From positions 124,001 through 188,000 of the forward strand of contig NZ_FODT01000009.1 of NCBI RefSeq assembly GCF_900110435.1: a stretch of DNA of 64,000 bases, in the 5' to 3' direction. The notes under the pieces are model-generated. The model saw nothing but the letters and a program-made list of their open reading frames with translations, was not told the origin of the DNA and ran no database searches. This document shows positions 1 to 64,000 of this stretch, piece after piece (positions within the stretch are counted from its first letter, which is position 1; every line of letters starts with the position of its first letter). Origin of the DNA: Rhodopseudomonas pseudopalustris. GTDB lineage: Bacteria; Pseudomonadota; Alphaproteobacteria; Rhizobiales; Xanthobacteraceae. Made by a program: the position numbers and the translations under genes.

Positions 1-15
1 CTTTCCGGAGGCAAT

Positions 16-83
16 GAGAGGAAGAGGGCTGCGCCGATTTTCGTGACGGGTTGGAGGTCGGGAGAGAGGCTCCCGGCCGCCCG
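16..83 (+). repeat. Leader motif upstream of the ParB-like gene, copy 1
   Basis: The leader contains, in order, GAGAGGAAGAGGG, GACGGGTT, GAG, AGAGAGG and CCGGCCG. The same blocks recur in the same order upstream of the gene at 3521. A shared leader or promoter element of this backbone is the simplest reading, but its function is not known. Confidence 0.4.
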
Positions 84-98
84 TCGCGGAGACCTGTC

Positions 99-2243
99 AT
101 GGCCACTGCCATTCAGAAGATCACCCTGTCGCCGTCGCGCGACATCCCCTTCAACAAGCTCACGCTCTCGCAGGCGAACGTCCGGCACATCAAAGCCGGC
201 ATTTCGATCGAGGAACTCGCCGAGGACATCGCGCGCCGCGGTCTCCTGCAGAGCCTCAACGTCCGGCCCGTCCTCGATGCCGATGGCGCAGAGACCGGCC
301 TTTACGAGATCCCGGCCGGCGGCCGTCGCTACCGGGCGCTCGAGCGCCTGGTGAAGCAGAAGCGCCTCGCCAAGACTGCCCCCGTGCCGTGCGTCGTGCG
401 CGATCCCGCGACATCGATCCTGGCCGAAGATGACTCCCTCGCGGAGAACATCCAGCGCGCGCCGCTCCACCCGCTCGATCAGTTTCGGGCGTTCCAGAAG
501 CTGCGCGACAAGGGCCAGTCCGAGGAAGACATTGCCGCGGCCTTCTTCACCTCCGCCCATGTGGTGAAGCAGCGTCTGCGCCTTGCAGGCGTCTCGCCGA
601 AGCTTCTCGACATCTACGCCGAGGACGGCATGACGCTGGAGCAGCTGATGGCCTTCACGGTCAGCGCCGACCATCCGAGGCAGGAACAGGTCTGGGAGAC
701 GATCGCAGGCTCCTGGTCCAAGGAGCCGTATCAGATCCGCCGGATGCTCACCGAGAAGACGGTGCGCGCGTCGGACCGCCGCGCCATGTTCGTCGGGCTC
801 GATGCCTATGAAGCCGCTGGCGGCACGGTCCTGCGCGATCTTTTCCAACAGGACGATGGCGGCTGGCTCGCCGATGTCGCCCTGCTCGATACCCTGGTTG
901 CCGCCAAGCTGAAGACAGAGGCCGAGGTCATCGCGGCCGAAGGTTGGAAGTGGATCGAGGTCGCTGCCGACTTCCCCTACGGTCACACCCACGGTCTGCG
1001 CCAGATCGACGGTGTCGCCGCCGAACGATCGGCTGACGAGCAGGCGACGATCGATGCGCTCAACGCTGAATATCAGCGGCTCGAAGCCGAGTATGAAGGT
1101 GCGGACGAATTGCCAGACGAGGTCGATGCGCGGCTCGGCGAGATCGAGGCCCTGCTGGATGAGCTCGACACCCGGCCGGTGATCTTTGATCCCTGCGATA
1201 TCACGCGTGCTGGCGTCTTCGTGAGCATCGGCGCGGACGGCAGGCTCGTGGCCGACCGCGGCTATGTTCGCCCGGACGACGAGGCGCCCCTCGTCCTGCC
1301 CGATGACGAGACCGGTGGCGCTACGGCGGCCACCAGCGCACATGCCGGCGAACCCGGACCGAGCGGCACGTCCCGCACCGTCATCACGGTCGGCGGGCAG
1401 CCGATCGAAAGCGAGGACGACGAGGACGACGTGATCAAGCCGTTGCCCGAGCGCCTGGTGATCGAACTGACCGCCCATCGCACGCTCGCGCTGCGCGACG
1501 CCGTGGCGAGCAACCCACAGATCGCGCTGACGGCGCTGCTGCACAAGCTCGTCATCGACACATTCCAGCGCACCAGCACCGGCGGCGGATGCATCGAAGC
1601 GTCCGTGCGACACGTCTTCTTCCCCGCGCAGGCCGCCGACCTCAAGGACAGCCCCTCCGCATACGCGATCGCGGAGCGTCACGACGCCTGGAAGGCCGAT
1701 CTTCCGCAGGACGATCAGGCGCTCTGGGACTGGCTGTCGGCACTCGACGATGCGCGCCGACTCGCGCTGCTCGCTCATTGCGTGAGCTTCGGCGTCAACG
1801 CGCTTTACGAGAAGCCGAACCCCTACGGCGGGAACGGCGTTTCCCTGCACGGGCTCGAACGCCGTCTCACCCAGGCCGACCGGCTCGCGCGGGCGACTGG
1901 TCTCGACATGGTGGAGGCCGGATGGCGTCCTTCGGTCGACAATTATCTCGGCCGGGTCCCGAAGCGCCGCATCGTCGAGGCCGTGCGTGAGGGCGCGGGA
2001 GACCGGGCTGCGCAGCTCATCGAGCATCTGAAGAAAGCTGAAATGGCCAAGGAAGCCGAACGCCTTCTCGCCGACGCCCGGTGGCTGCCCGAGCCGCTGC
2101 GGCTCGCCGACACGGACACATCCTCCGAACCGGCCGAACCCGAAGCTGAGGCGAGCTCCGTGGATCTGCCGGCGTTTCTCTCAGGTGACGAGGAAGCTTC
2201 GGACGAAGATCCCGAGCCGCTCCCGGCCATCGCAGCCGAGTAG
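99..2243 (+). CDS. ParB/RepB/Spo0J family partition-like protein (large ICE form)
   Basis: The protein has 714 residues. Its first 130 or so residues form a ParB nuclease-like domain, with an N-terminal QANVRHIKAG segment, a GLLQSLNVRPV stretch and an EIPAGGRRYRAL motif. Next comes a ParB-type helix-turn-helix around residues 145-185 (HPLDQFRAFQKL, then SAHVVKQRLRLAGVSPKLL). The rest is acidic and not recognised. It is about twice the length of chromosomal ParB, as is usual for the ParB-like proteins carried by alphaproteobacterial ICEs and large plasmids. I chose ATG 99 (MATAIQKI) over an upstream start at 51 because the conserved domain begins soon after it and the extra residues look like translated leader. 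The role, partitioning or DNA binding on the element, is inferred. A hairpin pair follows the stop. Confidence 0.85.
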   Translation: MATAIQKITLSPSRDIPFNKLTLSQANVRHIKAGISIEELAEDIARRGLLQSLNVRPVLDADGAETGLYEIPAGGRRYRALERLVKQKRLAKTAPVPCVVRDPATSILAEDDSLAENIQRAPLHPLDQFRAFQKLRDKGQSEEDIAAAFFTSAHVVKQRLRLAGVSPKLLDIYAEDGMTLEQLMAFTVSADHPRQEQVWETIAGSWSKEPYQIRRMLTEKTVRASDRRAMFVGLDAYEAAGGTVLRDLFQQDDGGWLADVALLDTLVAAKLKTEAEVIAAEGWKWIEVAADFPYGHTHGLRQIDGVAAERSADEQATIDALNAEYQRLEAEYEGADELPDEVDARLGEIEALLDELDTRPVIFDPCDITRAGVFVSIGADGRLVADRGYVRPDDEAPLVLPDDETGGATAATSAHAGEPGPSGTSRTVITVGGQPIESEDDEDDVIKPLPERLVIELTAHRTLALRDAVASNPQIALTALLHKLVIDTFQRTSTGGGCIEASVRHVFFPAQAADLKDSPSAYAIAERHDAWKADLPQDDQALWDWLSALDDARRLALLAHCVSFGVNALYEKPNPYGGNGVSLHGLERRLTQADRLARATGLDMVEAGWRPSVDNYLGRVPKRRIVEAVREGAGDRAAQLIEHLKKAEMAKEAERLLADARWLPEPLRLADTDTSSEPAEPEAEASSVDLPAFLSGDEEASDEDPEPLPAIAAE

Positions 2244-2252
2244 CCGATCCAG

Positions 2253-2327
2253 GCGGGACCGCTCCGGTGGTCCCGCATCTTTCCTCACACGCCCCTTCCA
2301 TAAGCCCGGTCGCCACGCCGGGCTTTT
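2253..2327 (+). terminator. Tandem hairpins, terminator-like
   Basis: Two perfect 8-bp stems lie between the ParB-like gene and the next gene. The first pairs GCGGGACC with GGTCCCGC (2253-2276). The second pairs AAGCCCGG with CCGGGCTT (2302-2325) and runs into TTTT. The second has the form of a weak intrinsic terminator; the first may be an RNA-processing hairpin. Confidence 0.45.
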
Positions 2328-2348
2328 CCATTTTCGTGGGAGACTGTC

Positions 2349-2765
2349 ATGGCAGATTTTTTCACGCACTTCTCGTGCCTGCTCGACGTCGGCACAGCTC
2401 AGAACGCCGCGCGCGCACTCGATCTCTACAATGCCCTGTCCGAAGCCGGCGCGTCGGAAGAACCGCCGTCGGAGGGCTTCCTTATCTCCATCCAGCCGGA
2501 GCACGGCGGCTCGCAGCTCTGGCTACGGGATGACGTCTCCGGCGATCCCGAACGGCTGATCCAGTTCGTGAAACTCTGCGCCGCGGAATTCAGCCTCAAG
2601 GGCCGTTGGGGCTTCCAATACGCCAATACCTGCTCGCGGCCCCGGCTCAATGCGTTCGGTGGCGGTGCGCACGTCCTCGACCTCGGTACGGGTGAGACCC
2701 TCGGATGGATCGACACCGATGGCTGGCTCGCCGCCGCGGTGGATGGAGGTAATCCCGATGCCTGA
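2349..2765 (+). CDS. Hypothetical ICE backbone protein (138 aa)
   Basis: I do not recognise a named domain. The protein is soluble, acidic and without membrane segments; it begins MADFFTHFSC and ends with an alternating pattern (GGGAHVLDLGTGETLGWID) suggestive of a small beta-rich fold. It starts shortly after a terminator-like hairpin, with GGGAG upstream of the ATG, and its last 8 bases overlap the start of the next gene at 2758, so the two are probably translationally coupled. Proteins of this kind are common passengers beside ParB-like genes in alphaproteobacterial elements; function unknown. Confidence 0.7.
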   Translation: MADFFTHFSCLLDVGTAQNAARALDLYNALSEAGASEEPPSEGFLISIQPEHGGSQLWLRDDVSGDPERLIQFVKLCAAEFSLKGRWGFQYANTCSRPRLNAFGGGAHVLDLGTGETLGWIDTDGWLAAAVDGGNPDA

Positions 2766-3402
2766 GATCATCGAAACCACCGTCTATCGCCTCGACGAAC
2801 TCTCCGCTGCTGCGAAGGACGCCGCGCGCGGATGGTACCGCGACGGCAGCTTCGATTATGACTGGTTCGAGTTCGCCTATGACGACTTCGAACGCATTTG
2901 CATGATCCTCGGCATCAGCCTCAGGAGGCGCCCTGTCCGACTGTTCGGCGGTAGCACCCGCTCGAAACCCTGCATCTGGTTTTCGGGCTTCTGGAGCCAG
3001 GGCGACGGAGCCTGCTTCGAGGGCGACTACCGACACGCGAGATCCGCCGCCGGCCGCATCCGGGCCTATGCACCGACGGATACCGCGCTTCACCGGATCG
3101 CCGATACCCTCCAGGCCGTTCAGAGGCGCAACTTCTACCAGCTCCGAGCCACGATGACCCACCGGGGGCGCTACTATCACGAGCATTGCATGGCCATCAT
3201 GGTCGATCGCGACAGTCCCGTAGGTCAGGACATGACCGCCGATGCAGAAGATGCCGTGTCGGAAGCGCTCCGCGATCTGGCCCGCTGGCTCTACCGCCAG
3301 CTCGAACGGGAATACGAGCATCTGACCTCGGACGAGGTGGTCGACGAGGCGATTGCGGCGAACGGCTACACCTTCACCGAAGCGGGCCGGCGCTTCGGCT
3401 GA
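2758..3402 (+). CDS. Hypothetical protein, phage/ICE antitoxin-like (214 aa)
   Basis: The start at 2758 (MPEIIETTVYRLDELS) overlaps the stop of the preceding gene by 8 bp and is preceded by GGAGG, so I prefer it to the longer in-frame start at 2650. The protein is rich in aromatic and charged residues (SFDYDWFEFAYDDFERI, then RRNFYQLRATMTHRGRYYHE) and ends in a helical region. Similar proteins on phages and ICEs are sometimes labelled as antitoxins of stability systems, but I see no partner toxin here and would not assign that role. Function unknown. Confidence 0.65.
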   Translation: MPEIIETTVYRLDELSAAAKDAARGWYRDGSFDYDWFEFAYDDFERICMILGISLRRRPVRLFGGSTRSKPCIWFSGFWSQGDGACFEGDYRHARSAAGRIRAYAPTDTALHRIADTLQAVQRRNFYQLRATMTHRGRYYHEHCMAIMVDRDSPVGQDMTADAEDAVSEALRDLARWLYRQLEREYEHLTSDEVVDEAIAANGYTFTEAGRRFG

Positions 3403-3424
3403 TTCAGCCTGCCGCTCGCACGTC

Positions 3425-3482
3425 GAGAGGCAGAGGGGGCCGGGACGGGTTTGAGCCCGGACGGTCGAGAGAGAGCGGCCGA
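3425..3482 (+). repeat. Leader motif upstream of the strawberry-notch gene, copy 2
   Basis: It repeats the ordered blocks of the leader at 16-83: GAGAGGCAGAGGG, GACGGGTT, GAG, GAGAGAG and CGGCCG. The two copies differ in the sequence between blocks and in spacing, so this is a degenerate repeat and not a recent duplication. Confidence 0.4.
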
Positions 3483-3520
3483 GGGCTTGCCCTGTTCCCG
3501 CTCTCCTCGAGGTCTTCCCC

Positions 3521-6500
3521 ATGCACGATCGTTCCGCACCATGCGCGCAAGAACATAGGCCGGCGACTCATTTCCCACGCGTCGACCTAACGGCCGCCCT
3601 GCTCGATGCCGCCCGATCCATTCTCGTCCATCTCGAAGCCGGCCGGCGAGTCGACGCCACCCTGCTTCGTGACGCGATGGAAGCGAGCTTCAACGCGAGC
3701 GACGCTGCCGGAGCGTGGGACTGGAAGCTGGCCTACGACGCCTGCGAGGCAGCGACCGTTCTCTTCCTCCGCAAATACGGCAAAGCGCTTTTGCACAAAG
3801 CCGGCTCTCCGGCCGCTGCCCTGCCGCTGGTCGCCAAAGTCGCCGGTCTGCTTCCCACGCATACCCGCCGCTCCCTCGAAAGCGAGACGTTCCAGCAATT
3901 CTCGACGCCGATCCCGCTCGGATTCATCGCGTCGCGCGCGGCCGGCATCACACCTGCCGACCATGTGCTCGAGCCTTCCGCCGGGACCGGTTTGCTCGCC
4001 ATTCTGTCCGAGATTGCGGGCGCTACTTTGGTCCTCAACGAACTGGCGGAAATCCGCGCCAGCCTCCTGTCCTCCCTCTTCCCGGCGGTCGCAGTCACGC
4101 GCTTCGACGCAGCGCAGATCGACGATCATCTGCACCCGGCTATGGTCCCGTCGGTCGTGCTGATGAACCCGCCATTCTCGGCGATGGCGAACGTCTCCGG
4201 TCGCATGGCCGACGCAGCTCTGCGACACATCGCATCCGCGCTCGCCCGCCTCGCCGAGGGCGGGCGCTTGGTGGCCATCACCGGCGCCAATGTCAGCCCG
4301 GAGCATCCAGCCTGGCGCGACGCGTTCATCCGACTGCAGGAGCGCGGGCGCGTCGTATTCACCGCGAGCATCGACGGCGCCGTCTACGCCAAGCACGGCA
4401 CAACCATCGAGACACGGCTCACCGTCTTCGACAAGCTGCCAGCAGACGATCCGGCCCGGTTTCCCGCATCACAGGGTCAAGCACGCGACACGCAGACGCT
4501 TATGGGCTGGGTCACGGATCACGTTCCCCCACGGCTCACACTGGCGGGTTCGGTCGCCCTGCCGGCACCGTCGGCGATGGCGCCGAAGCAGGTTGCCTGT
4601 CCGATTGCGCGCAGCACCGCGAACGCGCCGCAGAGGTCATCACTCGAGGAACCGGTTTACCTGGACCTCGCCTATGAGACCCTTGACTGGAAGCCGGCCG
4701 AGGGCGGTCGGCTGACCGACGCCATCTACGAGGAATACGGACTTCAGACGATCCGCATTCCCGGCTCTCAAGCCCATCCGACCAAGCTCGTGCAATCGGC
4801 GGCCATGGCGTCGGTCGCACCGCCCAAGCCAAGCTATCGTCCACGCCTGCCCGAACGTCTCATCACCGAGGGCATACTGTCGGACGCGCAGCTCGAAACC
4901 GTGATCTATGCCGGCGAGGCCCATACGGGCTTCCTCAGCGGCGCCTGGACCATCGACGCGACGTTCGATGTCGTCTCTGCCGCACCTGACGACGCGGCAT
5001 CCGCCGTCCGCTTCCGGCGCGGTTTCATGCTCGGCGACGGCACGGGCGCGGGCAAGGGGCGCCAGTCCGCCGCCATCATCCTCGACAACTGGCTGCACGG
5101 TCGGCGCAAGGCCGTCTGGATCTCGAAGTCGGACAAGCTGATCGAGGACGCGCAGCGCGACTGGTCGGCCCTGGGCATGGAGCGCCTGCTGGTGACGCCG
5201 CTATCCCGCTTCCCGCAGGGACGGCCGATCACACTGCCGGAAGGCGTCCTATTCACCACCTATGCCACGCTGCGGTCCGATGAGAAGGCCGACAAGGTTT
5301 CGCGTGTCCGCCAGATCGTCGATTGGTTGGGCTCCGAATTCGACGGGGTGATCATCTTCGACGAGAGCCATGCCATGCAGAACGCCGGCGGCGGCAAGGG
5401 AGAACGAGGCGATGTCGCTCCGTCGCAGCAGGGCCGTGCCGGCTTGCGGCTCCAGCACGCCCTCCCCGGCGCTCGGATCGTCTACGTCTCGGCGACAGGT
5501 GCCACCACCGTCCACAATCTCGCCTATGCCCAGCGTCTCGGCCTGTGGGGCGGCGAGGATTTCCCGTTCGCCACCAGGGCCGAATTCGTCGCAGCCATCG
5601 AGGCCGGCGGTGTCGCGGCGATGGAGGTGCTGGCCCGCGATCTTCGTGCCCTCGGACTCTATACCGCCAGGTCCCTGTCCTATGACGGCGTCGAGTACGA
5701 GCTGATCGAGCACGCGCTAACCGACGAGCAACGCCGCATCTATGACGCCTATGCTGGCGCGTTCTCCATCATCCACAACAACCTCGATGCCGCGATGCGC
5801 GCCGCGAACATCACCAGCGAGACCAGCACGCTCAACCCGCGCGCCAAATCTGCCGCCCGTTCGGCCTTCGAAGGCACCAAGCAGCGCTTCTTCGGGCACC
5901 TGCTGACCTCGATGAAGACCCCAACGCTAATCCGCTCGATCCAGCGTGATCTCGATGACGGGCACGCGGCTGTCGTCCAGATCGTCTCCACTGGCGAGGC
6001 ACTGATGGAGCGGCGACTGGCCGAGGTGCCGACCGAGGAATGGAACGACGTGCGCGTCGACATCACCCCGCGCGAATATGTGCTGTCTTACCTTCAACAC
6101 TCCTTCCCGGTGCAGCTCTACGAGCCGTTCACCGACGCGGATGGCAATCTCTCTTCGCGACCTGTCACCCGCGACGGCCAGCCCGTCGAAAGCCGTGAAG
6201 CGGTCGCCCGGCGTGACCGGCTGATCGAGAAACTCGCAAGCCTGCCGCCGGTGCCTGGCGCGCTCGATCAGATCGTCCAGCGCTTCGGAGTGGACTTGGT
6301 TGCCGAGGTGACCGGGCGATCGCGGCGCATCATCCGCAAAGGTGATCGGCTTATGGTCGAGAACCGCCCGAGCTCCGCCAACCTCGCCGAGACCGCCGCC
6401 TTCATGGATGATGCCAAGCGCATCCTCGTGTTCAGTGATGCTGGCGGCACTGGGCGCAGCTATCACGCCGACCTCGCGGCACGTAACCAGCGCCTTCGCG

Positions 6501-7855
6501 TCCACTATCTCCTCGAGCCGGGCTGGAAAGCCGACGCCGCCATTCAGGGCCTTGGTCGCACCAACCGCACCAACCAGGCGCAGCCGCCCTTGTTTCGCCC
6601 GATCGCAACTGACGTGAAGGCCGAGAAGCGCTTCCTGTCGACCATCGCCCGCCGGCTCGACACGCTCGGGGCAATCACCCGCGGCCAGCGCCAGACCGGC
6701 GGACAGGGCCTCTTCAGACCCGAGGACAATCTCGAAAGCCCCCACGCGCGCGACGCGCTCCGCCAACTTTACCTGCTGATCGTCCGCGGCAAGGTCGATG
6801 GCTGCCCGCTCCAAATCTTCGAGAGCGCTACCGGCCTGAGCCTGATGGACGACACGGGCATCCGCGACGAGCTGCCGCCGATCACGACCTTTCTCAATAG
6901 GTTGCTGGCGCTGACGATCGACCTGCAGGGCATATTGTTCATCGCCTTCGAGCAGCTTCTCAATGCCCGGATTGCCGGAGCACTGGCCAGCGGCACCTAT
7001 GACATCGGGCTGGAAACGCTGAAGGCCGAAAGCTTCGTCGTCACCGACCGGCACACCATCTACACGCATCCCGCCACTGGCGCGGAAACCCGCTTGCTGA
7101 CGATCACCCAGCGCGAGCGCAACCGGCCCTTGTCGCTCGAACAAGCCTTCGAGCTTCTCGCCGATCCACGTGCAGCTCTGCTGATTAACGAGCGGTCCGC
7201 GCGGGCGGCGGTTCAGGTGCCTGCCCCGAGCATCATGCTGGATGATGGCGAAATCGAACGTCGGGTGCGCTTGCTCCGGCCGATGGAACATCACCATGCA
7301 TCGCTGGCGTCGATGGCGGAAAGCCATTGGCGGGCGGCCGATCGCGAGGTCTTCGCGGCGGCGTGGCAGCGCGAACTGGGGCAGATCCCCGAGTTCACCG
7401 ACAGCACGATCCATGTCGTCGCCGGGCTCCTGCTTCCGATCTGGAAGCGTCTCCCGGATGAGTGCACGCGTGTCTATCGCCTCCAGACGGACGACGGCGA
7501 ACGCATCATCGGGCGACGCGTTTCTCCAGCATGGGCAGCCAACGCACTCGCTATCGGAGCGCCCACGCTGACGGCTGCCGATGCCTTTGCAGCCTTGGTG
7601 GCAGGCAGCACCGTCCTCGATCTCACTGAGGGCCTCCAGCTTCATCGCGCGCGGGTGATGGGCGTCCACCGCATCGAGCTATCGGGCTTCTCAGACACGA
7701 TGCGCGATCGCCTCCGGTCCTACGGCCTGTTCCACGAGATCATCTCCTGGAAGCTCCGGATGTTCGTTCCCACCGACGCGACCGGCGTGGCCGTCCTTGC
7801 CAAGGTGATGGAGCGCTATCCAGTCACGCGGATCTCTGAACGGGAGGCCGCATGA
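3521..7855 (+). CDS. Methylase plus strawberry-notch-type superfamily 2 helicase fusion
   Basis: The protein has 1,444 residues. An N-terminal Rossmann methyltransferase-like domain carries a SAM-binding motif at about residue 150 (LEPSAGTGLLA) and the N6-adenine methylase motif NPPF at about 216. From about residue 430 a strawberry-notch-like superfamily 2 helicase follows, with a Walker A region at about 506 (GDGTGAGKG), a DESH box at about 613 (IIFDESHAMQNA) and a motif VI-like GLGRTNRTNQ at about 1009. The C-terminal third is family-specific. Proteins of this architecture are carried by many conjugative elements, where a role in DNA modification, protection or entry into a new host is suspected but unproven. 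The 3' end overlaps the next gene by 4 bp, so the two are probably made together. Confidence 0.85.
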   Translation: MHDRSAPCAQEHRPATHFPRVDLTAALLDAARSILVHLEAGRRVDATLLRDAMEASFNASDAAGAWDWKLAYDACEAATVLFLRKYGKALLHKAGSPAAALPLVAKVAGLLPTHTRRSLESETFQQFSTPIPLGFIASRAAGITPADHVLEPSAGTGLLAILSEIAGATLVLNELAEIRASLLSSLFPAVAVTRFDAAQIDDHLHPAMVPSVVLMNPPFSAMANVSGRMADAALRHIASALARLAEGGRLVAITGANVSPEHPAWRDAFIRLQERGRVVFTASIDGAVYAKHGTTIETRLTVFDKLPADDPARFPASQGQARDTQTLMGWVTDHVPPRLTLAGSVALPAPSAMAPKQVACPIARSTANAPQRSSLEEPVYLDLAYETLDWKPAEGGRLTDAIYEEYGLQTIRIPGSQAHPTKLVQSAAMASVAPPKPSYRPRLPERLITEGILSDAQLETVIYAGEAHTGFLSGAWTIDATFDVVSAAPDDAASAVRFRRGFMLGDGTGAGKGRQSAAIILDNWLHGRRKAVWISKSDKLIEDAQRDWSALGMERLLVTPLSRFPQGRPITLPEGVLFTTYATLRSDEKADKVSRVRQIVDWLGSEFDGVIIFDESHAMQNAGGGKGERGDVAPSQQGRAGLRLQHALPGARIVYVSATGATTVHNLAYAQRLGLWGGEDFPFATRAEFVAAIEAGGVAAMEVLARDLRALGLYTARSLSYDGVEYELIEHALTDEQRRIYDAYAGAFSIIHNNLDAAMRAANITSETSTLNPRAKSAARSAFEGTKQRFFGHLLTSMKTPTLIRSIQRDLDDGHAAVVQIVSTGEALMERRLAEVPTEEWNDVRVDITPREYVLSYLQHSFPVQLYEPFTDADGNLSSRPVTRDGQPVESREAVARRDRLIEKLASLPPVPGALDQIVQRFGVDLVAEVTGRSRRIIRKGDRLMVENRPSSANLAETAAFMDDAKRILVFSDAGGTGRSYHADLAARNQRLRVHYLLEPGWKADAAIQGLGRTNRTNQAQPPLFRPIATDVKAEKRFLSTIARRLDTLGAITRGQRQTGGQGLFRPEDNLESPHARDALRQLYLLIVRGKVDGCPLQIFESATGLSLMDDTGIRDELPPITTFLNRLLALTIDLQGILFIAFEQLLNARIAGALASGTYDIGLETLKAESFVVTDRHTIYTHPATGAETRLLTITQRERNRPLSLEQAFELLADPRAALLINERSARAAVQVPAPSIMLDDGEIERRVRLLRPMEHHHASLASMAESHWRAADREVFAAAWQRELGQIPEFTDSTIHVVAGLLLPIWKRLPDECTRVYRLQTDDGERIIGRRVSPAWAANALAIGAPTLTAADAFAALVAGSTVLDLTEGLQLHRARVMGVHRIELSGFSDTMRDRLRSYGLFHEIISWKLRMFVPTDATGVAVLAKVMERYPVTRISEREAA

Positions 7856-8916
7856 TGGCCAGCTTGGACGCATCCGATCTCGCGGCCCGCCTCGCCGGCC
7901 AGGCCGAAGCCGTGTGCCGGCACTATCTGTCCAACGGCACAAGGCAGGGAGCCTACTGGCTGGTCGGCGACGTTCGCAACACGCCGGGCCGCTCAATGTT
8001 CGTGCGGCTCAAGGGGCCGCAGACGGGTAAGGGCGCCGCCGGCAAGTGGACCGACGCCGCCACCGGCGAGCATGGCGATCTGCTCGATGTCATTCGCGAA
8101 ACCTGCAGCCTTCCCGACTTCAAGCAAATCGCCGAGGAGGCACGGCGCTTCTTGAGCCTCCCGCATCCAGAGCCAAATCGAGAACCGCGGCGAGGCAAGA
8201 CGTCCGCGGCGCCCATGGGCTCGTCAGAAGCCGCGAGGCGTCTCTTCGCGATCGCACAGCCGATCAGTCGTACACTCGCCGAGACGTATCTGCGCGCACG
8301 CGGCATTACGTCTTTGCACGAAACCGGATCGCTGCGCTTTCATCCCCGCTGCTTCTTCCGCCCCGATGAGCATTCCCCGACCGAGATCTGGCCGGCGATC
8401 ATCGCAGCCGTCACGGATCTCAATGGCGAGCTAACCGGCGCACATCGCACTTGGCTGGACCCCGACGGCTTCAACGAAGCGACCTTAGGCAAGGCGCCAG
8501 TCGAGACACCGAGACGGGCGATGGGCAATCTCCTCGGGTCTGCCGTGCGCTTCGGACTGCCAGGCTCGGTGATGGCGGCCGGCGAAGGCGTCGAGACCAT
8601 GCTGTCGCTGCGCTGCGTCCTGCCGACCATGCCGATGGCAGCCGCGCTGTCGGCGGCGCATCTCGCTGCCATCCAGTTTCCCGACACCCTGCACCGGCTG
8701 TATGTCGCGCGTGATGACGATCCCGCTGGCGATGTGGCGGTGACGACCTTGATGACCCGCGCGGATGAAGCGGGCATCGAGACGGTCATCCTGTCTCCGA
8801 CCCTCGGCGACTTCAATGAAGACCTCCGGCTGCTGGGACACGCGGCGCTCCGGACGGCCATCCGTGTCCAAATCGCGCCCCAGGACGTCGCACGCTTCAT
8901 GCAGCACACAGCCTAA
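7852..8916 (+). CDS. Toprim domain protein (DUF7146/DnaG-like, ICE-borne)
   Basis: The protein has 354 residues. Its N-terminal part resembles the zinc-binding and DUF7146 region of plasmid primase-like proteins (GDVRNTPGRSMFVRLKG, then KWTDAATGEHGDLLDVI). The second half is a toprim fold with the acidic VAAGEGVETMLSLR motif near residue 242 and a DDDPAG motif near residue 284. Such proteins act as primases or related nucleotidyl-transfer enzymes during plasmid transfer, but only the fold is seen here. It starts inside the stop of the helicase gene (ATGATG), and either ATG could be used. A 354-bp non-coding stretch follows. Confidence 0.8.
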   Translation: MMASLDASDLAARLAGQAEAVCRHYLSNGTRQGAYWLVGDVRNTPGRSMFVRLKGPQTGKGAAGKWTDAATGEHGDLLDVIRETCSLPDFKQIAEEARRFLSLPHPEPNREPRRGKTSAAPMGSSEAARRLFAIAQPISRTLAETYLRARGITSLHETGSLRFHPRCFFRPDEHSPTEIWPAIIAAVTDLNGELTGAHRTWLDPDGFNEATLGKAPVETPRRAMGNLLGSAVRFGLPGSVMAAGEGVETMLSLRCVLPTMPMAAALSAAHLAAIQFPDTLHRLYVARDDDPAGDVAVTTLMTRADEAGIETVILSPTLGDFNEDLRLLGHAALRTAIRVQIAPQDVARFMQHTA

Positions 8917-9270
8917 CCGGGATGGAGGCAGGCGGCTGCCGGTCGAGCACTTCGACCAACGCTCGCATCCGGGATGACCGTTTCGCCAGAGGACCGCGCC
9001 CCGGCCTTCCAGAGGGCGATCGGCCATCAGACGGTCTATCCAGGCAACCTTGTGGCCGACTATTTTCCGGCGGCCCGCTCCACCCCACGCGGTCAAGCCG
9101 CGCGGGGACCCCGGCTCGGGCCTTTCCATCGCGAGACAAAATAGCCGGCCCCTGCGGTCCTTCGCTCACGCTGCGGCCCCTCGCTTCGCTCCGGGTGCCA
9201 GTCCAGCCCGTCCGACGGCTTCGTCGCCATGAAGGCCGCGGCGGTCGCGGTCCAGCGAACGGAGCTTCCC
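8917..9270 (+). other. 354-bp intergenic region before the DUF2493 gene
   Basis: I see no convincing gene. The stretch is GC-rich and holds CCACGCGG...CCGCGCGGGG-type inverted segments around 9088-9107 and a run of GC-rich direct echoes (CTTCGCTC, CGCTTCGCT) near 9161-9190. From memory this leader looks unusually conserved in related elements, so it may carry an RNA or regulatory element. No specific assignment is made. Confidence 0.35.
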
Positions 9271-10194
9271 ATGAGCGAGCATGACGAATTTGAGCCCGAC
9301 CACATCTCTTCTCCCACCGAACACGTTCTGACCGAGCTTCAGCTCTACGGCTTCCATCCCCGCGACGACGAACCCGATCCTCGACCAATCCCGGAAGATC
9401 GCGTGATCGCCGGCGCCGTCGCCGACATCTTCGACGCGCTGATTGCCACCATGGCCGATACCGGTCTCGACGCAGATCTCGACGACCTGCTGTGGTCAAC
9501 GGTCAACACCTTCCACCGCGCCGTCGAACGGGTCGAACGCACACTCGACGACAACGAGCAGGCGCAGAAGCAGGGGCAGCGCGAACAGGACGGCTCCGAG
9601 GTGAAGGCCGTGCAGCTCGAAGCGCTGATCGCCACAGGCCAGCGGCTCATCGAACGCCGCGACGCCCTCGAACTCCTCCGCGACACCGGCGCCGACCTCT
9701 ACCGGAAGACGACCGGCTCGAACTGGTCTCCCCGCCACGGCTCACGCGTCAACCATCGCCAGCTCACCTCTGCGATGATCGACAGCCGCGACTTCATCGC
9801 CGCGCGCAAACGCTCCGATCGCGAGGTGCTGCTGCCCGCCGGACCGAAAATCGCGCTGACCGGCGGGCTCGACTTCAACGACCATCAACTGATCTGGGCC
9901 AAGCTCGACCAGGTCCGCATGAAGCATCCCAACATGGTGCTGATGCACGGCAAATCTCCGAAAGGGGCCGAGAAAATCGCCGCCCGCTGGGCCGACAACC
10001 GCGGCGTCGCGCAGATCGGTTTTGCCCCCGACTGGACCAGGCACGGCCGTTCAGCCCCGTTCAAGCGCAACGATCAGATGCTGGACGTGCTGCCAATCGG
10101 AGTCATCGTCTTCCCCGGCACCGGCATCCAGGACAACCTGGCCGACAAGGCGAAGAAGCTCGGCATCCCTGTCTGGAGATTCGGCGGCGCGTGA
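9271..10194 (+). CDS. DUF2493 (SLOG/YspA-related) protein
   Basis: The protein has 307 residues from ATG 9271 (MSEHDEFEPDH). A long helical, charged N-terminal half includes a coiled-coil-like segment around residues 80-140. The C-terminal third is the DUF2493 domain, a SLOG-superfamily Rossmann fold related to the cpYpsA/YspA group, starting at IALTGGLDFNDHQLIW and containing VLMHGKSPKGAEKIAARW and IVFPGTG. SLOG proteins bind nucleotides or nucleotide-like signals; the ligand is unknown. I preferred 9271 to 9229 because the upstream residues look like translated leader. It ends 7 bp before a convergent gene. Confidence 0.8.
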   Translation: MSEHDEFEPDHISSPTEHVLTELQLYGFHPRDDEPDPRPIPEDRVIAGAVADIFDALIATMADTGLDADLDDLLWSTVNTFHRAVERVERTLDDNEQAQKQGQREQDGSEVKAVQLEALIATGQRLIERRDALELLRDTGADLYRKTTGSNWSPRHGSRVNHRQLTSAMIDSRDFIAARKRSDREVLLPAGPKIALTGGLDFNDHQLIWAKLDQVRMKHPNMVLMHGKSPKGAEKIAARWADNRGVAQIGFAPDWTRHGRSAPFKRNDQMLDVLPIGVIVFPGTGIQDNLADKAKKLGIPVWRFGGA

Positions 10195-10201
10195 GCGCCG
10201 C

Positions 10202-10954
10202 CTATCCCAAATCGACTTTCCAGAACTTCAGAACATTCTCGACCTCAGTCTTCGGATAATGAAGCAAATTGGCGCTGGCGAGAGCGGACCGAATCTTTGA
10301 CTTTCGCTTTTCGATTTCGCGTTCGATGCGCGGCGTGAACGGCGCGGTCCCCGGAGGCAAGACGCCTCGCCGATCCGCGTTGGGCCAACTCTTCGGGTAG
10401 TCGGGAGGTGTCCAGCCAGATCGCACCTGTTCAGCCTGTTCGGCGACCGCCTCGTGCTCGCATGCCCATCCGTACAGATGGAAAGCGCATACGCGCAGCA
10501 TGGCTTTGATTTCAGGAAGTGTGTCGGTGAAGCCCTTCAGCGAGGTGGGCAGCCACACCATGTTCGCGACACAGGAGAAATAGCGTGGATCCTGCACCAC
10601 GCTGCTGCCCTGCGCGAACGATGGATCGTCGTAACCCCAGATGTGACAGACGGTCCAGTTTTTCGGCCTTGGGGACGCGACGTCGAGCGCGGCGACAAGG
10701 GCGTTCAGCGCAGCCACATTTCCTTCGAACTTCTCCGCCGTGACGCCGGTTAGCTTGCGCGTGTTCGTGTAACGCCGCGTCCACGCGGCATCAAAGAGCG
10801 GCCGACCGCGCGCAGTATGCGGTGCCCAGACCGGCAGCGCGCGAAACGTGTCGGGATGTACCCAACGTGCCGTCCGCTCGATGAGTTCGACGATGGCAGG
10901 AATATCCGACCTCAAGGCCTCGTTGCCATCCGGCACGTGGAAACCGCTTGCCAT
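10202..10954 (-). CDS. Hypothetical protein, possible degenerate HNH-like cargo
   Basis: The protein has 250 residues and lies on the strand opposite all neighbouring backbone genes, which marks it as likely cargo. I recognise no named family. The centre reads WTVCHIWG, then SCVANMVWLPTSLKGFTD, a spacing of His, Asn and Pro that recalls ββα-metal (HNH) nucleases, but the third catalytic position is not clear. The C terminus is highly charged (RIEREIEKRKSKIRSAL). It could be a nuclease-like defence protein or a protein of unrelated fold. It is convergent with the DUF2493 gene. Confidence 0.6.
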   Translation of the reverse strand: MASGFHVPDGNEALRSDIPAIVELIERTARWVHPDTFRALPVWAPHTARGRPLFDAAWTRRYTNTRKLTGVTAEKFEGNVAALNALVAALDVASPRPKNWTVCHIWGYDDPSFAQGSSVVQDPRYFSCVANMVWLPTSLKGFTDTLPEIKAMLRVCAFHLYGWACEHEAVAEQAEQVRSGWTPPDYPKSWPNADRRGVLPPGTAPFTPRIEREIEKRKSKIRSALASANLLHYPKTEVENVLKFWKVDLG

Positions 10955-11248
10955 TTTCCTCCCAGACGAAGTTGTCGCCTCGTCTGCGCGAGACGTCCGG
11001 TTGATGTCTTGGCGGCAAGGCTGTTGAGACCATCACAGCTACCATTTCAGACCGGCCGACACACCCCCGCTTATCTGCGCTGATCCTTGGTCAGACTGAT
11101 CGCCTGACGCCATCAACCCGTAAAGGGTCGGCTATGCGAGCATGCCGCCGCTTCGGCTGCGCCTGCGCGGTGATTGCAGCGTTCAGTCCGACACTTCGGG
11201 CGCCTGTCAGCGGGGGATGGTCCTCCGCTCGGAACAGGAGCCGGACCG

Positions 11249-11413
11249 ATGTCCCTCGACGCCGCTTATGCCTTCGCAAACAGCCTCGCTGGCACCCTGA
11301 TGGTCGCCATCATCATCTTCCGAGCGGGCGACGGCACGCTGTCTGTCACTCCCTGCAACGAGTTCGACGGCGATGCCGAGGTCGTGGCCGAGATCGATCC
11401 GTTCGACGTCTGA
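11249..11413 (+). CDS. Small hypothetical protein (54 aa)
   Basis: The frame MSLDAAYAFANSL...EIDPFDV follows a GGAACAGGAG stretch that can serve as a ribosome binding site. It has a short hydrophobic centre (LAGTLMVAIIIF) that could be one membrane segment. It precedes another membrane protein gene. No family is recognised; codon choice resembles that of its neighbours, which supports it being real. Confidence 0.45.
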   Translation: MSLDAAYAFANSLAGTLMVAIIIFRAGDGTLSVTPCNEFDGDAEVVAEIDPFDV

Positions 11414-11554
11414 CGTCTGGCGGAACAGCTTCGCGGGCGGAGATCGGTTCGATTTCCGCTCCCGAAGCGCATCGAATTTGGCTATACTCTGCATCGCGCT
11501 TTGGTGGTGGTGGTCGGCGCACCCGTCAGACCTATTCTCACGGAGGCCACCACC

Positions 11555-11995
11555 ATGATCGTCTTCGCCATTCTCGGTTCGCTCGTCGCCATCGGCGTGC
11601 TTTGCTGGCTTTTGTTCACGCTCGCCGTCTTTGCGCTTCCAGCTTTCATCGGCGTCAGCGCGGGCATCTGGGCGCATCAGACCGGCGCCGGCCTGCTCGG
11701 TGCCATCGTCATCGGCGCCGTTGGTGCCGTTATCGCACTCGGCGTCGGCCAGCTTCTGCTCGCCATCCTGCGGCCGGCGTGGCTGAAAATCCTTGTCGCA
11801 TTGGCTTTCGTCGCGCCCGCAGCCATCGCGGGCTTTCACGCGACCCATGGCATCGTGAAGCACACCATGCCGTCGGAAACCTGGCACCTCGTATTCTCGG
11901 TCATCGGGGCGATTGCCGTTGCAGTCACGACCTTTGTCCGCGTGACGTCACTCACCCCGCCAGAATCGACCAGCCGGGGCGTTGCCAATGCCTGA
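11555..11995 (+). CDS. Small multi-pass membrane protein (146 aa)
   Basis: I chose ATG 11555 because CGGAGG lies 8-13 bases upstream; a longer frame from 11501 has no such site. The 146 residues contain about four to five hydrophobic segments (MIVFAILGSLVAIGVLCWLL at the start, then a GAIVIGAVGAVIALGVGQL repeat-like stretch, and two more). There is no recognisable transporter or enzyme motif. It may act in the envelope of the element's host, for example in exclusion or stress, but no function can be assigned. A TATACT hexamer at 11483-11488 may be its -10 box. Confidence 0.6.
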   Translation: MIVFAILGSLVAIGVLCWLLFTLAVFALPAFIGVSAGIWAHQTGAGLLGAIVIGAVGAVIALGVGQLLLAILRPAWLKILVALAFVAPAAIAGFHATHGIVKHTMPSETWHLVFSVIGAIAVAVTTFVRVTSLTPPESTSRGVANA

Positions 11996-12605
11996 ATGCC
12001 GAACTGACCGCAGAGCCGGACCAGAAAGCGGACGTGCACCACGCACCAACCATCGACCGACCTGATGTGGGATCGAGCGAAAGGGCGCGCACGTCAGCGC
12101 GCAACCTGTCATGGCGCAGGGCTCGCTGATCGTCTGATCCCAGGCTGCTCATTCGCCGACTGACCAAACGCAGGCTGACGGGCGTCACCGGTCAGGCGCC
12201 CCTCATCAGCAGGACGAGACGTGTCAGCTCAGAGCTCAGAAACGCCGATCACGTGAACCGCGCGTGCCAATTCGGCCGATGCCTTGCGCCGCCACGTCAT
12301 CCCCTCGGGATCTAGCCAGATCGAGCGCACCCGAGCGGCCTCTTCAATGGCCTGATCTGGCCGAAGACCGGCTCACGCCTCGCTCGCCTATGGCGCAACA
12401 GCGGCGTCACAACTTTCTTCCCCTGCCGGCTGCGCCGTCATTCCTCGCGGGACAAGAAAGTTCCTCCTTTGCTGTCAGGCCCCAAGCCTACCCCAGCGAA
12501 CTGGGGCCCCGAGGCTGGGGTGCGCCGCCGAGCGTCTCCGGCCCGTCGATCGCCATCGAGGCCGCAATGGTGCGGGCTCGAGACTTAAGATCGAGGAGAA
12601 ATGAC
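11996..12605. other. 610-bp region without a convincing gene
   Basis: Both strands have only frames with poor codon structure. The stretch contains a 9-bp inverted repeat at 12411-12462 and a hairpin pairing CCCCAG with CTGGGG around a CGAA loop (12491-12506). The last 15 bases carry GGAGA before the DUF736 start. It may be a regulatory leader for the DUF736 gene or the remains of decayed genes. Confidence 0.5.
12411..12462. repeat. 9-bp perfect inverted repeat in leader of DUF736 gene
   Basis: AACTTTCTT at 12411-12419 pairs with AAGAAAGTT at 12454-12462, with partial pairing continuing inward through CCC/GGG. The intervening 34 bases are GC-rich. It could be a protein-binding site or a large RNA hairpin. 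Confidence 0.5.
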
Positions 12606-12932
12606 ATGGCCACCATCGGCACCTTCAAGAAGACCGGCACGAACGAGTTCACCGGCGAGATCGTCACCCTGAGCGTTCAGGCCAAGAACGTCCGAATCGT
12701 CCCCGAGACCCGGGCCACCGGCGAGAACGCCCCCAGCCACCGCGTCCTGGTCGGTCGCGCCGAGATCGGCGCCGCCTGGTCCAAGCGCTCCAACGAGGGC
12801 CGCGACTATCTTGGTCTCAAGCTGGACGACCCGAGCTTCAACGCCCCGATCTACGCCAACCTGTTCGACGACGAGGATGGCGAAGCTTTCAGCCTCATCT
12901 GGTCCCGCCCCAGCCGCCGCAACGGCGACTGA
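12606..12932 (+). CDS. DUF736 family protein
   Basis: The protein has 108 residues and starts at ATG 12606 (MATIGTFKKTGTNEFTGEI), with GAGGAGA just upstream. It is a full DUF736 protein, ending in the typical segment GLKLDDPSFNAPIYANLF and LIWSRP. DUF736 proteins are small single-domain proteins nearly confined to conjugative plasmids and ICEs of Proteobacteria; their function is not established. A second, more distant copy lies at 18112. A strong hairpin follows the stop. Confidence 0.9.
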   Translation: MATIGTFKKTGTNEFTGEIVTLSVQAKNVRIVPETRATGENAPSHRVLVGRAEIGAAWSKRSNEGRDYLGLKLDDPSFNAPIYANLFDDEDGEAFSLIWSRPSRRNGD

Positions 12933-12945
12933 GGCTCCGGCGACG

Positions 12946-12974
12946 CCCCGTCCGGTCGATCCGGACGGGGCCTT
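12946..12974 (+). terminator. Terminator-like hairpin after DUF736
   Basis: CCCCGTCCGG pairs perfectly with CCGGACGGGG around a TCGAT loop, followed by CCTT. The stem is strong, but the T tract is short, so termination may be partial. Confidence 0.55.
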
Positions 12975-13063
12975 CGTCGACCAAAGCATCCGAATCAGGT
13001 TGCGGCCTGAACTACTCGAGCGACCGCAATAGACGCTCTTCAGTCTGGCCCGAGAAGCCAAGA

Positions 13064-13080
13064 ACGACTATTGTAGTCGT
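13064..13080 (+). promoter_or_regulatory. Candidate operator ACGACTA-TTG-TAGTCGT
   Basis: This perfect 7-bp inverted repeat with a 3-base centre lies about 40 bp before the start of the HTH gene. AGAAC and GTTCT flank it, extending the symmetry imperfectly. It has the size and position of a binding site for a small dimeric HTH repressor, probably the product of the next gene. Confidence 0.45.
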
Positions 13081-13110
13081 AGTTCTGGCGTGCGCTGAGG
13101 TCCGAGTGGA

Positions 13111-13130
13111 GGTGATCATGCATGATCACC
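13111..13130 (+). promoter_or_regulatory. 20-bp perfect palindrome over the start of the HTH gene
   Basis: GGTGATCATGCATGATCACC is a perfect 20-bp palindrome. It begins within the GGAGG ribosome binding site and contains the ATG at 13122. It could be an autoregulatory operator or, as RNA, could limit access to the start codon. Confidence 0.5.
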
Positions 13131-13385
13131 GCCCGACTGTCGCGGGCCGCACGCGCGCTGCTGGGTTGGACACAGGAGACGCTCGCTGACGAAGCCCGTG
13201 TATCACTGACCGCGCTCAAGCGCCTCGAGTCGGAGAGCGACTTGAAGGTCTACGAGAGCACACGCGATCAGGTGCGCCGGGCATTTGAAGCGCATGGCAT
13301 CGTCCTCTTGCAGTCCGACCAAGGTGAAGGGGTGATGCTCGTCCATGGCCGAAAAGCCGCCAGCGACATGCGGAAGAGAAACTAG
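13122..13385 (+). CDS. XRE-type helix-turn-helix regulator (87 aa)
   Basis: This is a one-domain DNA-binding protein. The helix-turn-helix covers about residues 5-45 (LSRAARALLGWTQETLADEA, then VSLTALKRLE), followed by a short C-terminal segment with HGIVLLQSD. Similar proteins are common as element repressors. It lies directly before the QseM-like and FseA-like genes, so by position it may play the part that QseC plays in ICEMlSym(R7A); that is an inference from context and fold, not sequence identity. A palindrome covers its start codon and a second inverted repeat lies upstream, which suggests autoregulation. Confidence 0.8.
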   Translation: MITARLSRAARALLGWTQETLADEARVSLTALKRLESESDLKVYESTRDQVRRAFEAHGIVLLQSDQGEGVMLVHGRKAASDMRKRN

Positions 13386-13505
13386 CGCCGTTCCACGACG
13401 GCCAACCCGCGTTGCGAGCCAGCAGCCATACCAGTTGCCGTCGAAGTCGGGCTTGGTTAACGCCATGCCGACACGCAGGGGCTCTGTGATTCCAGGTGGG
13501 GCGTC

Positions 13506-13772
13506 GTGACCAAGGCAGACTTCCTCGAACGGCCGCCGGAGAGCGCGTCGATCACCGACTATGATCGGGCGCACATGACGCTCTACCTCCGTCTCCTTGA
13601 TGCCGCGTCGGACGGCGCTGCTTGGGAAGAGGCCGTGTCAATCCTGTTCGGCATTGACCCGGCCGCCGAACCGGAGCGGGCCCGCCGCATCCATGACAGC
13701 CATCTCGATCGTGCCAAATGGATGACCCAGCACGGCTACCGCGAGCTTGTACACGAGCACCCGCGTCGTTGA
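13506..13772 (+). CDS. Single-domain DUF2285 protein, QseM-like antiactivator candidate
   Basis: The protein has 88 residues and begins with GTG at 13506. Nearly all of it matches the DUF2285 pattern: YDRAHMTLYLRLLDAASDGA, then AVSILFGID, then SHLDRAKWMTQHGYREL. DUF2285 is a helix-turn-helix variant. In ICEMlSym(R7A) the lone DUF2285 protein QseM binds and blocks the activator FseA. Here the lone DUF2285 gene ends 115 bp before an FseA-like gene, so the same antagonism is a reasonable prediction. The start is uncertain, because no strong Shine-Dalgarno sequence is seen. Confidence 0.7.
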   Translation: MTKADFLERPPESASITDYDRAHMTLYLRLLDAASDGAAWEEAVSILFGIDPAAEPERARRIHDSHLDRAKWMTQHGYRELVHEHPRR

Positions 13773-13887
13773 GGCGGGGGTGATGCCGCAGCGGCATCGC
13801 CCGTTTCCATTTCTCCGGCTTCCGCTTGCGCTTGCGTGGCGGAATCCTGCGCAGCGAAGCTGCTGCAGGTTTGCTGGCGGAGGATTC

Positions 13888-14662
13888 ATGACCCCCGACA
13901 TCTCGCACTGGCGATCATCCGAGCACTACGAATACGTCGAAGGCCTCGTCTCGCCCGAACTCGCTTGGGAATGGCTGCGCCGGAATGGAGACTATCAGCG
14001 CGACTTCGAGGCCGCTCAGCTGGAACCGAACGCCGACACCGCAGCAACCGAGGCGACGAGGTCTCGATGGGGGCTGCGATTTCCTGTTGTCGCCGGCCCT
14101 CGACGCCAAAGAGGCCGCGCCCATCTGGGCACCCACCGTGAACACTGGCGTCGTACTACTGACCGCACCGCCCGCCATCCTGCCGAAGGACGACACGTCA
14201 CAATACATTGACGCGCAGGCGCCCGGCCAATCAGACGCGCAAGGCTCCCACTTCGTCCACACCCTCACGAATGGCGAACGGCTTCAGATCCTGCGTCTCG
14301 GCGGATTAGGCGCAGACGAAGGCACGGCGGCCGTCATCCCGCTCGGCCCCGAAGGCTTCGATCGGCTCGAGGCCGTAGCCCGTCTCCTGAGTTCGCTCCA
14401 TGGCCGCTCGATTCCTGCCGACACGCGGCTGACCAAGCAGCAGCGTCAACGTGCGCGACGGATGTTGCAGGCCGTGGACGGGCGTCTCAGCGGCGCCAGC
14501 TACCGCGAGATCGCGGCGGCACTGTTCGGCGCAAGCGACCTCGCCGATGAACCATGGAAAACATCCTCGCGCCGGTTCGCGACCATGGACCTTGTGCGCG
14601 GCGGCCTCGCCATGATCGCCGGCGGCTATCGACGCCTCCTGAGCCATCGCCGTCGACGCTAG
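13888..14662 (+). CDS. fseA: FseA-like transfer activator (DUF6499-DUF2285), needs a +1 frameshift
   Basis: Two frames are needed. The upstream frame starts at ATG 13888 (MTPDISHWRSSEHYEYVEGL) and carries the DUF6499 domain (AWEWLRRNGDYQRDFEA) up to RWGLRF at 14082. The downstream frame, one base ahead, continues LLSPALDAKEAAPIWAP and carries a DUF2285 domain from about 14440 to 14650 (RARRMLQAVDGRLSGASYRE, then GGYRRLL), ending at 14662. Joined at CGA-TTT-C the product is 257 residues and reads as one uninterrupted family member. In ICEMlSym(R7A) the activator FseA is made by programmed +1 frameshifting between two such frames and switches on rdfS and transfer. The alternative is a plain frameshift mutation. 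The next gene is rdfS-like, as expected. Confidence 0.75.
14077..14086 (+). other. Probable +1 programmed ribosomal frameshift site
   Basis: The zero-frame codons are CGA at 14077 and TTT at 14080, followed by C. A Phe tRNA reading UUU can re-pair with UUC one base ahead, after which CTG at 14084 continues the downstream frame. The zero frame stays open until a stop at 14209-14211, so no stop codon sits at the slip point itself. Confidence 0.6.
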
Positions 14663-14787
14663 CACGCCTGGTGTGGGGATTTGCTCCCGCCAGCTTCCCA
14701 CTCCCTCCGCAACTTCGCGGTCCGCCAGGGTAGCCGCCAACCGCCGCTGTCCCCCTGCGGCTCTCGCGCAACCTCGGAGGCCCGATC

Positions 14788-15069
14788 ATGTCACCCAATG
14801 GCGCCGGCGTGCCGCAACGCTTTCTCCGCACGCCTGAAGCGGCCCGCTTCCTCGGTCTCTCGGATCGCACGCTCGAGAAGCACCGGACCTACGGCACCGG
14901 TCCCGCCTATCGCAAGCTTGGCGGGCGCGTCGTCTACGCGCTCGAGGACCTGAAAGCCTGGGCTGACCGCGGGTTTGTCACCTCGACGTCCGATCCGCGC
15001 GGGAGTGTCCTTCCCGCCAAGCGCCATGCCGCCGTCACGCCTGCCTTCGGCGGCGGCCAAGCCCGCTGA
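14788..15069 (+). CDS. rdfS: Excisionase-like HTH protein, RdfS-type
   Basis: The 93 residues start at ATG 14788, with CTCGGAGG just upstream. The core RFLRTPEAARFLGLSDRTLE, KHRTYGTGPAYRKLGGR and VVYALEDLKAW is a MerR-like HTH_17 domain, as in excisionases and recombination directionality factors. Its place directly after an FseA-like activator gene and at the head of a repA-parA-traF operon matches rdfS in ICEMlSym(R7A), whose product promotes excision by binding the attachment region. A second HTH_17 protein lies beside the integrase (40285), so which one directs excision needs testing. The 125-bp gap upstream should hold the activated promoter. Confidence 0.75.
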   Translation: MSPNGAGVPQRFLRTPEAARFLGLSDRTLEKHRTYGTGPAYRKLGGRVVYALEDLKAWADRGFVTSTSDPRGSVLPAKRHAAVTPAFGGGQAR

Positions 15070-15079
15070 GCCGTCCGAC

Positions 15080-16141
15080 ATGTCCCCACGGCAGCGCCCC
15101 CTCTCCTTGAGCGAACGATCGCGGCTCGACCCGTTCGTCGTCGCCACCGGCGACGCCAGTCCGCGCGACCAGCGCGATCTGATGGAGCGGCCCTTCTTCT
15201 CGCTCGCCAAGGCCAAGCGTACTTCACCGATCCACTACGAAGCCGGCGACATCCGCGTCGAAGTCTTCGCGGTCCCCGAGCATGGCATGGCGACCATCTG
15301 GGATGCCGATATCCTGATCTGGGCCGCGAGCCAGATCGTCGAGGCCGCAAACCTCGGCTTCCAAACCTCACGCTTCCTGCGCTTCACGCCGTATCAACTC
15401 CTGACCGCGATCGGGCGCCAGACGGGATCGCGCGACTATCGGCTCCTCAAGGGCGCTCTGGCGCGCCTTCAGTCGACGGTCATCCGCACCACGATCCGCA
15501 ACGGCGAGCATTGGCGGCGTCAGCAATTCTCCTGGATCAACGAGTGGGGGGAATGCACGACGCGCGACGGCCGCGTAGAGGGCATGGAGTTCGTCCTGCC
15601 CGACTGGCTCTATCGCGGTGTCATTGACCGCTCGCTCGTCCTCGCCATCGATCCCGCCTATTTCCGACTGACCGGCGGCATCGAGCGCTGGCTCTACCGG
15701 GTCGCCCGGAAGCATGCCGGCCGTCAGCCAGCGGGCTGGACCTTCGAAATCGCGCACCTGCACGCCAAATCGGGCAGCCAGGCGCGTGTTTCCGACTTCG
15801 CCATCGACATCCGCCGCATCGTCGCCCGCCAGCCGCTGCCCGGCTATCGCTTGGCTCTGGAGCGCACCGGTCGTCAAGAACGCCTGCACATCCGCCCCAT
15901 CAACTTGTCCACAGGCCCTGTGGATGGTGTTGTGGATGCGATCGGGACTTCGGGCGCAAATGGTATCGGGATTTCGGGCGTTGCCGGCTCGGGACTTCGG
16001 GCGCGGAAATCGCAACTAACCCTCTGGCCTGAAACGGCGATTCCGAGCCTTAACTTAGAATCTAACAACGAATCTAACTTCTTGTTGGAGCGGGGCGACG
16101 GTGGAAAACCACCCCGCTGCCGACGGAGCGCGCGGTCATGA
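15080..16141 (+). CDS. repA: Replication initiator protein A (RPA family)
   Basis: The protein has 353 residues from ATG 15080 (MSPRQRPLSLSERSR). It matches the alphaproteobacterial plasmid RepA family: FFSLAKAKRTSPIHYEAGD, then MATIWDADILIWAASQI, then FTPYQLLTAIGRQTG, and a winged-helix-like WLYRVARKHAGRQPAGW. It would start replication of the excised circle. It lies 10 bp after the rdfS-like gene and overlaps parA by 4 bp (ATGA). The last 80 codons overlap a cluster of DnaA-box-like sites and direct repeats, so the gene probably contains its own origin. Confidence 0.85.
   Translation: MSPRQRPLSLSERSRLDPFVVATGDASPRDQRDLMERPFFSLAKAKRTSPIHYEAGDIRVEVFAVPEHGMATIWDADILIWAASQIVEAANLGFQTSRFLRFTPYQLLTAIGRQTGSRDYRLLKGALARLQSTVIRTTIRNGEHWRRQQFSWINEWGECTTRDGRVEGMEFVLPDWLYRGVIDRSLVLAIDPAYFRLTGGIERWLYRVARKHAGRQPAGWTFEIAHLHAKSGSQARVSDFAIDIRRIVARQPLPGYRLALERTGRQERLHIRPINLSTGPVDGVVDAIGTSGANGIGISGVAGSGLRARKSQLTLWPETAIPSLNLESNNESNFLLERGDGGKPPRCRRSARS
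15905..16078 (+). other. Candidate replication origin inside the 3' end of repA
   Basis: In order are seen: TTGTCCACA at 15905-15913, one base from the DnaA box TTATCCACA, and two TGTGGAT half-sites at 15919 and 15931. Then come three direct repeats of TCGGGAYTTCGGGCG at 15942, 15966 and 15989, spaced 24 and 23 bp. Last is a visibly more AT-rich stretch with two copies of GAATCTAAC at 16058 and 16070. This is the layout of an iteron-type origin. Confidence 0.5.
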
Positions 16142-16776
16142 TCGTCGCGTTGCTCAATCAGAAAGGCGGCGTCGGCAAAACGACGCTCGCTCTCCATCTC
16201 GCCGGCGAATGGGCCAGCCGCGATCAACGCGTCATGCTCATCGATGCCGATCCGCAGGGTTCCGCACTCGACTGGTCCCAAGCTCGCGCCCGTGAAGGCC
16301 TGCCTCGCCGGTTCGCCGTCATCGGACTGGCGCGCGACACCTTGCACCGCGAAGCGCCCGAACTGGCGCGCGGCGCCGATCATGTGGTGATCGATGGTCC
16401 CCCGCGGGTCGCCGGCCTCATGCGCTCAGCCCTGCTCGCCGCCGATCTCGTCCTCATCCCGGTTCAGCCGTCGCCCTTCGACGGATGGGCGTCAGCCGAG
16501 ATGCTGGCACTGCTCCGCGAAGCACGCCTGTTCCGCCCGTCGCTTGTCGCCCGGTTCGTGCTCAACCGCTGCGGCGCGCGCACCATCATCGCACGCGAGA
16601 CCGCGAAGGCGCTCGCCGAACACGATCCGCCGGTGCTGGCGAGCGCGATAGGCCAACGCGTTGGCTTCGCGGATGCCGCGCAATCCGGCCGCCTGATCTC
16701 GGAGCTCGATGGCCAGCGTGCCGGCACGCGCGAGATCGCAGCGCTTTGCGCCGAAGTTGGAAGGCTCGCACCATGA
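16138..16776 (+). CDS. parA: ParA family partition ATPase
   Basis: The protein has 212 residues. It has a deviant Walker A motif at residues 8-16 (QKGGVGKTT), the switch motif LIDADPQGSA at about 36 and the VIDGPPRV Walker B-like segment at about 84. The short form without an N-terminal HTH is typical of plasmid and ICE ParA. It would spread over DNA in an ATP-dependent way and help the excised element to be inherited. It overlaps repA by 4 bp and the next gene by 4 bp, so all belong to one operon. Confidence 0.9.
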   Translation: MIVALLNQKGGVGKTTLALHLAGEWASRDQRVMLIDADPQGSALDWSQARAREGLPRRFAVIGLARDTLHREAPELARGADHVVIDGPPRVAGLMRSALLAADLVLIPVQPSPFDGWASAEMLALLREARLFRPSLVARFVLNRCGARTIIARETAKALAEHDPPVLASAIGQRVGFADAAQSGRLISELDGQRAGTREIAALCAEVGRLAP

Positions 16777-17012
16777 CCAGGCGCAACTTCGCCGCGCGGC
16801 CCGGCGACCCGGACACCTGGATCAAGGCCGCCGACGATCCGCGCGGCCGCAGGGCTGACGTCATCGCCTACACCGCGCGCCTCACGATCGACGTCACGCC
16901 GGACCTGCGCGGCCGGATCAAGGTTACCGCGTTCCAGCGCGGCCAAACCGTCGCGGACATGCTGCGCGAGCTCCTCGCGGGCGCGTTTCCTGCCGAGGGG
17001 GACGCGCCATGA
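16773..17012 (+). CDS. Small ribbon-helix-helix-like protein, ParA partner candidate
   Basis: The protein has 79 residues. A short basic N terminus (MTRRNFAARPGDPDTWIKAA) is followed by a typical RHH arrangement: a strand (ARLTIDVTPDLRGRIKVTAF) and two helices (QRGQTVADMLRELLAGAF). It overlaps parA and the next gene by 4 bp each. Small DNA-binding proteins in this position often act as the ParB-like centromere-binding partner of ParA; that role is inferred from position and fold. Confidence 0.7.
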   Translation: MTRRNFAARPGDPDTWIKAADDPRGRRADVIAYTARLTIDVTPDLRGRIKVTAFQRGQTVADMLRELLAGAFPAEGDAP

Positions 17013-17524
17013 GCGCACCGGCAATTCATGGTGCAGCAGGCGTTCGGCCGTCATCACCTCCCGGTCGGCTCACCGAGGTCGAACTGGTTTGGCGCGAGAA
17101 GCAGATCGAGCACTGGATCCGCTTCGGCCATGCGGTCCACGAGCAAATCCTCGACCGACGGCGCCGCGTCCTCAGCTTCCCCGCCGGGGCTGTCTTCGCC
17201 TTCGTCCGCTGGGCATCGAATGGCTTTGGCACCGTCGTCTCGCGCATCGACATCCTGCGCGCCGTCAGCGCGGGCGACGGCTATCAGACGCTACCCTCGG
17301 TGCGGCCCGGTGGTGAAATCCTGCTGCAAACGAGCGGCTGGCCGAGCGTCGAGCAGGTGCTGCTTCTGATCGACGCGATCGAAGCGCTCGACATCGATCC
17401 CGCCGAAGCTGCGCCTGACTATTGGCGCCATGTCCATAACCGGCTCGCCGCCGGGGACGCCCCGCGATCCTACTCCCGACAGCAGCATCGCGCTTGGCAC
17501 TTGCGACAGAGGGCCGAGCCATGA
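17009..17524 (+). CDS. DUF2840 domain protein
   Basis: The protein has 171 residues. The DUF2840 family signature covers most of it: LTEVELVWREKQIEHWIRFG, then VFAFVRWASNGFGTVVSRID and LDIDPAEAAPDYWRHVHNRL. Family members are found almost only in the rdfS-traF operon of alphaproteobacterial conjugative elements; no activity is known. It overlaps its neighbours by 4 bp at each end, which argues for tight coupling with parA and traF. Confidence 0.88.
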   Translation: MSAPAIHGAAGVRPSSPPGRLTEVELVWREKQIEHWIRFGHAVHEQILDRRRRVLSFPAGAVFAFVRWASNGFGTVVSRIDILRAVSAGDGYQTLPSVRPGGEILLQTSGWPSVEQVLLLIDAIEALDIDPAEAAPDYWRHVHNRLAAGDAPRSYSRQQHRAWHLRQRAEP

Positions 17525-18066
17525 CGCGCGCCGGCTACCTGCTGACGGCCACTGGCGCCGCGCTCCTGCTGATCACGCTGGCGATGGTGCACGTTGCACC
17601 GCGGCTCGTCTGGAACGCATCGGCCAGCGTCCCGGTCGGCCTCTATGAGATCGGCTCGGCTACGCCGCTCGAGGTCACCGACCTTGTCGCGGTCAATGCG
17701 CCGGAGCCGCTTGCCGCATTCCTCGCGGACCGGGGTTATCTGCCGCGCGGCGTACCGCTCTTGAAGCGCGTTGCCGCACTTCCCGGGCAGACAGTCTGCC
17801 GTTCGGAAGGGGACATTAGCGTCGACGGGATCACCGTCGGCAATGCGCTCGACCGCGACCGTCTGGGACGCACGCTGCCTATCTGGAGAGGCTGCCACCG
17901 GATCGGCGCGAGCGAACTCTTCCTCATGAACATCGGCGTCCGGGACAGCCTGGACGGCCGCTACTTCGGGCCTCTCGCCGTCACCACCGTGATCGGCCGG
18001 GCCACGCCTCTCTACACCGACGAAGACGGCGATGGTCGCTTCGTCTGGCGCGCGCCGACGCGGTGA
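17521..18066 (+). CDS. traF: TraF, S26 family signal peptidase of conjugation
   Basis: The protein has 181 residues from ATG 17521, which overlaps the DUF2840 stop. There is one N-terminal membrane segment (GYLLTATGAALLLITLAMV). The S26 motif SVPVGLY at about residue 40 holds the candidate catalytic Ser, and PLLKRVAALPGQ at about 79-90 holds the Lys. TraF is the periplasmic maturation protease that in RP4 cyclises the TrbC pilin; trbC is present here at 30380. The protein is close to the usual length. I rejected an upstream start at 17494 because it is not supported by spacing. Confidence 0.9.
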   Translation: MTRAGYLLTATGAALLLITLAMVHVAPRLVWNASASVPVGLYEIGSATPLEVTDLVAVNAPEPLAAFLADRGYLPRGVPLLKRVAALPGQTVCRSEGDISVDGITVGNALDRDRLGRTLPIWRGCHRIGASELFLMNIGVRDSLDGRYFGPLAVTTVIGRATPLYTDEDGDGRFVWRAPTR

Positions 18067-18111
18067 CGGCGCAGCCATGACCCGTTCCACCGCATCGCCA
18101 AGGAGGTTGCC

Positions 18112-18450
18112 ATGAGCCTGATCGGAGAATTCACCCGCACCAAGAGCGGCTATGGCGGCCGCATTCGCACACTCGCCCTCGACGCCGCTCTGGTGCTCGT
18201 GCCGGCGGAGCACTCCGACGCCGAGAACGCGCCCGACTATCGCGTTTACCTCGGCGATGATGCCGATGGGCCTGAAGTAGGCGCGGGATGGAAGCGCACC
18301 GGCGAGAAGGCCGGCGAGTATGTGTCGTTGCAGCTCGACGATCCGACCTTCGCACAGCCGATCCGGGCCAACCTGTTCCAGTCGGCCGACGACAAGTCAG
18401 CATGGGGTCTCTACTGGAACCGGCCGACCAAGCGCAGCGAGCGGGACTGA
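18112..18450 (+). CDS. DUF736 family protein, second copy
   Basis: The protein has 112 residues (MSLIGEFTRTKSGYGGRIRT), with AAGGAGG upstream. It shares the DUF736 core with the protein at 12606, including a LQLDDPTFAQPIRANLF segment and a final LYWNRP, but the two are clearly diverged. It sits between traF and the transglycosylase gene and is probably transcribed with them. Two copies in one element suggest separate roles, and neither is known. Confidence 0.9.
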   Translation: MSLIGEFTRTKSGYGGRIRTLALDAALVLVPAEHSDAENAPDYRVYLGDDADGPEVGAGWKRTGEKAGEYVSLQLDDPTFAQPIRANLFQSADDKSAWGLYWNRPTKRSERD

Positions 18451-18453
18451 CCG

Positions 18454-19218
18454 ATGCGCGTCTCCCATCGCCAGCCCGCTGCCGGAGCGAAAGGGGCCGC
18501 CCGCCGATTCCCCTTCATTCTCCTTTCCGGCCTGGCCTTTGCCGGCGCGATGCCCGCGCCGTCTCTGGCGCAGACCTCGCTCATCGAGCGACCCGCTGCA
18601 GGCTCGCCCTACACACAAGCGGTCGCCGAGGCAGCGCAGCGGTTCGGCATTCCCGAGCGCTGGATCTGGGCAGTCATGCGCGTCGAGAGCGGCGGTCGTG
18701 TCCGCGCGGTCTCGCCCAAAGGCGCGATGGGACTCATGCAGATCATGCCCGCGACCTGGGCGGATCTGCGGGCGCGCCACGGTCTGGGGGCCGATCCCTT
18801 TGACCCTCGCGACAACATCCTCGCTGGCGCAGCCTATCTGCGCGAAATGCACGACCGCTACGGCGCGCCGGGCTTTCTCGCGGCCTACAATGCCGGCCCC
18901 GGGCGGTACGATGACTATCTCTCGGCTGGCCGCGCGCTGCCCGCCGAGACCATCGCCTACGTGGCCGCGATCGCGCCGTTGATCGGCAGTGAGCCGCTCG
19001 CTGCCGGCGTCGCTGTCGCGACCATCGACCCGCTCGCGTGGACTCGGTCTCCGTTGTTCGTCGCGCGCTCCGAAGGCAGCGTTGCAGCAGAACGATCGCA
19101 GCCCGATCGCCAAAGGAACGGCAGCCGAACCGCAGATCCGCAGCAACCCCCAATTGCCGGTTCGACGCAGACGGCAGGCATCTTCGTGACCCGCGCCGAT
19201 GATGGGGGGCGTCCATGA
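18454..19218 (+). CDS. Lytic transglycosylase (SLT family), VirB1-like
   Basis: The protein has 254 residues. A signal peptide covers about residues 20-46 (FPFILLSGLAFAGAMPAPSL, then AQ). The SLT domain starts at about residue 60, with the catalytic Glu in WAVMRVESGGRVRAVSPKGA followed by MGLMQIMPATW, and it closes with FLAAYNAGPGRYDDYL. It would cut peptidoglycan to let the transfer apparatus through, as VirB1 and TrbN do. The C-terminal 80 residues are unstructured and Pro/Gln-rich. It starts 3 bp after DUF736, and the stop leads into the oriT-like region. Confidence 0.9.
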   Translation: MRVSHRQPAAGAKGAARRFPFILLSGLAFAGAMPAPSLAQTSLIERPAAGSPYTQAVAEAAQRFGIPERWIWAVMRVESGGRVRAVSPKGAMGLMQIMPATWADLRARHGLGADPFDPRDNILAGAAYLREMHDRYGAPGFLAAYNAGPGRYDDYLSAGRALPAETIAYVAAIAPLIGSEPLAAGVAVATIDPLAWTRSPLFVARSEGSVAAERSQPDRQRNGSRTADPQQPPIAGSTQTAGIFVTRADDGGRP

Positions 19219-19337
19219 CCGGAATCGCACTCCGGCGCGGTGTAGCGAGCTCCCGGAAAGAGGCGGCACGGGGCCGTTGGGGCGAAGCAGACACGACCAA
19301 CAGATGGCGAGATAAAAGCGGCTCGCCACTCGCGTGC

Positions 19338-19436
19338 AAGCCATTGCTTTCGCATGGCTTTTCACGTGCCGGTCGGTCGGGGGCAGTGCCGGTTCCGGCT
19401 ATTTTCCACGATATTTCAAGGACATTGCCGGCACTG
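19338..19436 (+). other. Candidate origin of transfer (oriT)
   Basis: This stretch between the transglycosylase and relaxase genes has two inverted repeats. AAGCCAT (19338) pairs with ATGGCTT (19354), and CAGTGCCGG (19384-19392) pairs perfectly with CCGGCACTG (19428-19436) across an AT-richer centre (ATTTTCCACGATATTTC). Inverted repeats beside the relaxase gene are the usual mark of oriT. In ICEMlSym(R7A), oriT likewise lies upstream of rlxS. Confidence 0.5.
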
Positions 19437-19465
19437 TCCCGCGTTTGGCCCGCCGGAGGCCGGCG

Positions 19466-21229
19466 ATGAGCGACGGCGACAGCGACTTCCGGGTCCGGCC
19501 AGGCCGCATCGGTTCGACGCGGGCGCCGAAACCCAAGAGCTTCATCAACCAAGTCCTGCGCGCCGCCAAGCGCTCGGGGCATGTCGGCACCGGCGGCGGT
19601 CCGGGCCGCAAGGCGTCCGGCTATGGCCGTTCGAGCTTCGGGCGCGGACGGATCGCCTTCAGCCGCGCGCGGCTTTTCAGCTCGTCGCGCCGCGTCGTCG
19701 TCAAGGCGCGGATCGCCCGCCACCAGGGCCGGGCCTTCCGGTCTGCGCCGCTTAATGCCCACCTCTCTTATCTCAAGCGCGACGGCGTCACGCGCGACGG
19801 TGAGAAGGCCGTGATGTTCGATGCCGACAGCGACCGCGCCGATGACGCTGGTTTCGCCGCGCGCTCGAAGGACGACCGCCACCATTTCCGCTTCATCATC
19901 TCGCCCGAGGACGCCGCCGAGTTGACGGACCTGCGCGCCTTCACGCGCGACCTCGCGCGCCAAATGGAAGCCGACCTCGGGACCCGGCTCGATTGGGTTG
20001 CGGTCGATCACTGGAACACCGACAATCCCCACGTCCACCTGCTGGTGCGAGGCGTTGACGCCCAGGGCACCGACCTCGTCATCTCACGCGACTACATCAG
20101 CCGCGGCTTGCGATCCCGGGCCGAGGATCTTGTGTCGATCGAACTCGGCCCGAAGCCGGAGCACGAGATCAAGACGGCGCTCGAGCGCGAAATCACGGCC
20201 GAGCGCTGGACGCGCCTCGATGTCGAGATTCGCATCGCCGCCGACGAGACCGGCTTCATCGATCTTCGTCCCGAGCAATCCGGCGCCACTGATCCCCAGA
20301 CCCGCCGGCTCATGATCGGGCGGCTCCAGCACCTAGAGAAGATGGGCCTCGCGTCATCCGCCAGCCCCGGCGAGTGGATGGTCGGGCTCGACGCCGAACG
20401 CAATTTGCGCGACCTCGGGCTTCGCGGGGACATCATCAAGACCATGCACCGCGCCTTCGCCGAGCGCGGTGAGGATCGCGCTGTCGCCGACTATGTCATC
20501 GAAGGCGGCAGCGGACAGGCGCCGATCATCGGGCGGCTGGTCGATCGCGGCCTGCACGACGAGCTGACGGGCGAAGCCTATGCGGTGATCGACGGCACCG
20601 ACGGCCGCGCCCACCATGTCCGGTTCCGCGGTGTCGAGGCCTTCGAGCATGCGCCTGCGATCGGCGGCATCGTGGAGGTTCGGCGCTTTGGCCGAGCCGA
20701 TGAGGCGCGCCCGACGCTTGTTCTCGCCCACCGGTCAGACCTCGAACTCGGCCAGCAGATCAAGGCGCCGGGGGCCACCTGGCTGGACCATCGGCTTGTG
20801 GAGGCGGACCCCATGCCGCTGTCGATGGGAGGCTTCGGGCGAGAGGTGCGCGAAGCCCTGCAGGCACGGGCCGAGCATCTCGCCGACCAAGGCCTCGGTC
20901 GACGCCAAGGCCAGCGGATCATCCTGCAACGCGACCTCCTCGCCACGCTGCGGCGGCGCGAACTGGATGCGGTCGGGGCGCGCCTCTCCGCCGAGACCGG
21001 CCTTGCGCACATGAAGCAGACCGCCGGTGATCAGGTCGCGGGCATCTATCGCCAGCGTCTCGACCTCTCCTCCGGCCGGTTCGCGATGATCGACAACGGT
21101 CTCGGCTTCCAGCTCGTGCCCTGGTCCCGCGAGATCGAACGCAAGCTCGGCCAGCATGTCGCCGGCGCCGTGAAGGATGGCGGCGGCATCGAATGGGGCC
21201 TCGGCCGCAAGCGTGGGCTCGCCCTCTAG
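19466..21229 (+). CDS. rlxS: RlxS-type relaxase (VirD2-like, DUF3363)
   Basis: The protein has 587 residues from ATG 19466, with GGAGG 8-12 bases upstream. The N-terminal region is basic. The nuclease domain includes APLNAHLSYLKRDGVTRDGE at about residue 95 and the metal-binding His motif DNPHVHLLVRG at about 184-194. The C-terminal half is the DUF3363 region (GMGSASP-like linker, then GQAPIIGRLVDRGLHDELTG). It should nick oriT and pilot the transferred strand to TraG. An upstream in-frame start at 19334 would read through the oriT repeats and lacks relaxase similarity. Confidence 0.9.
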   Translation: MSDGDSDFRVRPGRIGSTRAPKPKSFINQVLRAAKRSGHVGTGGGPGRKASGYGRSSFGRGRIAFSRARLFSSSRRVVVKARIARHQGRAFRSAPLNAHLSYLKRDGVTRDGEKAVMFDADSDRADDAGFAARSKDDRHHFRFIISPEDAAELTDLRAFTRDLARQMEADLGTRLDWVAVDHWNTDNPHVHLLVRGVDAQGTDLVISRDYISRGLRSRAEDLVSIELGPKPEHEIKTALEREITAERWTRLDVEIRIAADETGFIDLRPEQSGATDPQTRRLMIGRLQHLEKMGLASSASPGEWMVGLDAERNLRDLGLRGDIIKTMHRAFAERGEDRAVADYVIEGGSGQAPIIGRLVDRGLHDELTGEAYAVIDGTDGRAHHVRFRGVEAFEHAPAIGGIVEVRRFGRADEARPTLVLAHRSDLELGQQIKAPGATWLDHRLVEADPMPLSMGGFGREVREALQARAEHLADQGLGRRQGQRIILQRDLLATLRRRELDAVGARLSAETGLAHMKQTAGDQVAGIYRQRLDLSSGRFAMIDNGLGFQLVPWSREIERKLGQHVAGAVKDGGGIEWGLGRKRGLAL

Positions 21230-21256
21230 CCAACAAGGAAGAAAGGACCGCCGCCG

Positions 21257-23245
21257 ATGTCTGCGACGAAAATCCTCTGGGGCCAGATCACCACCGTGTT
21301 CCTCATCGTGCTGCTCACGACCTGGGGCGCGACCCAATGGACCGCCTGGCGGCTCGGTTTTCAGGCGCAGCTCGGCACGCCGTGGTTCGAGCTGGCGGGT
21401 TGGCCGGTCTACTATCCACCCGCCTTCTTCTGGTGGTGGTACTTCTACGACGCCTATGCCCCGCCGATCTTTGTTGAAGGCGCTATGATCGCCGCCTCAG
21501 GCGGCTTCATCTCCATCGCCGTCGCCATCGCAATGTCGGTATGGCGCGCCCGTGAGGCGAAGAATGTCGAGACCTACGGCTCGGCCCGCTGGGCTGAAAT
21601 CCGGGAGGTGAAGGCGGCAGGACTGCTCGGACCCGATGGCGTCGTCCTCGGAAAGCTAGGCGACGCCTATCTCCGACATGATGGACCCGAGCATGTCCTG
21701 TGCTTCGCACCAACCCGATCGGGCAAGGGTGTCGGTCTCGTTGTCCCGACGCTCCTCACCTGGCCGGGCTCCGCCATCGTCCACGATATCAAGGGCGAGA
21801 ACTGGCAGCTGACCGCCGGCTTCCGCGCGAGGCACGGCCGCGTCCTGCTGTTCGATCCCACCAACGCCAAGTCGGCCGCCTACAATCCGCTCCTGGAAGT
21901 GCGACGGGGAGAGTGGGTAGTTCGCGACGTGCAAAACGTCGCCGACGTTCTCGTCGACCCCGAGGGCTCACTCGACAAGCGCAATCACTGGGAGAAGACG
22001 AGCCATTCTTTGCTCGTCGGTGCCATCCTGCATGTGCTGTACGCGGAAGAGGAGAAGACGCTCGCCGGTGTAGCCGCCTTCCTGTCGGATCCGCGCCGTC
22101 CGATCGAAGCCACGCTGAAGGCGATGATGACGACGCCCCATCTCGGCCTTGGCGGCCCTCATCCCGTCGTGGCGTCGACAGCGCGCGAACTCCTCAACAA
22201 GAGCGACAACGAGCGCTCGGGCGTCCTGTCCACCGCCATGTCCTTCCTGGGCCTCTACCGCGATCCGGTGGTGGCGGAGGTGACGCGCCGCTGCGACTGG
22301 CGGATCGCCGACCTCATCGCCGATGAGAAGCCAGCAACGCTCTACCTTGTGGTTCCGCCATCCGACATCTCCCGGACGAAGCCGTTGATCCGGCTCGTGC
22401 TCAACCAGATCGGCCGACGCCTGACCGAGGATCTGCATGCGCGAGACCGGCGGCATCGTGTGCTGATGATGCTCGACGAGTTTCCAGCTCTCGGCCGCCT
22501 CGACTTCTTTGAGAGCGCGCTCGCCTTCATGGCGGGCTACGGCCTGAAGTCGTTCCTCATAGCCCAGTCATTGAACCAGATCGAAAAGGCCTATGGCCCG
22601 AACAATGCGATCCTCGACAACTGCCATGTGCGCGTGAGCTTCGCCACCAATGACGAGCGCACCGCCAAGCGCGTGAGCGACGCCCTCGGTACGGCGACCG
22701 AGATGAAGGCGATGCGGAACTATGCCGGGCATCGGCTCAGCCCCTGGCTCGGTCATCTGATGGTCTCGCGCTCGGAGACGGCGCGGCCGCTCCTTACCCC
22801 TGGCGAGGTGATGCAGCTACCGGCGACGGATGAAATCGTGATGGCCGCCGGTGTCCATCCCATCCGAGCCAAGAAGGCCCGTTACTTCGAGGATCGCCGC
22901 TTCAAGGAGCGCATCCTGCCGTCACCCGACCCGGCGAAATGCGGGCGTTCGGCCCGAAGGGACGCCTGGTCCGAGTTGAAACCGCAGCGGCCCGACGCAT
23001 TGCTCGCGGCTGAGCTCGACAAGGCGGAAGACGCTGCCAATGGCGGTCTGCGGCGCGAGCCCGAACTGCCCGACCATGTCGCGATCGCCAAGGAGACGAC
23101 CGGACCTGCCGCGGCCGACGAGTTTTCCATCATGCTGGACGATGAGCCGGAAGACGCGGCGCGGCAGCGTCAGGCGCTGCGCCAGCAGATGCGCGGCGTG
23201 GCGAGACAGGTCGCGCTCGATCCCAATGACGGCATCGAACTGTGA
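21257..23245 (+). CDS. traG: TraG/VirD4 coupling protein
   Basis: The protein has 662 residues. Two membrane segments lie in the first 95 residues (ILWGQITTVFLIVLLTTWGA, and FISIAVAIAMSVW). Walker A is at about 150-158 (PTRSGKGVGLVVP) and Walker B at about 401-408 (VLMMLDEFPALG). It couples the relaxase-DNA complex to the Trb channel. The gene begins 27 bp after the relaxase stop, with AAGGAA upstream. It ends 7 bp before the CopG gene. Confidence 0.95.
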   Translation: MSATKILWGQITTVFLIVLLTTWGATQWTAWRLGFQAQLGTPWFELAGWPVYYPPAFFWWWYFYDAYAPPIFVEGAMIAASGGFISIAVAIAMSVWRAREAKNVETYGSARWAEIREVKAAGLLGPDGVVLGKLGDAYLRHDGPEHVLCFAPTRSGKGVGLVVPTLLTWPGSAIVHDIKGENWQLTAGFRARHGRVLLFDPTNAKSAAYNPLLEVRRGEWVVRDVQNVADVLVDPEGSLDKRNHWEKTSHSLLVGAILHVLYAEEEKTLAGVAAFLSDPRRPIEATLKAMMTTPHLGLGGPHPVVASTARELLNKSDNERSGVLSTAMSFLGLYRDPVVAEVTRRCDWRIADLIADEKPATLYLVVPPSDISRTKPLIRLVLNQIGRRLTEDLHARDRRHRVLMMLDEFPALGRLDFFESALAFMAGYGLKSFLIAQSLNQIEKAYGPNNAILDNCHVRVSFATNDERTAKRVSDALGTATEMKAMRNYAGHRLSPWLGHLMVSRSETARPLLTPGEVMQLPATDEIVMAAGVHPIRAKKARYFEDRRFKERILPSPDPAKCGRSARRDAWSELKPQRPDALLAAELDKAEDAANGGLRREPELPDHVAIAKETTGPAAADEFSIMLDDEPEDAARQRQALRQQMRGVARQVALDPNDGIEL

Positions 23246-23252
23246 GGCAACC

Positions 23253-23675
23253 ATGCGCGACCGGATGAACGTTTATTTCCCGCCCGAGATGCTCCGCCAG
23301 ATCGCCGATCTCGCCGACCGCAAGAAGCTCTCCCGCTCCGCGATCGTCGAAGCGGCGGTTGCGTCATTCCTGTCACCTGATGGCGCGGACAAGCGCGAGG
23401 CCGCGTTCGCGCGCCGCCTCGATCGCCTGTCGCGCCAGGTCCAGCGCTTGGAGCGCGACCTCGGCGTCACCGCAGAGACACTCGCCCTGTTCGTCCGGTT
23501 CTGGCTGACGATCACGCCGCCCTTGCCGAATGATGCTCAGGCGTCAGCACAGGCCAAAGGGCGGGAGCGCTACGAAGGCTTTATCGAAACGCTGGGGCGG
23601 CGCCTGCAGAAGGGCCAGAGTTTCCTTCGGGAGATCCCACAAGACGTGGCCGGTGCAAATGATCCCGATCATTGA
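23253..23675 (+). CDS. CopG/ribbon-helix-helix protein of the tra operon
   Basis: The protein has 140 residues. The first 45 form an RHH domain (MNVYFPPEMLRQIADLADRK, then KLSRSAIVEAAVASFL). A coiled-coil-like helix (ARRLDRLSRQVQRLERDL) and a hydrophobic helix (ETLALFVRFWLTITPPLP) follow. In related elements this gene sits between traG and trbB and may regulate the trb genes or aid DNA processing. Here trbB lies 5.7 kb further on, because cargo has entered the gap. Confidence 0.85.
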   Translation: MRDRMNVYFPPEMLRQIADLADRKKLSRSAIVEAAVASFLSPDGADKREAAFARRLDRLSRQVQRLERDLGVTAETLALFVRFWLTITPPLPNDAQASAQAKGRERYEGFIETLGRRLQKGQSFLREIPQDVAGANDPDH

Positions 23676-23705
23676 AGAGGAAATTCCACACTTAGCCGCC
23701 GCGAG

Positions 23706-23736
23706 AGGCCGACATAGACGCAACGTCGCGGCCTTT
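23706..23736 (+). terminator. Terminator-like hairpin after the tra operon
   Basis: AGGCCGAC pairs, with one bulged base, with GTCGCGGCCT, followed by TTTC. It lies 30 bp after the CopG gene, at the junction between transfer genes and cargo. Confidence 0.4.
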
Positions 23737-23752
23737 CAATGCAACAAATAGC

Positions 23753-23803
23753 GCGCTGGACGCATCAAACGCGCTTGACGCGCACCAGAAAAGGGCCTAT
23801 ACG
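23753..23803 (+). promoter_or_regulatory. Sigma70-type promoter and direct repeats before the AAA gene
   Basis: TTGACG (23775-23780) and TATACG (23798-23803) are separated by 17 bp, close to the consensus. The -35 box is inside the second of two direct repeats, GCGCTGGACGC (23753) and GCGCTTGACGC (23771), 18 bp apart, which may be an operator. The promoter serves the cargo pair that starts at 23848. Confidence 0.6.
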
Positions 23804-23847
23804 CATCATCTTAATGAGATAGCGCATCGCGCCGCCAGGAATCACCA

Positions 23848-25053
23848 ATGGACCACTTCTCGATCATTCAGGCCCTATGTCGCGCGGCAATGGCCGACGC
23901 TTCACCTGCCCTACGTAAGCAGATCGAGCGACTTCGCGACGCTTTGGCTAAGGATGGGGAGGCGAAGCAGTCCGCTGCTCTGACCAGCATCCTCACGACC
24001 GCTGATCGGACGAAGGAGCTTTCGCCAAGCCGGATCGAACGCTCCAAGGCGCAGATCTCGGGTGAGCCGCTGACACGGAACACGCCTGTTCCGGTCGACC
24101 GTGAAACAGCCGCACCGTTGGCGGAGATTATCTTCCCGGCGGACATTCAACCGACCGCGCCGCTCTTCAACTCGACCGTCAGTCGTGCCATCGAGACAGT
24201 TATCGAAGAATGGGCCAACTTCGACGCACTATCAGAGATCAACATTCGGCCGTCCAAAACCTGCCTTGTTTACGGAGCTCCAGGGACGGGAAAGACAAGG
24301 CTGGCGCTTTGGATCGCGCAACAGCTCGATCTCCCCGTCGTGCTGGTGAAGCTGGACGGGCTCGTTTCGTCGTTCCTCGGCACGACCGCGCGCAATATCG
24401 GAAACTTGTTCGCCTTCGCGAACCGTCACCGCTGCATCCTTCTACTCGACGAATTCGACGCGATCGCGAAAGTTCGTGACGATCCCCAGGAGGTTGGCGA
24501 GATCAAGCGTGTCGTAAACGCACTTCTGCAGAATCTCGATACGCGCCGCGATGTCGGCTTCACGATTGGCATCACCAATCACCCGAAGCTCTTGGACACC
24601 GCCGTCTGGCGGCGTTTCGAGGTTCAGCTTGAGATTCCCAAGCCGGACTTCGAGATGCGAAAGGCGATCGCCGCGCATTTCATGCCACCAGTAAAGGCCC
24701 CGGACATCCACTTGCGCCTAATCGCATGGTTTACTGAAGGTTCGACTGGCGCTGAGATCGAGTCTCTCGTGCGCACATACAAGAAGGCCACCACCGTTCG
24801 TGAGGAGGACAAGCGCGGGCTACTCGATACGCTTCGCCAATTCGCCACGTTGAACGCGGCTCGGGTCCAAAGCGAACGCCGCGCGTTGCTATTCGACGAC
24901 TCCAGCAATCTGTTTCGGGCGATGCGGGATGATCCGATCCTCGGCTTCTCAATGGCCGACATCGGTGAGATTGCCGGCAAGGACAAATCGACGGTCAGTC
25001 GTCAGCTCGGCCGCGCGGCCAAGTCTGGCGAGGCGGAGACGCTAAATGGCTAG
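23848..25053 (+). CDS. AAA+ ATPase with C-terminal HTH, partner of a subtilisin-like protease
   Basis: The protein has 401 residues. The N-terminal 110 residues are helical. The AAA+ module has Walker A at about 142-150 (VYGAPGTGKTR), Walker B at about 198-206 (ILLLDEFDAIA), a sensor-like GITNHPKLLDTAVWRRF and an FtsH/p97-like layout. The last 35 residues read GFSMADIGEIAGKDKSTVSR, which looks like a helix-turn-helix. The gene ends 8 bp inside the protease gene, so the two are coupled. AAA-subtilase pairs recur on mobile elements and are suspected defence or toxin-antitoxin-like modules; the substrate is unknown. Base composition is visibly less GC-rich than the tra and trb genes. Confidence 0.85.
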   Translation: MDHFSIIQALCRAAMADASPALRKQIERLRDALAKDGEAKQSAALTSILTTADRTKELSPSRIERSKAQISGEPLTRNTPVPVDRETAAPLAEIIFPADIQPTAPLFNSTVSRAIETVIEEWANFDALSEINIRPSKTCLVYGAPGTGKTRLALWIAQQLDLPVVLVKLDGLVSSFLGTTARNIGNLFAFANRHRCILLLDEFDAIAKVRDDPQEVGEIKRVVNALLQNLDTRRDVGFTIGITNHPKLLDTAVWRRFEVQLEIPKPDFEMRKAIAAHFMPPVKAPDIHLRLIAWFTEGSTGAEIESLVRTYKKATTVREEDKRGLLDTLRQFATLNAARVQSERRALLFDDSSNLFRAMRDDPILGFSMADIGEIAGKDKSTVSRQLGRAAKSGEAETLNG

Positions 25054-27553
25054 TCCCATCCAGATCGTCCTCAATCCTGAAAACTATGAGGAAGCGCGTG
25101 ACGCTGGTGGTGGAGGCGGTCGGAAGGACTTCTTTGCCCACCGCGATGCGGAGTTCACCGCCCATCGCGCCGCGCTGATGGGCCAAATCGACACGATTGC
25201 TGGCGTTCTCAGCGCGCAAGCACAGGGCGATATCGGCTTCGTGAAGGTTATTCTTCGTCGTGAGGCTTGGGCTAAAAGCCATCGCCCGATCGCCAGCCTG
25301 TTTCGGCACGATCGCACCCCTGTAGTTGGCGGCGGAGATCTCGGAGTTATGCTCGTCGAAGCCCGGCCTGGCACGCTGCGCCAGGTGGCAGCAGAGATTG
25401 CCAAGGCCGAAACCCACACCGAAATGCGCTTCAACGAGCAAAAGCAGAAGGACGAACCTTATCCGTCTGCCCGAAAGAGCGAGGTCGGTGCCATCGACCG
25501 GATCGAACTCTATGGGCCAAGTGATCGGCGCAGCTTCTCGGTCGATGAGGCTGTAGCGTGGCTCTCCAATCCGATGACGGGCAGCAGCTATCAAGTCGAG
25601 CTGTTTGATAGCCCGCCGCCGCGCTCGGAGTGGGACCGCCTCGACCTGAGCCATCGGCGCCTAGTCGAGAGCTTCGTTGCCGGCTTCGCCGCACTAGATC
25701 GCGGCCTCGTCGTCGAGCGTTTGCCGAACCGTCGCCACAAACAGCCGATCCTCTCTGTCCGACTGGATCAGTCCGGAGATCAGCCGGTTCTGCGGCTGAA
25801 TGATGCCCCGGTCAGCGAACGGCGGCGCGAGCTTGCCGCATTCAATCCCGACGTGGGTCGACACCTCCGGCTGCTCGCCTTCCTTGACAGCCATCCGCTT
25901 GTGCGCCGGATCGAACTTCCTGGCATCGTCGTGCGGGCCGCAAGACCCAGCACGGCAGTCGCCCGCGCACGGCCTACCGATGTCACTATTCCCGTCCGAG
26001 ACAGCCGCCGCAGTCATCCCCGGCTTGGGATCATCGACGGCGGAATCGGCGAAGCACTGTCAGACTGGATCATCGACCGGTGGGACGTTCTCGCAGAGGA
26101 AGATACCGACCTTGCGCATGGGACGTTCATCGGCGGATTGGCCGCACTGGGCGGCGCGCTTAACGGCGCGGAGATTTGCCCCGAGCCCGACGGCGCGGAG
26201 TTGGTCGACGTTGCAGTCTTCCCGAACGAACGCAAAGCCGGAGCTTTTGCGTCCTATTATCCCGATGGCTTGCCGCAATTCTTCGACGAAATGGAGACAG
26301 CCATTTCGGACGCTCGCGCTCGACATGGGGTGCGCGTGTTCAACATGAGCCTGAACATCCTTCAGCCTGCGGCACCAGATCGTTACAGTCCCCACGCAGC
26401 GCGGCTTGACCAGATCGCTGAGAGCAACAACGCCATCGTTTTCATTTCAGCTGGCAACATACAACCGCAAGACCTGCGCCCTGAATGGCCTGCTGACGCC
26501 ACGGCGGCGCTCGGCAACCTTGCCACCGCACGCAACGACGGCCTCCTTACGCCGGCCGAGAGCGCGCGCAACGTCGCTGTGGGAGCTCTCAACCCGCCAG
26601 GCCATGATGGATGCCTTCCGTTCGCTCCGACGCGCTACAGCCGACGTGGCCCCGGACTGCGCGCAGGTGTTAAGCCCGACTTGGCTCACATCGGTGGCGC
26701 AGGGTCCCAGCACCCTAAACTTGGCCACGGGCTCTTCTCGATCCTGCCCGACGGCACCATCGTCGATGGCTGCGGAACTAGCTATGCCGCGCCCCTTGCC
26801 GCGAAGACCGCCGCTGTCCTGGATCACGCTATTGAGGGCGAGGTCTCTCGTGAAACCCTGATCGGTCTGCTTGTTCACCATGCCGAAATGCCGACCCTTT
26901 TGCAGGACAAGGCGCTGGCGCCTATCGCCAAACATATGGTCGGATTCGGAATGCCGCCTTCGGCCGATCGCATCCTGGAAACGGGCGACCACACGATTAC
27001 TCTAGTTTTCGCATCGCGCATCCAACGTGACCAACAGATCAACTTCCGTTTCCAATGGCCGGCGTCACTGGTCGGCCCCGAAGGCAAGTGCCGTGGTCGA
27101 GCAAAGATCACGCTCGTCTCCACCCCCCCGCTCGACGCCCGTTTTGGATCGGAGTTCGTTCGGGTCAACATCAACGCTGTCCTCCAGCAGGAACAAGCCA
27201 ATGGCGGGTGGAAAGGACGGCTTGAACCACTTTATCTCCCGTCACGGCGGGAGGCTCCTCCGATTGAGGCGGAGCGCATCGAACATGACCTCAAATGGAG
27301 CCCGGTAAAGGTCTTGGCGAAAACCTTCCCTCAGGGCGTGGGTCCCTCGTCGAACTGGCGTCTCTTCGTTGAATACTTGACGCGCGCGGGCGAGGTCATG
27401 CCCGAAGAAGGCGTGCCCTTCACAGTGATCGTGACCATCAGTGATCCAGACGCCGAGCAACCGGTTTTCAACGATATGCGTCAAAATCTGCAGGCTCTTG
27501 GCATCCAGATCGCCGATATCCGTACCGCAGCGCGTATTACTCCCCGGGTTTAA
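25046..27553 (+). CDS. S8 (subtilisin-like) serine protease, cargo
   Basis: The protein has 835 residues. There is a roughly 320-residue N-terminal region of unknown fold, without a signal peptide, so it should act in the cytoplasm. The subtilase domain has Asp331 (LGIIDGGI), His358 (DLAHGTFIGGL), oxyanion Asn471 (VFISAGN) and Ser579 (GCGTSYAAPLAAKTAA), so all catalytic positions are present. A C-terminal beta-rich region of about 200 residues follows. It overlaps the AAA gene by 8 bp. A predicted model is that the ATPase restrains or feeds the protease until infection or another trigger; this is inference. The long N-terminal region sets it apart from secreted subtilisins. Confidence 0.88.
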   Translation: MASPIQIVLNPENYEEARDAGGGGGRKDFFAHRDAEFTAHRAALMGQIDTIAGVLSAQAQGDIGFVKVILRREAWAKSHRPIASLFRHDRTPVVGGGDLGVMLVEARPGTLRQVAAEIAKAETHTEMRFNEQKQKDEPYPSARKSEVGAIDRIELYGPSDRRSFSVDEAVAWLSNPMTGSSYQVELFDSPPPRSEWDRLDLSHRRLVESFVAGFAALDRGLVVERLPNRRHKQPILSVRLDQSGDQPVLRLNDAPVSERRRELAAFNPDVGRHLRLLAFLDSHPLVRRIELPGIVVRAARPSTAVARARPTDVTIPVRDSRRSHPRLGIIDGGIGEALSDWIIDRWDVLAEEDTDLAHGTFIGGLAALGGALNGAEICPEPDGAELVDVAVFPNERKAGAFASYYPDGLPQFFDEMETAISDARARHGVRVFNMSLNILQPAAPDRYSPHAARLDQIAESNNAIVFISAGNIQPQDLRPEWPADATAALGNLATARNDGLLTPAESARNVAVGALNPPGHDGCLPFAPTRYSRRGPGLRAGVKPDLAHIGGAGSQHPKLGHGLFSILPDGTIVDGCGTSYAAPLAAKTAAVLDHAIEGEVSRETLIGLLVHHAEMPTLLQDKALAPIAKHMVGFGMPPSADRILETGDHTITLVFASRIQRDQQINFRFQWPASLVGPEGKCRGRAKITLVSTPPLDARFGSEFVRVNINAVLQQEQANGGWKGRLEPLYLPSRREAPPIEAERIEHDLKWSPVKVLAKTFPQGVGPSSNWRLFVEYLTRAGEVMPEEGVPFTVIVTISDPDAEQPVFNDMRQNLQALGIQIADIRTAARITPRV

Positions 27554-27583
27554 CCGACGATGGGCGGCTCTTTATCGACCGCG

Positions 27584-28852
27584 TCATCGCATGGCTCCCG
27601 CGATCGTCAAAGCACAGCGATCGGCGCGGTCACGGATCATGTTGGCAAACTGCTCGATAGCCGTTCGGTCCAACTCAGGGCGCGAAAGTTCCTCTGCGAC
27701 TGCGGCTGCTTTCTCGAGGACCTCTTTGCTGATCTCCGCAACCCGTCGTCGTATCAGCGGCAGACCGAGACCTGTGTCCGCCGCGAACGCTGCCCACCCC
27801 TTCGCATCCAGTTCGGCAAGCGTCGCTCGTTTCCCGATCTTCATGGCAAATTTCGGCGAGAGATCGGGATAGGCAACTGTCGCAAGCAAATCATACAGCG
27901 GGGCTAGGCGTGGGCCTTCGTCGCCGTAGAGGATCGAAAAATTCTTGCCGTGTGCGTCGGCGTTCCCGGCGATCACATTTAAGATCACCGCATCGAGAAG
28001 CTTCAGCACATCGACAGCGGGCCTTGCGGCGACGCGGCGGAGCAGCGCGAAGCAATCCTTGAAGGTCGGCCCGCCTTCGCTCGCATATTTGGTCTCCGGT
28101 GGCACGCCGAGCGCCTGGCAGAAATCCTCCTGATGGATGCGGCGCACAAAGCCATCGTCGCCAATGAGGCGGTCATAGCGCTGGACCAGCAGAAACGTTC
28201 GATCCTGAACGATGCGGGCTTCTACCGGCGCGACATCGAGGCCGATGGCGGCAGCAAGGCGCATCACGAAGGCCTCGTTCTCGGTCGTGGCCGCGAAGCG
28301 GGATATCGGGGGCTTGAGAATATGCGTCGTGGGCTGGCCCGGAGCAGGCAACGCCACTGCGCCTTCCACCAGAACCACCGGCACCTTCGATTGGGCGCCA
28401 GCGAGAGAGAGCCGCAAGCCTTCCTCGCCCGCGAGCAATGGGCGGACGGGCAGCGCGTCCAGCACCCGGATCAGGCCCTCATCGTCAAGCGGGATTGGCC
28501 GTTGATCGGGGGCAGGAGCGGTCGGACCTTCGCCGGGCGGCAGAAGCTGGAGCGCGCCCGCCACATCGCCGCCGAGGCGATCAAGAAGGGCGAAATCATT
28601 GGCGCGCGACACGCCGAGTGCCTGAGCCGCGGCGTCGCGCTGGCTTTCCTCCGGCAAGAGACCGCCGAAAAATGGGCGGCACTCGCGACGACTGAACGGC
28701 TCCGTCCGCTTTGGCAGTGAGGCTGACAAGGGCTGCGCCGCCTCGTCGTCGAGCCAAGCCCGCGCATAGGCGAAGCCGAGTTCACCATGCTTGTCCTGCG
28801 TCAGCTGACCCACCAGGCGCCCGTCCCACCAGATATCGAGGGTGCGCGTCAT
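27584..28852 (-). CDS. hipA: HipA family serine/threonine kinase toxin
   Basis: The protein has 422 residues. It has the HipA N-terminal subdomain (LDIWWDGRLVGQLTQDKHGE) and the Pro/Gly-rich segment FFGGLLPEESQR. The phosphate-binding loop LSLAGAQSKVP lies at about 148-158, HQEDFCQALG is near 240, and the catalytic and metal region NVIAGNADAHGKNFSIL is near 292-308, followed by LAPLYDLLAT. All kinase positions that I know are present. HipA kinases phosphorylate glutamyl-tRNA synthetase or related targets and slow growth. The gene starts within the hipB stop (4-bp overlap) and is convergent with the protease gene. Confidence 0.92.
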   Translation of the reverse strand: MTRTLDIWWDGRLVGQLTQDKHGELGFAYARAWLDDEAAQPLSASLPKRTEPFSRRECRPFFGGLLPEESQRDAAAQALGVSRANDFALLDRLGGDVAGALQLLPPGEGPTAPAPDQRPIPLDDEGLIRVLDALPVRPLLAGEEGLRLSLAGAQSKVPVVLVEGAVALPAPGQPTTHILKPPISRFAATTENEAFVMRLAAAIGLDVAPVEARIVQDRTFLLVQRYDRLIGDDGFVRRIHQEDFCQALGVPPETKYASEGGPTFKDCFALLRRVAARPAVDVLKLLDAVILNVIAGNADAHGKNFSILYGDEGPRLAPLYDLLATVAYPDLSPKFAMKIGKRATLAELDAKGWAAFAADTGLGLPLIRRRVAEISKEVLEKAAAVAEELSRPELDRTAIEQFANMIRDRADRCALTIAGAMR

Positions 28853-29091
28853 CCCTTCCGCGCTCCTTTGGGATCGGGCGGCGGTGTGATATCGAGCGAG
28901 CAGCCCAACGCGGCTAGGACCTGAAGTGTCTTGCCGATCTGCGCGGTCGGCTTGCCCGCTTCGAGATCGACGATGAAGCGCAGGCCGACGCCAGCTGCGC
29001 CGGCAAGCTCGTCCTGCCGCAGGCCAGCGGCCTTGCGGGTTGTCCGGACAATGTCGCCGATCTCGGCGGTGGTGAGGTTGCGTCTGGCCAT
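28849..29091 (-). CDS. hipB: HipB-like antitoxin, XRE helix-turn-helix
   Basis: The protein has 80 residues from the ATG at 29091 (MARRNLTTAEIGDIVR). The helix-turn-helix covers LRQDELAGAAGVGLRFIVDL and EAGKPTAQ, and the C terminus (LQVLAALGCSLDITPPPD) is the usual HipB tail. It neutralises HipA and represses its own operon. An upstream start at 29118 is possible but would place the ribosome binding region inside an operator. Three near-identical palindromes upstream fit its binding sites. Confidence 0.9.
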   Translation of the reverse strand: MARRNLTTAEIGDIVRTTRKAAGLRQDELAGAAGVGLRFIVDLEAGKPTAQIGKTLQVLAALGCSLDITPPPDPKGARKG

Positions 29092-29095
29092 GATA

Positions 29096-29210
29096 TTTAC
29101 CGAACGGGAAAGTATCATGGATTTCTGAAGAATGTCTATAAGAATTTCCCGCTCGGGAAAGCTTGCGCCTCGGGGTAGCTCCTAGGTCTGAATTATTCCC
29201 GCTCGGGAAA
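29096..29210 (-). promoter_or_regulatory. Three HipB operator palindromes at 50-bp spacing
   Basis: The 16-bp palindromes are TTTACCGAACGGGAAA (29096-29111), TTTCCCGCTCGGGAAA (29145-29160) and ATTCCCGCTCGGGAAA (29195-29210). Each has the form TTTCCCG-NN-CGGGAAA, with one mismatch in the outer two. Centres are 49 and 50 bp apart, close to five helical turns, so dimers would sit on one face of the DNA and could loop it. Confidence 0.7.
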
Positions 29211-29393
29211 ACGCGCCGGTCGGGAGTCTCAGATGCTGCCGCGGCTCGACGCCAGTCCGCCGATCACCTGTCTTTCTTCGCCACAGTACGATGACCCCCT
29301 GAGCGTTGTTGCAACGCCCCAATTCCTGCCTTTCTTACTCATCCCCGATCCAGGGCCGCGCATCGCGCGGGCCCGCAAGCGAACGGGGACGAC
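29211..29393 (+). other. Region between cargo and the trb operon
   Basis: I see no gene. The stretch should hold the trbB promoter, but no strong sigma70 boxes are evident. It contains two GC-rich segments near 29350-29385. The right boundary of the cargo insertion must lie here, because trbB begins at 29394. Confidence 0.4.
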
Positions 29394-30383
29394 GTGGCGG
29401 TCAACCATCAGCAATCGGAAGCAGCCTCACGCGGTGCACGCATGCTGCGCACCGCGCTGGGGCCTGCGGTCGCCCGATTCCTGGAAGACCCCGCGATCGT
29501 CGAGGTCATGCTCAACCCCGATGGGCGGCTCTGGGTCGACCGGCTCTCTGACGGCCTGTCCGATACGGGGGAACGACTTTCGGCCGCCGATGGCGAACGC
29601 ATCATCCGCCTCGTCGCCCATCATGTCGGTGCCGAGGTGCATGACCGACGGCCGCGTGTCTCGGCTGAACTGCCCGAAACCGGCGAGCGCTTCGAAGGCC
29701 TGCTGCCGCCGGTCGTGACGGCTCCGGTCTTTGCGATTCGCAAGCCTGCCGTCGCCGTCTTCACGCTCGACGACTATGTCGCCGCGGGCATCATGACGGC
29801 CGACCAGGCCGCCATCCTCCGGCAGGCGGTCGCAGCGCGCGCCAACGTCCTCGTTGCCGGCGGAACCAGCACCGGCAAGACCACGCTGACCAATGCCCTG
29901 CTGGCCGAGGTCGCGAAGACAACCGACCGCGTCATCGTCATCGAAGACACCCGCGAGCTGCAATGCAGGGCGCAGAACATCATCGCCATGCGCACCAAGG
30001 ACGGCGTCGCGACCCTGTCCGACCTGGTGCGCTCCTCGCTGCGGCTGCGGCCGGATCGGATCCCGATCGGCGAGGTGCGTGGGGCTGAGGCGCTCGATCT
30101 CCTGAAGGCCTGGGGCACCGGCCATCCCGGCGGGATCGGCACGATCCACGCGGGCACCGCGCTCGGTGCGCTGCGCCGCCTCGAGCAGCTCATCCAGGAA
30201 GCTGTCGTCACCGTCCCCCGGGCGCTGATCGCCGAGACCATCGATCTGGTGGCCGTGCTCTCCGGCCGCGGCGCAGCGCGGCGTCTCGCCGAACTCGCGC
30301 GCGTCGAAGGGCTCGGGACGGACACCGACTACCGCCTTTCCCCCGCAACCCAGCCTCCCGACCCACAAGGAGAACCCGCATGA
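29394..30383 (+). CDS. trbB: TrbB, VirB11-like conjugation ATPase
   Basis: The protein has 329 residues and begins with GTG at 29394, matching the family N terminus ([20 protein letters not shown]). The Walker A motif [14 protein letters not shown] lies at about 156-169, and the Asp and His boxes are [12 protein letters not shown] and [12 protein letters not shown]. It is a cytoplasmic hexameric ATPase that powers pilus assembly. A later ATG at 29442 would remove conserved residues. It overlaps trbC by 4 bp, heading an operon in the standard order trbBCDEJ(K)LFGI. Confidence 0.93.
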
Positions 30384-30712
30384 TCCAACCTATCGCGCGC
30401 GGCCATCAGCGCCTCGCAACCGCCGCCACGGCGCTGACCCTGAGCTTTCTTCTGGCGCCCGCCGCCCATGCATCCGGCTCCTCGATGCCCTGGGAAGCGC
30501 CGCTGCAGTCCATCCTGCAGTCGATCGAGGGGCCGGTCGCCAAGATCATCGCGGTGATCATCATCATCGTCACCGGCCTGACGCTGGCGTTCGGCGACAC
30601 GAGCGGAGGATTTCGGCGCCTCATCCAGATCGTCTTCGGCCTGTCGATCGCCTTCGCGGCGTCCAGCTTCTTCCTGTCGTTCTTCTCGTTCGGCGGCGGG
30701 GCGCTCGTCTGA
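30380..30712 (+). CDS. trbC: TrbC, pilin precursor
   Basis: The protein has 110 residues. A signal sequence (TALTLSFLLAPAAHA) is followed by two membrane helices (KIIAVIIIIVTGLTLAFGD and a C-terminal hydrophobic helix). This is the VirB2/TrbC pilin layout. In RP4 the mature pilin is cyclised by TraF, and traF is present at 17521. It overlaps trbB by 4 bp and trbD by 1 bp. Confidence 0.92.
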   Translation: MIQPIARGHQRLATAATALTLSFLLAPAAHASGSSMPWEAPLQSILQSIEGPVAKIIAVIIIIVTGLTLAFGDTSGGFRRLIQIVFGLSIAFAASSFFLSFFSFGGGALV

Positions 30713-30993
30713 TGGCGGGCCTCCTGCATCATCCCGATGAAGTCGCGGGCTTCTCGGTTCCGGTCCACCGCGCGCTGACCGAGCAGATCCTGCTGGGCGG
30801 CGCACCGCGCAGCATCGCCATCATGAACGGCACACTCGCCGGCGCTGTCGGTCTCGGATTGCGGCTATGGCTGGTTGGTCTCCTCATCTGGGCGATCGGC
30901 CATTTCGCCGCCGTTTGGGCAGCAAAGCGCGATCCGCTCTTTGTCGAAGTGGGCCGCCGGCATCTGCGCATTCCGGGCCATCTCTCGGTGTGA
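30712..30993 (+). CDS. trbD: TrbD, inner-membrane transfer protein (VirB3-like)
   Basis: The protein has 93 residues. The N-terminal motif FSVPVHRALTEQILLGGAPR is typical of VirB3/TrbD, and one or two membrane helices follow (GAVGLGLRLWLVGLLIWAIG). It ends 9 bp before the ATG of trbE, with which VirB3 homologues cooperate. The start overlaps the trbC stop in TGATG. Confidence 0.9.
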   Translation: MAGLLHHPDEVAGFSVPVHRALTEQILLGGAPRSIAIMNGTLAGAVGLGLRLWLVGLLIWAIGHFAAVWAAKRDPLFVEVGRRHLRIPGHLSV

Positions 30994-31002
30994 GGCGTGG
31001 CC

Positions 31003-33441
31003 ATGATGAACCTCGCCGAATATCGCCGAACCGCGACCCGCCTTGCAGATTTCCTGCCCTGGGCGGCGCTGGTCGGCGAAGGGGTCGTGCTGAACAAGGA
31101 CGGCAGCTTCCAGCGCACCGCGCGCTTTCGTGGTCCCGATCTCGACTCTGCTGTGGCCGCCGAACTGGTGGCAGTCGCCAGTCGCCTCAACAACGCCTTC
31201 CGGCGTCTGGGCTCGGGCTGGGCGATCTTCGTCGAAGCGCAGCGCCACGAAGCCGCCTCCTATCCGGCAAGCCGCTTCGCGGACGCCGCCTCCGCCCTCG
31301 TTGATGCGGAGCGCAAGGCCGACTTCGAGGAAGCGGACGCGCATTACGAGTCGAGCTACTTCTTGACCTTTCTCTATCTCCCGCCTGCCGAGGACGCCGC
31401 GCGGGCGGAAACCTGGCTCTACGAGGGTCGCCAACAGTCCGGCGTCGATCCCCATGAAGCCCTCGCGGCCTTCATTGACCGCACAAACCGCGTCCTCCAG
31501 CTCGTCGATGGCTTCATGCCGGAATGCCGGTGGCTCGATGACGCCGAGACCCTGACTTACCTGCACTCGACCGTCTCGACGAAGCGCCACCGCGTCCGCG
31601 TGCCCGAAACGCCGATCTACCTCGATGCGCTTCTCGCCGTTGAGCCGTTGACCGGCGGCCTCGAGCCACGGCTCGGCGCCGCTCATCTGCGCGTGCTGAC
31701 GATCAACGGCTTTCCGACGGCGACGACGCCAGGGATTCTCGACGATCTCAACCGGCTCGCCTTTCCCTATCGCTGGTCCACGCGGGCGATCCTCCTCGAC
31801 AAGACGGACGCCACGAAACTGCTGACGCGCATCCGGCGGCAGTGGTTCGCCAAGCGCAAGTCGATCGCCGCAATCCTGAAGGAGGTAATGACCAACGAGG
31901 CCTCCGCACTCGTCGATACGGACGCTGCGAACAAGGCCGCCGATGCCGACATGGCCCTGCAGGAGCTTGGGGCCGACTATGCCGGTCAGGCCTATGTGAC
32001 CGCCACGGTCACAGTCTGGGACGCCGATCCGCGCACCGCCGACGAGAAGTTGCGCCTCGTGGAAAAGGTGATCCAGGGCCGCGACTTCACCGCGATGTCC
32101 GAGACCATCAATGCCGTCGATGCCTGGCTCGGTTCGCTGCCCGGCCATGTCTACGCCAACGTCCGCCAGCCACCGATCTCCACTCTAAACCTCGCCCACA
32201 TGATTCCGCTCTCGGCGGTCTGGGCCGGGCCGGAACGGGACGAGCATTTCGGAGCGCCGCCGCTGCTGTACGGCAAGACCGAAGGGAGCACGCCGTTCCG
32301 CTTTTCGCTGCATGTCGGCGACGTCGGCCACACACTGGTCGTCGGGCCGACAGGCGCGGGCAAGTCCGTGCTGCTCGCGCTCATCGCACTTCAGTTCCGG
32401 CGCTATCCGGGCAGCCAAGTCTTCGCCTTCGACTTCGGCGGCTCCATTCGCGCGGCCGCGCTCGCCATGGGAGGCGATTGGCACGACCTCGGTGGCAGCC
32501 TGACGGACGGCGCCGCGTCGTCGGTCTCCCTCCAGCCACTCGCACGCGTTCACGAGACCCATGAGCGTGCCTGGGCAGCCGACTGGATTGCCGCCATCCT
32601 TGCCCGCGAGAGCGTCACGATCACGCCGGAAGTGAAAGAACATCTCTGGACGGCGCTGACCTCGCTGGCGTCCGCGCCGATCACAGAGCGCACGCTGACG
32701 GGCCTCGCCGTCCTCCTCCAGTCGAACGATCTCAAGCAAGCGCTGCGCCCCTTTTGCGTCGGCGGTGCCTACGGACGGCTGCTGGACGCCGAAGGCGAGC
32801 AGCTAGGGGAAGCTGCGGTCCAGGCCTTTGAAACCGAGGGGCTGATCGGCGGCGGCGCGGCGCCGGCGGTCCTCGCCTATCTCTTCCATCGGATCGGCGA
32901 CCGTCTGGATGGACGGCCCACGCTCCTGATCGTCGACGAAGGCTGGCTCGCGCTCGACGATGAAGGCTTCGCGGCGCAACTGCGCGAATGGCTGAAGACG
33001 CTGCGCAAGAAGAACGCGTCGGTCGTCTTCGCCACGCAATCGCTGGCCGACATCGATGGGAGCGCGATCGCTCCGGCCATCATCGAAAGCTGCCAGACGC
33101 GCCTTTTGCTGCCGAACGAACGCGCGATCGAACCCCAGATCACCACGATCTACCGGCGCTTCGGCTTGAACGACCGCCAGATCGAGATCCTCAGCCGGGC
33201 CACACCCAAGCGCGACTATTACTGCCAGTCGCGGCGCGGCAACCGGCTGTTCGAGTTGGGGCTCTCCGAAGTCGCCCTCGCGCTCTGCGCGGCATCCTCG
33301 AAAACTGATCAGGCCGCCATCGAGGCGATCCTCGCCGAGCATGGCCGCGACGGCTTCCTGTCCGCCTGGCTGCGCGCCCGCGATGTCGGATGGGCCGCCG
33401 ACCTCATTCCCGATCTCACCAACCTGGAGCCCAAGCCATGA
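31003..33441 (+). CDS. trbE: TrbE, VirB4-like conjugation ATPase
   Basis: The protein has 812 residues from ATG 31003 (MMNLAEYRRTATRLADFLPW). GTG 30997 in the same frame is also possible. Walker A is at about 446-454 (VGPTGAGKSVLLALI) and Walker B at about 638-646 (TLLIVDEGWLAL). VirB4 proteins are the largest ATPases of the channel and dock substrates at the inner membrane. It overlaps trbJ by 4 bp. The length is normal for the family. Confidence 0.95.
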   Translation: MMNLAEYRRTATRLADFLPWAALVGEGVVLNKDGSFQRTARFRGPDLDSAVAAELVAVASRLNNAFRRLGSGWAIFVEAQRHEAASYPASRFADAASALVDAERKADFEEADAHYESSYFLTFLYLPPAEDAARAETWLYEGRQQSGVDPHEALAAFIDRTNRVLQLVDGFMPECRWLDDAETLTYLHSTVSTKRHRVRVPETPIYLDALLAVEPLTGGLEPRLGAAHLRVLTINGFPTATTPGILDDLNRLAFPYRWSTRAILLDKTDATKLLTRIRRQWFAKRKSIAAILKEVMTNEASALVDTDAANKAADADMALQELGADYAGQAYVTATVTVWDADPRTADEKLRLVEKVIQGRDFTAMSETINAVDAWLGSLPGHVYANVRQPPISTLNLAHMIPLSAVWAGPERDEHFGAPPLLYGKTEGSTPFRFSLHVGDVGHTLVVGPTGAGKSVLLALIALQFRRYPGSQVFAFDFGGSIRAAALAMGGDWHDLGGSLTDGAASSVSLQPLARVHETHERAWAADWIAAILARESVTITPEVKEHLWTALTSLASAPITERTLTGLAVLLQSNDLKQALRPFCVGGAYGRLLDAEGEQLGEAAVQAFETEGLIGGGAAPAVLAYLFHRIGDRLDGRPTLLIVDEGWLALDDEGFAAQLREWLKTLRKKNASVVFATQSLADIDGSAIAPAIIESCQTRLLLPNERAIEPQITTIYRRFGLNDRQIEILSRATPKRDYYCQSRRGNRLFELGLSEVALALCAASSKTDQAAIEAILAEHGRDGFLSAWLRARDVGWAADLIPDLTNLEPKP

Positions 33442-34199
33442 TGATCCGACGCTCTCGCGCGGCGCTGTTCGCCGCAACCATCCTGTCGCTGCCCGTCGCC
33501 TTCTCGCCCGTGTTCGTGACCCCGGCAGCGGCGCAGTGGGTCGTTTATGATCCGACCAACTACGTCCAGAATGTCCTATCGGCCGCGCGGGCGCTCGAGC
33601 AGATCAACAACCAGATCCAGAGCCTCCAGAACGAAGCGCAGATGCTGATCAACCAGGCCCGCAATCTCGCGAGCCTGCCCTATTCCTCGCTTCAGCAGCT
33701 CCAGCAATCGGTGCAGCGCACGCAAGCGCTTCTGGGTCAGGCACAGCGCATCGCCTTCGACGTGCAGCAGATCGACCAAGCCTTTCAGAGCCAGTACAGC
33801 AACATCTCGCTGTCCACTTCGGATCAGCGTCTCGTCTCCGATGCACGATCGCGCTGGCAGAACACGGTCGGCGGCCTTCAGGACGCGCTGCGCGTGCAGG
33901 CCGGTGTCGTCGGCAATATCGACACCAACCGCGCCGAGATGGCGGCTCTGGTCGGGCAGAGCCAGGGTGCGACCGGCGCGCTTCAGGCAACCCAGGCCGG
34001 CAACCAGTTGCTCGCATTGCAGGCGCAGCAACTCGCAGACCTGGTCGCTGTGGTCGCTGCGAACGGCCGAGCGCAGGCGCTTGTCGATGCCGAGCGAGCC
34101 GCAGCCGCCGAACAAGGCCGTGAACAGCGCCGCCGGTTCTTGACGCCCGGCTCCGGCTATCAGCCCGGCAACGCCCGGATGTTCCCGAACGGCAACTGA
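33438..34199 (+). CDS. trbJ: TrbJ, VirB5-like transfer protein
   Basis: The protein has 253 residues from ATG 33438. A signal peptide (AALFAATILSLPVAFSPVFV, then TPAAAQW) is followed by a long, Gln-rich coiled-coil domain (LEQINNQIQSLQNEAQMLIN). TrbJ is the periplasmic, pilus-tip-associated protein of this system. It overlaps trbE by 4 bp and is followed by trbK 10 bp downstream. Confidence 0.92.
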   Translation: MMIRRSRAALFAATILSLPVAFSPVFVTPAAAQWVVYDPTNYVQNVLSAARALEQINNQIQSLQNEAQMLINQARNLASLPYSSLQQLQQSVQRTQALLGQAQRIAFDVQQIDQAFQSQYSNISLSTSDQRLVSDARSRWQNTVGGLQDALRVQAGVVGNIDTNRAEMAALVGQSQGATGALQATQAGNQLLALQAQQLADLVAVVAANGRAQALVDAERAAAAEQGREQRRRFLTPGSGYQPGNARMFPNGN

Positions 34200-34209
34200 G
34201 GACAGCAGG

Positions 34210-34491
34210 ATGGACGGCAAGACGCTGGCCCGCCTGGGCGCAATCATCTTCGTCTCCGTCGCGATCACGGCAACGGCGATCGAGATGACCCGGAAAGAGG
34301 AAAGGCCAGCGGCTCGGCCGACGCCCGTGCTTGAGGAGGCGCCGGACCCGCTGCGCGAGGGCCAGCGTCGGTGCCAGCAGATGGGGGAAGCCGCCGCAAG
34401 GGACGGCGAGTGTCTGCGCATCTGGGCCGAAACCCGCGACCGTTTCCTTGGCACCCGCACCGCGCCGCGACGCGCCGACGAAGGGCGGTGA
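34210..34491 (+). CDS. trbK: TrbK-alt, putative entry exclusion protein
   Basis: The protein has 93 residues, with one N-terminal membrane segment (LARLGAIIFVSVAITATAI) and a Cys-containing tail (RRCQQMGEAAARDGECLRIW) that marks the TrbK-alt type. TrbK in RP4 is a lipoprotein that blocks entry of a second copy, but this form lacks a lipobox and exclusion has not been shown for it. It lies between trbJ and trbL in the usual place. Confidence 0.85.
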   Translation: MDGKTLARLGAIIFVSVAITATAIEMTRKEERPAARPTPVLEEAPDPLREGQRRCQQMGEAAARDGECLRIWAETRDRFLGTRTAPRRADEGR

Positions 34492-34494
34492 GCC

Positions 34495-35844
34495 ATGGGC
34501 GGCAGCGGCGTCATCGACAATTTCCTCGGGGTCTTCACCTCCTACATCGACAGCGGATTCGGCCTGCTCGGCGGCGAGGTGGCGTTCATCGCGACGACGC
34601 TGATCGTCATCGACGTCACGCTGGCCGCCCTGTTCTGGAGCTGGGGCGCGGACGGCGACATCATCGCACGCCTTGTGAAGAAGACGCTGTTTGTGGGCGT
34701 CTTCGCCTACATCATCGGCAACTGGAACAACCTCGCGCGGATCGTCTTCGAAAGCTTCGCCGGCCTCGGACTTCAGGCGTCTGGCACCGGGTTTTCCATC
34801 CAGGACCTGATGCGCCCGGGCCGGGTCGCGCAGACGGGTCTCGATGCGGCGAGGCCGCTGCTCGAATCCATCTCAAACCTGATGGGCTGGATCGCCTTCT
34901 TCGAAAACTTCATCCAGATCGCCTGCCTGCTCTTCGCCTGGGCGCTGGTGCTGCTCGCCTTCTTCATCCTCGCCATCCAGCTCTTCATCACGCTGATCGA
35001 ATTCAAGCTGACCACCCTGGCCGGCTTTGTCCTGATCCCGTTCGGCCTGTTCGGGAAGACCGCCTTCATGGCCGAGCGCGTGCTGGGAAACGTCATCTCG
35101 TCAGGGATCAAGGTACTGGTGCTCGCCGTCATCATCGGCATCGGCTCGACTCTGTTCAGTCAGTTCACGGCAGGATTCGGCGGTCAGCCACCGACCATCG
35201 ACGACGCGATGGCCGTCGTATTGGCGGCGCTGTCGCTTCTCGGTCTCGGCATATTCGGTCCGGGTATCGCCAACGGCATCGTTTCCGGCGGCCCGCAACT
35301 CGGCGCAGGCTCCGCCATCGGCACCGGCCTCGTCGCGGGCGGCGCAGCCATGGCTGCCGGCGGCGCGGCCGGGCTCGCCCTGCGCGGTGGCGCGAGCGCC
35401 ATTTCCGGCGGCGCCGCCGCCATGCGCGGTGGAGCCACCGCGGCGGGAGCCGCCTCTGCTGCCTACAGTCTCGGTTCCCTCGGCCAGTCGGGCGCTGCCG
35501 GCGTCGCGTCGGGCCTCGGCGGCGTCGCACGAGCGGCCGGCGGCGCGGCAGCCTCTCCGCTGCGCCGGGCCGCGCAAAGCGTTCGCTCGAGCTTCGCCGA
35601 CGGCGTCAAAAGCGGCTTCGGAGCCACCGGCGGTTCCTCGAGCATGGGAACGGTCGCGAATGATGCCGGTTCGGCCGCACCGGCAGCCACAGGCTCTGCC
35701 GCCAGCCCGCCGGCTTGGGCGCAGCGCATGCGACGTGGGCAGACCATGAGCCACGGCGTCACGCTCGCGGCACACGCGATCCGATCGGGCGACAGCCACG
35801 GCGGCGGCTCTTCCATCAATCTCTCCGGAGGCGACCGCACATGA
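34495..35844 (+). CDS. trbL: TrbL, VirB6-like polytopic membrane protein
   Basis: The protein has 449 residues. About six to eight membrane segments lie in the first 290 residues, including IACLLFAWALVLLAFFILAI. A long, flexible Gly/Ala/Ser-rich C terminus follows (GGAAMAAGGAAGLALRGGAS and similar stretches). This is the TrbL layout, forming the inner-membrane channel. It overlaps trbF by 4 bp. Confidence 0.93.
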   Translation: MGGSGVIDNFLGVFTSYIDSGFGLLGGEVAFIATTLIVIDVTLAALFWSWGADGDIIARLVKKTLFVGVFAYIIGNWNNLARIVFESFAGLGLQASGTGFSIQDLMRPGRVAQTGLDAARPLLESISNLMGWIAFFENFIQIACLLFAWALVLLAFFILAIQLFITLIEFKLTTLAGFVLIPFGLFGKTAFMAERVLGNVISSGIKVLVLAVIIGIGSTLFSQFTAGFGGQPPTIDDAMAVVLAALSLLGLGIFGPGIANGIVSGGPQLGAGSAIGTGLVAGGAAMAAGGAAGLALRGGASAISGGAAAMRGGATAAGAASAAYSLGSLGQSGAAGVASGLGGVARAAGGAAASPLRRAAQSVRSSFADGVKSGFGATGGSSSMGTVANDAGSAAPAATGSAASPPAWAQRMRRGQTMSHGVTLAAHAIRSGDSHGGGSSINLSGGDRT

Positions 35845-36530
35845 GCTTCTTCAAGCGACCCGCAACCCACTATGGAAAGACGCCCGGGCCCGAGACGCCG
35901 TATCAGCGCGCGGCGCAGATCTGGGATGATCGAATCGGCTCAGCGCGTGTCCAGGCCCGAAACTGGCGGCTCATGGCCTTCGGCTGCCTGATCCTCTCCG
36001 CCGGCTTCGCTGCCGCGCTGGTCTGGCAGTCGGCGCGCGGGACCATCGTCCCGTGGGTGGTGCAGGTCGACAATCTCGGCCAGGCGCAGGCGGTCGCGCC
36101 AGCGCAGGCCGACTACCGCCCCACCGACCCGCAGGTGGCCTGGCATCTGGCGCGGTTCATCGAGCAGGTCCGCTCGATCCCGGCCGACGCCATCGTCGTG
36201 CGGCAGAATTGGCTGCGCGCCTACGAGTTCACGACCGATCGCGGCGCGGCGGCCCTCAATGACTTCGCCCGCGCCAACGATCCGTTCACCCGCGTCGGGA
36301 AGCAGCAGGTGTCGATCGAAGTGTCGAGCGTTATCCGCGCGTCGCCTGACAGCTTCCGCGTCGCCTGGACCGAACGCCAATACGAGAACGGCCAGCTCTC
36401 CACGACACAACGCTGGACAGCCATCCTGACCATCGTGATCCAACCCCCACGCGACGCAGAGCGGCTGCGGGCCAATCCGCTCGGAATCTACGTCAACGCC
36501 ATCAACTGGTCTCGGGAGATGGGGCAATGA
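35841..36530 (+). CDS. trbF: TrbF, VirB8-like assembly protein
   Basis: The protein has 229 residues from ATG 35841 (MSFFKRPATHYGKTP). One membrane segment lies near residues 35-55 (LMAFGCLILSAGFAAALVW), followed by a VirB8 periplasmic domain (VQVDNLGQAQAVAPAQADYR, then WTAILTIVIQPP). It nucleates channel assembly at the inner membrane. It overlaps trbL and trbG by 4 bp each. Confidence 0.93.
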   Translation: MSFFKRPATHYGKTPGPETPYQRAAQIWDDRIGSARVQARNWRLMAFGCLILSAGFAAALVWQSARGTIVPWVVQVDNLGQAQAVAPAQADYRPTDPQVAWHLARFIEQVRSIPADAIVVRQNWLRAYEFTTDRGAAALNDFARANDPFTRVGKQQVSIEVSSVIRASPDSFRVAWTERQYENGQLSTTQRWTAILTIVIQPPRDAERLRANPLGIYVNAINWSREMGQ

Positions 36531-37507
36531 GAGATCATCTCCGCCGATCCGCGAGCCGCAGCTTCCGTCTATCCGGCTCTGCGCTTTTGCTGATCTCCGG
36601 ATTGGCGCTGGCCGGCTGCGCGACCAACCGGCCGCCACAGGTCAGCTACGACGCCGATGTGCCGCCGCTTCCCCCTGTGCCGGCTGCCGTCACGGAGGCG
36701 CCACCAAGGCCGCTTCACACACCGCCCGCCTGGACACCCGCGCGCGGTGGCGCTGCCGCAGGGACGCCGGCGGGCCGCGTGGAGAATGCCAACGCCGCCG
36801 CGCGCGTCGAACCACGCCGCGAGGGGTATTACAACTCGATCCAGATCTATCCCTGGAGCGAGGGCGCGCTCTATCAGGTCTATGCCGCTCCCGGGCAGAT
36901 CACCAACATCGCGCTGGAACCAGGCGAGAGCCTGACCGGCGCCGGCCCGATCGCTGCGGGCGACACAGCGCGCTGGATCATCGGCGACACCGAGAGCGGC
37001 TCGGGGATCACTCGCCGCGTCCATGTTCTCGTGAAGCCGACACGGCCAGATATCACGACCAATCTGGTCGTGACCACCGACCGTCGCATCTACATGATCG
37101 AGCTGCGCTCGGGCGAACGCCCTTATATGCCGGCCGTCGCTTGGGCCTATCCCCAGCCGCCCGCCTCGCAGAGACAGGCAGTGCCCGCTACGCCAGTGCT
37201 CCCGGCCGTTGCGGCACGGAACTATCGCTACGGCCTCACGGGCGACACGCCGCCGTGGCGGCCAATCTCGGTCTACGACGACGGGCGCCGCGTCTATGTC
37301 GAGTTCCCGCGTGGGATCGTTCAGGGCGAGATGCCGCCGCTCTTCGTCATCGGCGCAGATGGCGAACCGCAGATCGCCAACAGCAGGATCCACCAGAACA
37401 TACTGATCGTCGACCGCCTGTTCGGCGCCGCCGAGCTCCGTCTCGGCAGTGGCGAGCGCCAGCAGACGGTCCGGATCGTTCGCACCGATGGGAGGCCCGC
37501 GTCATGA
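36527..37507 (+). CDS. trbG: TrbG, VirB9-like outer-membrane core lipoprotein
   Basis: The protein has 326 residues. A signal peptide ends at the lipobox LAGC near residue 30, so it is probably a lipoprotein. The mature part has a Pro-rich linker and the VirB9 beta domain (IQIYPWSEGALYQVYAAPGQ, then VTTDRRIYMIELRSG, and ILIVDRLFGAAELRLG). It forms the outer-membrane core with TrbI. It overlaps trbF and trbI by 4 bp each. Confidence 0.93.
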   Translation: MRDHLRRSASRSFRLSGSALLLISGLALAGCATNRPPQVSYDADVPPLPPVPAAVTEAPPRPLHTPPAWTPARGGAAAGTPAGRVENANAAARVEPRREGYYNSIQIYPWSEGALYQVYAAPGQITNIALEPGESLTGAGPIAAGDTARWIIGDTESGSGITRRVHVLVKPTRPDITTNLVVTTDRRIYMIELRSGERPYMPAVAWAYPQPPASQRQAVPATPVLPAVAARNYRYGLTGDTPPWRPISVYDDGRRVYVEFPRGIVQGEMPPLFVIGADGEPQIANSRIHQNILIVDRLFGAAELRLGSGERQQTVRIVRTDGRPAS

Positions 37508-38703
37508 GCGAGCGCGACACGCCCAACGAAGCCGACGCACCGCTGGTCGGCACACCGCCCGACGATGCCGCTGCGCCCATGCGGCTGCGCGCCGAACCGC
37601 CCCGGGTCACCCGACTGTCGCGAAAGGTGCTGGGCGGTATCAGTCTCGTCGCCGCCCTCGGGGTCGGTGGCGCGCTCATCTATGCGCTTCAGACGCGCAG
37701 TATCGGCCCTGGCAGTGAGGAGCTTTACTCCACGCAAAATCGGCGAACCGCGGACGGGCTTGCCGGCCTGCCACGCGACTACACCGGCCCGGTGCTCGGG
37801 CCTCCGCTGCCCGGAGATCTGGGGCGACCCATCCTCGATGCGCAGAATCGTGGCCAGCCCGTCACGCCGCCGATGGCGGCAGCGCCCACCGTCGATCCGG
37901 TTGAGCAGCGCAGGCGCGCGGAAGAAGAAGCTGCCCTAACGAGCCGCGTCTTCTTTCAGACGGAGGCGCGCGTCGCAGCTCCGATTGCGACAGCTGGCGG
38001 ACCAGGCAGCCCGAGCCTCTCTGGGCTAGGTCTTCCGGGCCAGCCGGGGGCAGCGACGGCGCAGGATCGCCAGCTCGCGTTCCTGAATGCGGGCGTGGAC
38101 CGCCGCACGGTCTCGCCAGATCGCGTGATGGGTCCGGCGTCGCCCTATGTGCTTCAGACCGGCGCCGTCATCGCCGCGGCCCTCATCACCGGCATCCGAT
38201 CCGACCTGCCGGGCCAGATCACTGCGCAGGTCACGGAGCATGTCTACGACAGCCCGACCGGGCGCATCCTGCTCGTCCCACAGGGCACGCGGCTGATCGG
38301 CGAGTACAGCAACGATGTCGGCTTCGGTCAGCGCCGGGTGCTGCTCGTCTGGAAGCGGCTCATCCTCCCGAATGGCCGTTCGATCGTCCTGGAACGTCAA
38401 CCCGGAGCCGACGCGCAAGGCTATGCGGGTCTCCAGGATGGCGTCGACTATCACTGGTGGGATCTCGCCAAGGCTGCCGGCCTGTCGACACTGCTGTCGG
38501 TCGGCGCCGAACTCGCCGTTGACGATCAGGATCGGCTGCTCCGGGCGATCCGCAACGGCGGGCAGGACACCATCAACGATGCAGGGCAGCAGATCATCCG
38601 TCGGCAACTCAATGTCGCGCCGACCCTGACGATCAGACCGGGGTTCCCCGTGCGCGTCATCGTCACCCGCGACCTCGTGCTCGAACCTTATGGAGGGTTG
38701 TGA
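37504..38703 (+). CDS. trbI: TrbI, VirB10-like core protein
   Basis: The protein has 399 residues from ATG 37504. It has a short cytoplasmic N terminus, one membrane helix (VLGGISLVAALGVGGALIYA), a Pro-rich periplasmic stretch and the VirB10 C-terminal domain (LQTGAVIAAALITGIRSDLP, then GRILLVPQGTRLIGEYS). VirB10 spans both membranes and gates the channel in response to energy from the ATPases. Its stop overlaps the DUF2274 start. Confidence 0.94.
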   Translation: MSERDTPNEADAPLVGTPPDDAAAPMRLRAEPPRVTRLSRKVLGGISLVAALGVGGALIYALQTRSIGPGSEELYSTQNRRTADGLAGLPRDYTGPVLGPPLPGDLGRPILDAQNRGQPVTPPMAAAPTVDPVEQRRRAEEEAALTSRVFFQTEARVAAPIATAGGPGSPSLSGLGLPGQPGAATAQDRQLAFLNAGVDRRTVSPDRVMGPASPYVLQTGAVIAAALITGIRSDLPGQITAQVTEHVYDSPTGRILLVPQGTRLIGEYSNDVGFGQRRVLLVWKRLILPNGRSIVLERQPGADAQGYAGLQDGVDYHWWDLAKAAGLSTLLSVGAELAVDDQDRLLRAIRNGGQDTINDAGQQIIRRQLNVAPTLTIRPGFPVRVIVTRDLVLEPYGGL

Positions 38704-38957
38704 TGACCAAGCTGAAGCTCGGCCCGATCATCGACGACAAGCCGGTCAAGGTGACGATTGAACTCCCTGCGCCGCTGCATCGGGACCTCGTCGCCTACGC
38801 CGCAGCACTCGGCCGCGAACAAGGCCAGACCATCGGCGACCCGATGAAGCTGATTGTGCCCATGCTCGAGCGCTTCATTGCAACCGATCGGGGGTTCGCC
38901 CGCGCGCGCCGCGATGGCAGTCAACGTGCGGCACGCGCCGATGCTCAGGGCGCATGA
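38703..38957 (+). CDS. DUF2274 protein at the end of the trb operon
   Basis: The protein has 84 residues from ATG 38703 (MTKLKLGPIIDDKPVKVTIE). DUF2274 proteins are small RHH-like proteins (LHRDLVAYAAALGREQGQ) that close the trb operon of many alphaproteobacterial elements; a regulatory role is likely but unproven. The last 83 bp overlap, tail to tail, the 3' end of the LysR gene on the other strand. Confidence 0.88.
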   Translation: MTKLKLGPIIDDKPVKVTIELPAPLHRDLVAYAAALGREQGQTIGDPMKLIVPMLERFIATDRGFARARRDGSQRAARADAQGA

Positions 38958-39873
38958 GCCGTTGCCGGGCGAACCAAGCGTCATCTCGCTCCGAGAAAGA
39001 CTTTGCCAGCGCCAGCAGGCGCTCGAGGTTCCGATTGAGCGCCCCTCGCGGGTGGACAGCACCATAGCGGAGAACTGCATCCTCGATCAGGCGAAAAGTG
39101 ATGCCTGGCACTCCGTGACGTACATGCGCGCTACCTGCGATGGTGACGCCGTCCCCATGCGCGACGATCTGCATCAGAGATTCCCGAGTGACGGACAATT
39201 GCTCGATCTGGAGGTCTCCGGGCGAAGTCTGGAGGTTTCGCATCAGGTAACCCTTCGCGAAATCGCCGGTCGGTAAATCAGTCACCACAAAGTGCCGATC
39301 ACGCAGGTCATCCCAACGGAGCGCCTTCTGATCGGCGAGTGGGTCGCCGTCCGGCAATGCCGCGTACACGGGCTCGGCCCACAAATGCGTCACGTCAAAG
39401 CCCTTCCCGGGCGAAGCTTCGGCGACGACACCGACATCAAGCTGCCCCCGCCGCACGGCCGCGATAAGTTCGGGACAGCTGCCCTCGCTGAACCGCAGCT
39501 TGACCCCCGGGCGGTCACCCCGAAAGGCCCCGAAGAGCTCAGACAGAAAGCCCATGGTCAGAGGCCCGAACACGCCGATCCGAAGATGCCGTCCTCTGTT
39601 CGCCACCGTTCTTGCGCCGTCGAGCGCCGATCCGATCTGGCGAGCCCCAGGGGCGGCCTGATTCAGGAATTGTTTGCCGATGTCCGTCAGGTCGACGCCG
39701 GCAGGATGACGGCGGAACAGCTGTGCGCCGATCTCATCCTCGACATCCCGGATGCGGCGGCTGATCGCCGACTGCTCGACACCGAGATCTTGCGCCGCGC
39801 GCCGGAAGCTGCCGCTTTCCGCGGCGGCGATGATGTAGCGCACATGGCGCAGCTCGATCTTCGATCTCGGCAC
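38875..39873 (-). CDS. LysR family transcriptional regulator
   Basis: The protein has 332 residues and begins with GTG at 39873. The N-terminal winged HTH reads LRHVRYIIAAAESGSFRRAA, then VEQSAISRRIRDVEDEIGAQ, then LFRRHPAGVDLTDIG. The effector domain begins at about residue 95 (LRIGVFGPLTMGFLSELFGA). It is slightly long because the C terminus (VPHVDCHRGARGRTPDRLQ) extends into the DUF2274 gene. LysR genes at this end of trb operons are common in related elements; the ligand is unknown. A palindrome lies just upstream, suggesting autoregulation. Confidence 0.88.
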   Translation of the reverse strand: MPRSKIELRHVRYIIAAAESGSFRRAAQDLGVEQSAISRRIRDVEDEIGAQLFRRHPAGVDLTDIGKQFLNQAAPGARQIGSALDGARTVANRGRHLRIGVFGPLTMGFLSELFGAFRGDRPGVKLRFSEGSCPELIAAVRRGQLDVGVVAEASPGKGFDVTHLWAEPVYAALPDGDPLADQKALRWDDLRDRHFVVTDLPTGDFAKGYLMRNLQTSPGDLQIEQLSVTRESLMQIVAHGDGVTIAGSAHVRHGVPGITFRLIEDAVLRYGAVHPRGALNRNLERLLALAKSFSERDDAWFARQRLMRPEHRRVPHVDCHRGARGRTPDRLQ

Positions 39874-39888
39874 GATGGTTCCCCAAGA

Positions 39889-39904
39889 TGCAAAGGTCTT
39901 TGCA
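39889..39904 (-). promoter_or_regulatory. Palindrome upstream of the LysR gene
   Basis: TGCAAAGGTCTTTGCA is a perfect 7-bp inverted repeat with a 2-base centre, 16 bp before the LysR start. It is a plausible autoregulatory binding site, but it is shorter than the usual T-N11-A LysR box. Confidence 0.4.
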
Positions 39905-40284
39905 AACGTAGCCCCGTCAGCCCCCGAGAACTGTTCCGATCAGATTATGGGTCTTCTCCGTCTCCTCGCTACCGCCGCCCACGAAATCCTTAAGTGTCAC
40001 ACATCGACTGTTGCTACGTCGCTAGCGGACTTCCGGATCGCATCTCGCCGGTGCAAGCAGTAAATGGTGCGTGATCTGAACAGCGCAATTAAGGCGCGGA
40101 ACGCGTGCGGCGAGTCGTGCAGATTCTGTGGGCTGACGGATGTCCGGCCGCGCTGTCAGGACTGAAAATGACCCGCCGATTTCTACGCCAGAGCCCGAAA
40201 TTGCCGCACGCCACTCGGGAGGGACTTCCGGCATCGGCACCTATCGTTCTCAATCGCCAGCGACAGCCGCTGAGGAGATTGGGT
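39905..40284. other. 380-bp gap between the LysR and AlpA genes
   Basis: I see no gene on either strand. It is somewhat less GC-rich near 39940-40080 (for example CTTAAGTGTCACACATCGAC). It must contain the divergent promoters of the LysR and AlpA genes. An upstream in-frame extension of the AlpA gene to 40105 lacks family similarity and a ribosome binding site. Confidence 0.4.
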
Positions 40285-40560
40285 ATGGGTCAGAGCGAGC
40301 CTTTGGAGATCAGGAAGACCATCCGGCGGCACCAACTGCGCGAGATGGTGCCCCTGGCTGACAGCACAATCTACGAGATGGAGCAGCGCGGCGAATTCCC
40401 ACGCCGCTTCGCGCTGTCGCCGCGCTGCATCGTCTGGGACCTCGCCGAGGTCCACGCCTGGTTGCTGGCGCGGCGCGCGAAGCCAATCCCTCGCGCACAG
40501 CATCCCGATGTCACCAAGCGCAAGTCCCGCCCAGTCAAAGGGCAGGATCGAGCGCGATAG
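40285..40560 (+). CDS. AlpA family HTH protein (excisionase/regulator)
   Basis: The protein has 91 residues from ATG 40285, with GAGGAG 9-14 bases upstream. The HTH_17 core is RRHQLREMVPLADSTIYEME followed by RGEFPRRFAL and VWDLAEVHAWLL, typical of AlpA. AlpA proteins beside an integrase usually regulate it or act as its directionality factor. Its 3' end overlaps that of the integrase gene by 26 bp on the opposite strand. Confidence 0.85.
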   Translation: MGQSEPLEIRKTIRRHQLREMVPLADSTIYEMEQRGEFPRRFALSPRCIVWDLAEVHAWLLARRAKPIPRAQHPDVTKRKSRPVKGQDRAR

Positions 40561-41791
40561 ACGGCATGATTGTCGGCAGCAGCGTCGGAACATACTTCCG
40601 CCCCTCGACCCAGGCATCGACGGTGTCGGCCCATTCCTGCATCATGTGGCGACGCTGAACCTCGTATTCGGCCTTGTTGTAGACGCCGCGTGATGAACGC
40701 CCGTCCTCGTGCGCCAGGCACTTTTCGATCCAGTCGCGGTTGAAGCCCAGCTCATTGAGGAGCGTCGAGCCCGTGCGGCGCAGGTCATGCACGGTGAACG
40801 GCTCCAGCGGCAGCCCCTCCTTCTTGGCCTGTTCGACGACAGCGTAAGTGACCCGGTTGAAGGTCGCCCGCGACATCGGCGCATCCGCATCGTAGCGGGA
40901 AGGCAGCAGATACCGGGAATTACCGGCGCAGGTCTTGAGCGCGATCATGATGTCGAGGGTCTGCCGGCACAGGTAGACGTTGTGCGGCTTCGATCGCTTC
41001 ATGCGCTCCTTCGGGATCGTCCAGACGGCGTTTTCGAAATCGACTTCATCCCAGACCGCGTCCTGCAGTTCGCTCTTCCGGACCATGGTGAGGAGGTAGA
41101 GCTTCATGCCGAGCCGGATCGTCGGCAGCGTCGCGACATGCTCCAGTTGCTTGAGCATGATGCGGATCTCGGTCGGCGAAAGCGCCCGGTCCTTGGGCGT
41201 GAACGTGGCAATCGAAGCCGGACCAACGTCATCGGCCGGGTTCGCGACCTTCTCGCCGTGGAGGATGGCGAAGGCGTAGATCTGCTTCAGGATATCCCGC
41301 ACATGGATGGCCGTCGCGGGCGCGCCCCGTTCCACGATCTTGGCGCAGTGGGCGCGCAGGTCATCAGGCGTGATTTCGGTCAGCAAACGGTTCTGCCAGA
41401 CCGGCTTGAGTTCACGCTCGAATATGGCGCGGCGCATGGCGCGCGTACTGTCCGCCATGGGCGCGCCCGTCAGCCACTTCTCGCCGAACTCGCCGAAGCT
41501 CTTGGCCTCCTTGATCCGGCGCTTCTCCCGCTGCTTCTCGATGGCGGGGGACTGCCCCTCGGCAATCATGCGTTTCGCGTCCAGGCACAATTCCCGCGCC
41601 CGGGCGAGCGAGATCCCATCTCGGGCGTACTTGCCGAGATGGACGGTCTCCCGCCTGCCGTTCAGCCGATAGTCGAGCCTGAACGAGATGCCGCCTGTCG
41701 GCGCGACACGCACATACATGCCGTCACGATCGGTCACCTTGTACATTTTGGCTTTTGGTTTCAGGCACTTGAGTGCCGCATCCGTCAACAT
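40535..41791 (-). CDS. int: Tyrosine recombinase integrase (P4-type, DUF4102 arm domain)
   Basis: The protein has 418 residues. The N-terminal DUF4102 arm-binding domain (LTDAALKCLKPKAKMYKVTD) is followed by a SAM-like core-binding domain and the catalytic domain. The active-site residues are Arg in LTMVRKSELQ at about 235, His-x-x-Arg in VHDLRRTGSTLL at about 333, His in CLAHEDG and the Tyr in GVYNKAEY near 370. It inserts the element, with the target inferred to be the 3' end of guaA, 295 bp away. Arm-type repeats lie just upstream of its start. Confidence 0.93.
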   Translation of the reverse strand: MLTDAALKCLKPKAKMYKVTDRDGMYVRVAPTGGISFRLDYRLNGRRETVHLGKYARDGISLARARELCLDAKRMIAEGQSPAIEKQREKRRIKEAKSFGEFGEKWLTGAPMADSTRAMRRAIFERELKPVWQNRLLTEITPDDLRAHCAKIVERGAPATAIHVRDILKQIYAFAILHGEKVANPADDVGPASIATFTPKDRALSPTEIRIMLKQLEHVATLPTIRLGMKLYLLTMVRKSELQDAVWDEVDFENAVWTIPKERMKRSKPHNVYLCRQTLDIMIALKTCAGNSRYLLPSRYDADAPMSRATFNRVTYAVVEQAKKEGLPLEPFTVHDLRRTGSTLLNELGFNRDWIEKCLAHEDGRSSRGVYNKAEYEVQRRHMMQEWADTVDAWVEGRKYVPTLLPTIMPSIALDPAL

Positions 41792-41808
41792 TCTGGGCCT
41801 CCTCGCGG

Positions 41809-41921
41809 AAAAGTACCGTCACGCGGTTTTTGAAGGCTTTTGACGGGAATATCTGTTTATGTTCAGCGTGTTAGGCTGAAAAAAGTACCGTCATTAGCCT
41901 CGGTCGCTATGACGGTACTTT
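41809..41921. repeat. Three AAAGTACCGTCA repeats upstream of the integrase
   Basis: AAAAGTACCGTCA occurs directly at 41809 and 41881 and, inverted, as TGACGGTACTTT at 41910. The last two form a perfect 12-bp inverted repeat around 16 bases. They lie between the int start and the guaA-proximal end, where arm-type integrase sites are expected. A terminator or an int operator is possible instead. Confidence 0.55.
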
Positions 41922-42074
41922 CGATTTTCCGGATGATCAACGGGGGCAGGGTCCGTCAGCGGGCACGACAGACGCGTTTGATGCCCACCGATAGCTCTCG
42001 ATAGGTCTCGGCTGAAATATTTTTGTTTTTCAGGTGGTTACGTCGTATTCTGGCGTAGTTTCGGATAGCCTCGG

Positions 42075-42110
42075 ATGGGCAAAAATTATTCCCACTCGAT
42101 CGTCCCCGGC
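42075..42110. other. Presumed attachment site at the 3' end of guaA
   Basis: The integrase-side end of the element lies beside the last codons of guaA (TTATTCCCACTCGATCG, read on the + strand). GuaA is intact, as expected if the insertion restores the 3' end. The exact core cannot be fixed without the other end, which is left of the window. Confidence 0.5.
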
Positions 42111-43693
42111 GGCTTGCTCGTGATGTCGTAGACTACGCGGTTGACGCCCTTGACCTCGTTGATGATGCGGGTGGCGGTGGCGCCGAGGAAGTTCATGTCG
42201 AAGGCGTAGAAGTCGGCGGTCATGCCGTCGGTCGAGGTCACGGCGCGCAGCCCGACGACGTATTCGTAGGTGCGGCCGTCGCCCATCACGCCGACGGTCT
42301 TCACCGGCAGCAGCACCGCGAACGCCTGCCAGATCGTGTCGTACAGACCGGCCTTGCGGATCTGATCGATATAGATCGCGTCGGCGTTGCGCAGAATCTC
42401 CAGCTTTTCCGAGGTGATCTCGCCGGGGCAGCGGATCGCCAGCCCGGGACCCGGGAACGGATGGCGGCCGACGAACACGTCCGGCAGGCCGAGCTCGCGG
42501 CCGAGCGCGCGGACCTCGTCCTTGAACAATTCGCGCAAGGGTTCGACCAGCTTCATGTTCATGCGTTCGGGCAGACCGCCGACATTGTGGTGCGACTTGA
42601 TCGTCACCGAAGGCCCGCCGGTGAACGACACGCTCTCGATCACGTCGGGATACAGCGTGCCCTGCGCCAGAAAATCCGCGCCGCCGACCACCTTGGCCTC
42701 GGCGTCGAACACGTCGATGAACAATTTGCCGATGATCTTGCGCTTCTGCTCCGGGTCGGTGACGCCTTTGAGCGCGCCGAGGAACGTATCAGCCGCGTCC
42801 ACATGCACCAGCGGGATGTTGTAGTGGTGGCGGAACAGGTCGACGACGGACTTGCCCTCGTCCTTGCGCAGCAACCCGTGATCGACGAACACGCAAGTGA
42901 GCTGATCGCCGATCGCCTCGTGGATCAGCACCGCGGCGACCGCCGAGTCGACGCCGCCGGACAGGCCGCAGATCACCTTGCCCTGCCCGACCTGAGCGCG
43001 GATCTTCTCGACCGCCTCCTCGCGGAAGGCGCGCATCGTCCAGTCGCCGGTAAGGCCCGCCACCTTGCGGACGAAGTTGCGCAGGATTTTCGCGCCGTCC
43101 GGCGTATGCACCACCTCGGGATGAAACTGCATCGCGTAGAACTTGCGCGAATCGTCGGCGATCACCGCGATCGGCGAGCCCGCCGCCTTGGCGACGCCGC
43201 GGAAGCCCTCGGGCAGTTTGGTGACGCGGTCGCCGTGGCTCATCCAGACGTCGTACTGGCCGCCCTTCTGCCAGACGCCGTCGAACAGCGCGCAGTCGTC
43301 GGTGATCTCGATCGTGGCGCGGCCGAATTCACGATGATGCCCGCCCTCGACGGTGCCGCCGAGCTGCGCCGCCATGGTCTGCTCGCCGTAGCAGATGCCG
43401 AGCACCGGGACGCCGGCCTGAAGGATCGCCATCGGCGCCTTGGGCGCGTCGGCGTCCAGCACCGAGGCCGGCCCGCCGGACAGGATCACGGCCTTCGGCT
43501 TCATCTCGGCGAAGGCGGCTTCGGCCTTCTGGAACGGTACGATCTCGGAATAGACCCCCTCCTCGCGGACGCGGCGGGCGATCAATTGCGTGACCTGCGA
43601 GCCGAAATCGACGATCAGGATTTTTTCGTGGATCGCGGCGACGTGCGGCGAGGAATCGGCGGCGGAAGCGGAGAATGTGCTGGGGGCTGTCAT
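42086..43693 (-). CDS. guaA: GMP synthase (glutamine-hydrolysing)
   Basis: The protein has 535 residues from the ATG at 43693 ([14 protein letters not shown]). The class I amidotransferase domain starts with [20 protein letters not shown] and has the nucleophile Cys in [13 protein letters not shown] near residue 98. The ATP-pyrophosphatase domain has SGGVDS at about 244, and the C terminus ends in [13 protein letters not shown]. It converts XMP to GMP, and guaB lies 4 kb away. I did not use the upstream GTG (43777) because the extra residues are not conserved. The 3' end serves as the element's insertion site. Confidence 0.97.
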
Positions 43694-43779
43694 GGGCAGC
43701 AGATACGCGACCGCAGCCCGGCTCGCAACCGGGAAAAACAGGCGCAGCGGCCGACATCCATTGCCAGCCTCGTTCACCC

Positions 43780-43885
43780 CGTCGTCCTGAGGCGCCGCCG
43801 CGAAGCGGCGGCCTCGACGGATGCTGGCCTGCGCCCCGAGCCCGCGACGCCGTCGCCCTTCGAGGCTCCAGCCGTGCGCAAGGCG
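43780..43885. repeat. Palindromic dispersed element between guaA and rsmB
   Basis: GCCGCCGC pairs with GCGGCGGC around GAA (43794-43812), flanked by GTCGTCCTGAGG and CCTCGACGGATG, then CGTCGCCCTTCGAGGCT. This resembles the cgtcctgagg...cctcgaaggatg-type repeats found many times in Rhodopseudomonas and Bradyrhizobium genomes. Confidence 0.5.
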
Positions 43886-43915
43886 CTCAGCGCTCTCCCC
43901 TCAAGGTGACGGCTA

Positions 43916-45220
43916 TCAAGCGCCCGATTTGCGCAGCACGCTCACAAAGAACCCGTCGGTGCCGGTCCGCAGCGGGGTCATCAGCAGGCCCTCGGGCGTG
44001 GTCCGGGTGGCGGCCAGGAAATCCTCAGCCTTGTCCCACAACGCGGCGGCGACCTCGGCGGGCGGGGTCACGGCAAACTCCGGGTGGCCGGCGACGAAGG
44101 CCTTGACCTGCCCGCCATTCTCCGCCGGCAGCACCGAACAGGTGACATAGGCGATCCGCCCCCCCGGCTTCACCAAAGTGGCGGCCCGGGCCAGCACCTC
44201 GGCCTGGTCCTTCAGCCGGATTTCCAGCGCGCCCGGCCGCATCCGCCATTTCGCGTCCGGGTTGCGCCGCCAGGTGCCGGTGCCGGTGCACGGCGCGTCG
44301 ACCAGCACCAGATCGGCGGAGGCGTGGATGTCGGCCAGCGGGTCGGCCGGCCCCTTCGGGGCGCGGATATCGCAATTATGCACGCCGGCGCGCGACAGCC
44401 GCTCGTGGATCGGCGCGAGCTGGCGCTTGTCGGAGTCGGTCGCGATCAGCCGCCCCTTGCCCTGCATCATCGCCGCCAGCGCCAGGGTCTTGCCGCCGGC
44501 GCCGGCGCAGAGGTCGATCACCTGCTCGCCGGGCTTTGCGGCCGACAGCAGCGTCGCGAGCTGCGAGCCCTCGTCCTGGACCTCGACCGCACCCTTGATG
44601 AAGTCCTGCTCGGCCTGCACGCCCGGATTGCGGGCGTCGGCGCCGAGTTCGATCCGCAGCCCCAGCGGCGACCACGGCGTCTCGCTGGCGCCGAGATGCG
44701 CCAACGACGCCAGAACCTTCTCCCGCTTCGCCCTCAGCGTATTGACCCGCAGATCGAGCGGCGCCCGGCTCGCCATGGCGGTGGCCTCCGCCACGCGGTC
44801 GTCGCCGAACATTTCGATGAAGGCGCCGTCGAGCCATTCGGGATAATCGCCAGCGACGTGCGGCGGCGCGCCGTCCAGCGTGCGCCCGGACAAGGCGGCA
44901 TGCTCGACGTCGGACAATGGCTGCGGCGAAAACCGGCCGCCGTCGCACAGCGCCGCGATCGCGTCAGGCGTCATGGCGCGCTCGACCTTGAGCATCCCGA
45001 GGACGCGCGAGCGCGCGCTGTCGTCGTCCATGATGAAGGCGCTGGAGGCGCGGCGGCGCAGCACGTCCCAGACCAGGCCGGCGATCGCAGCACGATCGCC
45101 GGAGCCGGCGTAGCGATGCGCGGTCCCCCATTCCTTCAGGGCCTTGGCGGCGGGAATCCGCTGGCCGTCGATGGTGGCGATCAGGTCGATGGCTGCGGAC
45201 AGCCGTGCGGCGGGGGTCAT
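43916..45220 (-). CDS. rsmB: RsmB/NOP family rRNA cytosine-C5 methyltransferase
   Basis: The protein has 434 residues. A NusB-like N-terminal part is followed by the Rossmann methylase: VIDLCAGAGGKTLALAAMMQ near residue 235, the DAPCTGTGTWRRNPD motif with one catalytic Cys near 310, and YVTCSVLPAENGGQV with the other near 357. It methylates a cytosine in rRNA; which position cannot be told from sequence alone. The symbol is used for the family. It lies upstream of guaA on the same strand. Confidence 0.85.
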   Translation of the reverse strand: MTPAARLSAAIDLIATIDGQRIPAAKALKEWGTAHRYAGSGDRAAIAGLVWDVLRRRASSAFIMDDDSARSRVLGMLKVERAMTPDAIAALCDGGRFSPQPLSDVEHAALSGRTLDGAPPHVAGDYPEWLDGAFIEMFGDDRVAEATAMASRAPLDLRVNTLRAKREKVLASLAHLGASETPWSPLGLRIELGADARNPGVQAEQDFIKGAVEVQDEGSQLATLLSAAKPGEQVIDLCAGAGGKTLALAAMMQGKGRLIATDSDKRQLAPIHERLSRAGVHNCDIRAPKGPADPLADIHASADLVLVDAPCTGTGTWRRNPDAKWRMRPGALEIRLKDQAEVLARAATLVKPGGRIAYVTCSVLPAENGGQVKAFVAGHPEFAVTPPAEVAAALWDKAEDFLAATRTTPEGLLMTPLRTGTDGFFVSVLRKSGA

Positions 45221-45252
45221 TCAGATCTTTCAGTTCGAGTAGCAATCAGCGG

Positions 45253-45675
45253 TCAGATCAGCAGCAGGATACGCAGGGCGAAGTAGATCCACATCGCCAT
45301 CAGCACCAGCGCTCCTGCCAGCCACACCGGGCCGCGGCGCCGGATGTCGTTCGAGGTGACGAAGACGCCGGCATGGGCGAAGCGCGCGACCACGAACACC
45401 CAGGACAGCAGCACCATCACCAGATCGACGTGCCGCAACGGCAGCGCCAGCGCAATCAGCAGATAGAACAGCACCGGCAGCTCGAACTGGTTGCGCAAGC
45501 AATTGCCGAACTGGGTGACGCGGTCCGGCCACGCCTGCTGGCCGAGCGCGACGTCCCGCATTTTGGTCTGGCCGGAGGCGATTGCCTTGGTGCGGGCGGC
45601 GAAGGTGCCTAACATCAGCGCGAAGGTCAGCCCGATCAGGACGAACACCGGCAGCAGCACCATCTGGACCGACAT
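45253..45675 (-). CDS. MAPEG family membrane protein
   Basis: The protein has 140 residues from the ATG at 45675 (MSVQMVLLPVFVLIGLTFAL). Four membrane segments fit the MAPEG fold, with the characteristic NQFELPVLFYLLIALAL and VARFAHAGVFVTSNDIRRRG. MAPEG enzymes act on glutathione or eicosanoid-like substrates, but bacterial members are mostly uncharacterised. It lies 33 bp upstream of rsmB on the same strand, so the two may be co-transcribed. Confidence 0.88.
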   Translation of the reverse strand: MSVQMVLLPVFVLIGLTFALMLGTFAARTKAIASGQTKMRDVALGQQAWPDRVTQFGNCLRNQFELPVLFYLLIALALPLRHVDLVMVLLSWVFVVARFAHAGVFVTSNDIRRRGPVWLAGALVLMAMWIYFALRILLLI

Positions 45676-45820
45676 GGCGGAGCCCTCCCCTGATTGGCCT
45701 GCTTCGCTATAGCGACCGCACCCCATCATGACAATCGATCGGCCGGTTTGAACCTGCATGGCTGCATCGGAGACCCACGCCTGACGAGGTTCCGGTCCAT
45801 TCGAGCCGAGTAACGGTGTC

Positions 45821-46510
45821 ATGTCGTATTTTTGGGCGGGTGTGACGGCTGTGATCGAGACGATGGGCGGCGGCGTCACCGCTGTCGTGAGCGCAGCCGT
45901 GCAGTTGTTCGGGCTGACCTCGGACGCCCCGGACGGCGCGGCCGGTCTCACAACCTCGGCATTGGCTGGCGCCGCCGCTGCGCTTGCTCTGGCGATCGCG
46001 CTCAAACTGTATTTCAGCCGCCGCGAGCGCACCACGCGCGACATCCTCAGGGATGGCGCGACGATCAGTGTCGTGATCGGGCTCGTTTGCTTCGTCGCCT
46101 ACGACATGCGGCACGCGGCGCTGGACTATCTCGGTCTCAACGGTTCCAAACCCGCGGTGGAGTTCGAGATCCGGTTGCCCGCCTCGGCCTTCGCCGCGCT
46201 CGGCCGCGACGCCCAGATCGAGTTGCACACCGACCGCAACCAGACCATCGGCCGACTGCAGAGCACCGCCATGGTCGACGACGGCCATCCGGTGCTGCGC
46301 GGCTCGGTACCGATCGACTTCCGAACCGCAGATCGGATGGTGATCCTGAACCTGCCCGGCGAGGGCCAGCATCTGTTCAAACTGAGGCTCGCCGCCAACC
46401 CGAGCCGCACCGCGGTGTTCGGCCCGTGGCATCTCGCGGACCGCGTAACGTCGCCGAACAAGCCCGAGGCTCCGCGCGACGCCACCGCGATCCGCTATCG
46501 CGTGATGTAG
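45821..46510 (+). CDS. Hypothetical membrane protein (229 aa)
   Basis: There are two likely membrane helices in the first 95 residues (ALAGAAAALALAIALKLYF and DGATISVVIGLVCFVAYDM), then a soluble, beta-rich domain of about 130 residues (EFEIRLPASAFAALGRDAQI). I recognise no family. It is divergent from the MAPEG gene and convergent with the oxidoreductase gene 10 bp beyond its stop. Confidence 0.7.
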   Translation: MSYFWAGVTAVIETMGGGVTAVVSAAVQLFGLTSDAPDGAAGLTTSALAGAAAALALAIALKLYFSRRERTTRDILRDGATISVVIGLVCFVAYDMRHAALDYLGLNGSKPAVEFEIRLPASAFAALGRDAQIELHTDRNQTIGRLQSTAMVDDGHPVLRGSVPIDFRTADRMVILNLPGEGQHLFKLRLAANPSRTAVFGPWHLADRVTSPNKPEAPRDATAIRYRVM

Positions 46511-46520
46511 CGGAACGCGG

Positions 46521-47546
46521 TTACGCGCGATCCGGCCCGATGCGAACGAGTTGCTTGCCGAAATTGGCGCCCTTCAGCAGGCCGATGAACGCTGACGGCG
46601 CGCTCTCGACGCCCTCGGTGACGAACTCGCGATACTTCACCTTGCCGTCGCGGACCCACTCCGACATATCCCGCAAGAACTCCTGACGCCGTCCCGCGAA
46701 ATCGCTGACGATGAAGCCGCGGATGGTGAGCCGCTTGGTCAGCACATGACGCATCATCGCGCCCGCCCATTTCGGCGTCGGCGGCGCTTCGAAGGCGTTG
46801 TACTGCGCGATCAGGCCGCACACCGGAATGCGGGCGAAAGCGTTGAGCAACGGAAACACCGCCTCGAACACCTCGCCGCCGACATTCTCGAAATACACGT
46901 CGATCCCTTTCGGACACGCCGCCTTCAGCTTGGCGGCGAGGTCCGGATCGCGGTGGTCGAGGCAGTCATCGAAGCCGAGCTCGTTCTTGACGTAGTCGCA
47001 TTTCGCCTTGCCGCCGGCGATGCCGACCGCGCGCGCGCCCTTGATTTTCGCGATCTGTCCGACCGCGGAGCCGACCGCGCCGGAGGCCGCGGCGACCACG
47101 ACGGTCTCGCCTTCCTTCGGCTGGCCGATGTCCAGCAGCCCGGTGTAGGCCGTCATGCCCGGCATCCCGAGCACGCCCACTGCGGTCGAGATCGGCCCGA
47201 GCGACGGATCGATCTTGCGCAGCGGCTTCGGATCGGCGAGCGCGTGGGTCTGCCAGCCGGCATGCGCCAGGACGATATCGCCCTTGGCGAAGCCCGGGCT
47301 GTTGGAATCGAGCACCTCGCAGACCGTGCCGCCTTCCATCACGCCGCCGACAGGCACCGGCTGGGCATAAGACGGTCCGTCGCTCATGCGGCCGCGCATA
47401 TAAGGGTCGAGCGACAGCCAGATCGTGCGCAGCAGCACCTGCCCCTCGCCCGGCGCCGGCACGTCAAACTCCTCGAGACGGAAATTCGCCGCCGTCGGCT
47501 CCCCAGTCGGACGCGAGGCAAGAACGATACGCTGACCCTTGGACAT
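46521..47546 (-). CDS. NADP-dependent oxidoreductase, MDR superfamily (CurA-like)
   Basis: The protein has 341 residues. The N-terminal oxidoreductase domain (RIVLASRPTGEPTAANFRLE) is followed by the Rossmann domain with VVVAAASGAVGSAVGQIAKI near residue 150 and a C terminus ending in LVRIGPDRA. The zinc ligands of alcohol dehydrogenases are absent, as in the leukotriene B4 dehydrogenase/CurA group of NADPH-dependent double-bond reductases. The substrate is unknown. A dispersed repeat lies between it and guaB. Confidence 0.9.
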   Translation of the reverse strand: MSKGQRIVLASRPTGEPTAANFRLEEFDVPAPGEGQVLLRTIWLSLDPYMRGRMSDGPSYAQPVPVGGVMEGGTVCEVLDSNSPGFAKGDIVLAHAGWQTHALADPKPLRKIDPSLGPISTAVGVLGMPGMTAYTGLLDIGQPKEGETVVVAAASGAVGSAVGQIAKIKGARAVGIAGGKAKCDYVKNELGFDDCLDHRDPDLAAKLKAACPKGIDVYFENVGGEVFEAVFPLLNAFARIPVCGLIAQYNAFEAPPTPKWAGAMMRHVLTKRLTIRGFIVSDFAGRRQEFLRDMSEWVRDGKVKYREFVTEGVESAPSAFIGLLKGANFGKQLVRIGPDRA

Positions 47547-47683
47547 GCTGTTTCCTTGTTGTTGTTGGTTGTTGTTGATTGGGAACGATTGGCGCGACTT
47601 TAAGCGAGGCTATCGCATTCGCCAACTGCGGCGGGCATGATTCACGCCGGCGGCGCTTTGACGGCGCCGACCCAGTCCGCGTT

Positions 47684-47783
47684 CGTCATTCCGGGGCGCT
47701 CACGAGTGAGCGAACCCGGTATCTCTCTTGATAACAACTTCGGGATTCCGGTTTCGCGCGTTTCACGCGCGCCCCGCAATGAC
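47684..47783. repeat. Dispersed inverted repeat, copy A, between guaB and oxidoreductase gene
   Basis: GTCATTCCGGGGCGC pairs with GCGCCCCGCAATGAC with two mismatches, enclosing CTCACGAGTGAGCG and CGCGCGTTTCACGCGCG. A shorter relative lies at 62865. The family is common in Rhodopseudomonas and Bradyrhizobium genomes and can act as a terminator for genes facing it. Confidence 0.65.
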
Positions 47784-47795
47784 CGCCAATTCAGC

Positions 47796-49304
<1,509 letters not shown>

Positions 49305-49479
49305 TCAGCGGCCGGTTGCGCCGCGTTCAAACTCGGGAGACGGGAGCCGCGTTCGGCGCCACAGCAGCAGCGCCGTCGAATCGAGCCCGTCGGTAGGGTT
49401 GGCGGTGGTCGATAGCATGGCGGTATGACGAATCAAAGGGGCAAAGCCTGTCCGGCCCAATCCGCCCCCCAGACATTGC

Positions 49480-49620
49480 TCAACCGGCCGCGAGCGAGCC
49501 GAAAACCACGGGAACATCAGGGATTTCCACGATCGTGTCCCGGGCTGCGCGCAGCACCTGCCAGATTTGGCGTTGCGGCTCGGGCAGAACTTCGAGCTTG
49601 GGCTCAAAGGTCCTCAGCAT
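49480..49620 (-). pseudogene. Truncated AbiEii-like nucleotidyltransferase remnant
   Basis: The frame reads MLRTFEPKLEVLPEPQRQIW and QVLRAARDT, resembling the N terminus of AbiEii-type nucleotidyltransferases as I remember them (usually followed by YGGTAIALRLGH). After about 30 residues it becomes unrelated and stops at 46. No continuation is seen in the other frames. Its start overlaps the stop of the gene at 49614 by 7 bp, so an operon with a damaged second gene is the likely reading. Confidence 0.4.
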
Positions 49621-49925
49621 CGAATGCTCTCTCGGGAGGCGTTTTCCGGCAATGCCCGCCCCGTCGCGCGCTGCAGGCGACCGCGCCAGAACTCCCACGA
49701 CCGCGGGTCGATCCAACCGGGCTCGGCGCTCAGCATGGCGTCAGCCAGCGCGTCGGAGCCCAAATTCCGCTCGAGCTCGAGGCCTTCGGCGAAGGTTGCA
49801 AAGCTCATCGCCTGCGCCAACAGGCGCGCCTCGGAGCGCGGCACGGCTCCGATCGGCTCCCACCAGAAATACTTCCGTTCGAGATCGGAAGCCAGTTGAG
49901 GCGGAAGGCGCAAAGCGAGGGTCAT
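49614..49925 (-). CDS. Hypothetical protein, first gene of a damaged AbiEii-like pair
   Basis: The protein has 103 residues (MTLALRLPPQLASDLERKYF), with WWEPIGAVPRSEARLLAQAM and a conserved-looking GWIDPRSWEFWRGRLQ. I do not know a formal family name. It lies directly upstream of the truncated nucleotidyltransferase-like remnant, a pairing that I believe occurs intact in related genomes, where it might be an antitoxin. That role is only an inference. Confidence 0.6.
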   Translation of the reverse strand: MTLALRLPPQLASDLERKYFWWEPIGAVPRSEARLLAQAMSFATFAEGLELERNLGSDALADAMLSAEPGWIDPRSWEFWRGRLQRATGRALPENASRESIRC

Positions 49926-49979
49926 CGAGCCGAATTATAGCACATCACCAAATCGGTTGCGAACCGCCTCGCTCGCCAC

Positions 49980-50228
49980 TCAGCGCCGGTAGGCCGGCGG
50001 CGCGCCGTGCTCGCGGATCGCCTCGACCACCTCGCGGTGCATCCGCTTTTCCCGCTCCATCCGGACCGCGATCAAAGCGTGCAGCGACGGCAGCAGCAGC
50101 AGCGGCTGGAAGATCAGGCCGAGAATGACGCAAACCACCAGCAGCACCAGATTGAACACGGCCGACAGCGGCTGGCCGTTGAGCAGCAGGCCGAGCGGCG
50201 GCAGGAAAGCGGCAAGCAGGTAGATCAT
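49980..50228 (-). CDS. Small membrane protein, Pmp3/YqaE-like
   Basis: The protein has 82 residues from the ATG at 50228, with GAGGGAG upstream on the coding strand. Two membrane helices (MIYLLAAFLPPLGLLLNGQP, then SAVFNLVLLVVCVILGLIF) resemble the YqaE/Pmp3 layout. The C terminus is basic (MEREKRMHREVVEAI). Pmp3-like proteins affect membrane potential and stress in other organisms; no such test is implied here. The much longer minus-strand frame to 51632 is a shadow of the MFS gene. Confidence 0.65.
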   Translation of the reverse strand: MIYLLAAFLPPLGLLLNGQPLSAVFNLVLLVVCVILGLIFQPLLLLPSLHALIAVRMEREKRMHREVVEAIREHGAPPAYRR

Positions 50229-50378
50229 CGGCGGAACTCCCTCAAGACGTGGGCTCCGGCAAAGGGCTTTCGGATGCGCGCCGGTCACGCAAGATTTAGG
50301 TGCTGAGAGGCCGTCCGCAATAGCGGGAGCTGCGACCGGATGGTACACGCGGGGCTCCCGCCCCGGCCGAAATCCCGC

Positions 50379-51854
50379 ATGAACAAAGAACGACTGATCC
50401 CGCTGATCGTGGCCGCCGCGTTGTTCATGGAGAACATGGACGCCACCGTGATCGCCACCTCGCTGCCGGCGATCGCGGCCGATATCGGCACCTCGCCGCT
50501 GACGCTGAAGCTCGCGATCACCTCCTATCTGCTGTCGCTCGCGGTGTTCATCCCGGCCTCGGGCTGGACCGCCGACCGGTTCGGCGCCCGGACCGTATTC
50601 TCGGCCGCAATCGCGGTGTTCATGGTCGGCTCGATCGGCTGCGCGCTGTCGAGTTCGATCACCGATTTTGTCGCCGCCCGCATCCTGCAGGGGCTGGGCG
50701 GCGCGATGATGACTCCGGTCGGACGGCTGGTGCTGCTGCGCTCGATCGACAAGAGCGCGCTGGTCAGCGCGATGGCGTGGATGACCTTGCCCGCGCTGAT
50801 CGGGCCGGTGATCGGGCCACCGCTCGGCGGCTTCATCACCACCTATTTCTCGTGGCACTGGATCTTCCTGATCAACATCCCGATCGGCCTTGTCGGCATC
50901 TTCTTCGCGCAACGCTACATCGACCCGATCCGCAGCGAGAATCCGGAACGCTTCGATCTCTACGGGCTGGTGCTGGCCGGAATCGGGCTCGCCGGGATCG
51001 CCTTCGGCCTGTCGGTCGCCGGGCTCGGTCTGCTGCCTTGGCCGATCGTGACCGGACTGATCGCGGTCGGCGCGATCTCGATGACGCTCTATCTGCTGCA
51101 CGCCCGCCGCACCGCCTCGCCGGTGCTGGATTTCTCGCTGATGCGGCTGACGACGCTGCGGGCCAGCATGATCGGCGGTTTCCTGTTCAGGCTCGGAATC
51201 GGCGCGCTGCCGTTCCTGCTGCCGCTGTTGATGCAGATCGGCTTCGGGCTGACGCCGTTCCAGTCCGGCCTCGTCACCTTCGCCTCCTCGGCCGGCGCGA
51301 TGGGCATGAAACCGCTGGCGGCGCGGATCATCCGCACCTTCGGCTTCCGCAACATCATGACCATCAACGCGCTGATCAGCTCGGTGTTTCTCGCCGCCTG
51401 CGCGCTGTTCACGCCGGCGACGCCGCTGCTGCTGATCATGATCATCCTGCTGGTCGGCGGCTTCTTCCGCTCGCTGCAGTTCACCGCCATCAATACCGTG
51501 GCTTATGCCGAGGTTCAGAGCGCACAGATGAGCCGCGCCACTACGCTGGTCAGCGTCGGCCAGCAACTGGCGATCTCGGCCGGCGTCGCGATCGGCGCGT
51601 TCTCGGTCGAGACCACCATGGCGTGGCGTCACACCACCACGCTCAGCGCCGATGATTTCGCCCCGGCCTTTATCGTGGTCGCGGTGATGGCGGCGCTGTC
51701 GGCGTATTTCTTCTGGCGGATGCCGGACGACGCCGGCAGTGAGATTTCGGGGCGGAAGGCGATCGAAATCTCGAGCAAAAAAGCCGCGGCCGGCGCCGCG
51801 GCCAAGACGGCGAGCGAAGAAACCCAGGATGCGCGCGATCAGAGATTGGGTTAG
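50379..51854 (+). CDS. MFS multidrug transporter, DHA2 family
   Basis: The protein has 491 residues from ATG 50379 (MNKERLIPLIVAAALFMENM). About 14 hydrophobic segments, the motif-like DATVIATSLPAIAADIG in helix 1, GWTADRFGARTVF and PALIGPVIGPPLGGFI identify a DHA2-type drug:proton antiporter. The C terminus is Ala/Lys-rich and unstructured. I preferred 50379 to 50340, because the extra residues are Pro/Arg-rich and not family-like. It is divergent from the Pmp3-like gene; the substrate is unknown. Confidence 0.9.
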   Translation: MNKERLIPLIVAAALFMENMDATVIATSLPAIAADIGTSPLTLKLAITSYLLSLAVFIPASGWTADRFGARTVFSAAIAVFMVGSIGCALSSSITDFVAARILQGLGGAMMTPVGRLVLLRSIDKSALVSAMAWMTLPALIGPVIGPPLGGFITTYFSWHWIFLINIPIGLVGIFFAQRYIDPIRSENPERFDLYGLVLAGIGLAGIAFGLSVAGLGLLPWPIVTGLIAVGAISMTLYLLHARRTASPVLDFSLMRLTTLRASMIGGFLFRLGIGALPFLLPLLMQIGFGLTPFQSGLVTFASSAGAMGMKPLAARIIRTFGFRNIMTINALISSVFLAACALFTPATPLLLIMIILLVGGFFRSLQFTAINTVAYAEVQSAQMSRATTLVSVGQQLAISAGVAIGAFSVETTMAWRHTTTLSADDFAPAFIVVAVMAALSAYFFWRMPDDAGSEISGRKAIEISSKKAAAGAAAKTASEETQDARDQRLG

Positions 51855-51920
51855 CGCCGGCAGACGATCACGACCGGATGGTTCGTCCGCCCGGACAGGG
51901 CCCGGATATTCCGTCCCGTG

Positions 51921-52100
51921 CTAGCTCAGAGCCTCCCTGCCCCTGTCGTTCGGCTTGCTGTGCCGGACCGCCAGGCGCAGCACATCGCTGCAGATCGGGC
52001 ACCGGAAATGCGGCACGTCGAACTTTGCGTTCGCGTGCTCGACCGCAACCAGTTCGCGATCAACGCCGCACCCTCGGCACATCGGAGTCGGGATATCCAT
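51921..52100 (-). CDS. Small zinc-ribbon protein (59 aa)
   Basis: The frame starts at the ATG at 52100 and ends with TAG at 51921. It reads MDIPTPMCRGCGVDRELVAV, then EHANAKFDVPHFRCPICSDV and a short basic tail. The two Cys pairs (CRGC and CPIC) are 26 residues apart, which is a zinc-ribbon or rubredoxin-knuckle arrangement. The gene is isolated between the MFS and rlmE genes and is too short for usual length cut-offs. Function unknown; DNA-binding or a redox structural role is possible. Confidence 0.55.
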   Translation of the reverse strand: MDIPTPMCRGCGVDRELVAVEHANAKFDVPHFRCPICSDVLRLAVRHSKPNDRGREALS

Positions 52101-52355
52101 GCCTGTCGCCGATTCGTGAATGAGAATCGACCGACCGTATTGGAATTGAGGTCATCAACTCTGTAAATTGATACCAGACGCTGAAATTGACTCATTAATT
52201 AACTGCAATGTCTGCAAGTAATTCCCAACACTACAGCATGATACCGAGAAGTGAGCGTCGGATCTCGGAAAACATCACGCGCCGACAACAAACTGGAGCT
52301 GGACGACGATTCGAAGGTAACTCATCCTGCTCGACGGCTTCGTCGCCCGTCGCCG
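52101..52355. other. 255-bp gap, AT-richer, with a dispersed repeat
   Basis: There is no gene of support on either strand. The first half is AT-rich (for example GAAATTGACTCATTAATTAA), giving likely promoter space for the zinc-ribbon gene. The second half contains the dispersed repeat at 52234-52316. Confidence 0.5.
52234..52316. repeat. 83-bp dispersed repeat, copy 1
   Basis: The sequence runs from CAGCATGATACCGAGAAGTG to GACGACGATTCGAAG and aligns without gaps to 54363-54445. The family (CATGATCCCGAAAAGTGG..., TTTTCGGAAAAGATCATGC) is a well-known dispersed non-coding repeat of Bradyrhizobium-group genomes. This copy is the more diverged one. Confidence 0.65.
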
Positions 52356-53063
52356 TCACTCATCGACTGTTTCAGGGGCCACGATTGGCACACCGCGAAA
52401 TCCCATCGCCAGCACGTAGCGCTCCGATGAATCCTTGCGGCTGGCCGCCGGCTTGACGTGCTTCACCGTGGCGAAGTCGCGCTTGAGCTGCGTCATCAGC
52501 GTCGCGTCGGCGCCGCTCTGAAACACCTTGGCGACGAAGGTGCCGCCGGGCTTCAGCACTTCGCTCGCGAACTGCGCGGCGCTCTCGACCAGACCGACGA
52601 TACGAAGCTGATCGGTCTTGCGATGCCCGGTGGTGTTCGCAGCCATGTCGCTCATCACCACGTCGGCGCCGCCGCCGAGCATCTCGCGAAGCCGATCCGG
52701 CGCGGCGTCGTCGAGAAAATCGAGCTGCGCGAAAGTCACGCCGGGGATCTCCCCCATCTCCAGCAGATCGATCGCGATCACCTTGCCGCGGCCGTCCGCA
52801 GCGCCGACCCGCTTGGCGGCGATCTGGCTCCAGCCGCCGGGCGCCGCGCCGAGGTCGGCCACGGCGAGACCCGATTTGAGGAAATGATACTTGTCGTCGA
52901 TCTCGAGCAGCTTGTAGGCGGCGCGCGAGCGATAGCCGTCGCGCTTGGCCTGCGCGACGTAAGGGTCATTGAGCTGGCGCTCGAGCCATAGCTTCGACGA
53001 CAGCTTCATTCTGCCGGCGCTTTTGACGGTGACGCGCATCCGTCCTGTGGTGTCTTTGGCCAT
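52356..53063 (-). CDS. rlmE: 23S rRNA 2'-O-methyltransferase RlmE (RrmJ/FtsJ)
   Basis: The protein has 235 residues. The FtsJ methylase domain shows [20 protein letters not shown], then [17 protein letters not shown] (SAM motif I), [20 protein letters not shown] and [13 protein letters not shown], with the expected catalytic Lys/Asp/Lys/Glu pattern. It methylates U2552 of 23S rRNA in Escherichia coli. The N-terminal extension is basic. It lies 67 bp downstream of the Ppx/GppA gene on the same strand, a pairing conserved in Rhizobiales. Confidence 0.95.
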
Positions 53064-53130
53064 GGTCCTGCCTATTTGTTCGCGCCGCGTGCTTAGCAGA
53101 CCGGTGCGGAAAGACCAGTGAAACCACGGT

Positions 53131-54204
53131 TCAGGCGGCGCCGAGCACGCCGTCCTCGCGCATCATCTCGACCAGCATGCCTTCGCGCAGGCCCCTGTCG
53201 GCGACCCGCAGCCGCGGCAGCGGGAACGCGGCGCGCACGGCGTCGAGGATCGCGCAGCCCGCCAGCACCAGATCGGCCCGTTCCGTGCCGATGCAATGGT
53301 TCTGGGCGCGGTCGTGATAGCTCATGCTGCGCAGCCGGTCGATCGTCATCGTCAGTTCGTCGTCGCTCATCCAGATCCCGTCGACGCGGCGGCGGTCGTA
53401 GCGGATCAGATCGAGATAAAGCCCCGCCAGCGTCGTCACCGTGCCGGAGGTGCCAAGCAGATGCAGGCCGCCGAGGTCGCCGCCGTGCTCGGCGGCAAAC
53501 GGCGCGACATGCGCCGTGACCTCGTCGATCATCGCCGCATAGGTCTGCGGCGTCACCACCTTGCCGCCGAACTGCTCGGCCAGGGTCACCACCCCGAGCG
53601 GGATCGACATCCACGCCTTGATCCGCGGCGCCAGGTCGGGCCGCGCCGGATCGCGCGCGAGCCGCACCAGCTCGCTGGAGCCGCCGCCGATATCGAACAG
53701 CACCGCGCCGCGGCCGGTCGGATCGACCAGCGGCGAGCAGCCGATCGCGGCGAGCCGGGCCTCGGTCTCACGGTCGATGATCTCCAGCCGAATGCCGGTG
53801 GCGTGGGCGACCTTGTCACAAAACTCGTCGGCATTGACGGCAGCCCGGCAGGCCTCGGTCGCAATCAGCCGCAGCCGCTTCGCCTTGCGCTGCCTGATCT
53901 TGTCCTGGCAGATCGCCAGGGCGGAGATCGCCCGCGCAATCGCGGCGTCGCTGATCCGTCCGGTGACGGACACGCCCTCGCCGAGCCGGATGATCCGCGA
54001 GAACGAGTCCACCACGCGAAAGCTGTCGCCCGCCGGCCGCGCGACCAGCAGCCGGCAGTTGTTGGTGCCGAGATCGAGCGCAGCATAGACGCCGCCGTGC
54101 GGCGCCATCGAACCGTGCTCATCCTCGGCGATCGCAACATGCGCGTGGTGCGGAGCTTCGCACGGCGCAAGGCCGCTCCGAAGCCGCGTCTCCTCATTCA
54201 TCAA
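53131..54204 (-). CDS. Ppx/GppA family exopolyphosphatase/phosphatase
   Basis: The protein has 357 residues. Motifs of the ASKHA fold are [20 protein letters not shown] near residue 40 and [15 protein letters not shown] near 170, then [20 protein letters not shown]. The C-terminal helical domain of long Ppx proteins is absent, as in the short alphaproteobacterial form. It hydrolyses polyphosphate or pppGpp; which one cannot be told from sequence. I did not assign a symbol for this reason. Confidence 0.9.
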
Positions 54205-54534
54205 TTCGGTCTTTCGTGGCCCGTCCGGCCGACGTCGAAATCATGCTCACAGAAAGTTTAGCAGCGCACAGCCGTGGCGCAACCCATCCGCACGGCCCGC
54301 ATGCCGTATCGTGCGTTGTCGGACTGGCGCCACTCAATTATCTGGGGACGTCGCAGTCCTTCCAGCATAATCCCGAAAAGTGGACGCCGGTTTTCGGAAA
54401 AGATCATGCCCAAACAACAAGCTACAGCTGGATGACGATTTGGAGATCAGTCTTCTTGCTCGCGTAAACTCCGCGAAAACGGCCGCGCCACGGGGCTTTT
54501 CGCATCATCCTTTCCAGGCGCGGGACCGAACCTG
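54205..54534. other. 330-bp gap between divergent ppx and molybdoenzyme genes
   Basis: There is no gene. The gap contains the second copy of the dispersed repeat (54363-54445) and is visibly AT-richer than both neighbours between 54330 and 54480. It should hold the promoters of the two divergent genes. Confidence 0.5.
54363..54445. repeat. 83-bp dispersed repeat, copy 2
   Basis: The sequence runs from CAGCATAATCCCGAAAAGTG to GATGACGATTTGGAG. The inner palindrome pairs CCCGAAAA with TTTTCGG around the GTGGACGCCGG loop. It is closer to the family consensus than the copy at 52234. Confidence 0.7.
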
Positions 54535-56910
54535 ATGCAGGACCAGACCTCGAACGCGTCGCTCGACACCGCTATCGCACTGCAAAAATTCGGCGTCGGG
54601 CAGCCGGTCCGGCGCAAGGAAGACGACACGCTGGTTCGCGGCAAGGGACACTACACCGACGATTTCAACCTGCCCGGTCAGCTGTTTGCGGTGATGGTCC
54701 GCAGTCCGCACGCCCATGGCGTGCTTCGCGGAATCGACGCGGAGGCGGCGCGCGGCATGGCGGGCGTCCGCGGCGTGTTCACCGGCGCGGACCTCGCCAG
54801 CGCCAATTACGCCCCGTTCACCTGCGGCCTGCCGCTCAAGAATCGTGACGGCACGCCGCTGCATCAGACCAACCGCCACGCGCTGGCCACCGACAAGGTC
54901 CGCTTCGTCGGCGATCCGGTGGCGTGCGTGGTCGCCGACACTTTGGCGCAGGCGCGTGACGCTGCGGAGGCCGTCGAGCTCGACATCGAGCCGCTGCCCG
55001 CCGTCACCGAGGCCGACGAAGCGACCAAGCCCGGCGCGCCGCAGCTCTACGATCACATCGAAAACAACGTCGCGCTCGATTATCACTTCGGCGACGCCGA
55101 GGCCGTGAACGCCGCCTTCGCTTCGGCCGCGCATGTCACCAGGCTCGACATCGAGAACAGCCGCGTCGCGGTGGTGTCGATGGAGCCGCGCGCAGGCCTC
55201 GCCTGCTACGACAGGAACGACGGCCGCTACACCATTCAGGTGCCGACCCAGGGCGTCGCCGGCAACCGCAACGGCCTCGCCAAATTGCTCGGCGTGCCCA
55301 CCGACAAGGTCCGCCTGCTCACAGGCCATGTCGGCGGTTCGTTCGGGATGAAGAACATCAACTATCCCGAATATATCTGCATCCTGCACGCGGCGAAGGC
55401 GCTCGGACGTCCAGTGAAGTGGACCGACGAGCGCTCGACCGCGTTCCTGTCCGACAGCCACGGCCGCGGCCAGCAGATCCACGCCGAGCTTGCGCTCGAC
55501 GCCGCCGGCAAGTTCCTGGCGATCCGCATCTCCGGCACCGGCAATCTCGGCGCCTATATCACCGGCGTTGCGCCGCTGCCGCTGTCGCTCAACATCGGCA
55601 AGAATATCGGCAGCGTCTATCGCACGCCGCTGCTTTCGGTCGACATCAAATGCGTGCTCACCAACGTCACGCTGATGGGCGCGTATCGCGGCGCCGGGCG
55701 TCCCGAGGCCAATTACTATCTCGAACGGCTGATCGACCGCGCGGCCGATGAGATGAGCATAGACCGGCTGACATTGCGCAAGCGCAACTTCATCAAGCCC
55801 TCGCAAATGCCGTTCAAGGCCTGTTCGGGCGTCACCTATGATTGCGGCGACTTCGCCGGCGTGTTCGCGCACGCGCTGGAGCTGGCGGACTACGCCGGCT
55901 TTTCGAAGCGCAAGAAGGACAGCCGCAAGCGCGGCAGGCTGCGCGGCATCGCGGTCGGCTCCTATCTCGAAGTCACCGCGCCGCCGAACAGCGAACTCGG
56001 CAAGATCGTGTTCGAAGCCGACGGCCGCGTGAGGCTGATCACCGGCACGCTCGACTACGGCCAGGGCCACGCCACGCCGTTCGCGCAGGTGATGAGCGCC
56101 CAACTCGGCGTGCCGTTCGAGAGCGTCACGCTCGAACAGGGCGACAGCGATCTCGTCCACACCGGCAACGGCACCGGCGGCTCGCGCTCGATCACCGCGA
56201 GCGGCATGGCGATCGTCGAGGCCGCCGCGCAGGTCATCGCCAAGGGCAAGGCCGCGGCGTCACATCTGCTGGAAACCTCGGAAGCCGATATCGAATTTTC
56301 GGGCGGGCGATTCACCGTCGCCGGCACCGACCGCAGCATCGGCATCATCGAGCTGGCGCAGCGGCTGCGCGACAGCAAGATGCCCGACGGCGCGCCGTCG
56401 TCGCTCGACGTCGATCACACCGTCAAGGAAGTGCCGTCGACCTTCCCGAACGGCTGCCACGTCGCCGAGGTCGAGATCGATCCCGACACCGGCGTCACCC
56501 AGGTGGTGCGCTACGTCGCGGTCAATGATTTCGGCGTCGTGGTCAATCCGATGATCGTCGCGGGCCAGTTGCACGGCGGCGTGGCGCAGGGCATCGGCCA
56601 GGCGCTGATGGAGAAAGTGAGCTACGACGCCGACGGCCAGCCGATCACCGGCTCGCTGCAGGATTACGCCCTGCCGCGCGCCGAGGATATTCCGGCGATG
56701 ACGATCGGCGACCATCCGGTGCCGACCACCAACAATCCGCTCGGCACCAAGGGCTGCGGCGAAGCCGGCTGCGCGGGTAGCATGTCCACCGTGGTCAATG
56801 CCGCGCTCGACGCCCTGCGAGATTTCGGCGTGACCCATCTCGACATGCCGCTGACCTCCGAGAAGGTCTGGCGGGCGATCAAGGACGCCAAGGCGACGCA
56901 GGCGGCTTGA
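54535..56910 (+). CDS. Xanthine dehydrogenase family molybdopterin-binding large subunit
   Basis: The protein has 791 residues. It matches the large (Mo) subunit of the xanthine dehydrogenase/CO dehydrogenase family: VGQPVRRKEDDTLVRGKGHY at the start, GHVGGSFGMKN near residue 267, the active-site loop GAYRGAGRPEANYYLERLID near 382, and KGCGEAGCAGSM near 740 with the catalytic Glu. The loop lacks the Cys of the aerobic CO dehydrogenase form (AYRCSFR). The small FeS and FAD subunits are not adjacent, so its partners must be encoded elsewhere. The substrate is unknown; aldehydes, purines or nicotinate-like compounds are typical of the family. Confidence 0.9.
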   Translation: MQDQTSNASLDTAIALQKFGVGQPVRRKEDDTLVRGKGHYTDDFNLPGQLFAVMVRSPHAHGVLRGIDAEAARGMAGVRGVFTGADLASANYAPFTCGLPLKNRDGTPLHQTNRHALATDKVRFVGDPVACVVADTLAQARDAAEAVELDIEPLPAVTEADEATKPGAPQLYDHIENNVALDYHFGDAEAVNAAFASAAHVTRLDIENSRVAVVSMEPRAGLACYDRNDGRYTIQVPTQGVAGNRNGLAKLLGVPTDKVRLLTGHVGGSFGMKNINYPEYICILHAAKALGRPVKWTDERSTAFLSDSHGRGQQIHAELALDAAGKFLAIRISGTGNLGAYITGVAPLPLSLNIGKNIGSVYRTPLLSVDIKCVLTNVTLMGAYRGAGRPEANYYLERLIDRAADEMSIDRLTLRKRNFIKPSQMPFKACSGVTYDCGDFAGVFAHALELADYAGFSKRKKDSRKRGRLRGIAVGSYLEVTAPPNSELGKIVFEADGRVRLITGTLDYGQGHATPFAQVMSAQLGVPFESVTLEQGDSDLVHTGNGTGGSRSITASGMAIVEAAAQVIAKGKAAASHLLETSEADIEFSGGRFTVAGTDRSIGIIELAQRLRDSKMPDGAPSSLDVDHTVKEVPSTFPNGCHVAEVEIDPDTGVTQVVRYVAVNDFGVVVNPMIVAGQLHGGVAQGIGQALMEKVSYDADGQPITGSLQDYALPRAEDIPAMTIGDHPVPTTNNPLGTKGCGEAGCAGSMSTVVNAALDALRDFGVTHLDMPLTSEKVWRAIKDAKATQAA

Positions 56911-57074
56911 GCGTGCTCCCCTCTCCCATTGAGGGAGAGGGTGCCTGAGCGAAGCGAAGGCGGATGGAGGAGTCACCGCTCTTGGCGTAAGGCCCCTCCA
57001 CCTCCACAGCCGTCATCCGCGGGCTCGACCCGCAGATCCATCGCGCGCGTAGCGCGCCTGCATCATGCGAAGAA

Positions 57075-57107
57075 GATCGATCGCCGGGTCAAGCCCGGCG
57101 ATCGATC
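57075..57107. terminator. 14-bp hairpin between convergent genes
   Basis: GATCGATCGCCGGG pairs perfectly with CCCGGCGATCGATC around TCAAG. It lies between the ends of the molybdoenzyme (+) and ABC-binding-protein (-) genes and could end transcription from both sides. The wider gap 56911-57118 is a repeat-rich, non-coding stretch. Confidence 0.6.
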
Positions 57108-57118
57108 GCTGTGTGTCG

Positions 57119-58330
57119 TCAGTCCTTCTTCACGTGCGGGCAGCCGCCGTCCTTCATCGGACGGAACGCCTGGTCGCCGGGGACTTCGGCGAGCACCTTA
57201 TAGTAGTCCCACGGCGCCTTGGATTCTTCCGGCTTCTTCACCTCGAACAGGAACATCGAGTGCACCATGCGGCCGTCCTCGCGCAGGAAGCCGTTGTCGG
57301 TGAAGGCGTCGCGCACAGGCATTTCGCGCATCTTCGCCAGCACCGTCTTGGTGTCCTTGGTGCCGGCCGCCTTCACCGCCTTGAGATAATGCAGCGTGGC
57401 GCTGTAGGTCGCGGCCTGGTTCATCGTCGGCATTCGCTTCATCCGCTCGAAGTACTTGTTGCCGAAGGCGCGGGTGCGGTCGTTGAGGTCCCAGTAATAG
57501 GCTTCGGTGATGATCAGCCCGTTCGCCATCTTCAGCCCGAGGCTGTGGATGTCGGAGATGAACATCACGATGCCGGCGAGCTTCTGGCCGCCGGCGACAA
57601 TGCCGAACTCCGCCGCCTGCTTGATGGTGTTGATGGTGTCGCCGCCGCCATTGGCCATGCCGATGATCTTGGCCTTGGACGACTGCGCCTGCAGCAGGAA
57701 CGACGAGAAGTCGGCGTTGTTCAACGGATGCCGCGCATTGCCGACCACTTTGCCGCCGGCCGCCTTCACCACCTCGCCGGTGTCGCGTTCGATCGAATGG
57801 CCGAACAGATAGTCGGCGGTGATGAAGAACCAGCTATCGCCGCCATTCTTGACGATCGCCGAGCCCACGGTATGCGCATTCGAGTAGGTGTCGTAGGTCC
57901 AGTGCGCGGTGTAAGGCGAGCAGGACTTGCCGGTGATGTCCGACGACGCCGCGTCGGTGACGATCATGATCTTCTCGAACCGCTTCGACATCTCCATCGC
58001 GGCGAGCGCGGTGGCAGAGGTCGGCAGATCGACGATCATGTCGACGCCCTCGTTCTCGTACCATTTCCGCGCCAGCGACGCGGCGATGTCGGGCTTGTTC
58101 TGGACGTCGGCGCTGAGGAATTCGATCGGCTGACCGAACATCGTGCCGCCAATCTCCTCGATCGCCATCTTGGCGGCTTCGGCGTTGCCGGCGCCGCCGA
58201 TGTCGGAATACACCGACTGGAAGTCGCTGAGCAGGCCGATCTTCAGCGGCCCCTGTTGCGCGAAAGCGGACGCGCCGAACAGCAGCGGAGCGGCCAGCGT
58301 CAGCGCCGCCGCGTATTTCAAGAATCGCAT
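57119..58330 (-). CDS. ABC transporter substrate-binding protein (branched-chain amino acid-type)
   Basis: The protein has 403 residues. A signal peptide (MRFLKYAAALTLAAPLLFGA, SAFAQQ) precedes a type I periplasmic binding fold of the Leu/Ile/Val or urea class (LKIGLLSDFQSVYSDIGGAG, then FLSADVQNKPDIAASLARKW). The transporter's permease and ATPase genes are not adjacent, so it is an orphan binding protein of a kind common in Rhodopseudomonas and Bradyrhizobium. The ligand is unknown. Confidence 0.9.
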   Translation of the reverse strand: MRFLKYAAALTLAAPLLFGASAFAQQGPLKIGLLSDFQSVYSDIGGAGNAEAAKMAIEEIGGTMFGQPIEFLSADVQNKPDIAASLARKWYENEGVDMIVDLPTSATALAAMEMSKRFEKIMIVTDAASSDITGKSCSPYTAHWTYDTYSNAHTVGSAIVKNGGDSWFFITADYLFGHSIERDTGEVVKAAGGKVVGNARHPLNNADFSSFLLQAQSSKAKIIGMANGGGDTINTIKQAAEFGIVAGGQKLAGIVMFISDIHSLGLKMANGLIITEAYYWDLNDRTRAFGNKYFERMKRMPTMNQAATYSATLHYLKAVKAAGTKDTKTVLAKMREMPVRDAFTDNGFLREDGRMVHSMFLFEVKKPEESKAPWDYYKVLAEVPGDQAFRPMKDGGCPHVKKD

Positions 58331-58506
58331 TGTTTCCTCCGGATTGTTTTTGTTGGTTTCAGTCGGCCGTCTCGCTGGCCCAGCGCCCCTGGCTGTTGTG
58401 CAACTCCCCTTCTATCTTGTTCCTTCTCTTTCTATCTTGAAAAATCGAATCCGACAGATGCGACGTCGCGCCGCCCGTCCGTCCGCGTGGCGGAATAAGC
58501 GCGGTC

Positions 58507-59307
58507 TCAGGCGGCCGCCTGCTCGCGCGGCTGAATGATCGCGATATGGTGGCAGTGCGCAACCGGCGTCGTGCCGCCGGCAACGATCAGCGCGTCGAGC
58601 TCGACGAAGCGGTGGCCCTTCTTGTCGTAGTTCGCGGTGACCCTGGCGCGCGCCGCCAGCGTGTCGTCGCCGCTCGCGGCCGCGAGTAGCTGCATCCTGG
58701 ACCCGACATGGATCCACGGCCCGAGTACGACGTTGTCGACCAGCACCCGGTTCATGATGCGCTGCAGGGCGCCGGGATGCACCAGGTTGTTCTTTACGAA
58801 GATCGGATCGGCCTCGCGCACTTCGGCGAGATAGTTGCGCAGCGCCTCGCCGCCCCACACCACCGGCTTGGTGCCGAGCCATTGCCCGGCCGCGAACACC
58901 CCGGGACCGATCGGCGGCCGGGTCGCAACCGGCGCGGTCTCGGGATAATCGCGAAGATCGAACGCCGGCGCGCGCTCCGGCAGCGCGGCGGACCCGGTGG
59001 CGCACAGCGCGCCGCCGCTTTCGACCTCGATCGCCAGCGCGCCGCCCTGCTCGCTGCCGCCGACGATCGCGGTTTCGCCGTCATAGACCGGCTTGACGAA
59101 CCGCGCCTCGATCAGCCCGCGCTCGAGGAAATCCCGGCCCCAGCGCGCGATCGGCAGATGCACCATATAGGCCATCACCTCGACGCCGGGCACCAGCCCG
59201 CCGGAAAAGCCGAACCGCTGCGCCACGGTGTCGTCGTGCATCTTGTTTTCGGATTGTTTGGCGGTGTTGTAGGCGCTGACGCGATAAGGCTCGAGCCGTG
59301 CGGTCAT
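58507..59307 (-). CDS. MaoC-like hot-dog protein
   Basis: The protein has 266 residues. I see hot-dog acyl-dehydratase-like segments: MHDDTVAQRFGFSGGLVPGV near residue 23 recalls the MaoC pattern of Asp/His, and a second, similar half starts near residue 140. That gives a double hot-dog layout, as in some dehydratases and thioesterases. The exact catalytic residues are not certain. It lies beside an orphan ABC-binding protein, and a link to catabolism is only possible. Confidence 0.6.
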   Translation of the reverse strand: MTARLEPYRVSAYNTAKQSENKMHDDTVAQRFGFSGGLVPGVEVMAYMVHLPIARWGRDFLERGLIEARFVKPVYDGETAIVGGSEQGGALAIEVESGGALCATGSAALPERAPAFDLRDYPETAPVATRPPIGPGVFAAGQWLGTKPVVWGGEALRNYLAEVREADPIFVKNNLVHPGALQRIMNRVLVDNVVLGPWIHVGSRMQLLAAASGDDTLAARARVTANYDKKGHRFVELDALIVAGGTTPVAHCHHIAIIQPREQAAA

Positions 59308-59417
59308 GGTTTCTCCCGGTTTGTTCGATCTTGTTGGCGATCGTGCCCGGCGATGCTACGCCAGCGCCGCAGCGGGCGTAAAGCCGTTCGCCGCGCCCTG
59401 CCACCGACCGAGACCGC

Positions 59418-59912
59418 ATGACCGAACCCGCGCCCACCCGCATCTATGTCGACGCCGACGCCTGTCCGGTGAAGGACGAAATCTACAAGGTCGCGGAGCG
59501 CCACGGCCTGCCGGTCAGCGTGGTCGCCGGCGCCTTCATCCGCGTGCCGGCGCATCCCTTGATCGAGCGGATCGCCGCCGGTTCCGGGATGGACGCCGCC
59601 GACGACTGGATTGCGGAACGCGTCCAGCCGGGCGATATCGTCGTCACCGCCGACGTTCCGCTGGCGAGCCGCTGCGTCAAGGCGGGAGCCGAGGTGCTCG
59701 CGCCGAACGGCAAGCCGTTCTCCGAGGAGTCGATCGGCATGACGCTGGCGGTGCGCAATCTGATGACCGACCTGCGCTCGTCGGGCGAAGTGACCGGCGG
59801 CCCGCGGGCGTTCTCCCCGAGGGACCGCTCGACGTTTCTCGCCGCACTCGACACCACGATCCGCCGGATCGCCCGCCGCCGCGCGTCGCCGCCGGCGCAA
59901 CAACAGAATTGA
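59418..59912 (+). CDS. UPF0178 (YaiI/YqxD) family protein
   Basis: The protein has 164 residues. It begins [20 protein letters not shown] and has [16 protein letters not shown], the family signature of the YaiI/YqxD group, a PIN-like fold with conserved Asp residues. Function unproven. It starts 111 bp from the divergent MaoC-like gene and ends 10 bp before the ABC-F gene, so the two may be co-transcribed. Confidence 0.92.
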
Positions 59913-59922
59913 TGGACGCCCG

Positions 59923-61746
<1,824 letters not shown>

Positions 61747-61768
61747 GCTGAACGCAAGGAGCCTGCCG

Positions 61769-62851
61769 ATGACCACGCCGCTCGCCGCCAGGATCGCCCG
61801 CGACATCGGCACGCCCGCGCTGGTGATCGACATGGACCGCGTCGAGCGCAATATCGCGCGGGTGCAGGCGCTCTGCGATGCGGCCGGCGTCGCCAACCGG
61901 CCGCATATCAAGACCCACAAATCCCCGCTGCTCGCCCAGATGCAGATCGCCGCCGGCGCCAAAGGCATCACCTGCCAGAAGATCAGCGAGGCCGAGGTGA
62001 TGGCCGACGCCGGCATCGACGATATCCTGATCAGCTACAATCTGATCGGCGAGGAGAAGATGGCGCGGCTCGGCGCGCTGCACGCGCGCGCCGAGATGGT
62101 CGTTGCCGCCGACAACGAGGTGGTGATCGCCGGCCTGCCGGCCGCGGCCGCGCGCGCCGGCCGCCCGCTCGGCGTCGTGGTCGAATGCGACACCGGCCGC
62201 GCCCGCGCCGGAGTCGAGACGCCCGCCGAAGCGATCGCGCTGGCGCGATCCATCGCCGCGTCCGAAGGGCTGATTTTCAAGGGCTTCATGCTGTATCCGA
62301 CCGAGACCGGCTGGCCGCAGGCGCAGCGCTTTTTCGACGAGGCGCTGGCCGGAATCCGCGCGCACGGCCTCGAAGCCGCGATGGTCTCGACCGGCGGCTC
62401 GCCGAACCTGAGAAATCTCGGCCAGCTCGCGGGGGCGACCGAGCATCGTCCCGGTACTTACATCTACAACGACAGGATGCAGGTTGCGGCCGGCGTCGCG
62501 AGCTGGGACGATTGCGCGTTGACGATCTACTCCACCGTGGTCAGCCGCGCCGCCCCTGAGCGCGGCATCCTCGACGCCGGCTCGAAAACGCTGACCTCGG
62601 ACCCAGGCGGCGGCCTCGACGGCTTCGGCCTGATCCTCGACCATCCAGAAGCCCGGATCGCGCGCTTCGCCGAGGAGCACGGCTTTCTCGATCTGTCGCG
62701 CAGCAACTCCCGCCCCGCCATCGGCGACGTCGTCCGCATCGTGCCGAACCACGTCTGCGTCGTCGTCAACATGGTCGACGAGGTGGTGATGGTCCGCGGC
62801 GACGAAATTTTGGGAACGCTGCCCGTCGCAGCGCGGGGCAGACTGAAGTAA
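61769..62851 (+). CDS. DSD1 family PLP-dependent enzyme (D-threonine aldolase/D-serine dehydratase-like)
   Basis: The protein has 360 residues from ATG 61769 (MTTPLAARIARDIGTPALVI). An alanine-racemase-like barrel has the PLP Lys in RPHIKTHKSPLLAQ near residue 48 and the C-terminal metal-binding region with His and Cys (VPNHVCVVVNMVDEVVMVRG). This is the D-threonine aldolase/D-serine dehydratase group. The exact substrate (D-Thr, D-Ser or D-3-hydroxyaspartate) cannot be told from sequence. I preferred 61769 to an upstream in-frame start inside the ABC-F gene. Confidence 0.9.
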   Translation: MTTPLAARIARDIGTPALVIDMDRVERNIARVQALCDAAGVANRPHIKTHKSPLLAQMQIAAGAKGITCQKISEAEVMADAGIDDILISYNLIGEEKMARLGALHARAEMVVAADNEVVIAGLPAAAARAGRPLGVVVECDTGRARAGVETPAEAIALARSIAASEGLIFKGFMLYPTETGWPQAQRFFDEALAGIRAHGLEAAMVSTGGSPNLRNLGQLAGATEHRPGTYIYNDRMQVAAGVASWDDCALTIYSTVVSRAAPERGILDAGSKTLTSDPGGGLDGFGLILDHPEARIARFAEEHGFLDLSRSNSRPAIGDVVRIVPNHVCVVVNMVDEVVMVRGDEILGTLPVAARGRLK

Positions 62852-62864
62852 CAGTCTTTCAGTC

Positions 62865-62908
62865 CGTCATTCCAGGGCGCTTGTGCAGGAAGCGAACCCG
62901 GAATGACG
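62865..62908. repeat. Dispersed inverted repeat, copy B
   Basis: CGTCATTCC (62865-62873) pairs with GGAATGACG (62900-62908), enclosing AGGGCGCTTGTGCAGGAAGC. It is a short relative of the element at 47684 and sits between convergent genes, where it may act as a terminator. Confidence 0.6.
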
Positions 62909-62913
62909 AACAC

Positions 62914-64000
62914 TTAGTCAGTAGATTTTCTCCCCAGACACGCCAGCGCGCCGCGGCCCGCTGCGGCCCCCGTCGCGAAACAGGCTGTCAGCAGATAGCC
63001 GCCGGTCGGCGCTTCCCAATCCAGCATCTCGCCCGCCGCGAACACGCCGGGCAATTTGCGCAGCATGGAGGTGTCGTCCAATTCGGCGAAGGCGACGCCG
63101 CCCGCCGTCGAGATCGCCCGCGCGATCGGCGCGACGCCGGTGAGACGCACCGGCACGGCGTTGATCAGCGCGGCGCATTCGGCCGGCGGCAGTGACGCCA
63201 ATGACAATCCCTGCCGGTGCGCGGCCTCCTGCAGCACCCCGATCCCGGCCGGCGGAAGCCCCGCCGCCTTGCGCAGAAACGTCGACAGCGACTGCTTGCC
63301 CTTCGGCTTCGCCAGTCGCAACGCCAGTTCGTCGGCTGAAAGATCCGGCCGCAGCGCGATCATCAGCGTCGCCTCGCCATCCGCGAGGATCGCATCGCGC
63401 AAGCCGGCCGACAGCGCGTAGACCGCGCCGCCTTCGAGGCCGGTCTTGGTGACAATCGCCTCACCGCGAATGACGCGCCCGCCGAATGACAGGGCGATGT
63501 TTTTCAGCGGCGTTCCTTGATACTTCTCGGCGAACAGCTCCGACCAATCGACCGTGAAGCCGCAATTTGCCGGCTTCAGCGGCGCGATCGCGATGCCTTT
63601 CGCCGCCAGCAGATCGACGAAGCCGCCATCGGAGCCGAGCTTCGGCCAGCTCGCGCCGCCGAGCGCCAGCACAGTCGCACGCGCTGCGATGGCGCGCGGC
63701 CCGTCGAACGTGTCGAACAGTAATCGGCCGTGATCGTCCCAGCCGGTCCAGCGATGCCGCAGCTTCAGTTGCACGCCCTGCGCATCCAGCCGCCGCAGCC
63801 AGGCGCGCAGCAGCGGCGAGGCCTTCATCGCCACCGGAAACACCCGGCCGCTGGAGCCGACGAAAGTCGGCTGACCGAGCTCCTCCGCCCAGGCGCGTAG
63901 CGCATCCGGCGGAAACGCTTCGATCGCCGGCCGCAGCCGCTGCTGCGCAGCGCCGTAGCGTGCGAGGACATCGGCCAGCGGTTCGCTGTGAGTGAGATTG
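62914..64000 (-). CDS. TIGR03862/PP_4765-type flavoprotein (HI0933-like), partial
   Basis: The 5' part lies beyond the right edge of the window. The visible 362 codons include NLTHSEPLADVLARYGAAQQ at the edge, RATVLALGGASWPKLGSDGG in the middle and STAGGVAFAELDDTSMLRKL with GVFAAGEMLDWEAPTGGYLL near the end. These are the family's FAD- and substrate-related motifs. It is an NAD(P)/FAD-dependent oxidoreductase of unknown substrate. The 3' end is convergent with the DSD1-type gene. Confidence 0.9.
   Translation of the reverse strand, partial: NLTHSEPLADVLARYGAAQQRLRPAIEAFPPDALRAWAEELGQPTFVGSSGRVFPVAMKASPLLRAWLRRLDAQGVQLKLRHRWTGWDDHGRLLFDTFDGPRAIAARATVLALGGASWPKLGSDGGFVDLLAAKGIAIAPLKPANCGFTVDWSELFAEKYQGTPLKNIALSFGGRVIRGEAIVTKTGLEGGAVYALSAGLRDAILADGEATLMIALRPDLSADELALRLAKPKGKQSLSTFLRKAAGLPPAGIGVLQEAAHRQGLSLASLPPAECAALINAVPVRLTGVAPIARAISTAGGVAFAELDDTSMLRKLPGVFAAGEMLDWEAPTGGYLLTACFATGAAAGRGALACLGRKSTD

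What the first reader, a model, noticed from the sequence alone, without database searches (positions are those of the whole stretch)
13888..14662. FseA-like transfer activator split by a probable +1 programmed frameshift
Seen: DUF6499 sequence in one frame up to RWGLRF, and DUF2285 sequence one base ahead from LLSPALDA, overlapping at CGA-TTT-C. Known: in ICEMlSym(R7A), FseA is made from two such frames by programmed +1 frameshifting, so the activator level is set by translation. Inference: the same control operates here in a different host group, and the unusual feature is that no stop codon sits at the slip point.
Basis: partly seen in the sequence, partly recalled or inferred. Interest (0 to 1): 0.85.

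Follow-up and report, generated by a model that had tools for sequence, protein, structure and literature searches.

The report
Frameshifted switch for gene transfer
A mobile DNA element in a bacterium encodes its transfer activator in two overlapping reading frames that the ribosome must join by skipping one base, a control already described for this protein family, of which this is one more member.

Summary
DUF6499 (13888-14082) and DUF2285 (14084-14662) lie in frames offset by +1 and meet at TGG-GGG-CTG-CGA-TTT-C (14068-14083). The slip codons are held at nucleotide level: Phe is TTT in 154 of 154, against 26% elsewhere in the same genes. Neighbours complete the known circuit: a QseM homologue upstream (7uqt, 2.6e-21), an RdfS homologue downstream (8dgl, 8.1e-10). 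The mechanism is published for FseA; about 61% of 4709 homologues need it (PMC10359603). By-products: Azorhizobium caulinodans rihF1b/rihF1a, published as lacking a frameshift, carry the same slip site; and the unshifted product is a whole DUF6499 domain, which in R7A binds QseM: a possible decoy. Verdict: new member of a known kind.

The parts
13879..13883 (+). GGAGG ribosome-binding site of the 0-frame ORF
   Evidence: sequence by eye
13888..14211 (+). 0-frame ORF, 107 aa: DUF6499/PF20109 (residues 7-66) plus a 42-residue tail that is not part of FseA
   Evidence: tail length varies widely among relatives
14068..14073 (+). TGGGGG, Shine-Dalgarno-like run coding Trp-Gly, 6 nt upstream of the slip codon
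   Evidence: 116 of 161 distinct split loci have TGGGGG; called ribosome-binding-site-like in PMC10359603
14077..14079 (+). CGA, conserved rare Arg codon just before the slip codon
   Evidence: 102 of 123 Arg codons at this position against 9.6% elsewhere in the same genes
14080..14083 (+). slip site TTT-C; one base is skipped
   Evidence: TTTC in 151 of 161; one locus, L074, bounds the shift to W+10..W+20
14084..14662 (+). +1-frame part: middle region and DUF2285/PF10074 DNA-binding domain
13506..13772 (+). QseM-like lone DUF2285 protein (antiactivator candidate)
   Evidence: PDB 7uqt QseM 2.6e-21; PF10074 5.6e-7; net charge -4 against +11 for the FseA-like DUF2285
13122..13385 (+). HTH_3 protein in the place of a QseC-like regulator (relation to QseC not tested)
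   Evidence: PF01381 4.4e-5
14788..15069 (+). RdfS-like recombination directionality factor, the expected target gene
   Evidence: PDB 8dgl RdfS 8.1e-10; PF12728 7.4e-10
14975..16141 (+). RepA-type replication initiator (PF10134); start codon uncertain
   Evidence: 1.4e-83
16138..16776 (+). ParA-type ATPase
   Evidence: PF13614 6.7e-21
17494..18066 (+). S26 peptidase (TraF-like by position)
   Evidence: PF10502 3.6e-25
18454..19218 (+). lytic transglycosylase-like protein
   Evidence: best NCBIfam 7.4e-22, below cut-off
19334..21229 (+). RlxS-type relaxase
   Evidence: NF041267 3.6e-173, below its curated cut-off
21257..23245 (+). TraG coupling protein
   Evidence: NF010450 1236.5 bits, above its cut-off
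30997..38703 (+). Trb mating-pair genes (TrbE-type 30997, TrbL 34495, TrbG/CagX 36527, TrbI 37141)
40535..41791 (-). tyrosine integrase beside the 3' end of guaA (42086-43777, -)
   Evidence: PF00589 1.9e-21

Best explanation
This is an FseA-type transfer activator of an ICEMlSym-like integrative and conjugative element, made only when a ribosome shifts +1 at UUU-C (14080-14083). Shown here by comparison: two domains in two frames, one conserved slip point, nucleotide-level constraint at that point, and QseM and RdfS homologues on either side. Inferred: tRNA-Phe reads UUU with a wobble pair, moves one base on to UUC (a perfect pair), and translation continues in the +1 frame. The G-run 6 nt upstream and the rare CGA codon, which is in the E site when UUU is in the P site, would make the ribosome pause and loosen. 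Most ribosomes do not shift and make the DUF6499 fragment. The few that shift make FseA, which, by homology to R7A, turns on the adjacent rdfS-like gene and so excision and transfer, while the QseM-like protein holds it back.
For: +1 offset in 101 of 112, 77 of 77 and 23 of 35 N+C pairs. Bounds on the shift: the +1 frame opens only at W+10 in 6 loci, the 0-frame stop is at W+21 in 17; one locus, L074, has both, leaving 11 nt that hold TTT-C. Codon bias at the site against the rest of the same genes, 161 loci: Phe TTT 154/154 (26%), Arg CGA 102/123 (9.6%), Leu TTG or TTA 90/151 (10.7%), Gly GGG 116/154 (12.2%); in 108 cluster representatives 104/104, 65/77, 66/99, 70/101. The first base of the slip codon is T in 161 of 161; a shift one codon earlier would not need that. 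The three registered TTT-T loci can re-pair UUU to UUU. Neighbours match QseM and RdfS. Published: +1 frameshifting of msi172-msi171 makes FseA, and the site is conserved in homologues (PMC10359603, passages).
Against: No peptide, reporter or ribosome-profiling data here. Six split loci have TGT-C, where by pairing rules tRNA-Cys cannot re-pair. The G-run is 6 nt from the slip codon, not 3 as in prfB (PMC12421855), so the stimulation differs or the P-site codon is CGA. 59 of 161 loci lack CGA. Single-frame relatives can keep TTT-C (L240). No stable RNA structure follows the slip (z 0.24). The AlphaFold model is poor at the junction (residues 64-110 below pLDDT 50). The binomial P values treat related loci as independent.
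Confidence: 0.9

Rival explanations
1. Two separate proteins: the DUF2285 ORF starts on its own (ATG 13985, or a start after the slip) and the halves work in trans.
For: A 225-aa ORF can be called from ATG 13985. 66 of 161 split loci have some ATG/GTG/TTG in the open +1 frame before the slip, 31 of them an ATG. PMC9601964 argues for separate genes in Azorhizobium.
Against: ATG 13985 is the only +1-frame start before the slip in the window and by eye has no good Shine-Dalgarno sequence. 95 of 161 split loci have no start before the slip; the first start after it scatters from about 15 to 270 nt past the Trp codon and is absent in 4. Independent starts would not hold TTT, CGA and GGG codons. In Azorhizobium neither half alone restored transfer (PMC9601964).
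Confidence: 0.05
2. Pseudogene or assembly indel.
For: A few relatives do look damaged: L021 and L009 with a further frame break, L042 with a deletion, L241 with a stop inside the first frame.
Against: The same single +1 offset in 161 distinct loci (108 clusters) and third-position substitution bias in both halves.
Confidence: 0.02
3. The shift happens with CGA in the P site: a weak wobble pair lets the incoming tRNA-Phe read UUC instead of UUU, giving the same peptide.
For: CGA is strongly conserved and lies 3 nt from the G-run, the prfB spacing. Five of the six registered TGT-C loci keep CGA, the sixth has CGG.
Against: 57 loci with TTT use 19 codons other than CGA before it, while T stays the first base of the slip codon in 161 of 161, which this model does not need.
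Confidence: 0.2

Closest known systems
FseA (msi172-msi171) of ICEMlSym R7A, Mesorhizobium japonicum
   Same: DUF6499 + DUF2285 in two frames joined by a +1 shift; UGGGGG at WGL; QseM and RdfS partners; RdfS, TraF, RlxS, Trb genes (PMC10359603, PMC11963761, PMC5882170, passages)
   Different: Here qseM-like, fseA-like and rdfS-like genes lie side by side; no LuxR/LuxI-type hit on the element's contig, so the quorum input is missing or elsewhere; 257 against 266 residues. The R7A FseA sequence itself was not compared.
RihF1b/RihF1a of ICEAc, Azorhizobium caulinodans ORS571
   Same: Same two families, same +1 offset and TGG GGA CTT CGA TTT C (L044; L207)
   Different: Published as not frameshifted (PMC9601964)
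prfB (RF2) +1 frameshift
   Same: G-run and a pyrimidine slip codon, P-site tRNA moves +1
   Different: prfB has an in-frame stop as sensor and 3-nt spacing (PMC12421855); here no stop and 6 nt
RovC (PDB 6xz5)
   Same: First-ranked Foldseek match, 252 columns; DUF2285 part weakly matched by sequence, E 0.019
   Different: Single frame; Foldseek E 0.063, TM 0.34/0.40, so not significant by E-value

Membership tests
FseA-type activator | N-terminal DUF6499 with AWEFLRRN-like motif | tested here: met
   PF20109 3.4e-22; AWEWLRRN at residues 26-33
FseA-type activator | C-terminal DUF2285 with positively charged surface | tested here: inconclusive
   PF10074 9.2e-35; net charge +11 over 81 residues, but the surface was not computed
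FseA-type activator | +1 frameshift site between the domains (about 61% of homologues, PMC10359603) | tested here: met
   by comparison, not by measurement
FseA-type activator | activates rdfS through a 28-bp inverted-repeat box | tested here: inconclusive
   RdfS homologue directly downstream; only 6-nt inverted repeats in 14640-14800; the R7A box sequence was not at hand
FseA-type activator | held back by QseM binding to DUF6499 | not testable with these tools
   QseM homologue upstream; binding not tested
FseA-type activator | switched on by TraR and AHL (as in R7A) | tested here: not met
   no PF03472 or PF00765 hit on contig C15 (3 hits each, all on other contigs); a feature of R7A, not of the whole family
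prfB-type autoregulatory frameshift | in-frame stop in the A site at the slip | tested here: not met
   0-frame codon after TTT is CCT; 0 of 161 split relatives have a stop there

The most novel reading that the evidence does not exclude
The frameshift sets a ratio as well as a level. Each message yields many unshifted DUF6499 fragments, each a whole QseM-binding domain with a throw-away tail, and few full activators, so the fragments soak up the antiactivator QseM and sharpen a weak, noisy signal into a switch. Support: the slip lies just after the DUF6499 domain in the 161 split loci while the tail after it varies from 2 to over 200 codons. In R7A, FseA residues 1-85 bind QseM as strongly as whole FseA in two-hybrid assays (PMC10359603). 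A QseM-like gene lies upstream on the same strand in 140 of 161 split loci. Against: in one other family 5 of 7 single-frame relatives have a QseM-like neighbour too, and the fragment may be degraded.
Probability: 0.2. Interest if true: 0.55.

Novelty: new member of a known kind. Interest (0 to 1): 0.27.

Why it matters
It adds a clear member to a known translational switch for gene transfer and gives a counted slip-site consensus that annotators can use. It also suggests that a published statement of no frameshift in Azorhizobium ICEAc should be re-examined. The decoy idea would tie the frameshift to the antiactivator and could be tested in existing R7A reporter strains.

Tried and rejected
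A link between frameshifting and a QseM-like neighbour: not separable from ancestry. Single-frame relatives from other classes lack the neighbour in 13 of 13, but in one alphaproteobacterial family 5 of 7 single-frame relatives have it. An RNA structure after the slip: none (z 0.24). A guaA-end direct repeat marking the far end of the element: no shared 15-mer in the 80 kb searched. An FseA box upstream of the rdfS-like gene: only 6-nt inverted repeats. L244, a single-frame copy that fits loss of one G from the G-run, was set aside because its genome is one contig, 86% complete, and may hold indel errors. L188 was misregistered in the codon counts; its true site reads TTT TTT C. L009 was left out of the intersection of frames because its second frame has a further break. 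Rows dropped: L003-L005, duplicates, one N hit without C (L007), ten of 45 loci without an N+C pair. Of the 23 +1 pairs one (L241) has a stop inside its first frame.

Full report
What is there. At 13888 a well-started ORF (GGAGG, ATG) encodes a DUF6499 domain ending in RWGLRF. DUF2285 follows in the +1 frame, whose only start codon before the slip is ATG 13985, inside the first gene. Reading TTTC as one step gives one 257-residue protein with both Pfam domains.

Is it real. I used PF20109 to find relatives. Hits were in 67 of 198 genomes of the host family, 27 of 299 drawn from the phylum, 15 of 369 of another class, and 45 of 149 of another family of the class. I analysed the loci the tool delivered plus 60 more of the places listed; the other places were not fetched. 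Of 112 distinct N+C pairs, 101 were offset by +1, 10 were in one frame and 1 had another offset. Of the named loci, 80 minus three Brucella, 77 of 77 were +1; the tool kept the best 80 of 518, so this set leans to close relatives. Of 45 further loci 35 gave pairs, 23 +1 and 12 single-frame. The Trp-Gly site could be read in 12 single-frame pairs (5, 7); TTT-C stands at the slip codon in two of them (L240, and L042, which has a deletion) and one codon later in a third (L117). The own genome holds a second copy (L002), also split +1, with a 0-frame TGA three codons after the slip codon, a QseM-like gene upstream and an RdfS homologue downstream (4.9e-9).

Where it slips. Over 161 distinct split loci, the +1 frame opens as late as W+10 (6 loci) and the 0-frame stops as early as W+21 (17 loci); L074 shows both. 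So in that locus the shift falls within 11 nt containing TTT-C. The slip 4-mer is TTTC in 151, TGTC in 6, TTTT in 3, and one is misregistered. Codon bias there is strong compared with the same genes elsewhere, also in 108 cluster representatives. In seven other genes of the window TTT is 16 of 133 Phe, CGA 19 of 287 Arg and TTA 0 of 333 Leu.

Mechanism. UUU to UUC re-pairing by tRNA-Phe is the simplest reading, with the G-run and CGA as helpers. The E-site role of CGA and its weak pairing are my inference from recalled decoding rules. The 6-nt distance from the G-run and the TGT-C loci do not fit a simple prfB-like model and keep the CGA-in-the-P-site version alive.

Setting. Upstream lies a QseM homologue, downstream an RdfS homologue, then RepA-type, ParA-type, S26 peptidase, transglycosylase-like, RlxS-type, TraG and Trb genes, with an integrase beside guaA. 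No LuxR/LuxI-type family hit is on the contig. In R7A, FseA turns on rdfS and downstream traF, msi107 and rlxS (PMC11963761, passages); this gene order is compatible with that.

Host. The host itself is unnamed. One genome of its family (G013) has a contig of 5,369,772 bases, the published length of the Azorhizobium caulinodans ORS571 chromosome (PMC2443382, passages). By inference the host belongs to the order Hyphomicrobiales, as does Mesorhizobium.

Azorhizobium. In that genome the split pair (DUF6499 1.3e-21, DUF2285 2.8e-37) lies next to an integrase (PF00589 6.4e-11) where the 87.6-kb symbiosis region should end by its published start and length. The pair should therefore be rihF1b/rihF1a. 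The slip site is in frame with the first ORF, and the base after it is in frame with the second. PMC9601964 (passages) states that the frameshift is absent because each ORF has its own start and end, yet reports that neither half alone restores transfer. The conserved slip site argues that the frameshift is present. A full-text search for rihF1 found only that paper.

What is known. PMC10359603 (abstract and passages): FseA is made by a low-frequency +1 programmed frameshift; about 61% of 4709 homologues need it; the site is found in alpha-, beta- and gammaproteobacteria; UGGGGG is noted as ribosome-binding-site-like. The 2015 PNAS paper was not held, so its slip-site sequence was not seen. 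On the decoy idea: one search with QseM, antiactivat, frameshift, titrat and decoy listed 12 of 7,307 papers, none of which joins these ideas by title, term counts or start of abstract, and neither 'titrat' nor 'decoy' occurs in PMC10359603. Hence new member of a known kind.

Structure. An AlphaFold model from the read-through window protein and 44 N or C pieces of relatives has mean pLDDT 69.1. RovC is its first-ranked PDB match, not significant by E-value (0.063).

Noticed in passing
L207 2920-3688 (-); L044: Azorhizobium caulinodans ORS571 ICEAc rihF1b/rihF1a carries the conserved +1 slip site (L207 3493-3508, -) although published as lacking a frameshift.
   Followed up: yes
L002 (G000:C12:573734-577039): Second FseA-like pair in the own genome, also +1 split, with its own QseM-like gene upstream and RdfS homologue downstream.
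   Followed up: partly
window 23848-27553: AAA ATPase and S8 peptidase pair resembling the anti-phage IteA/IteS, probably element cargo (NF042959 4.1e-80, NF042956 4e-91, both under their cut-offs); HipA-like gene at 27584-28852.
   Followed up: no
L080, L082, L083, L086, L090, L092: Split loci with TGT-C in place of TTT-C, where tRNA-Cys cannot re-pair; a different slip route is needed.
   Followed up: partly
L244 (G843): Single-frame copy whose sequence fits loss of one G from the G-run of the slip site; natural escape or sequencing error.
   Followed up: no
window 40535-42110: Integrase beside the 3' end of guaA, also an ICE site in Mesorhizobium (PMC8627217); the far end was not found.
   Followed up: partly
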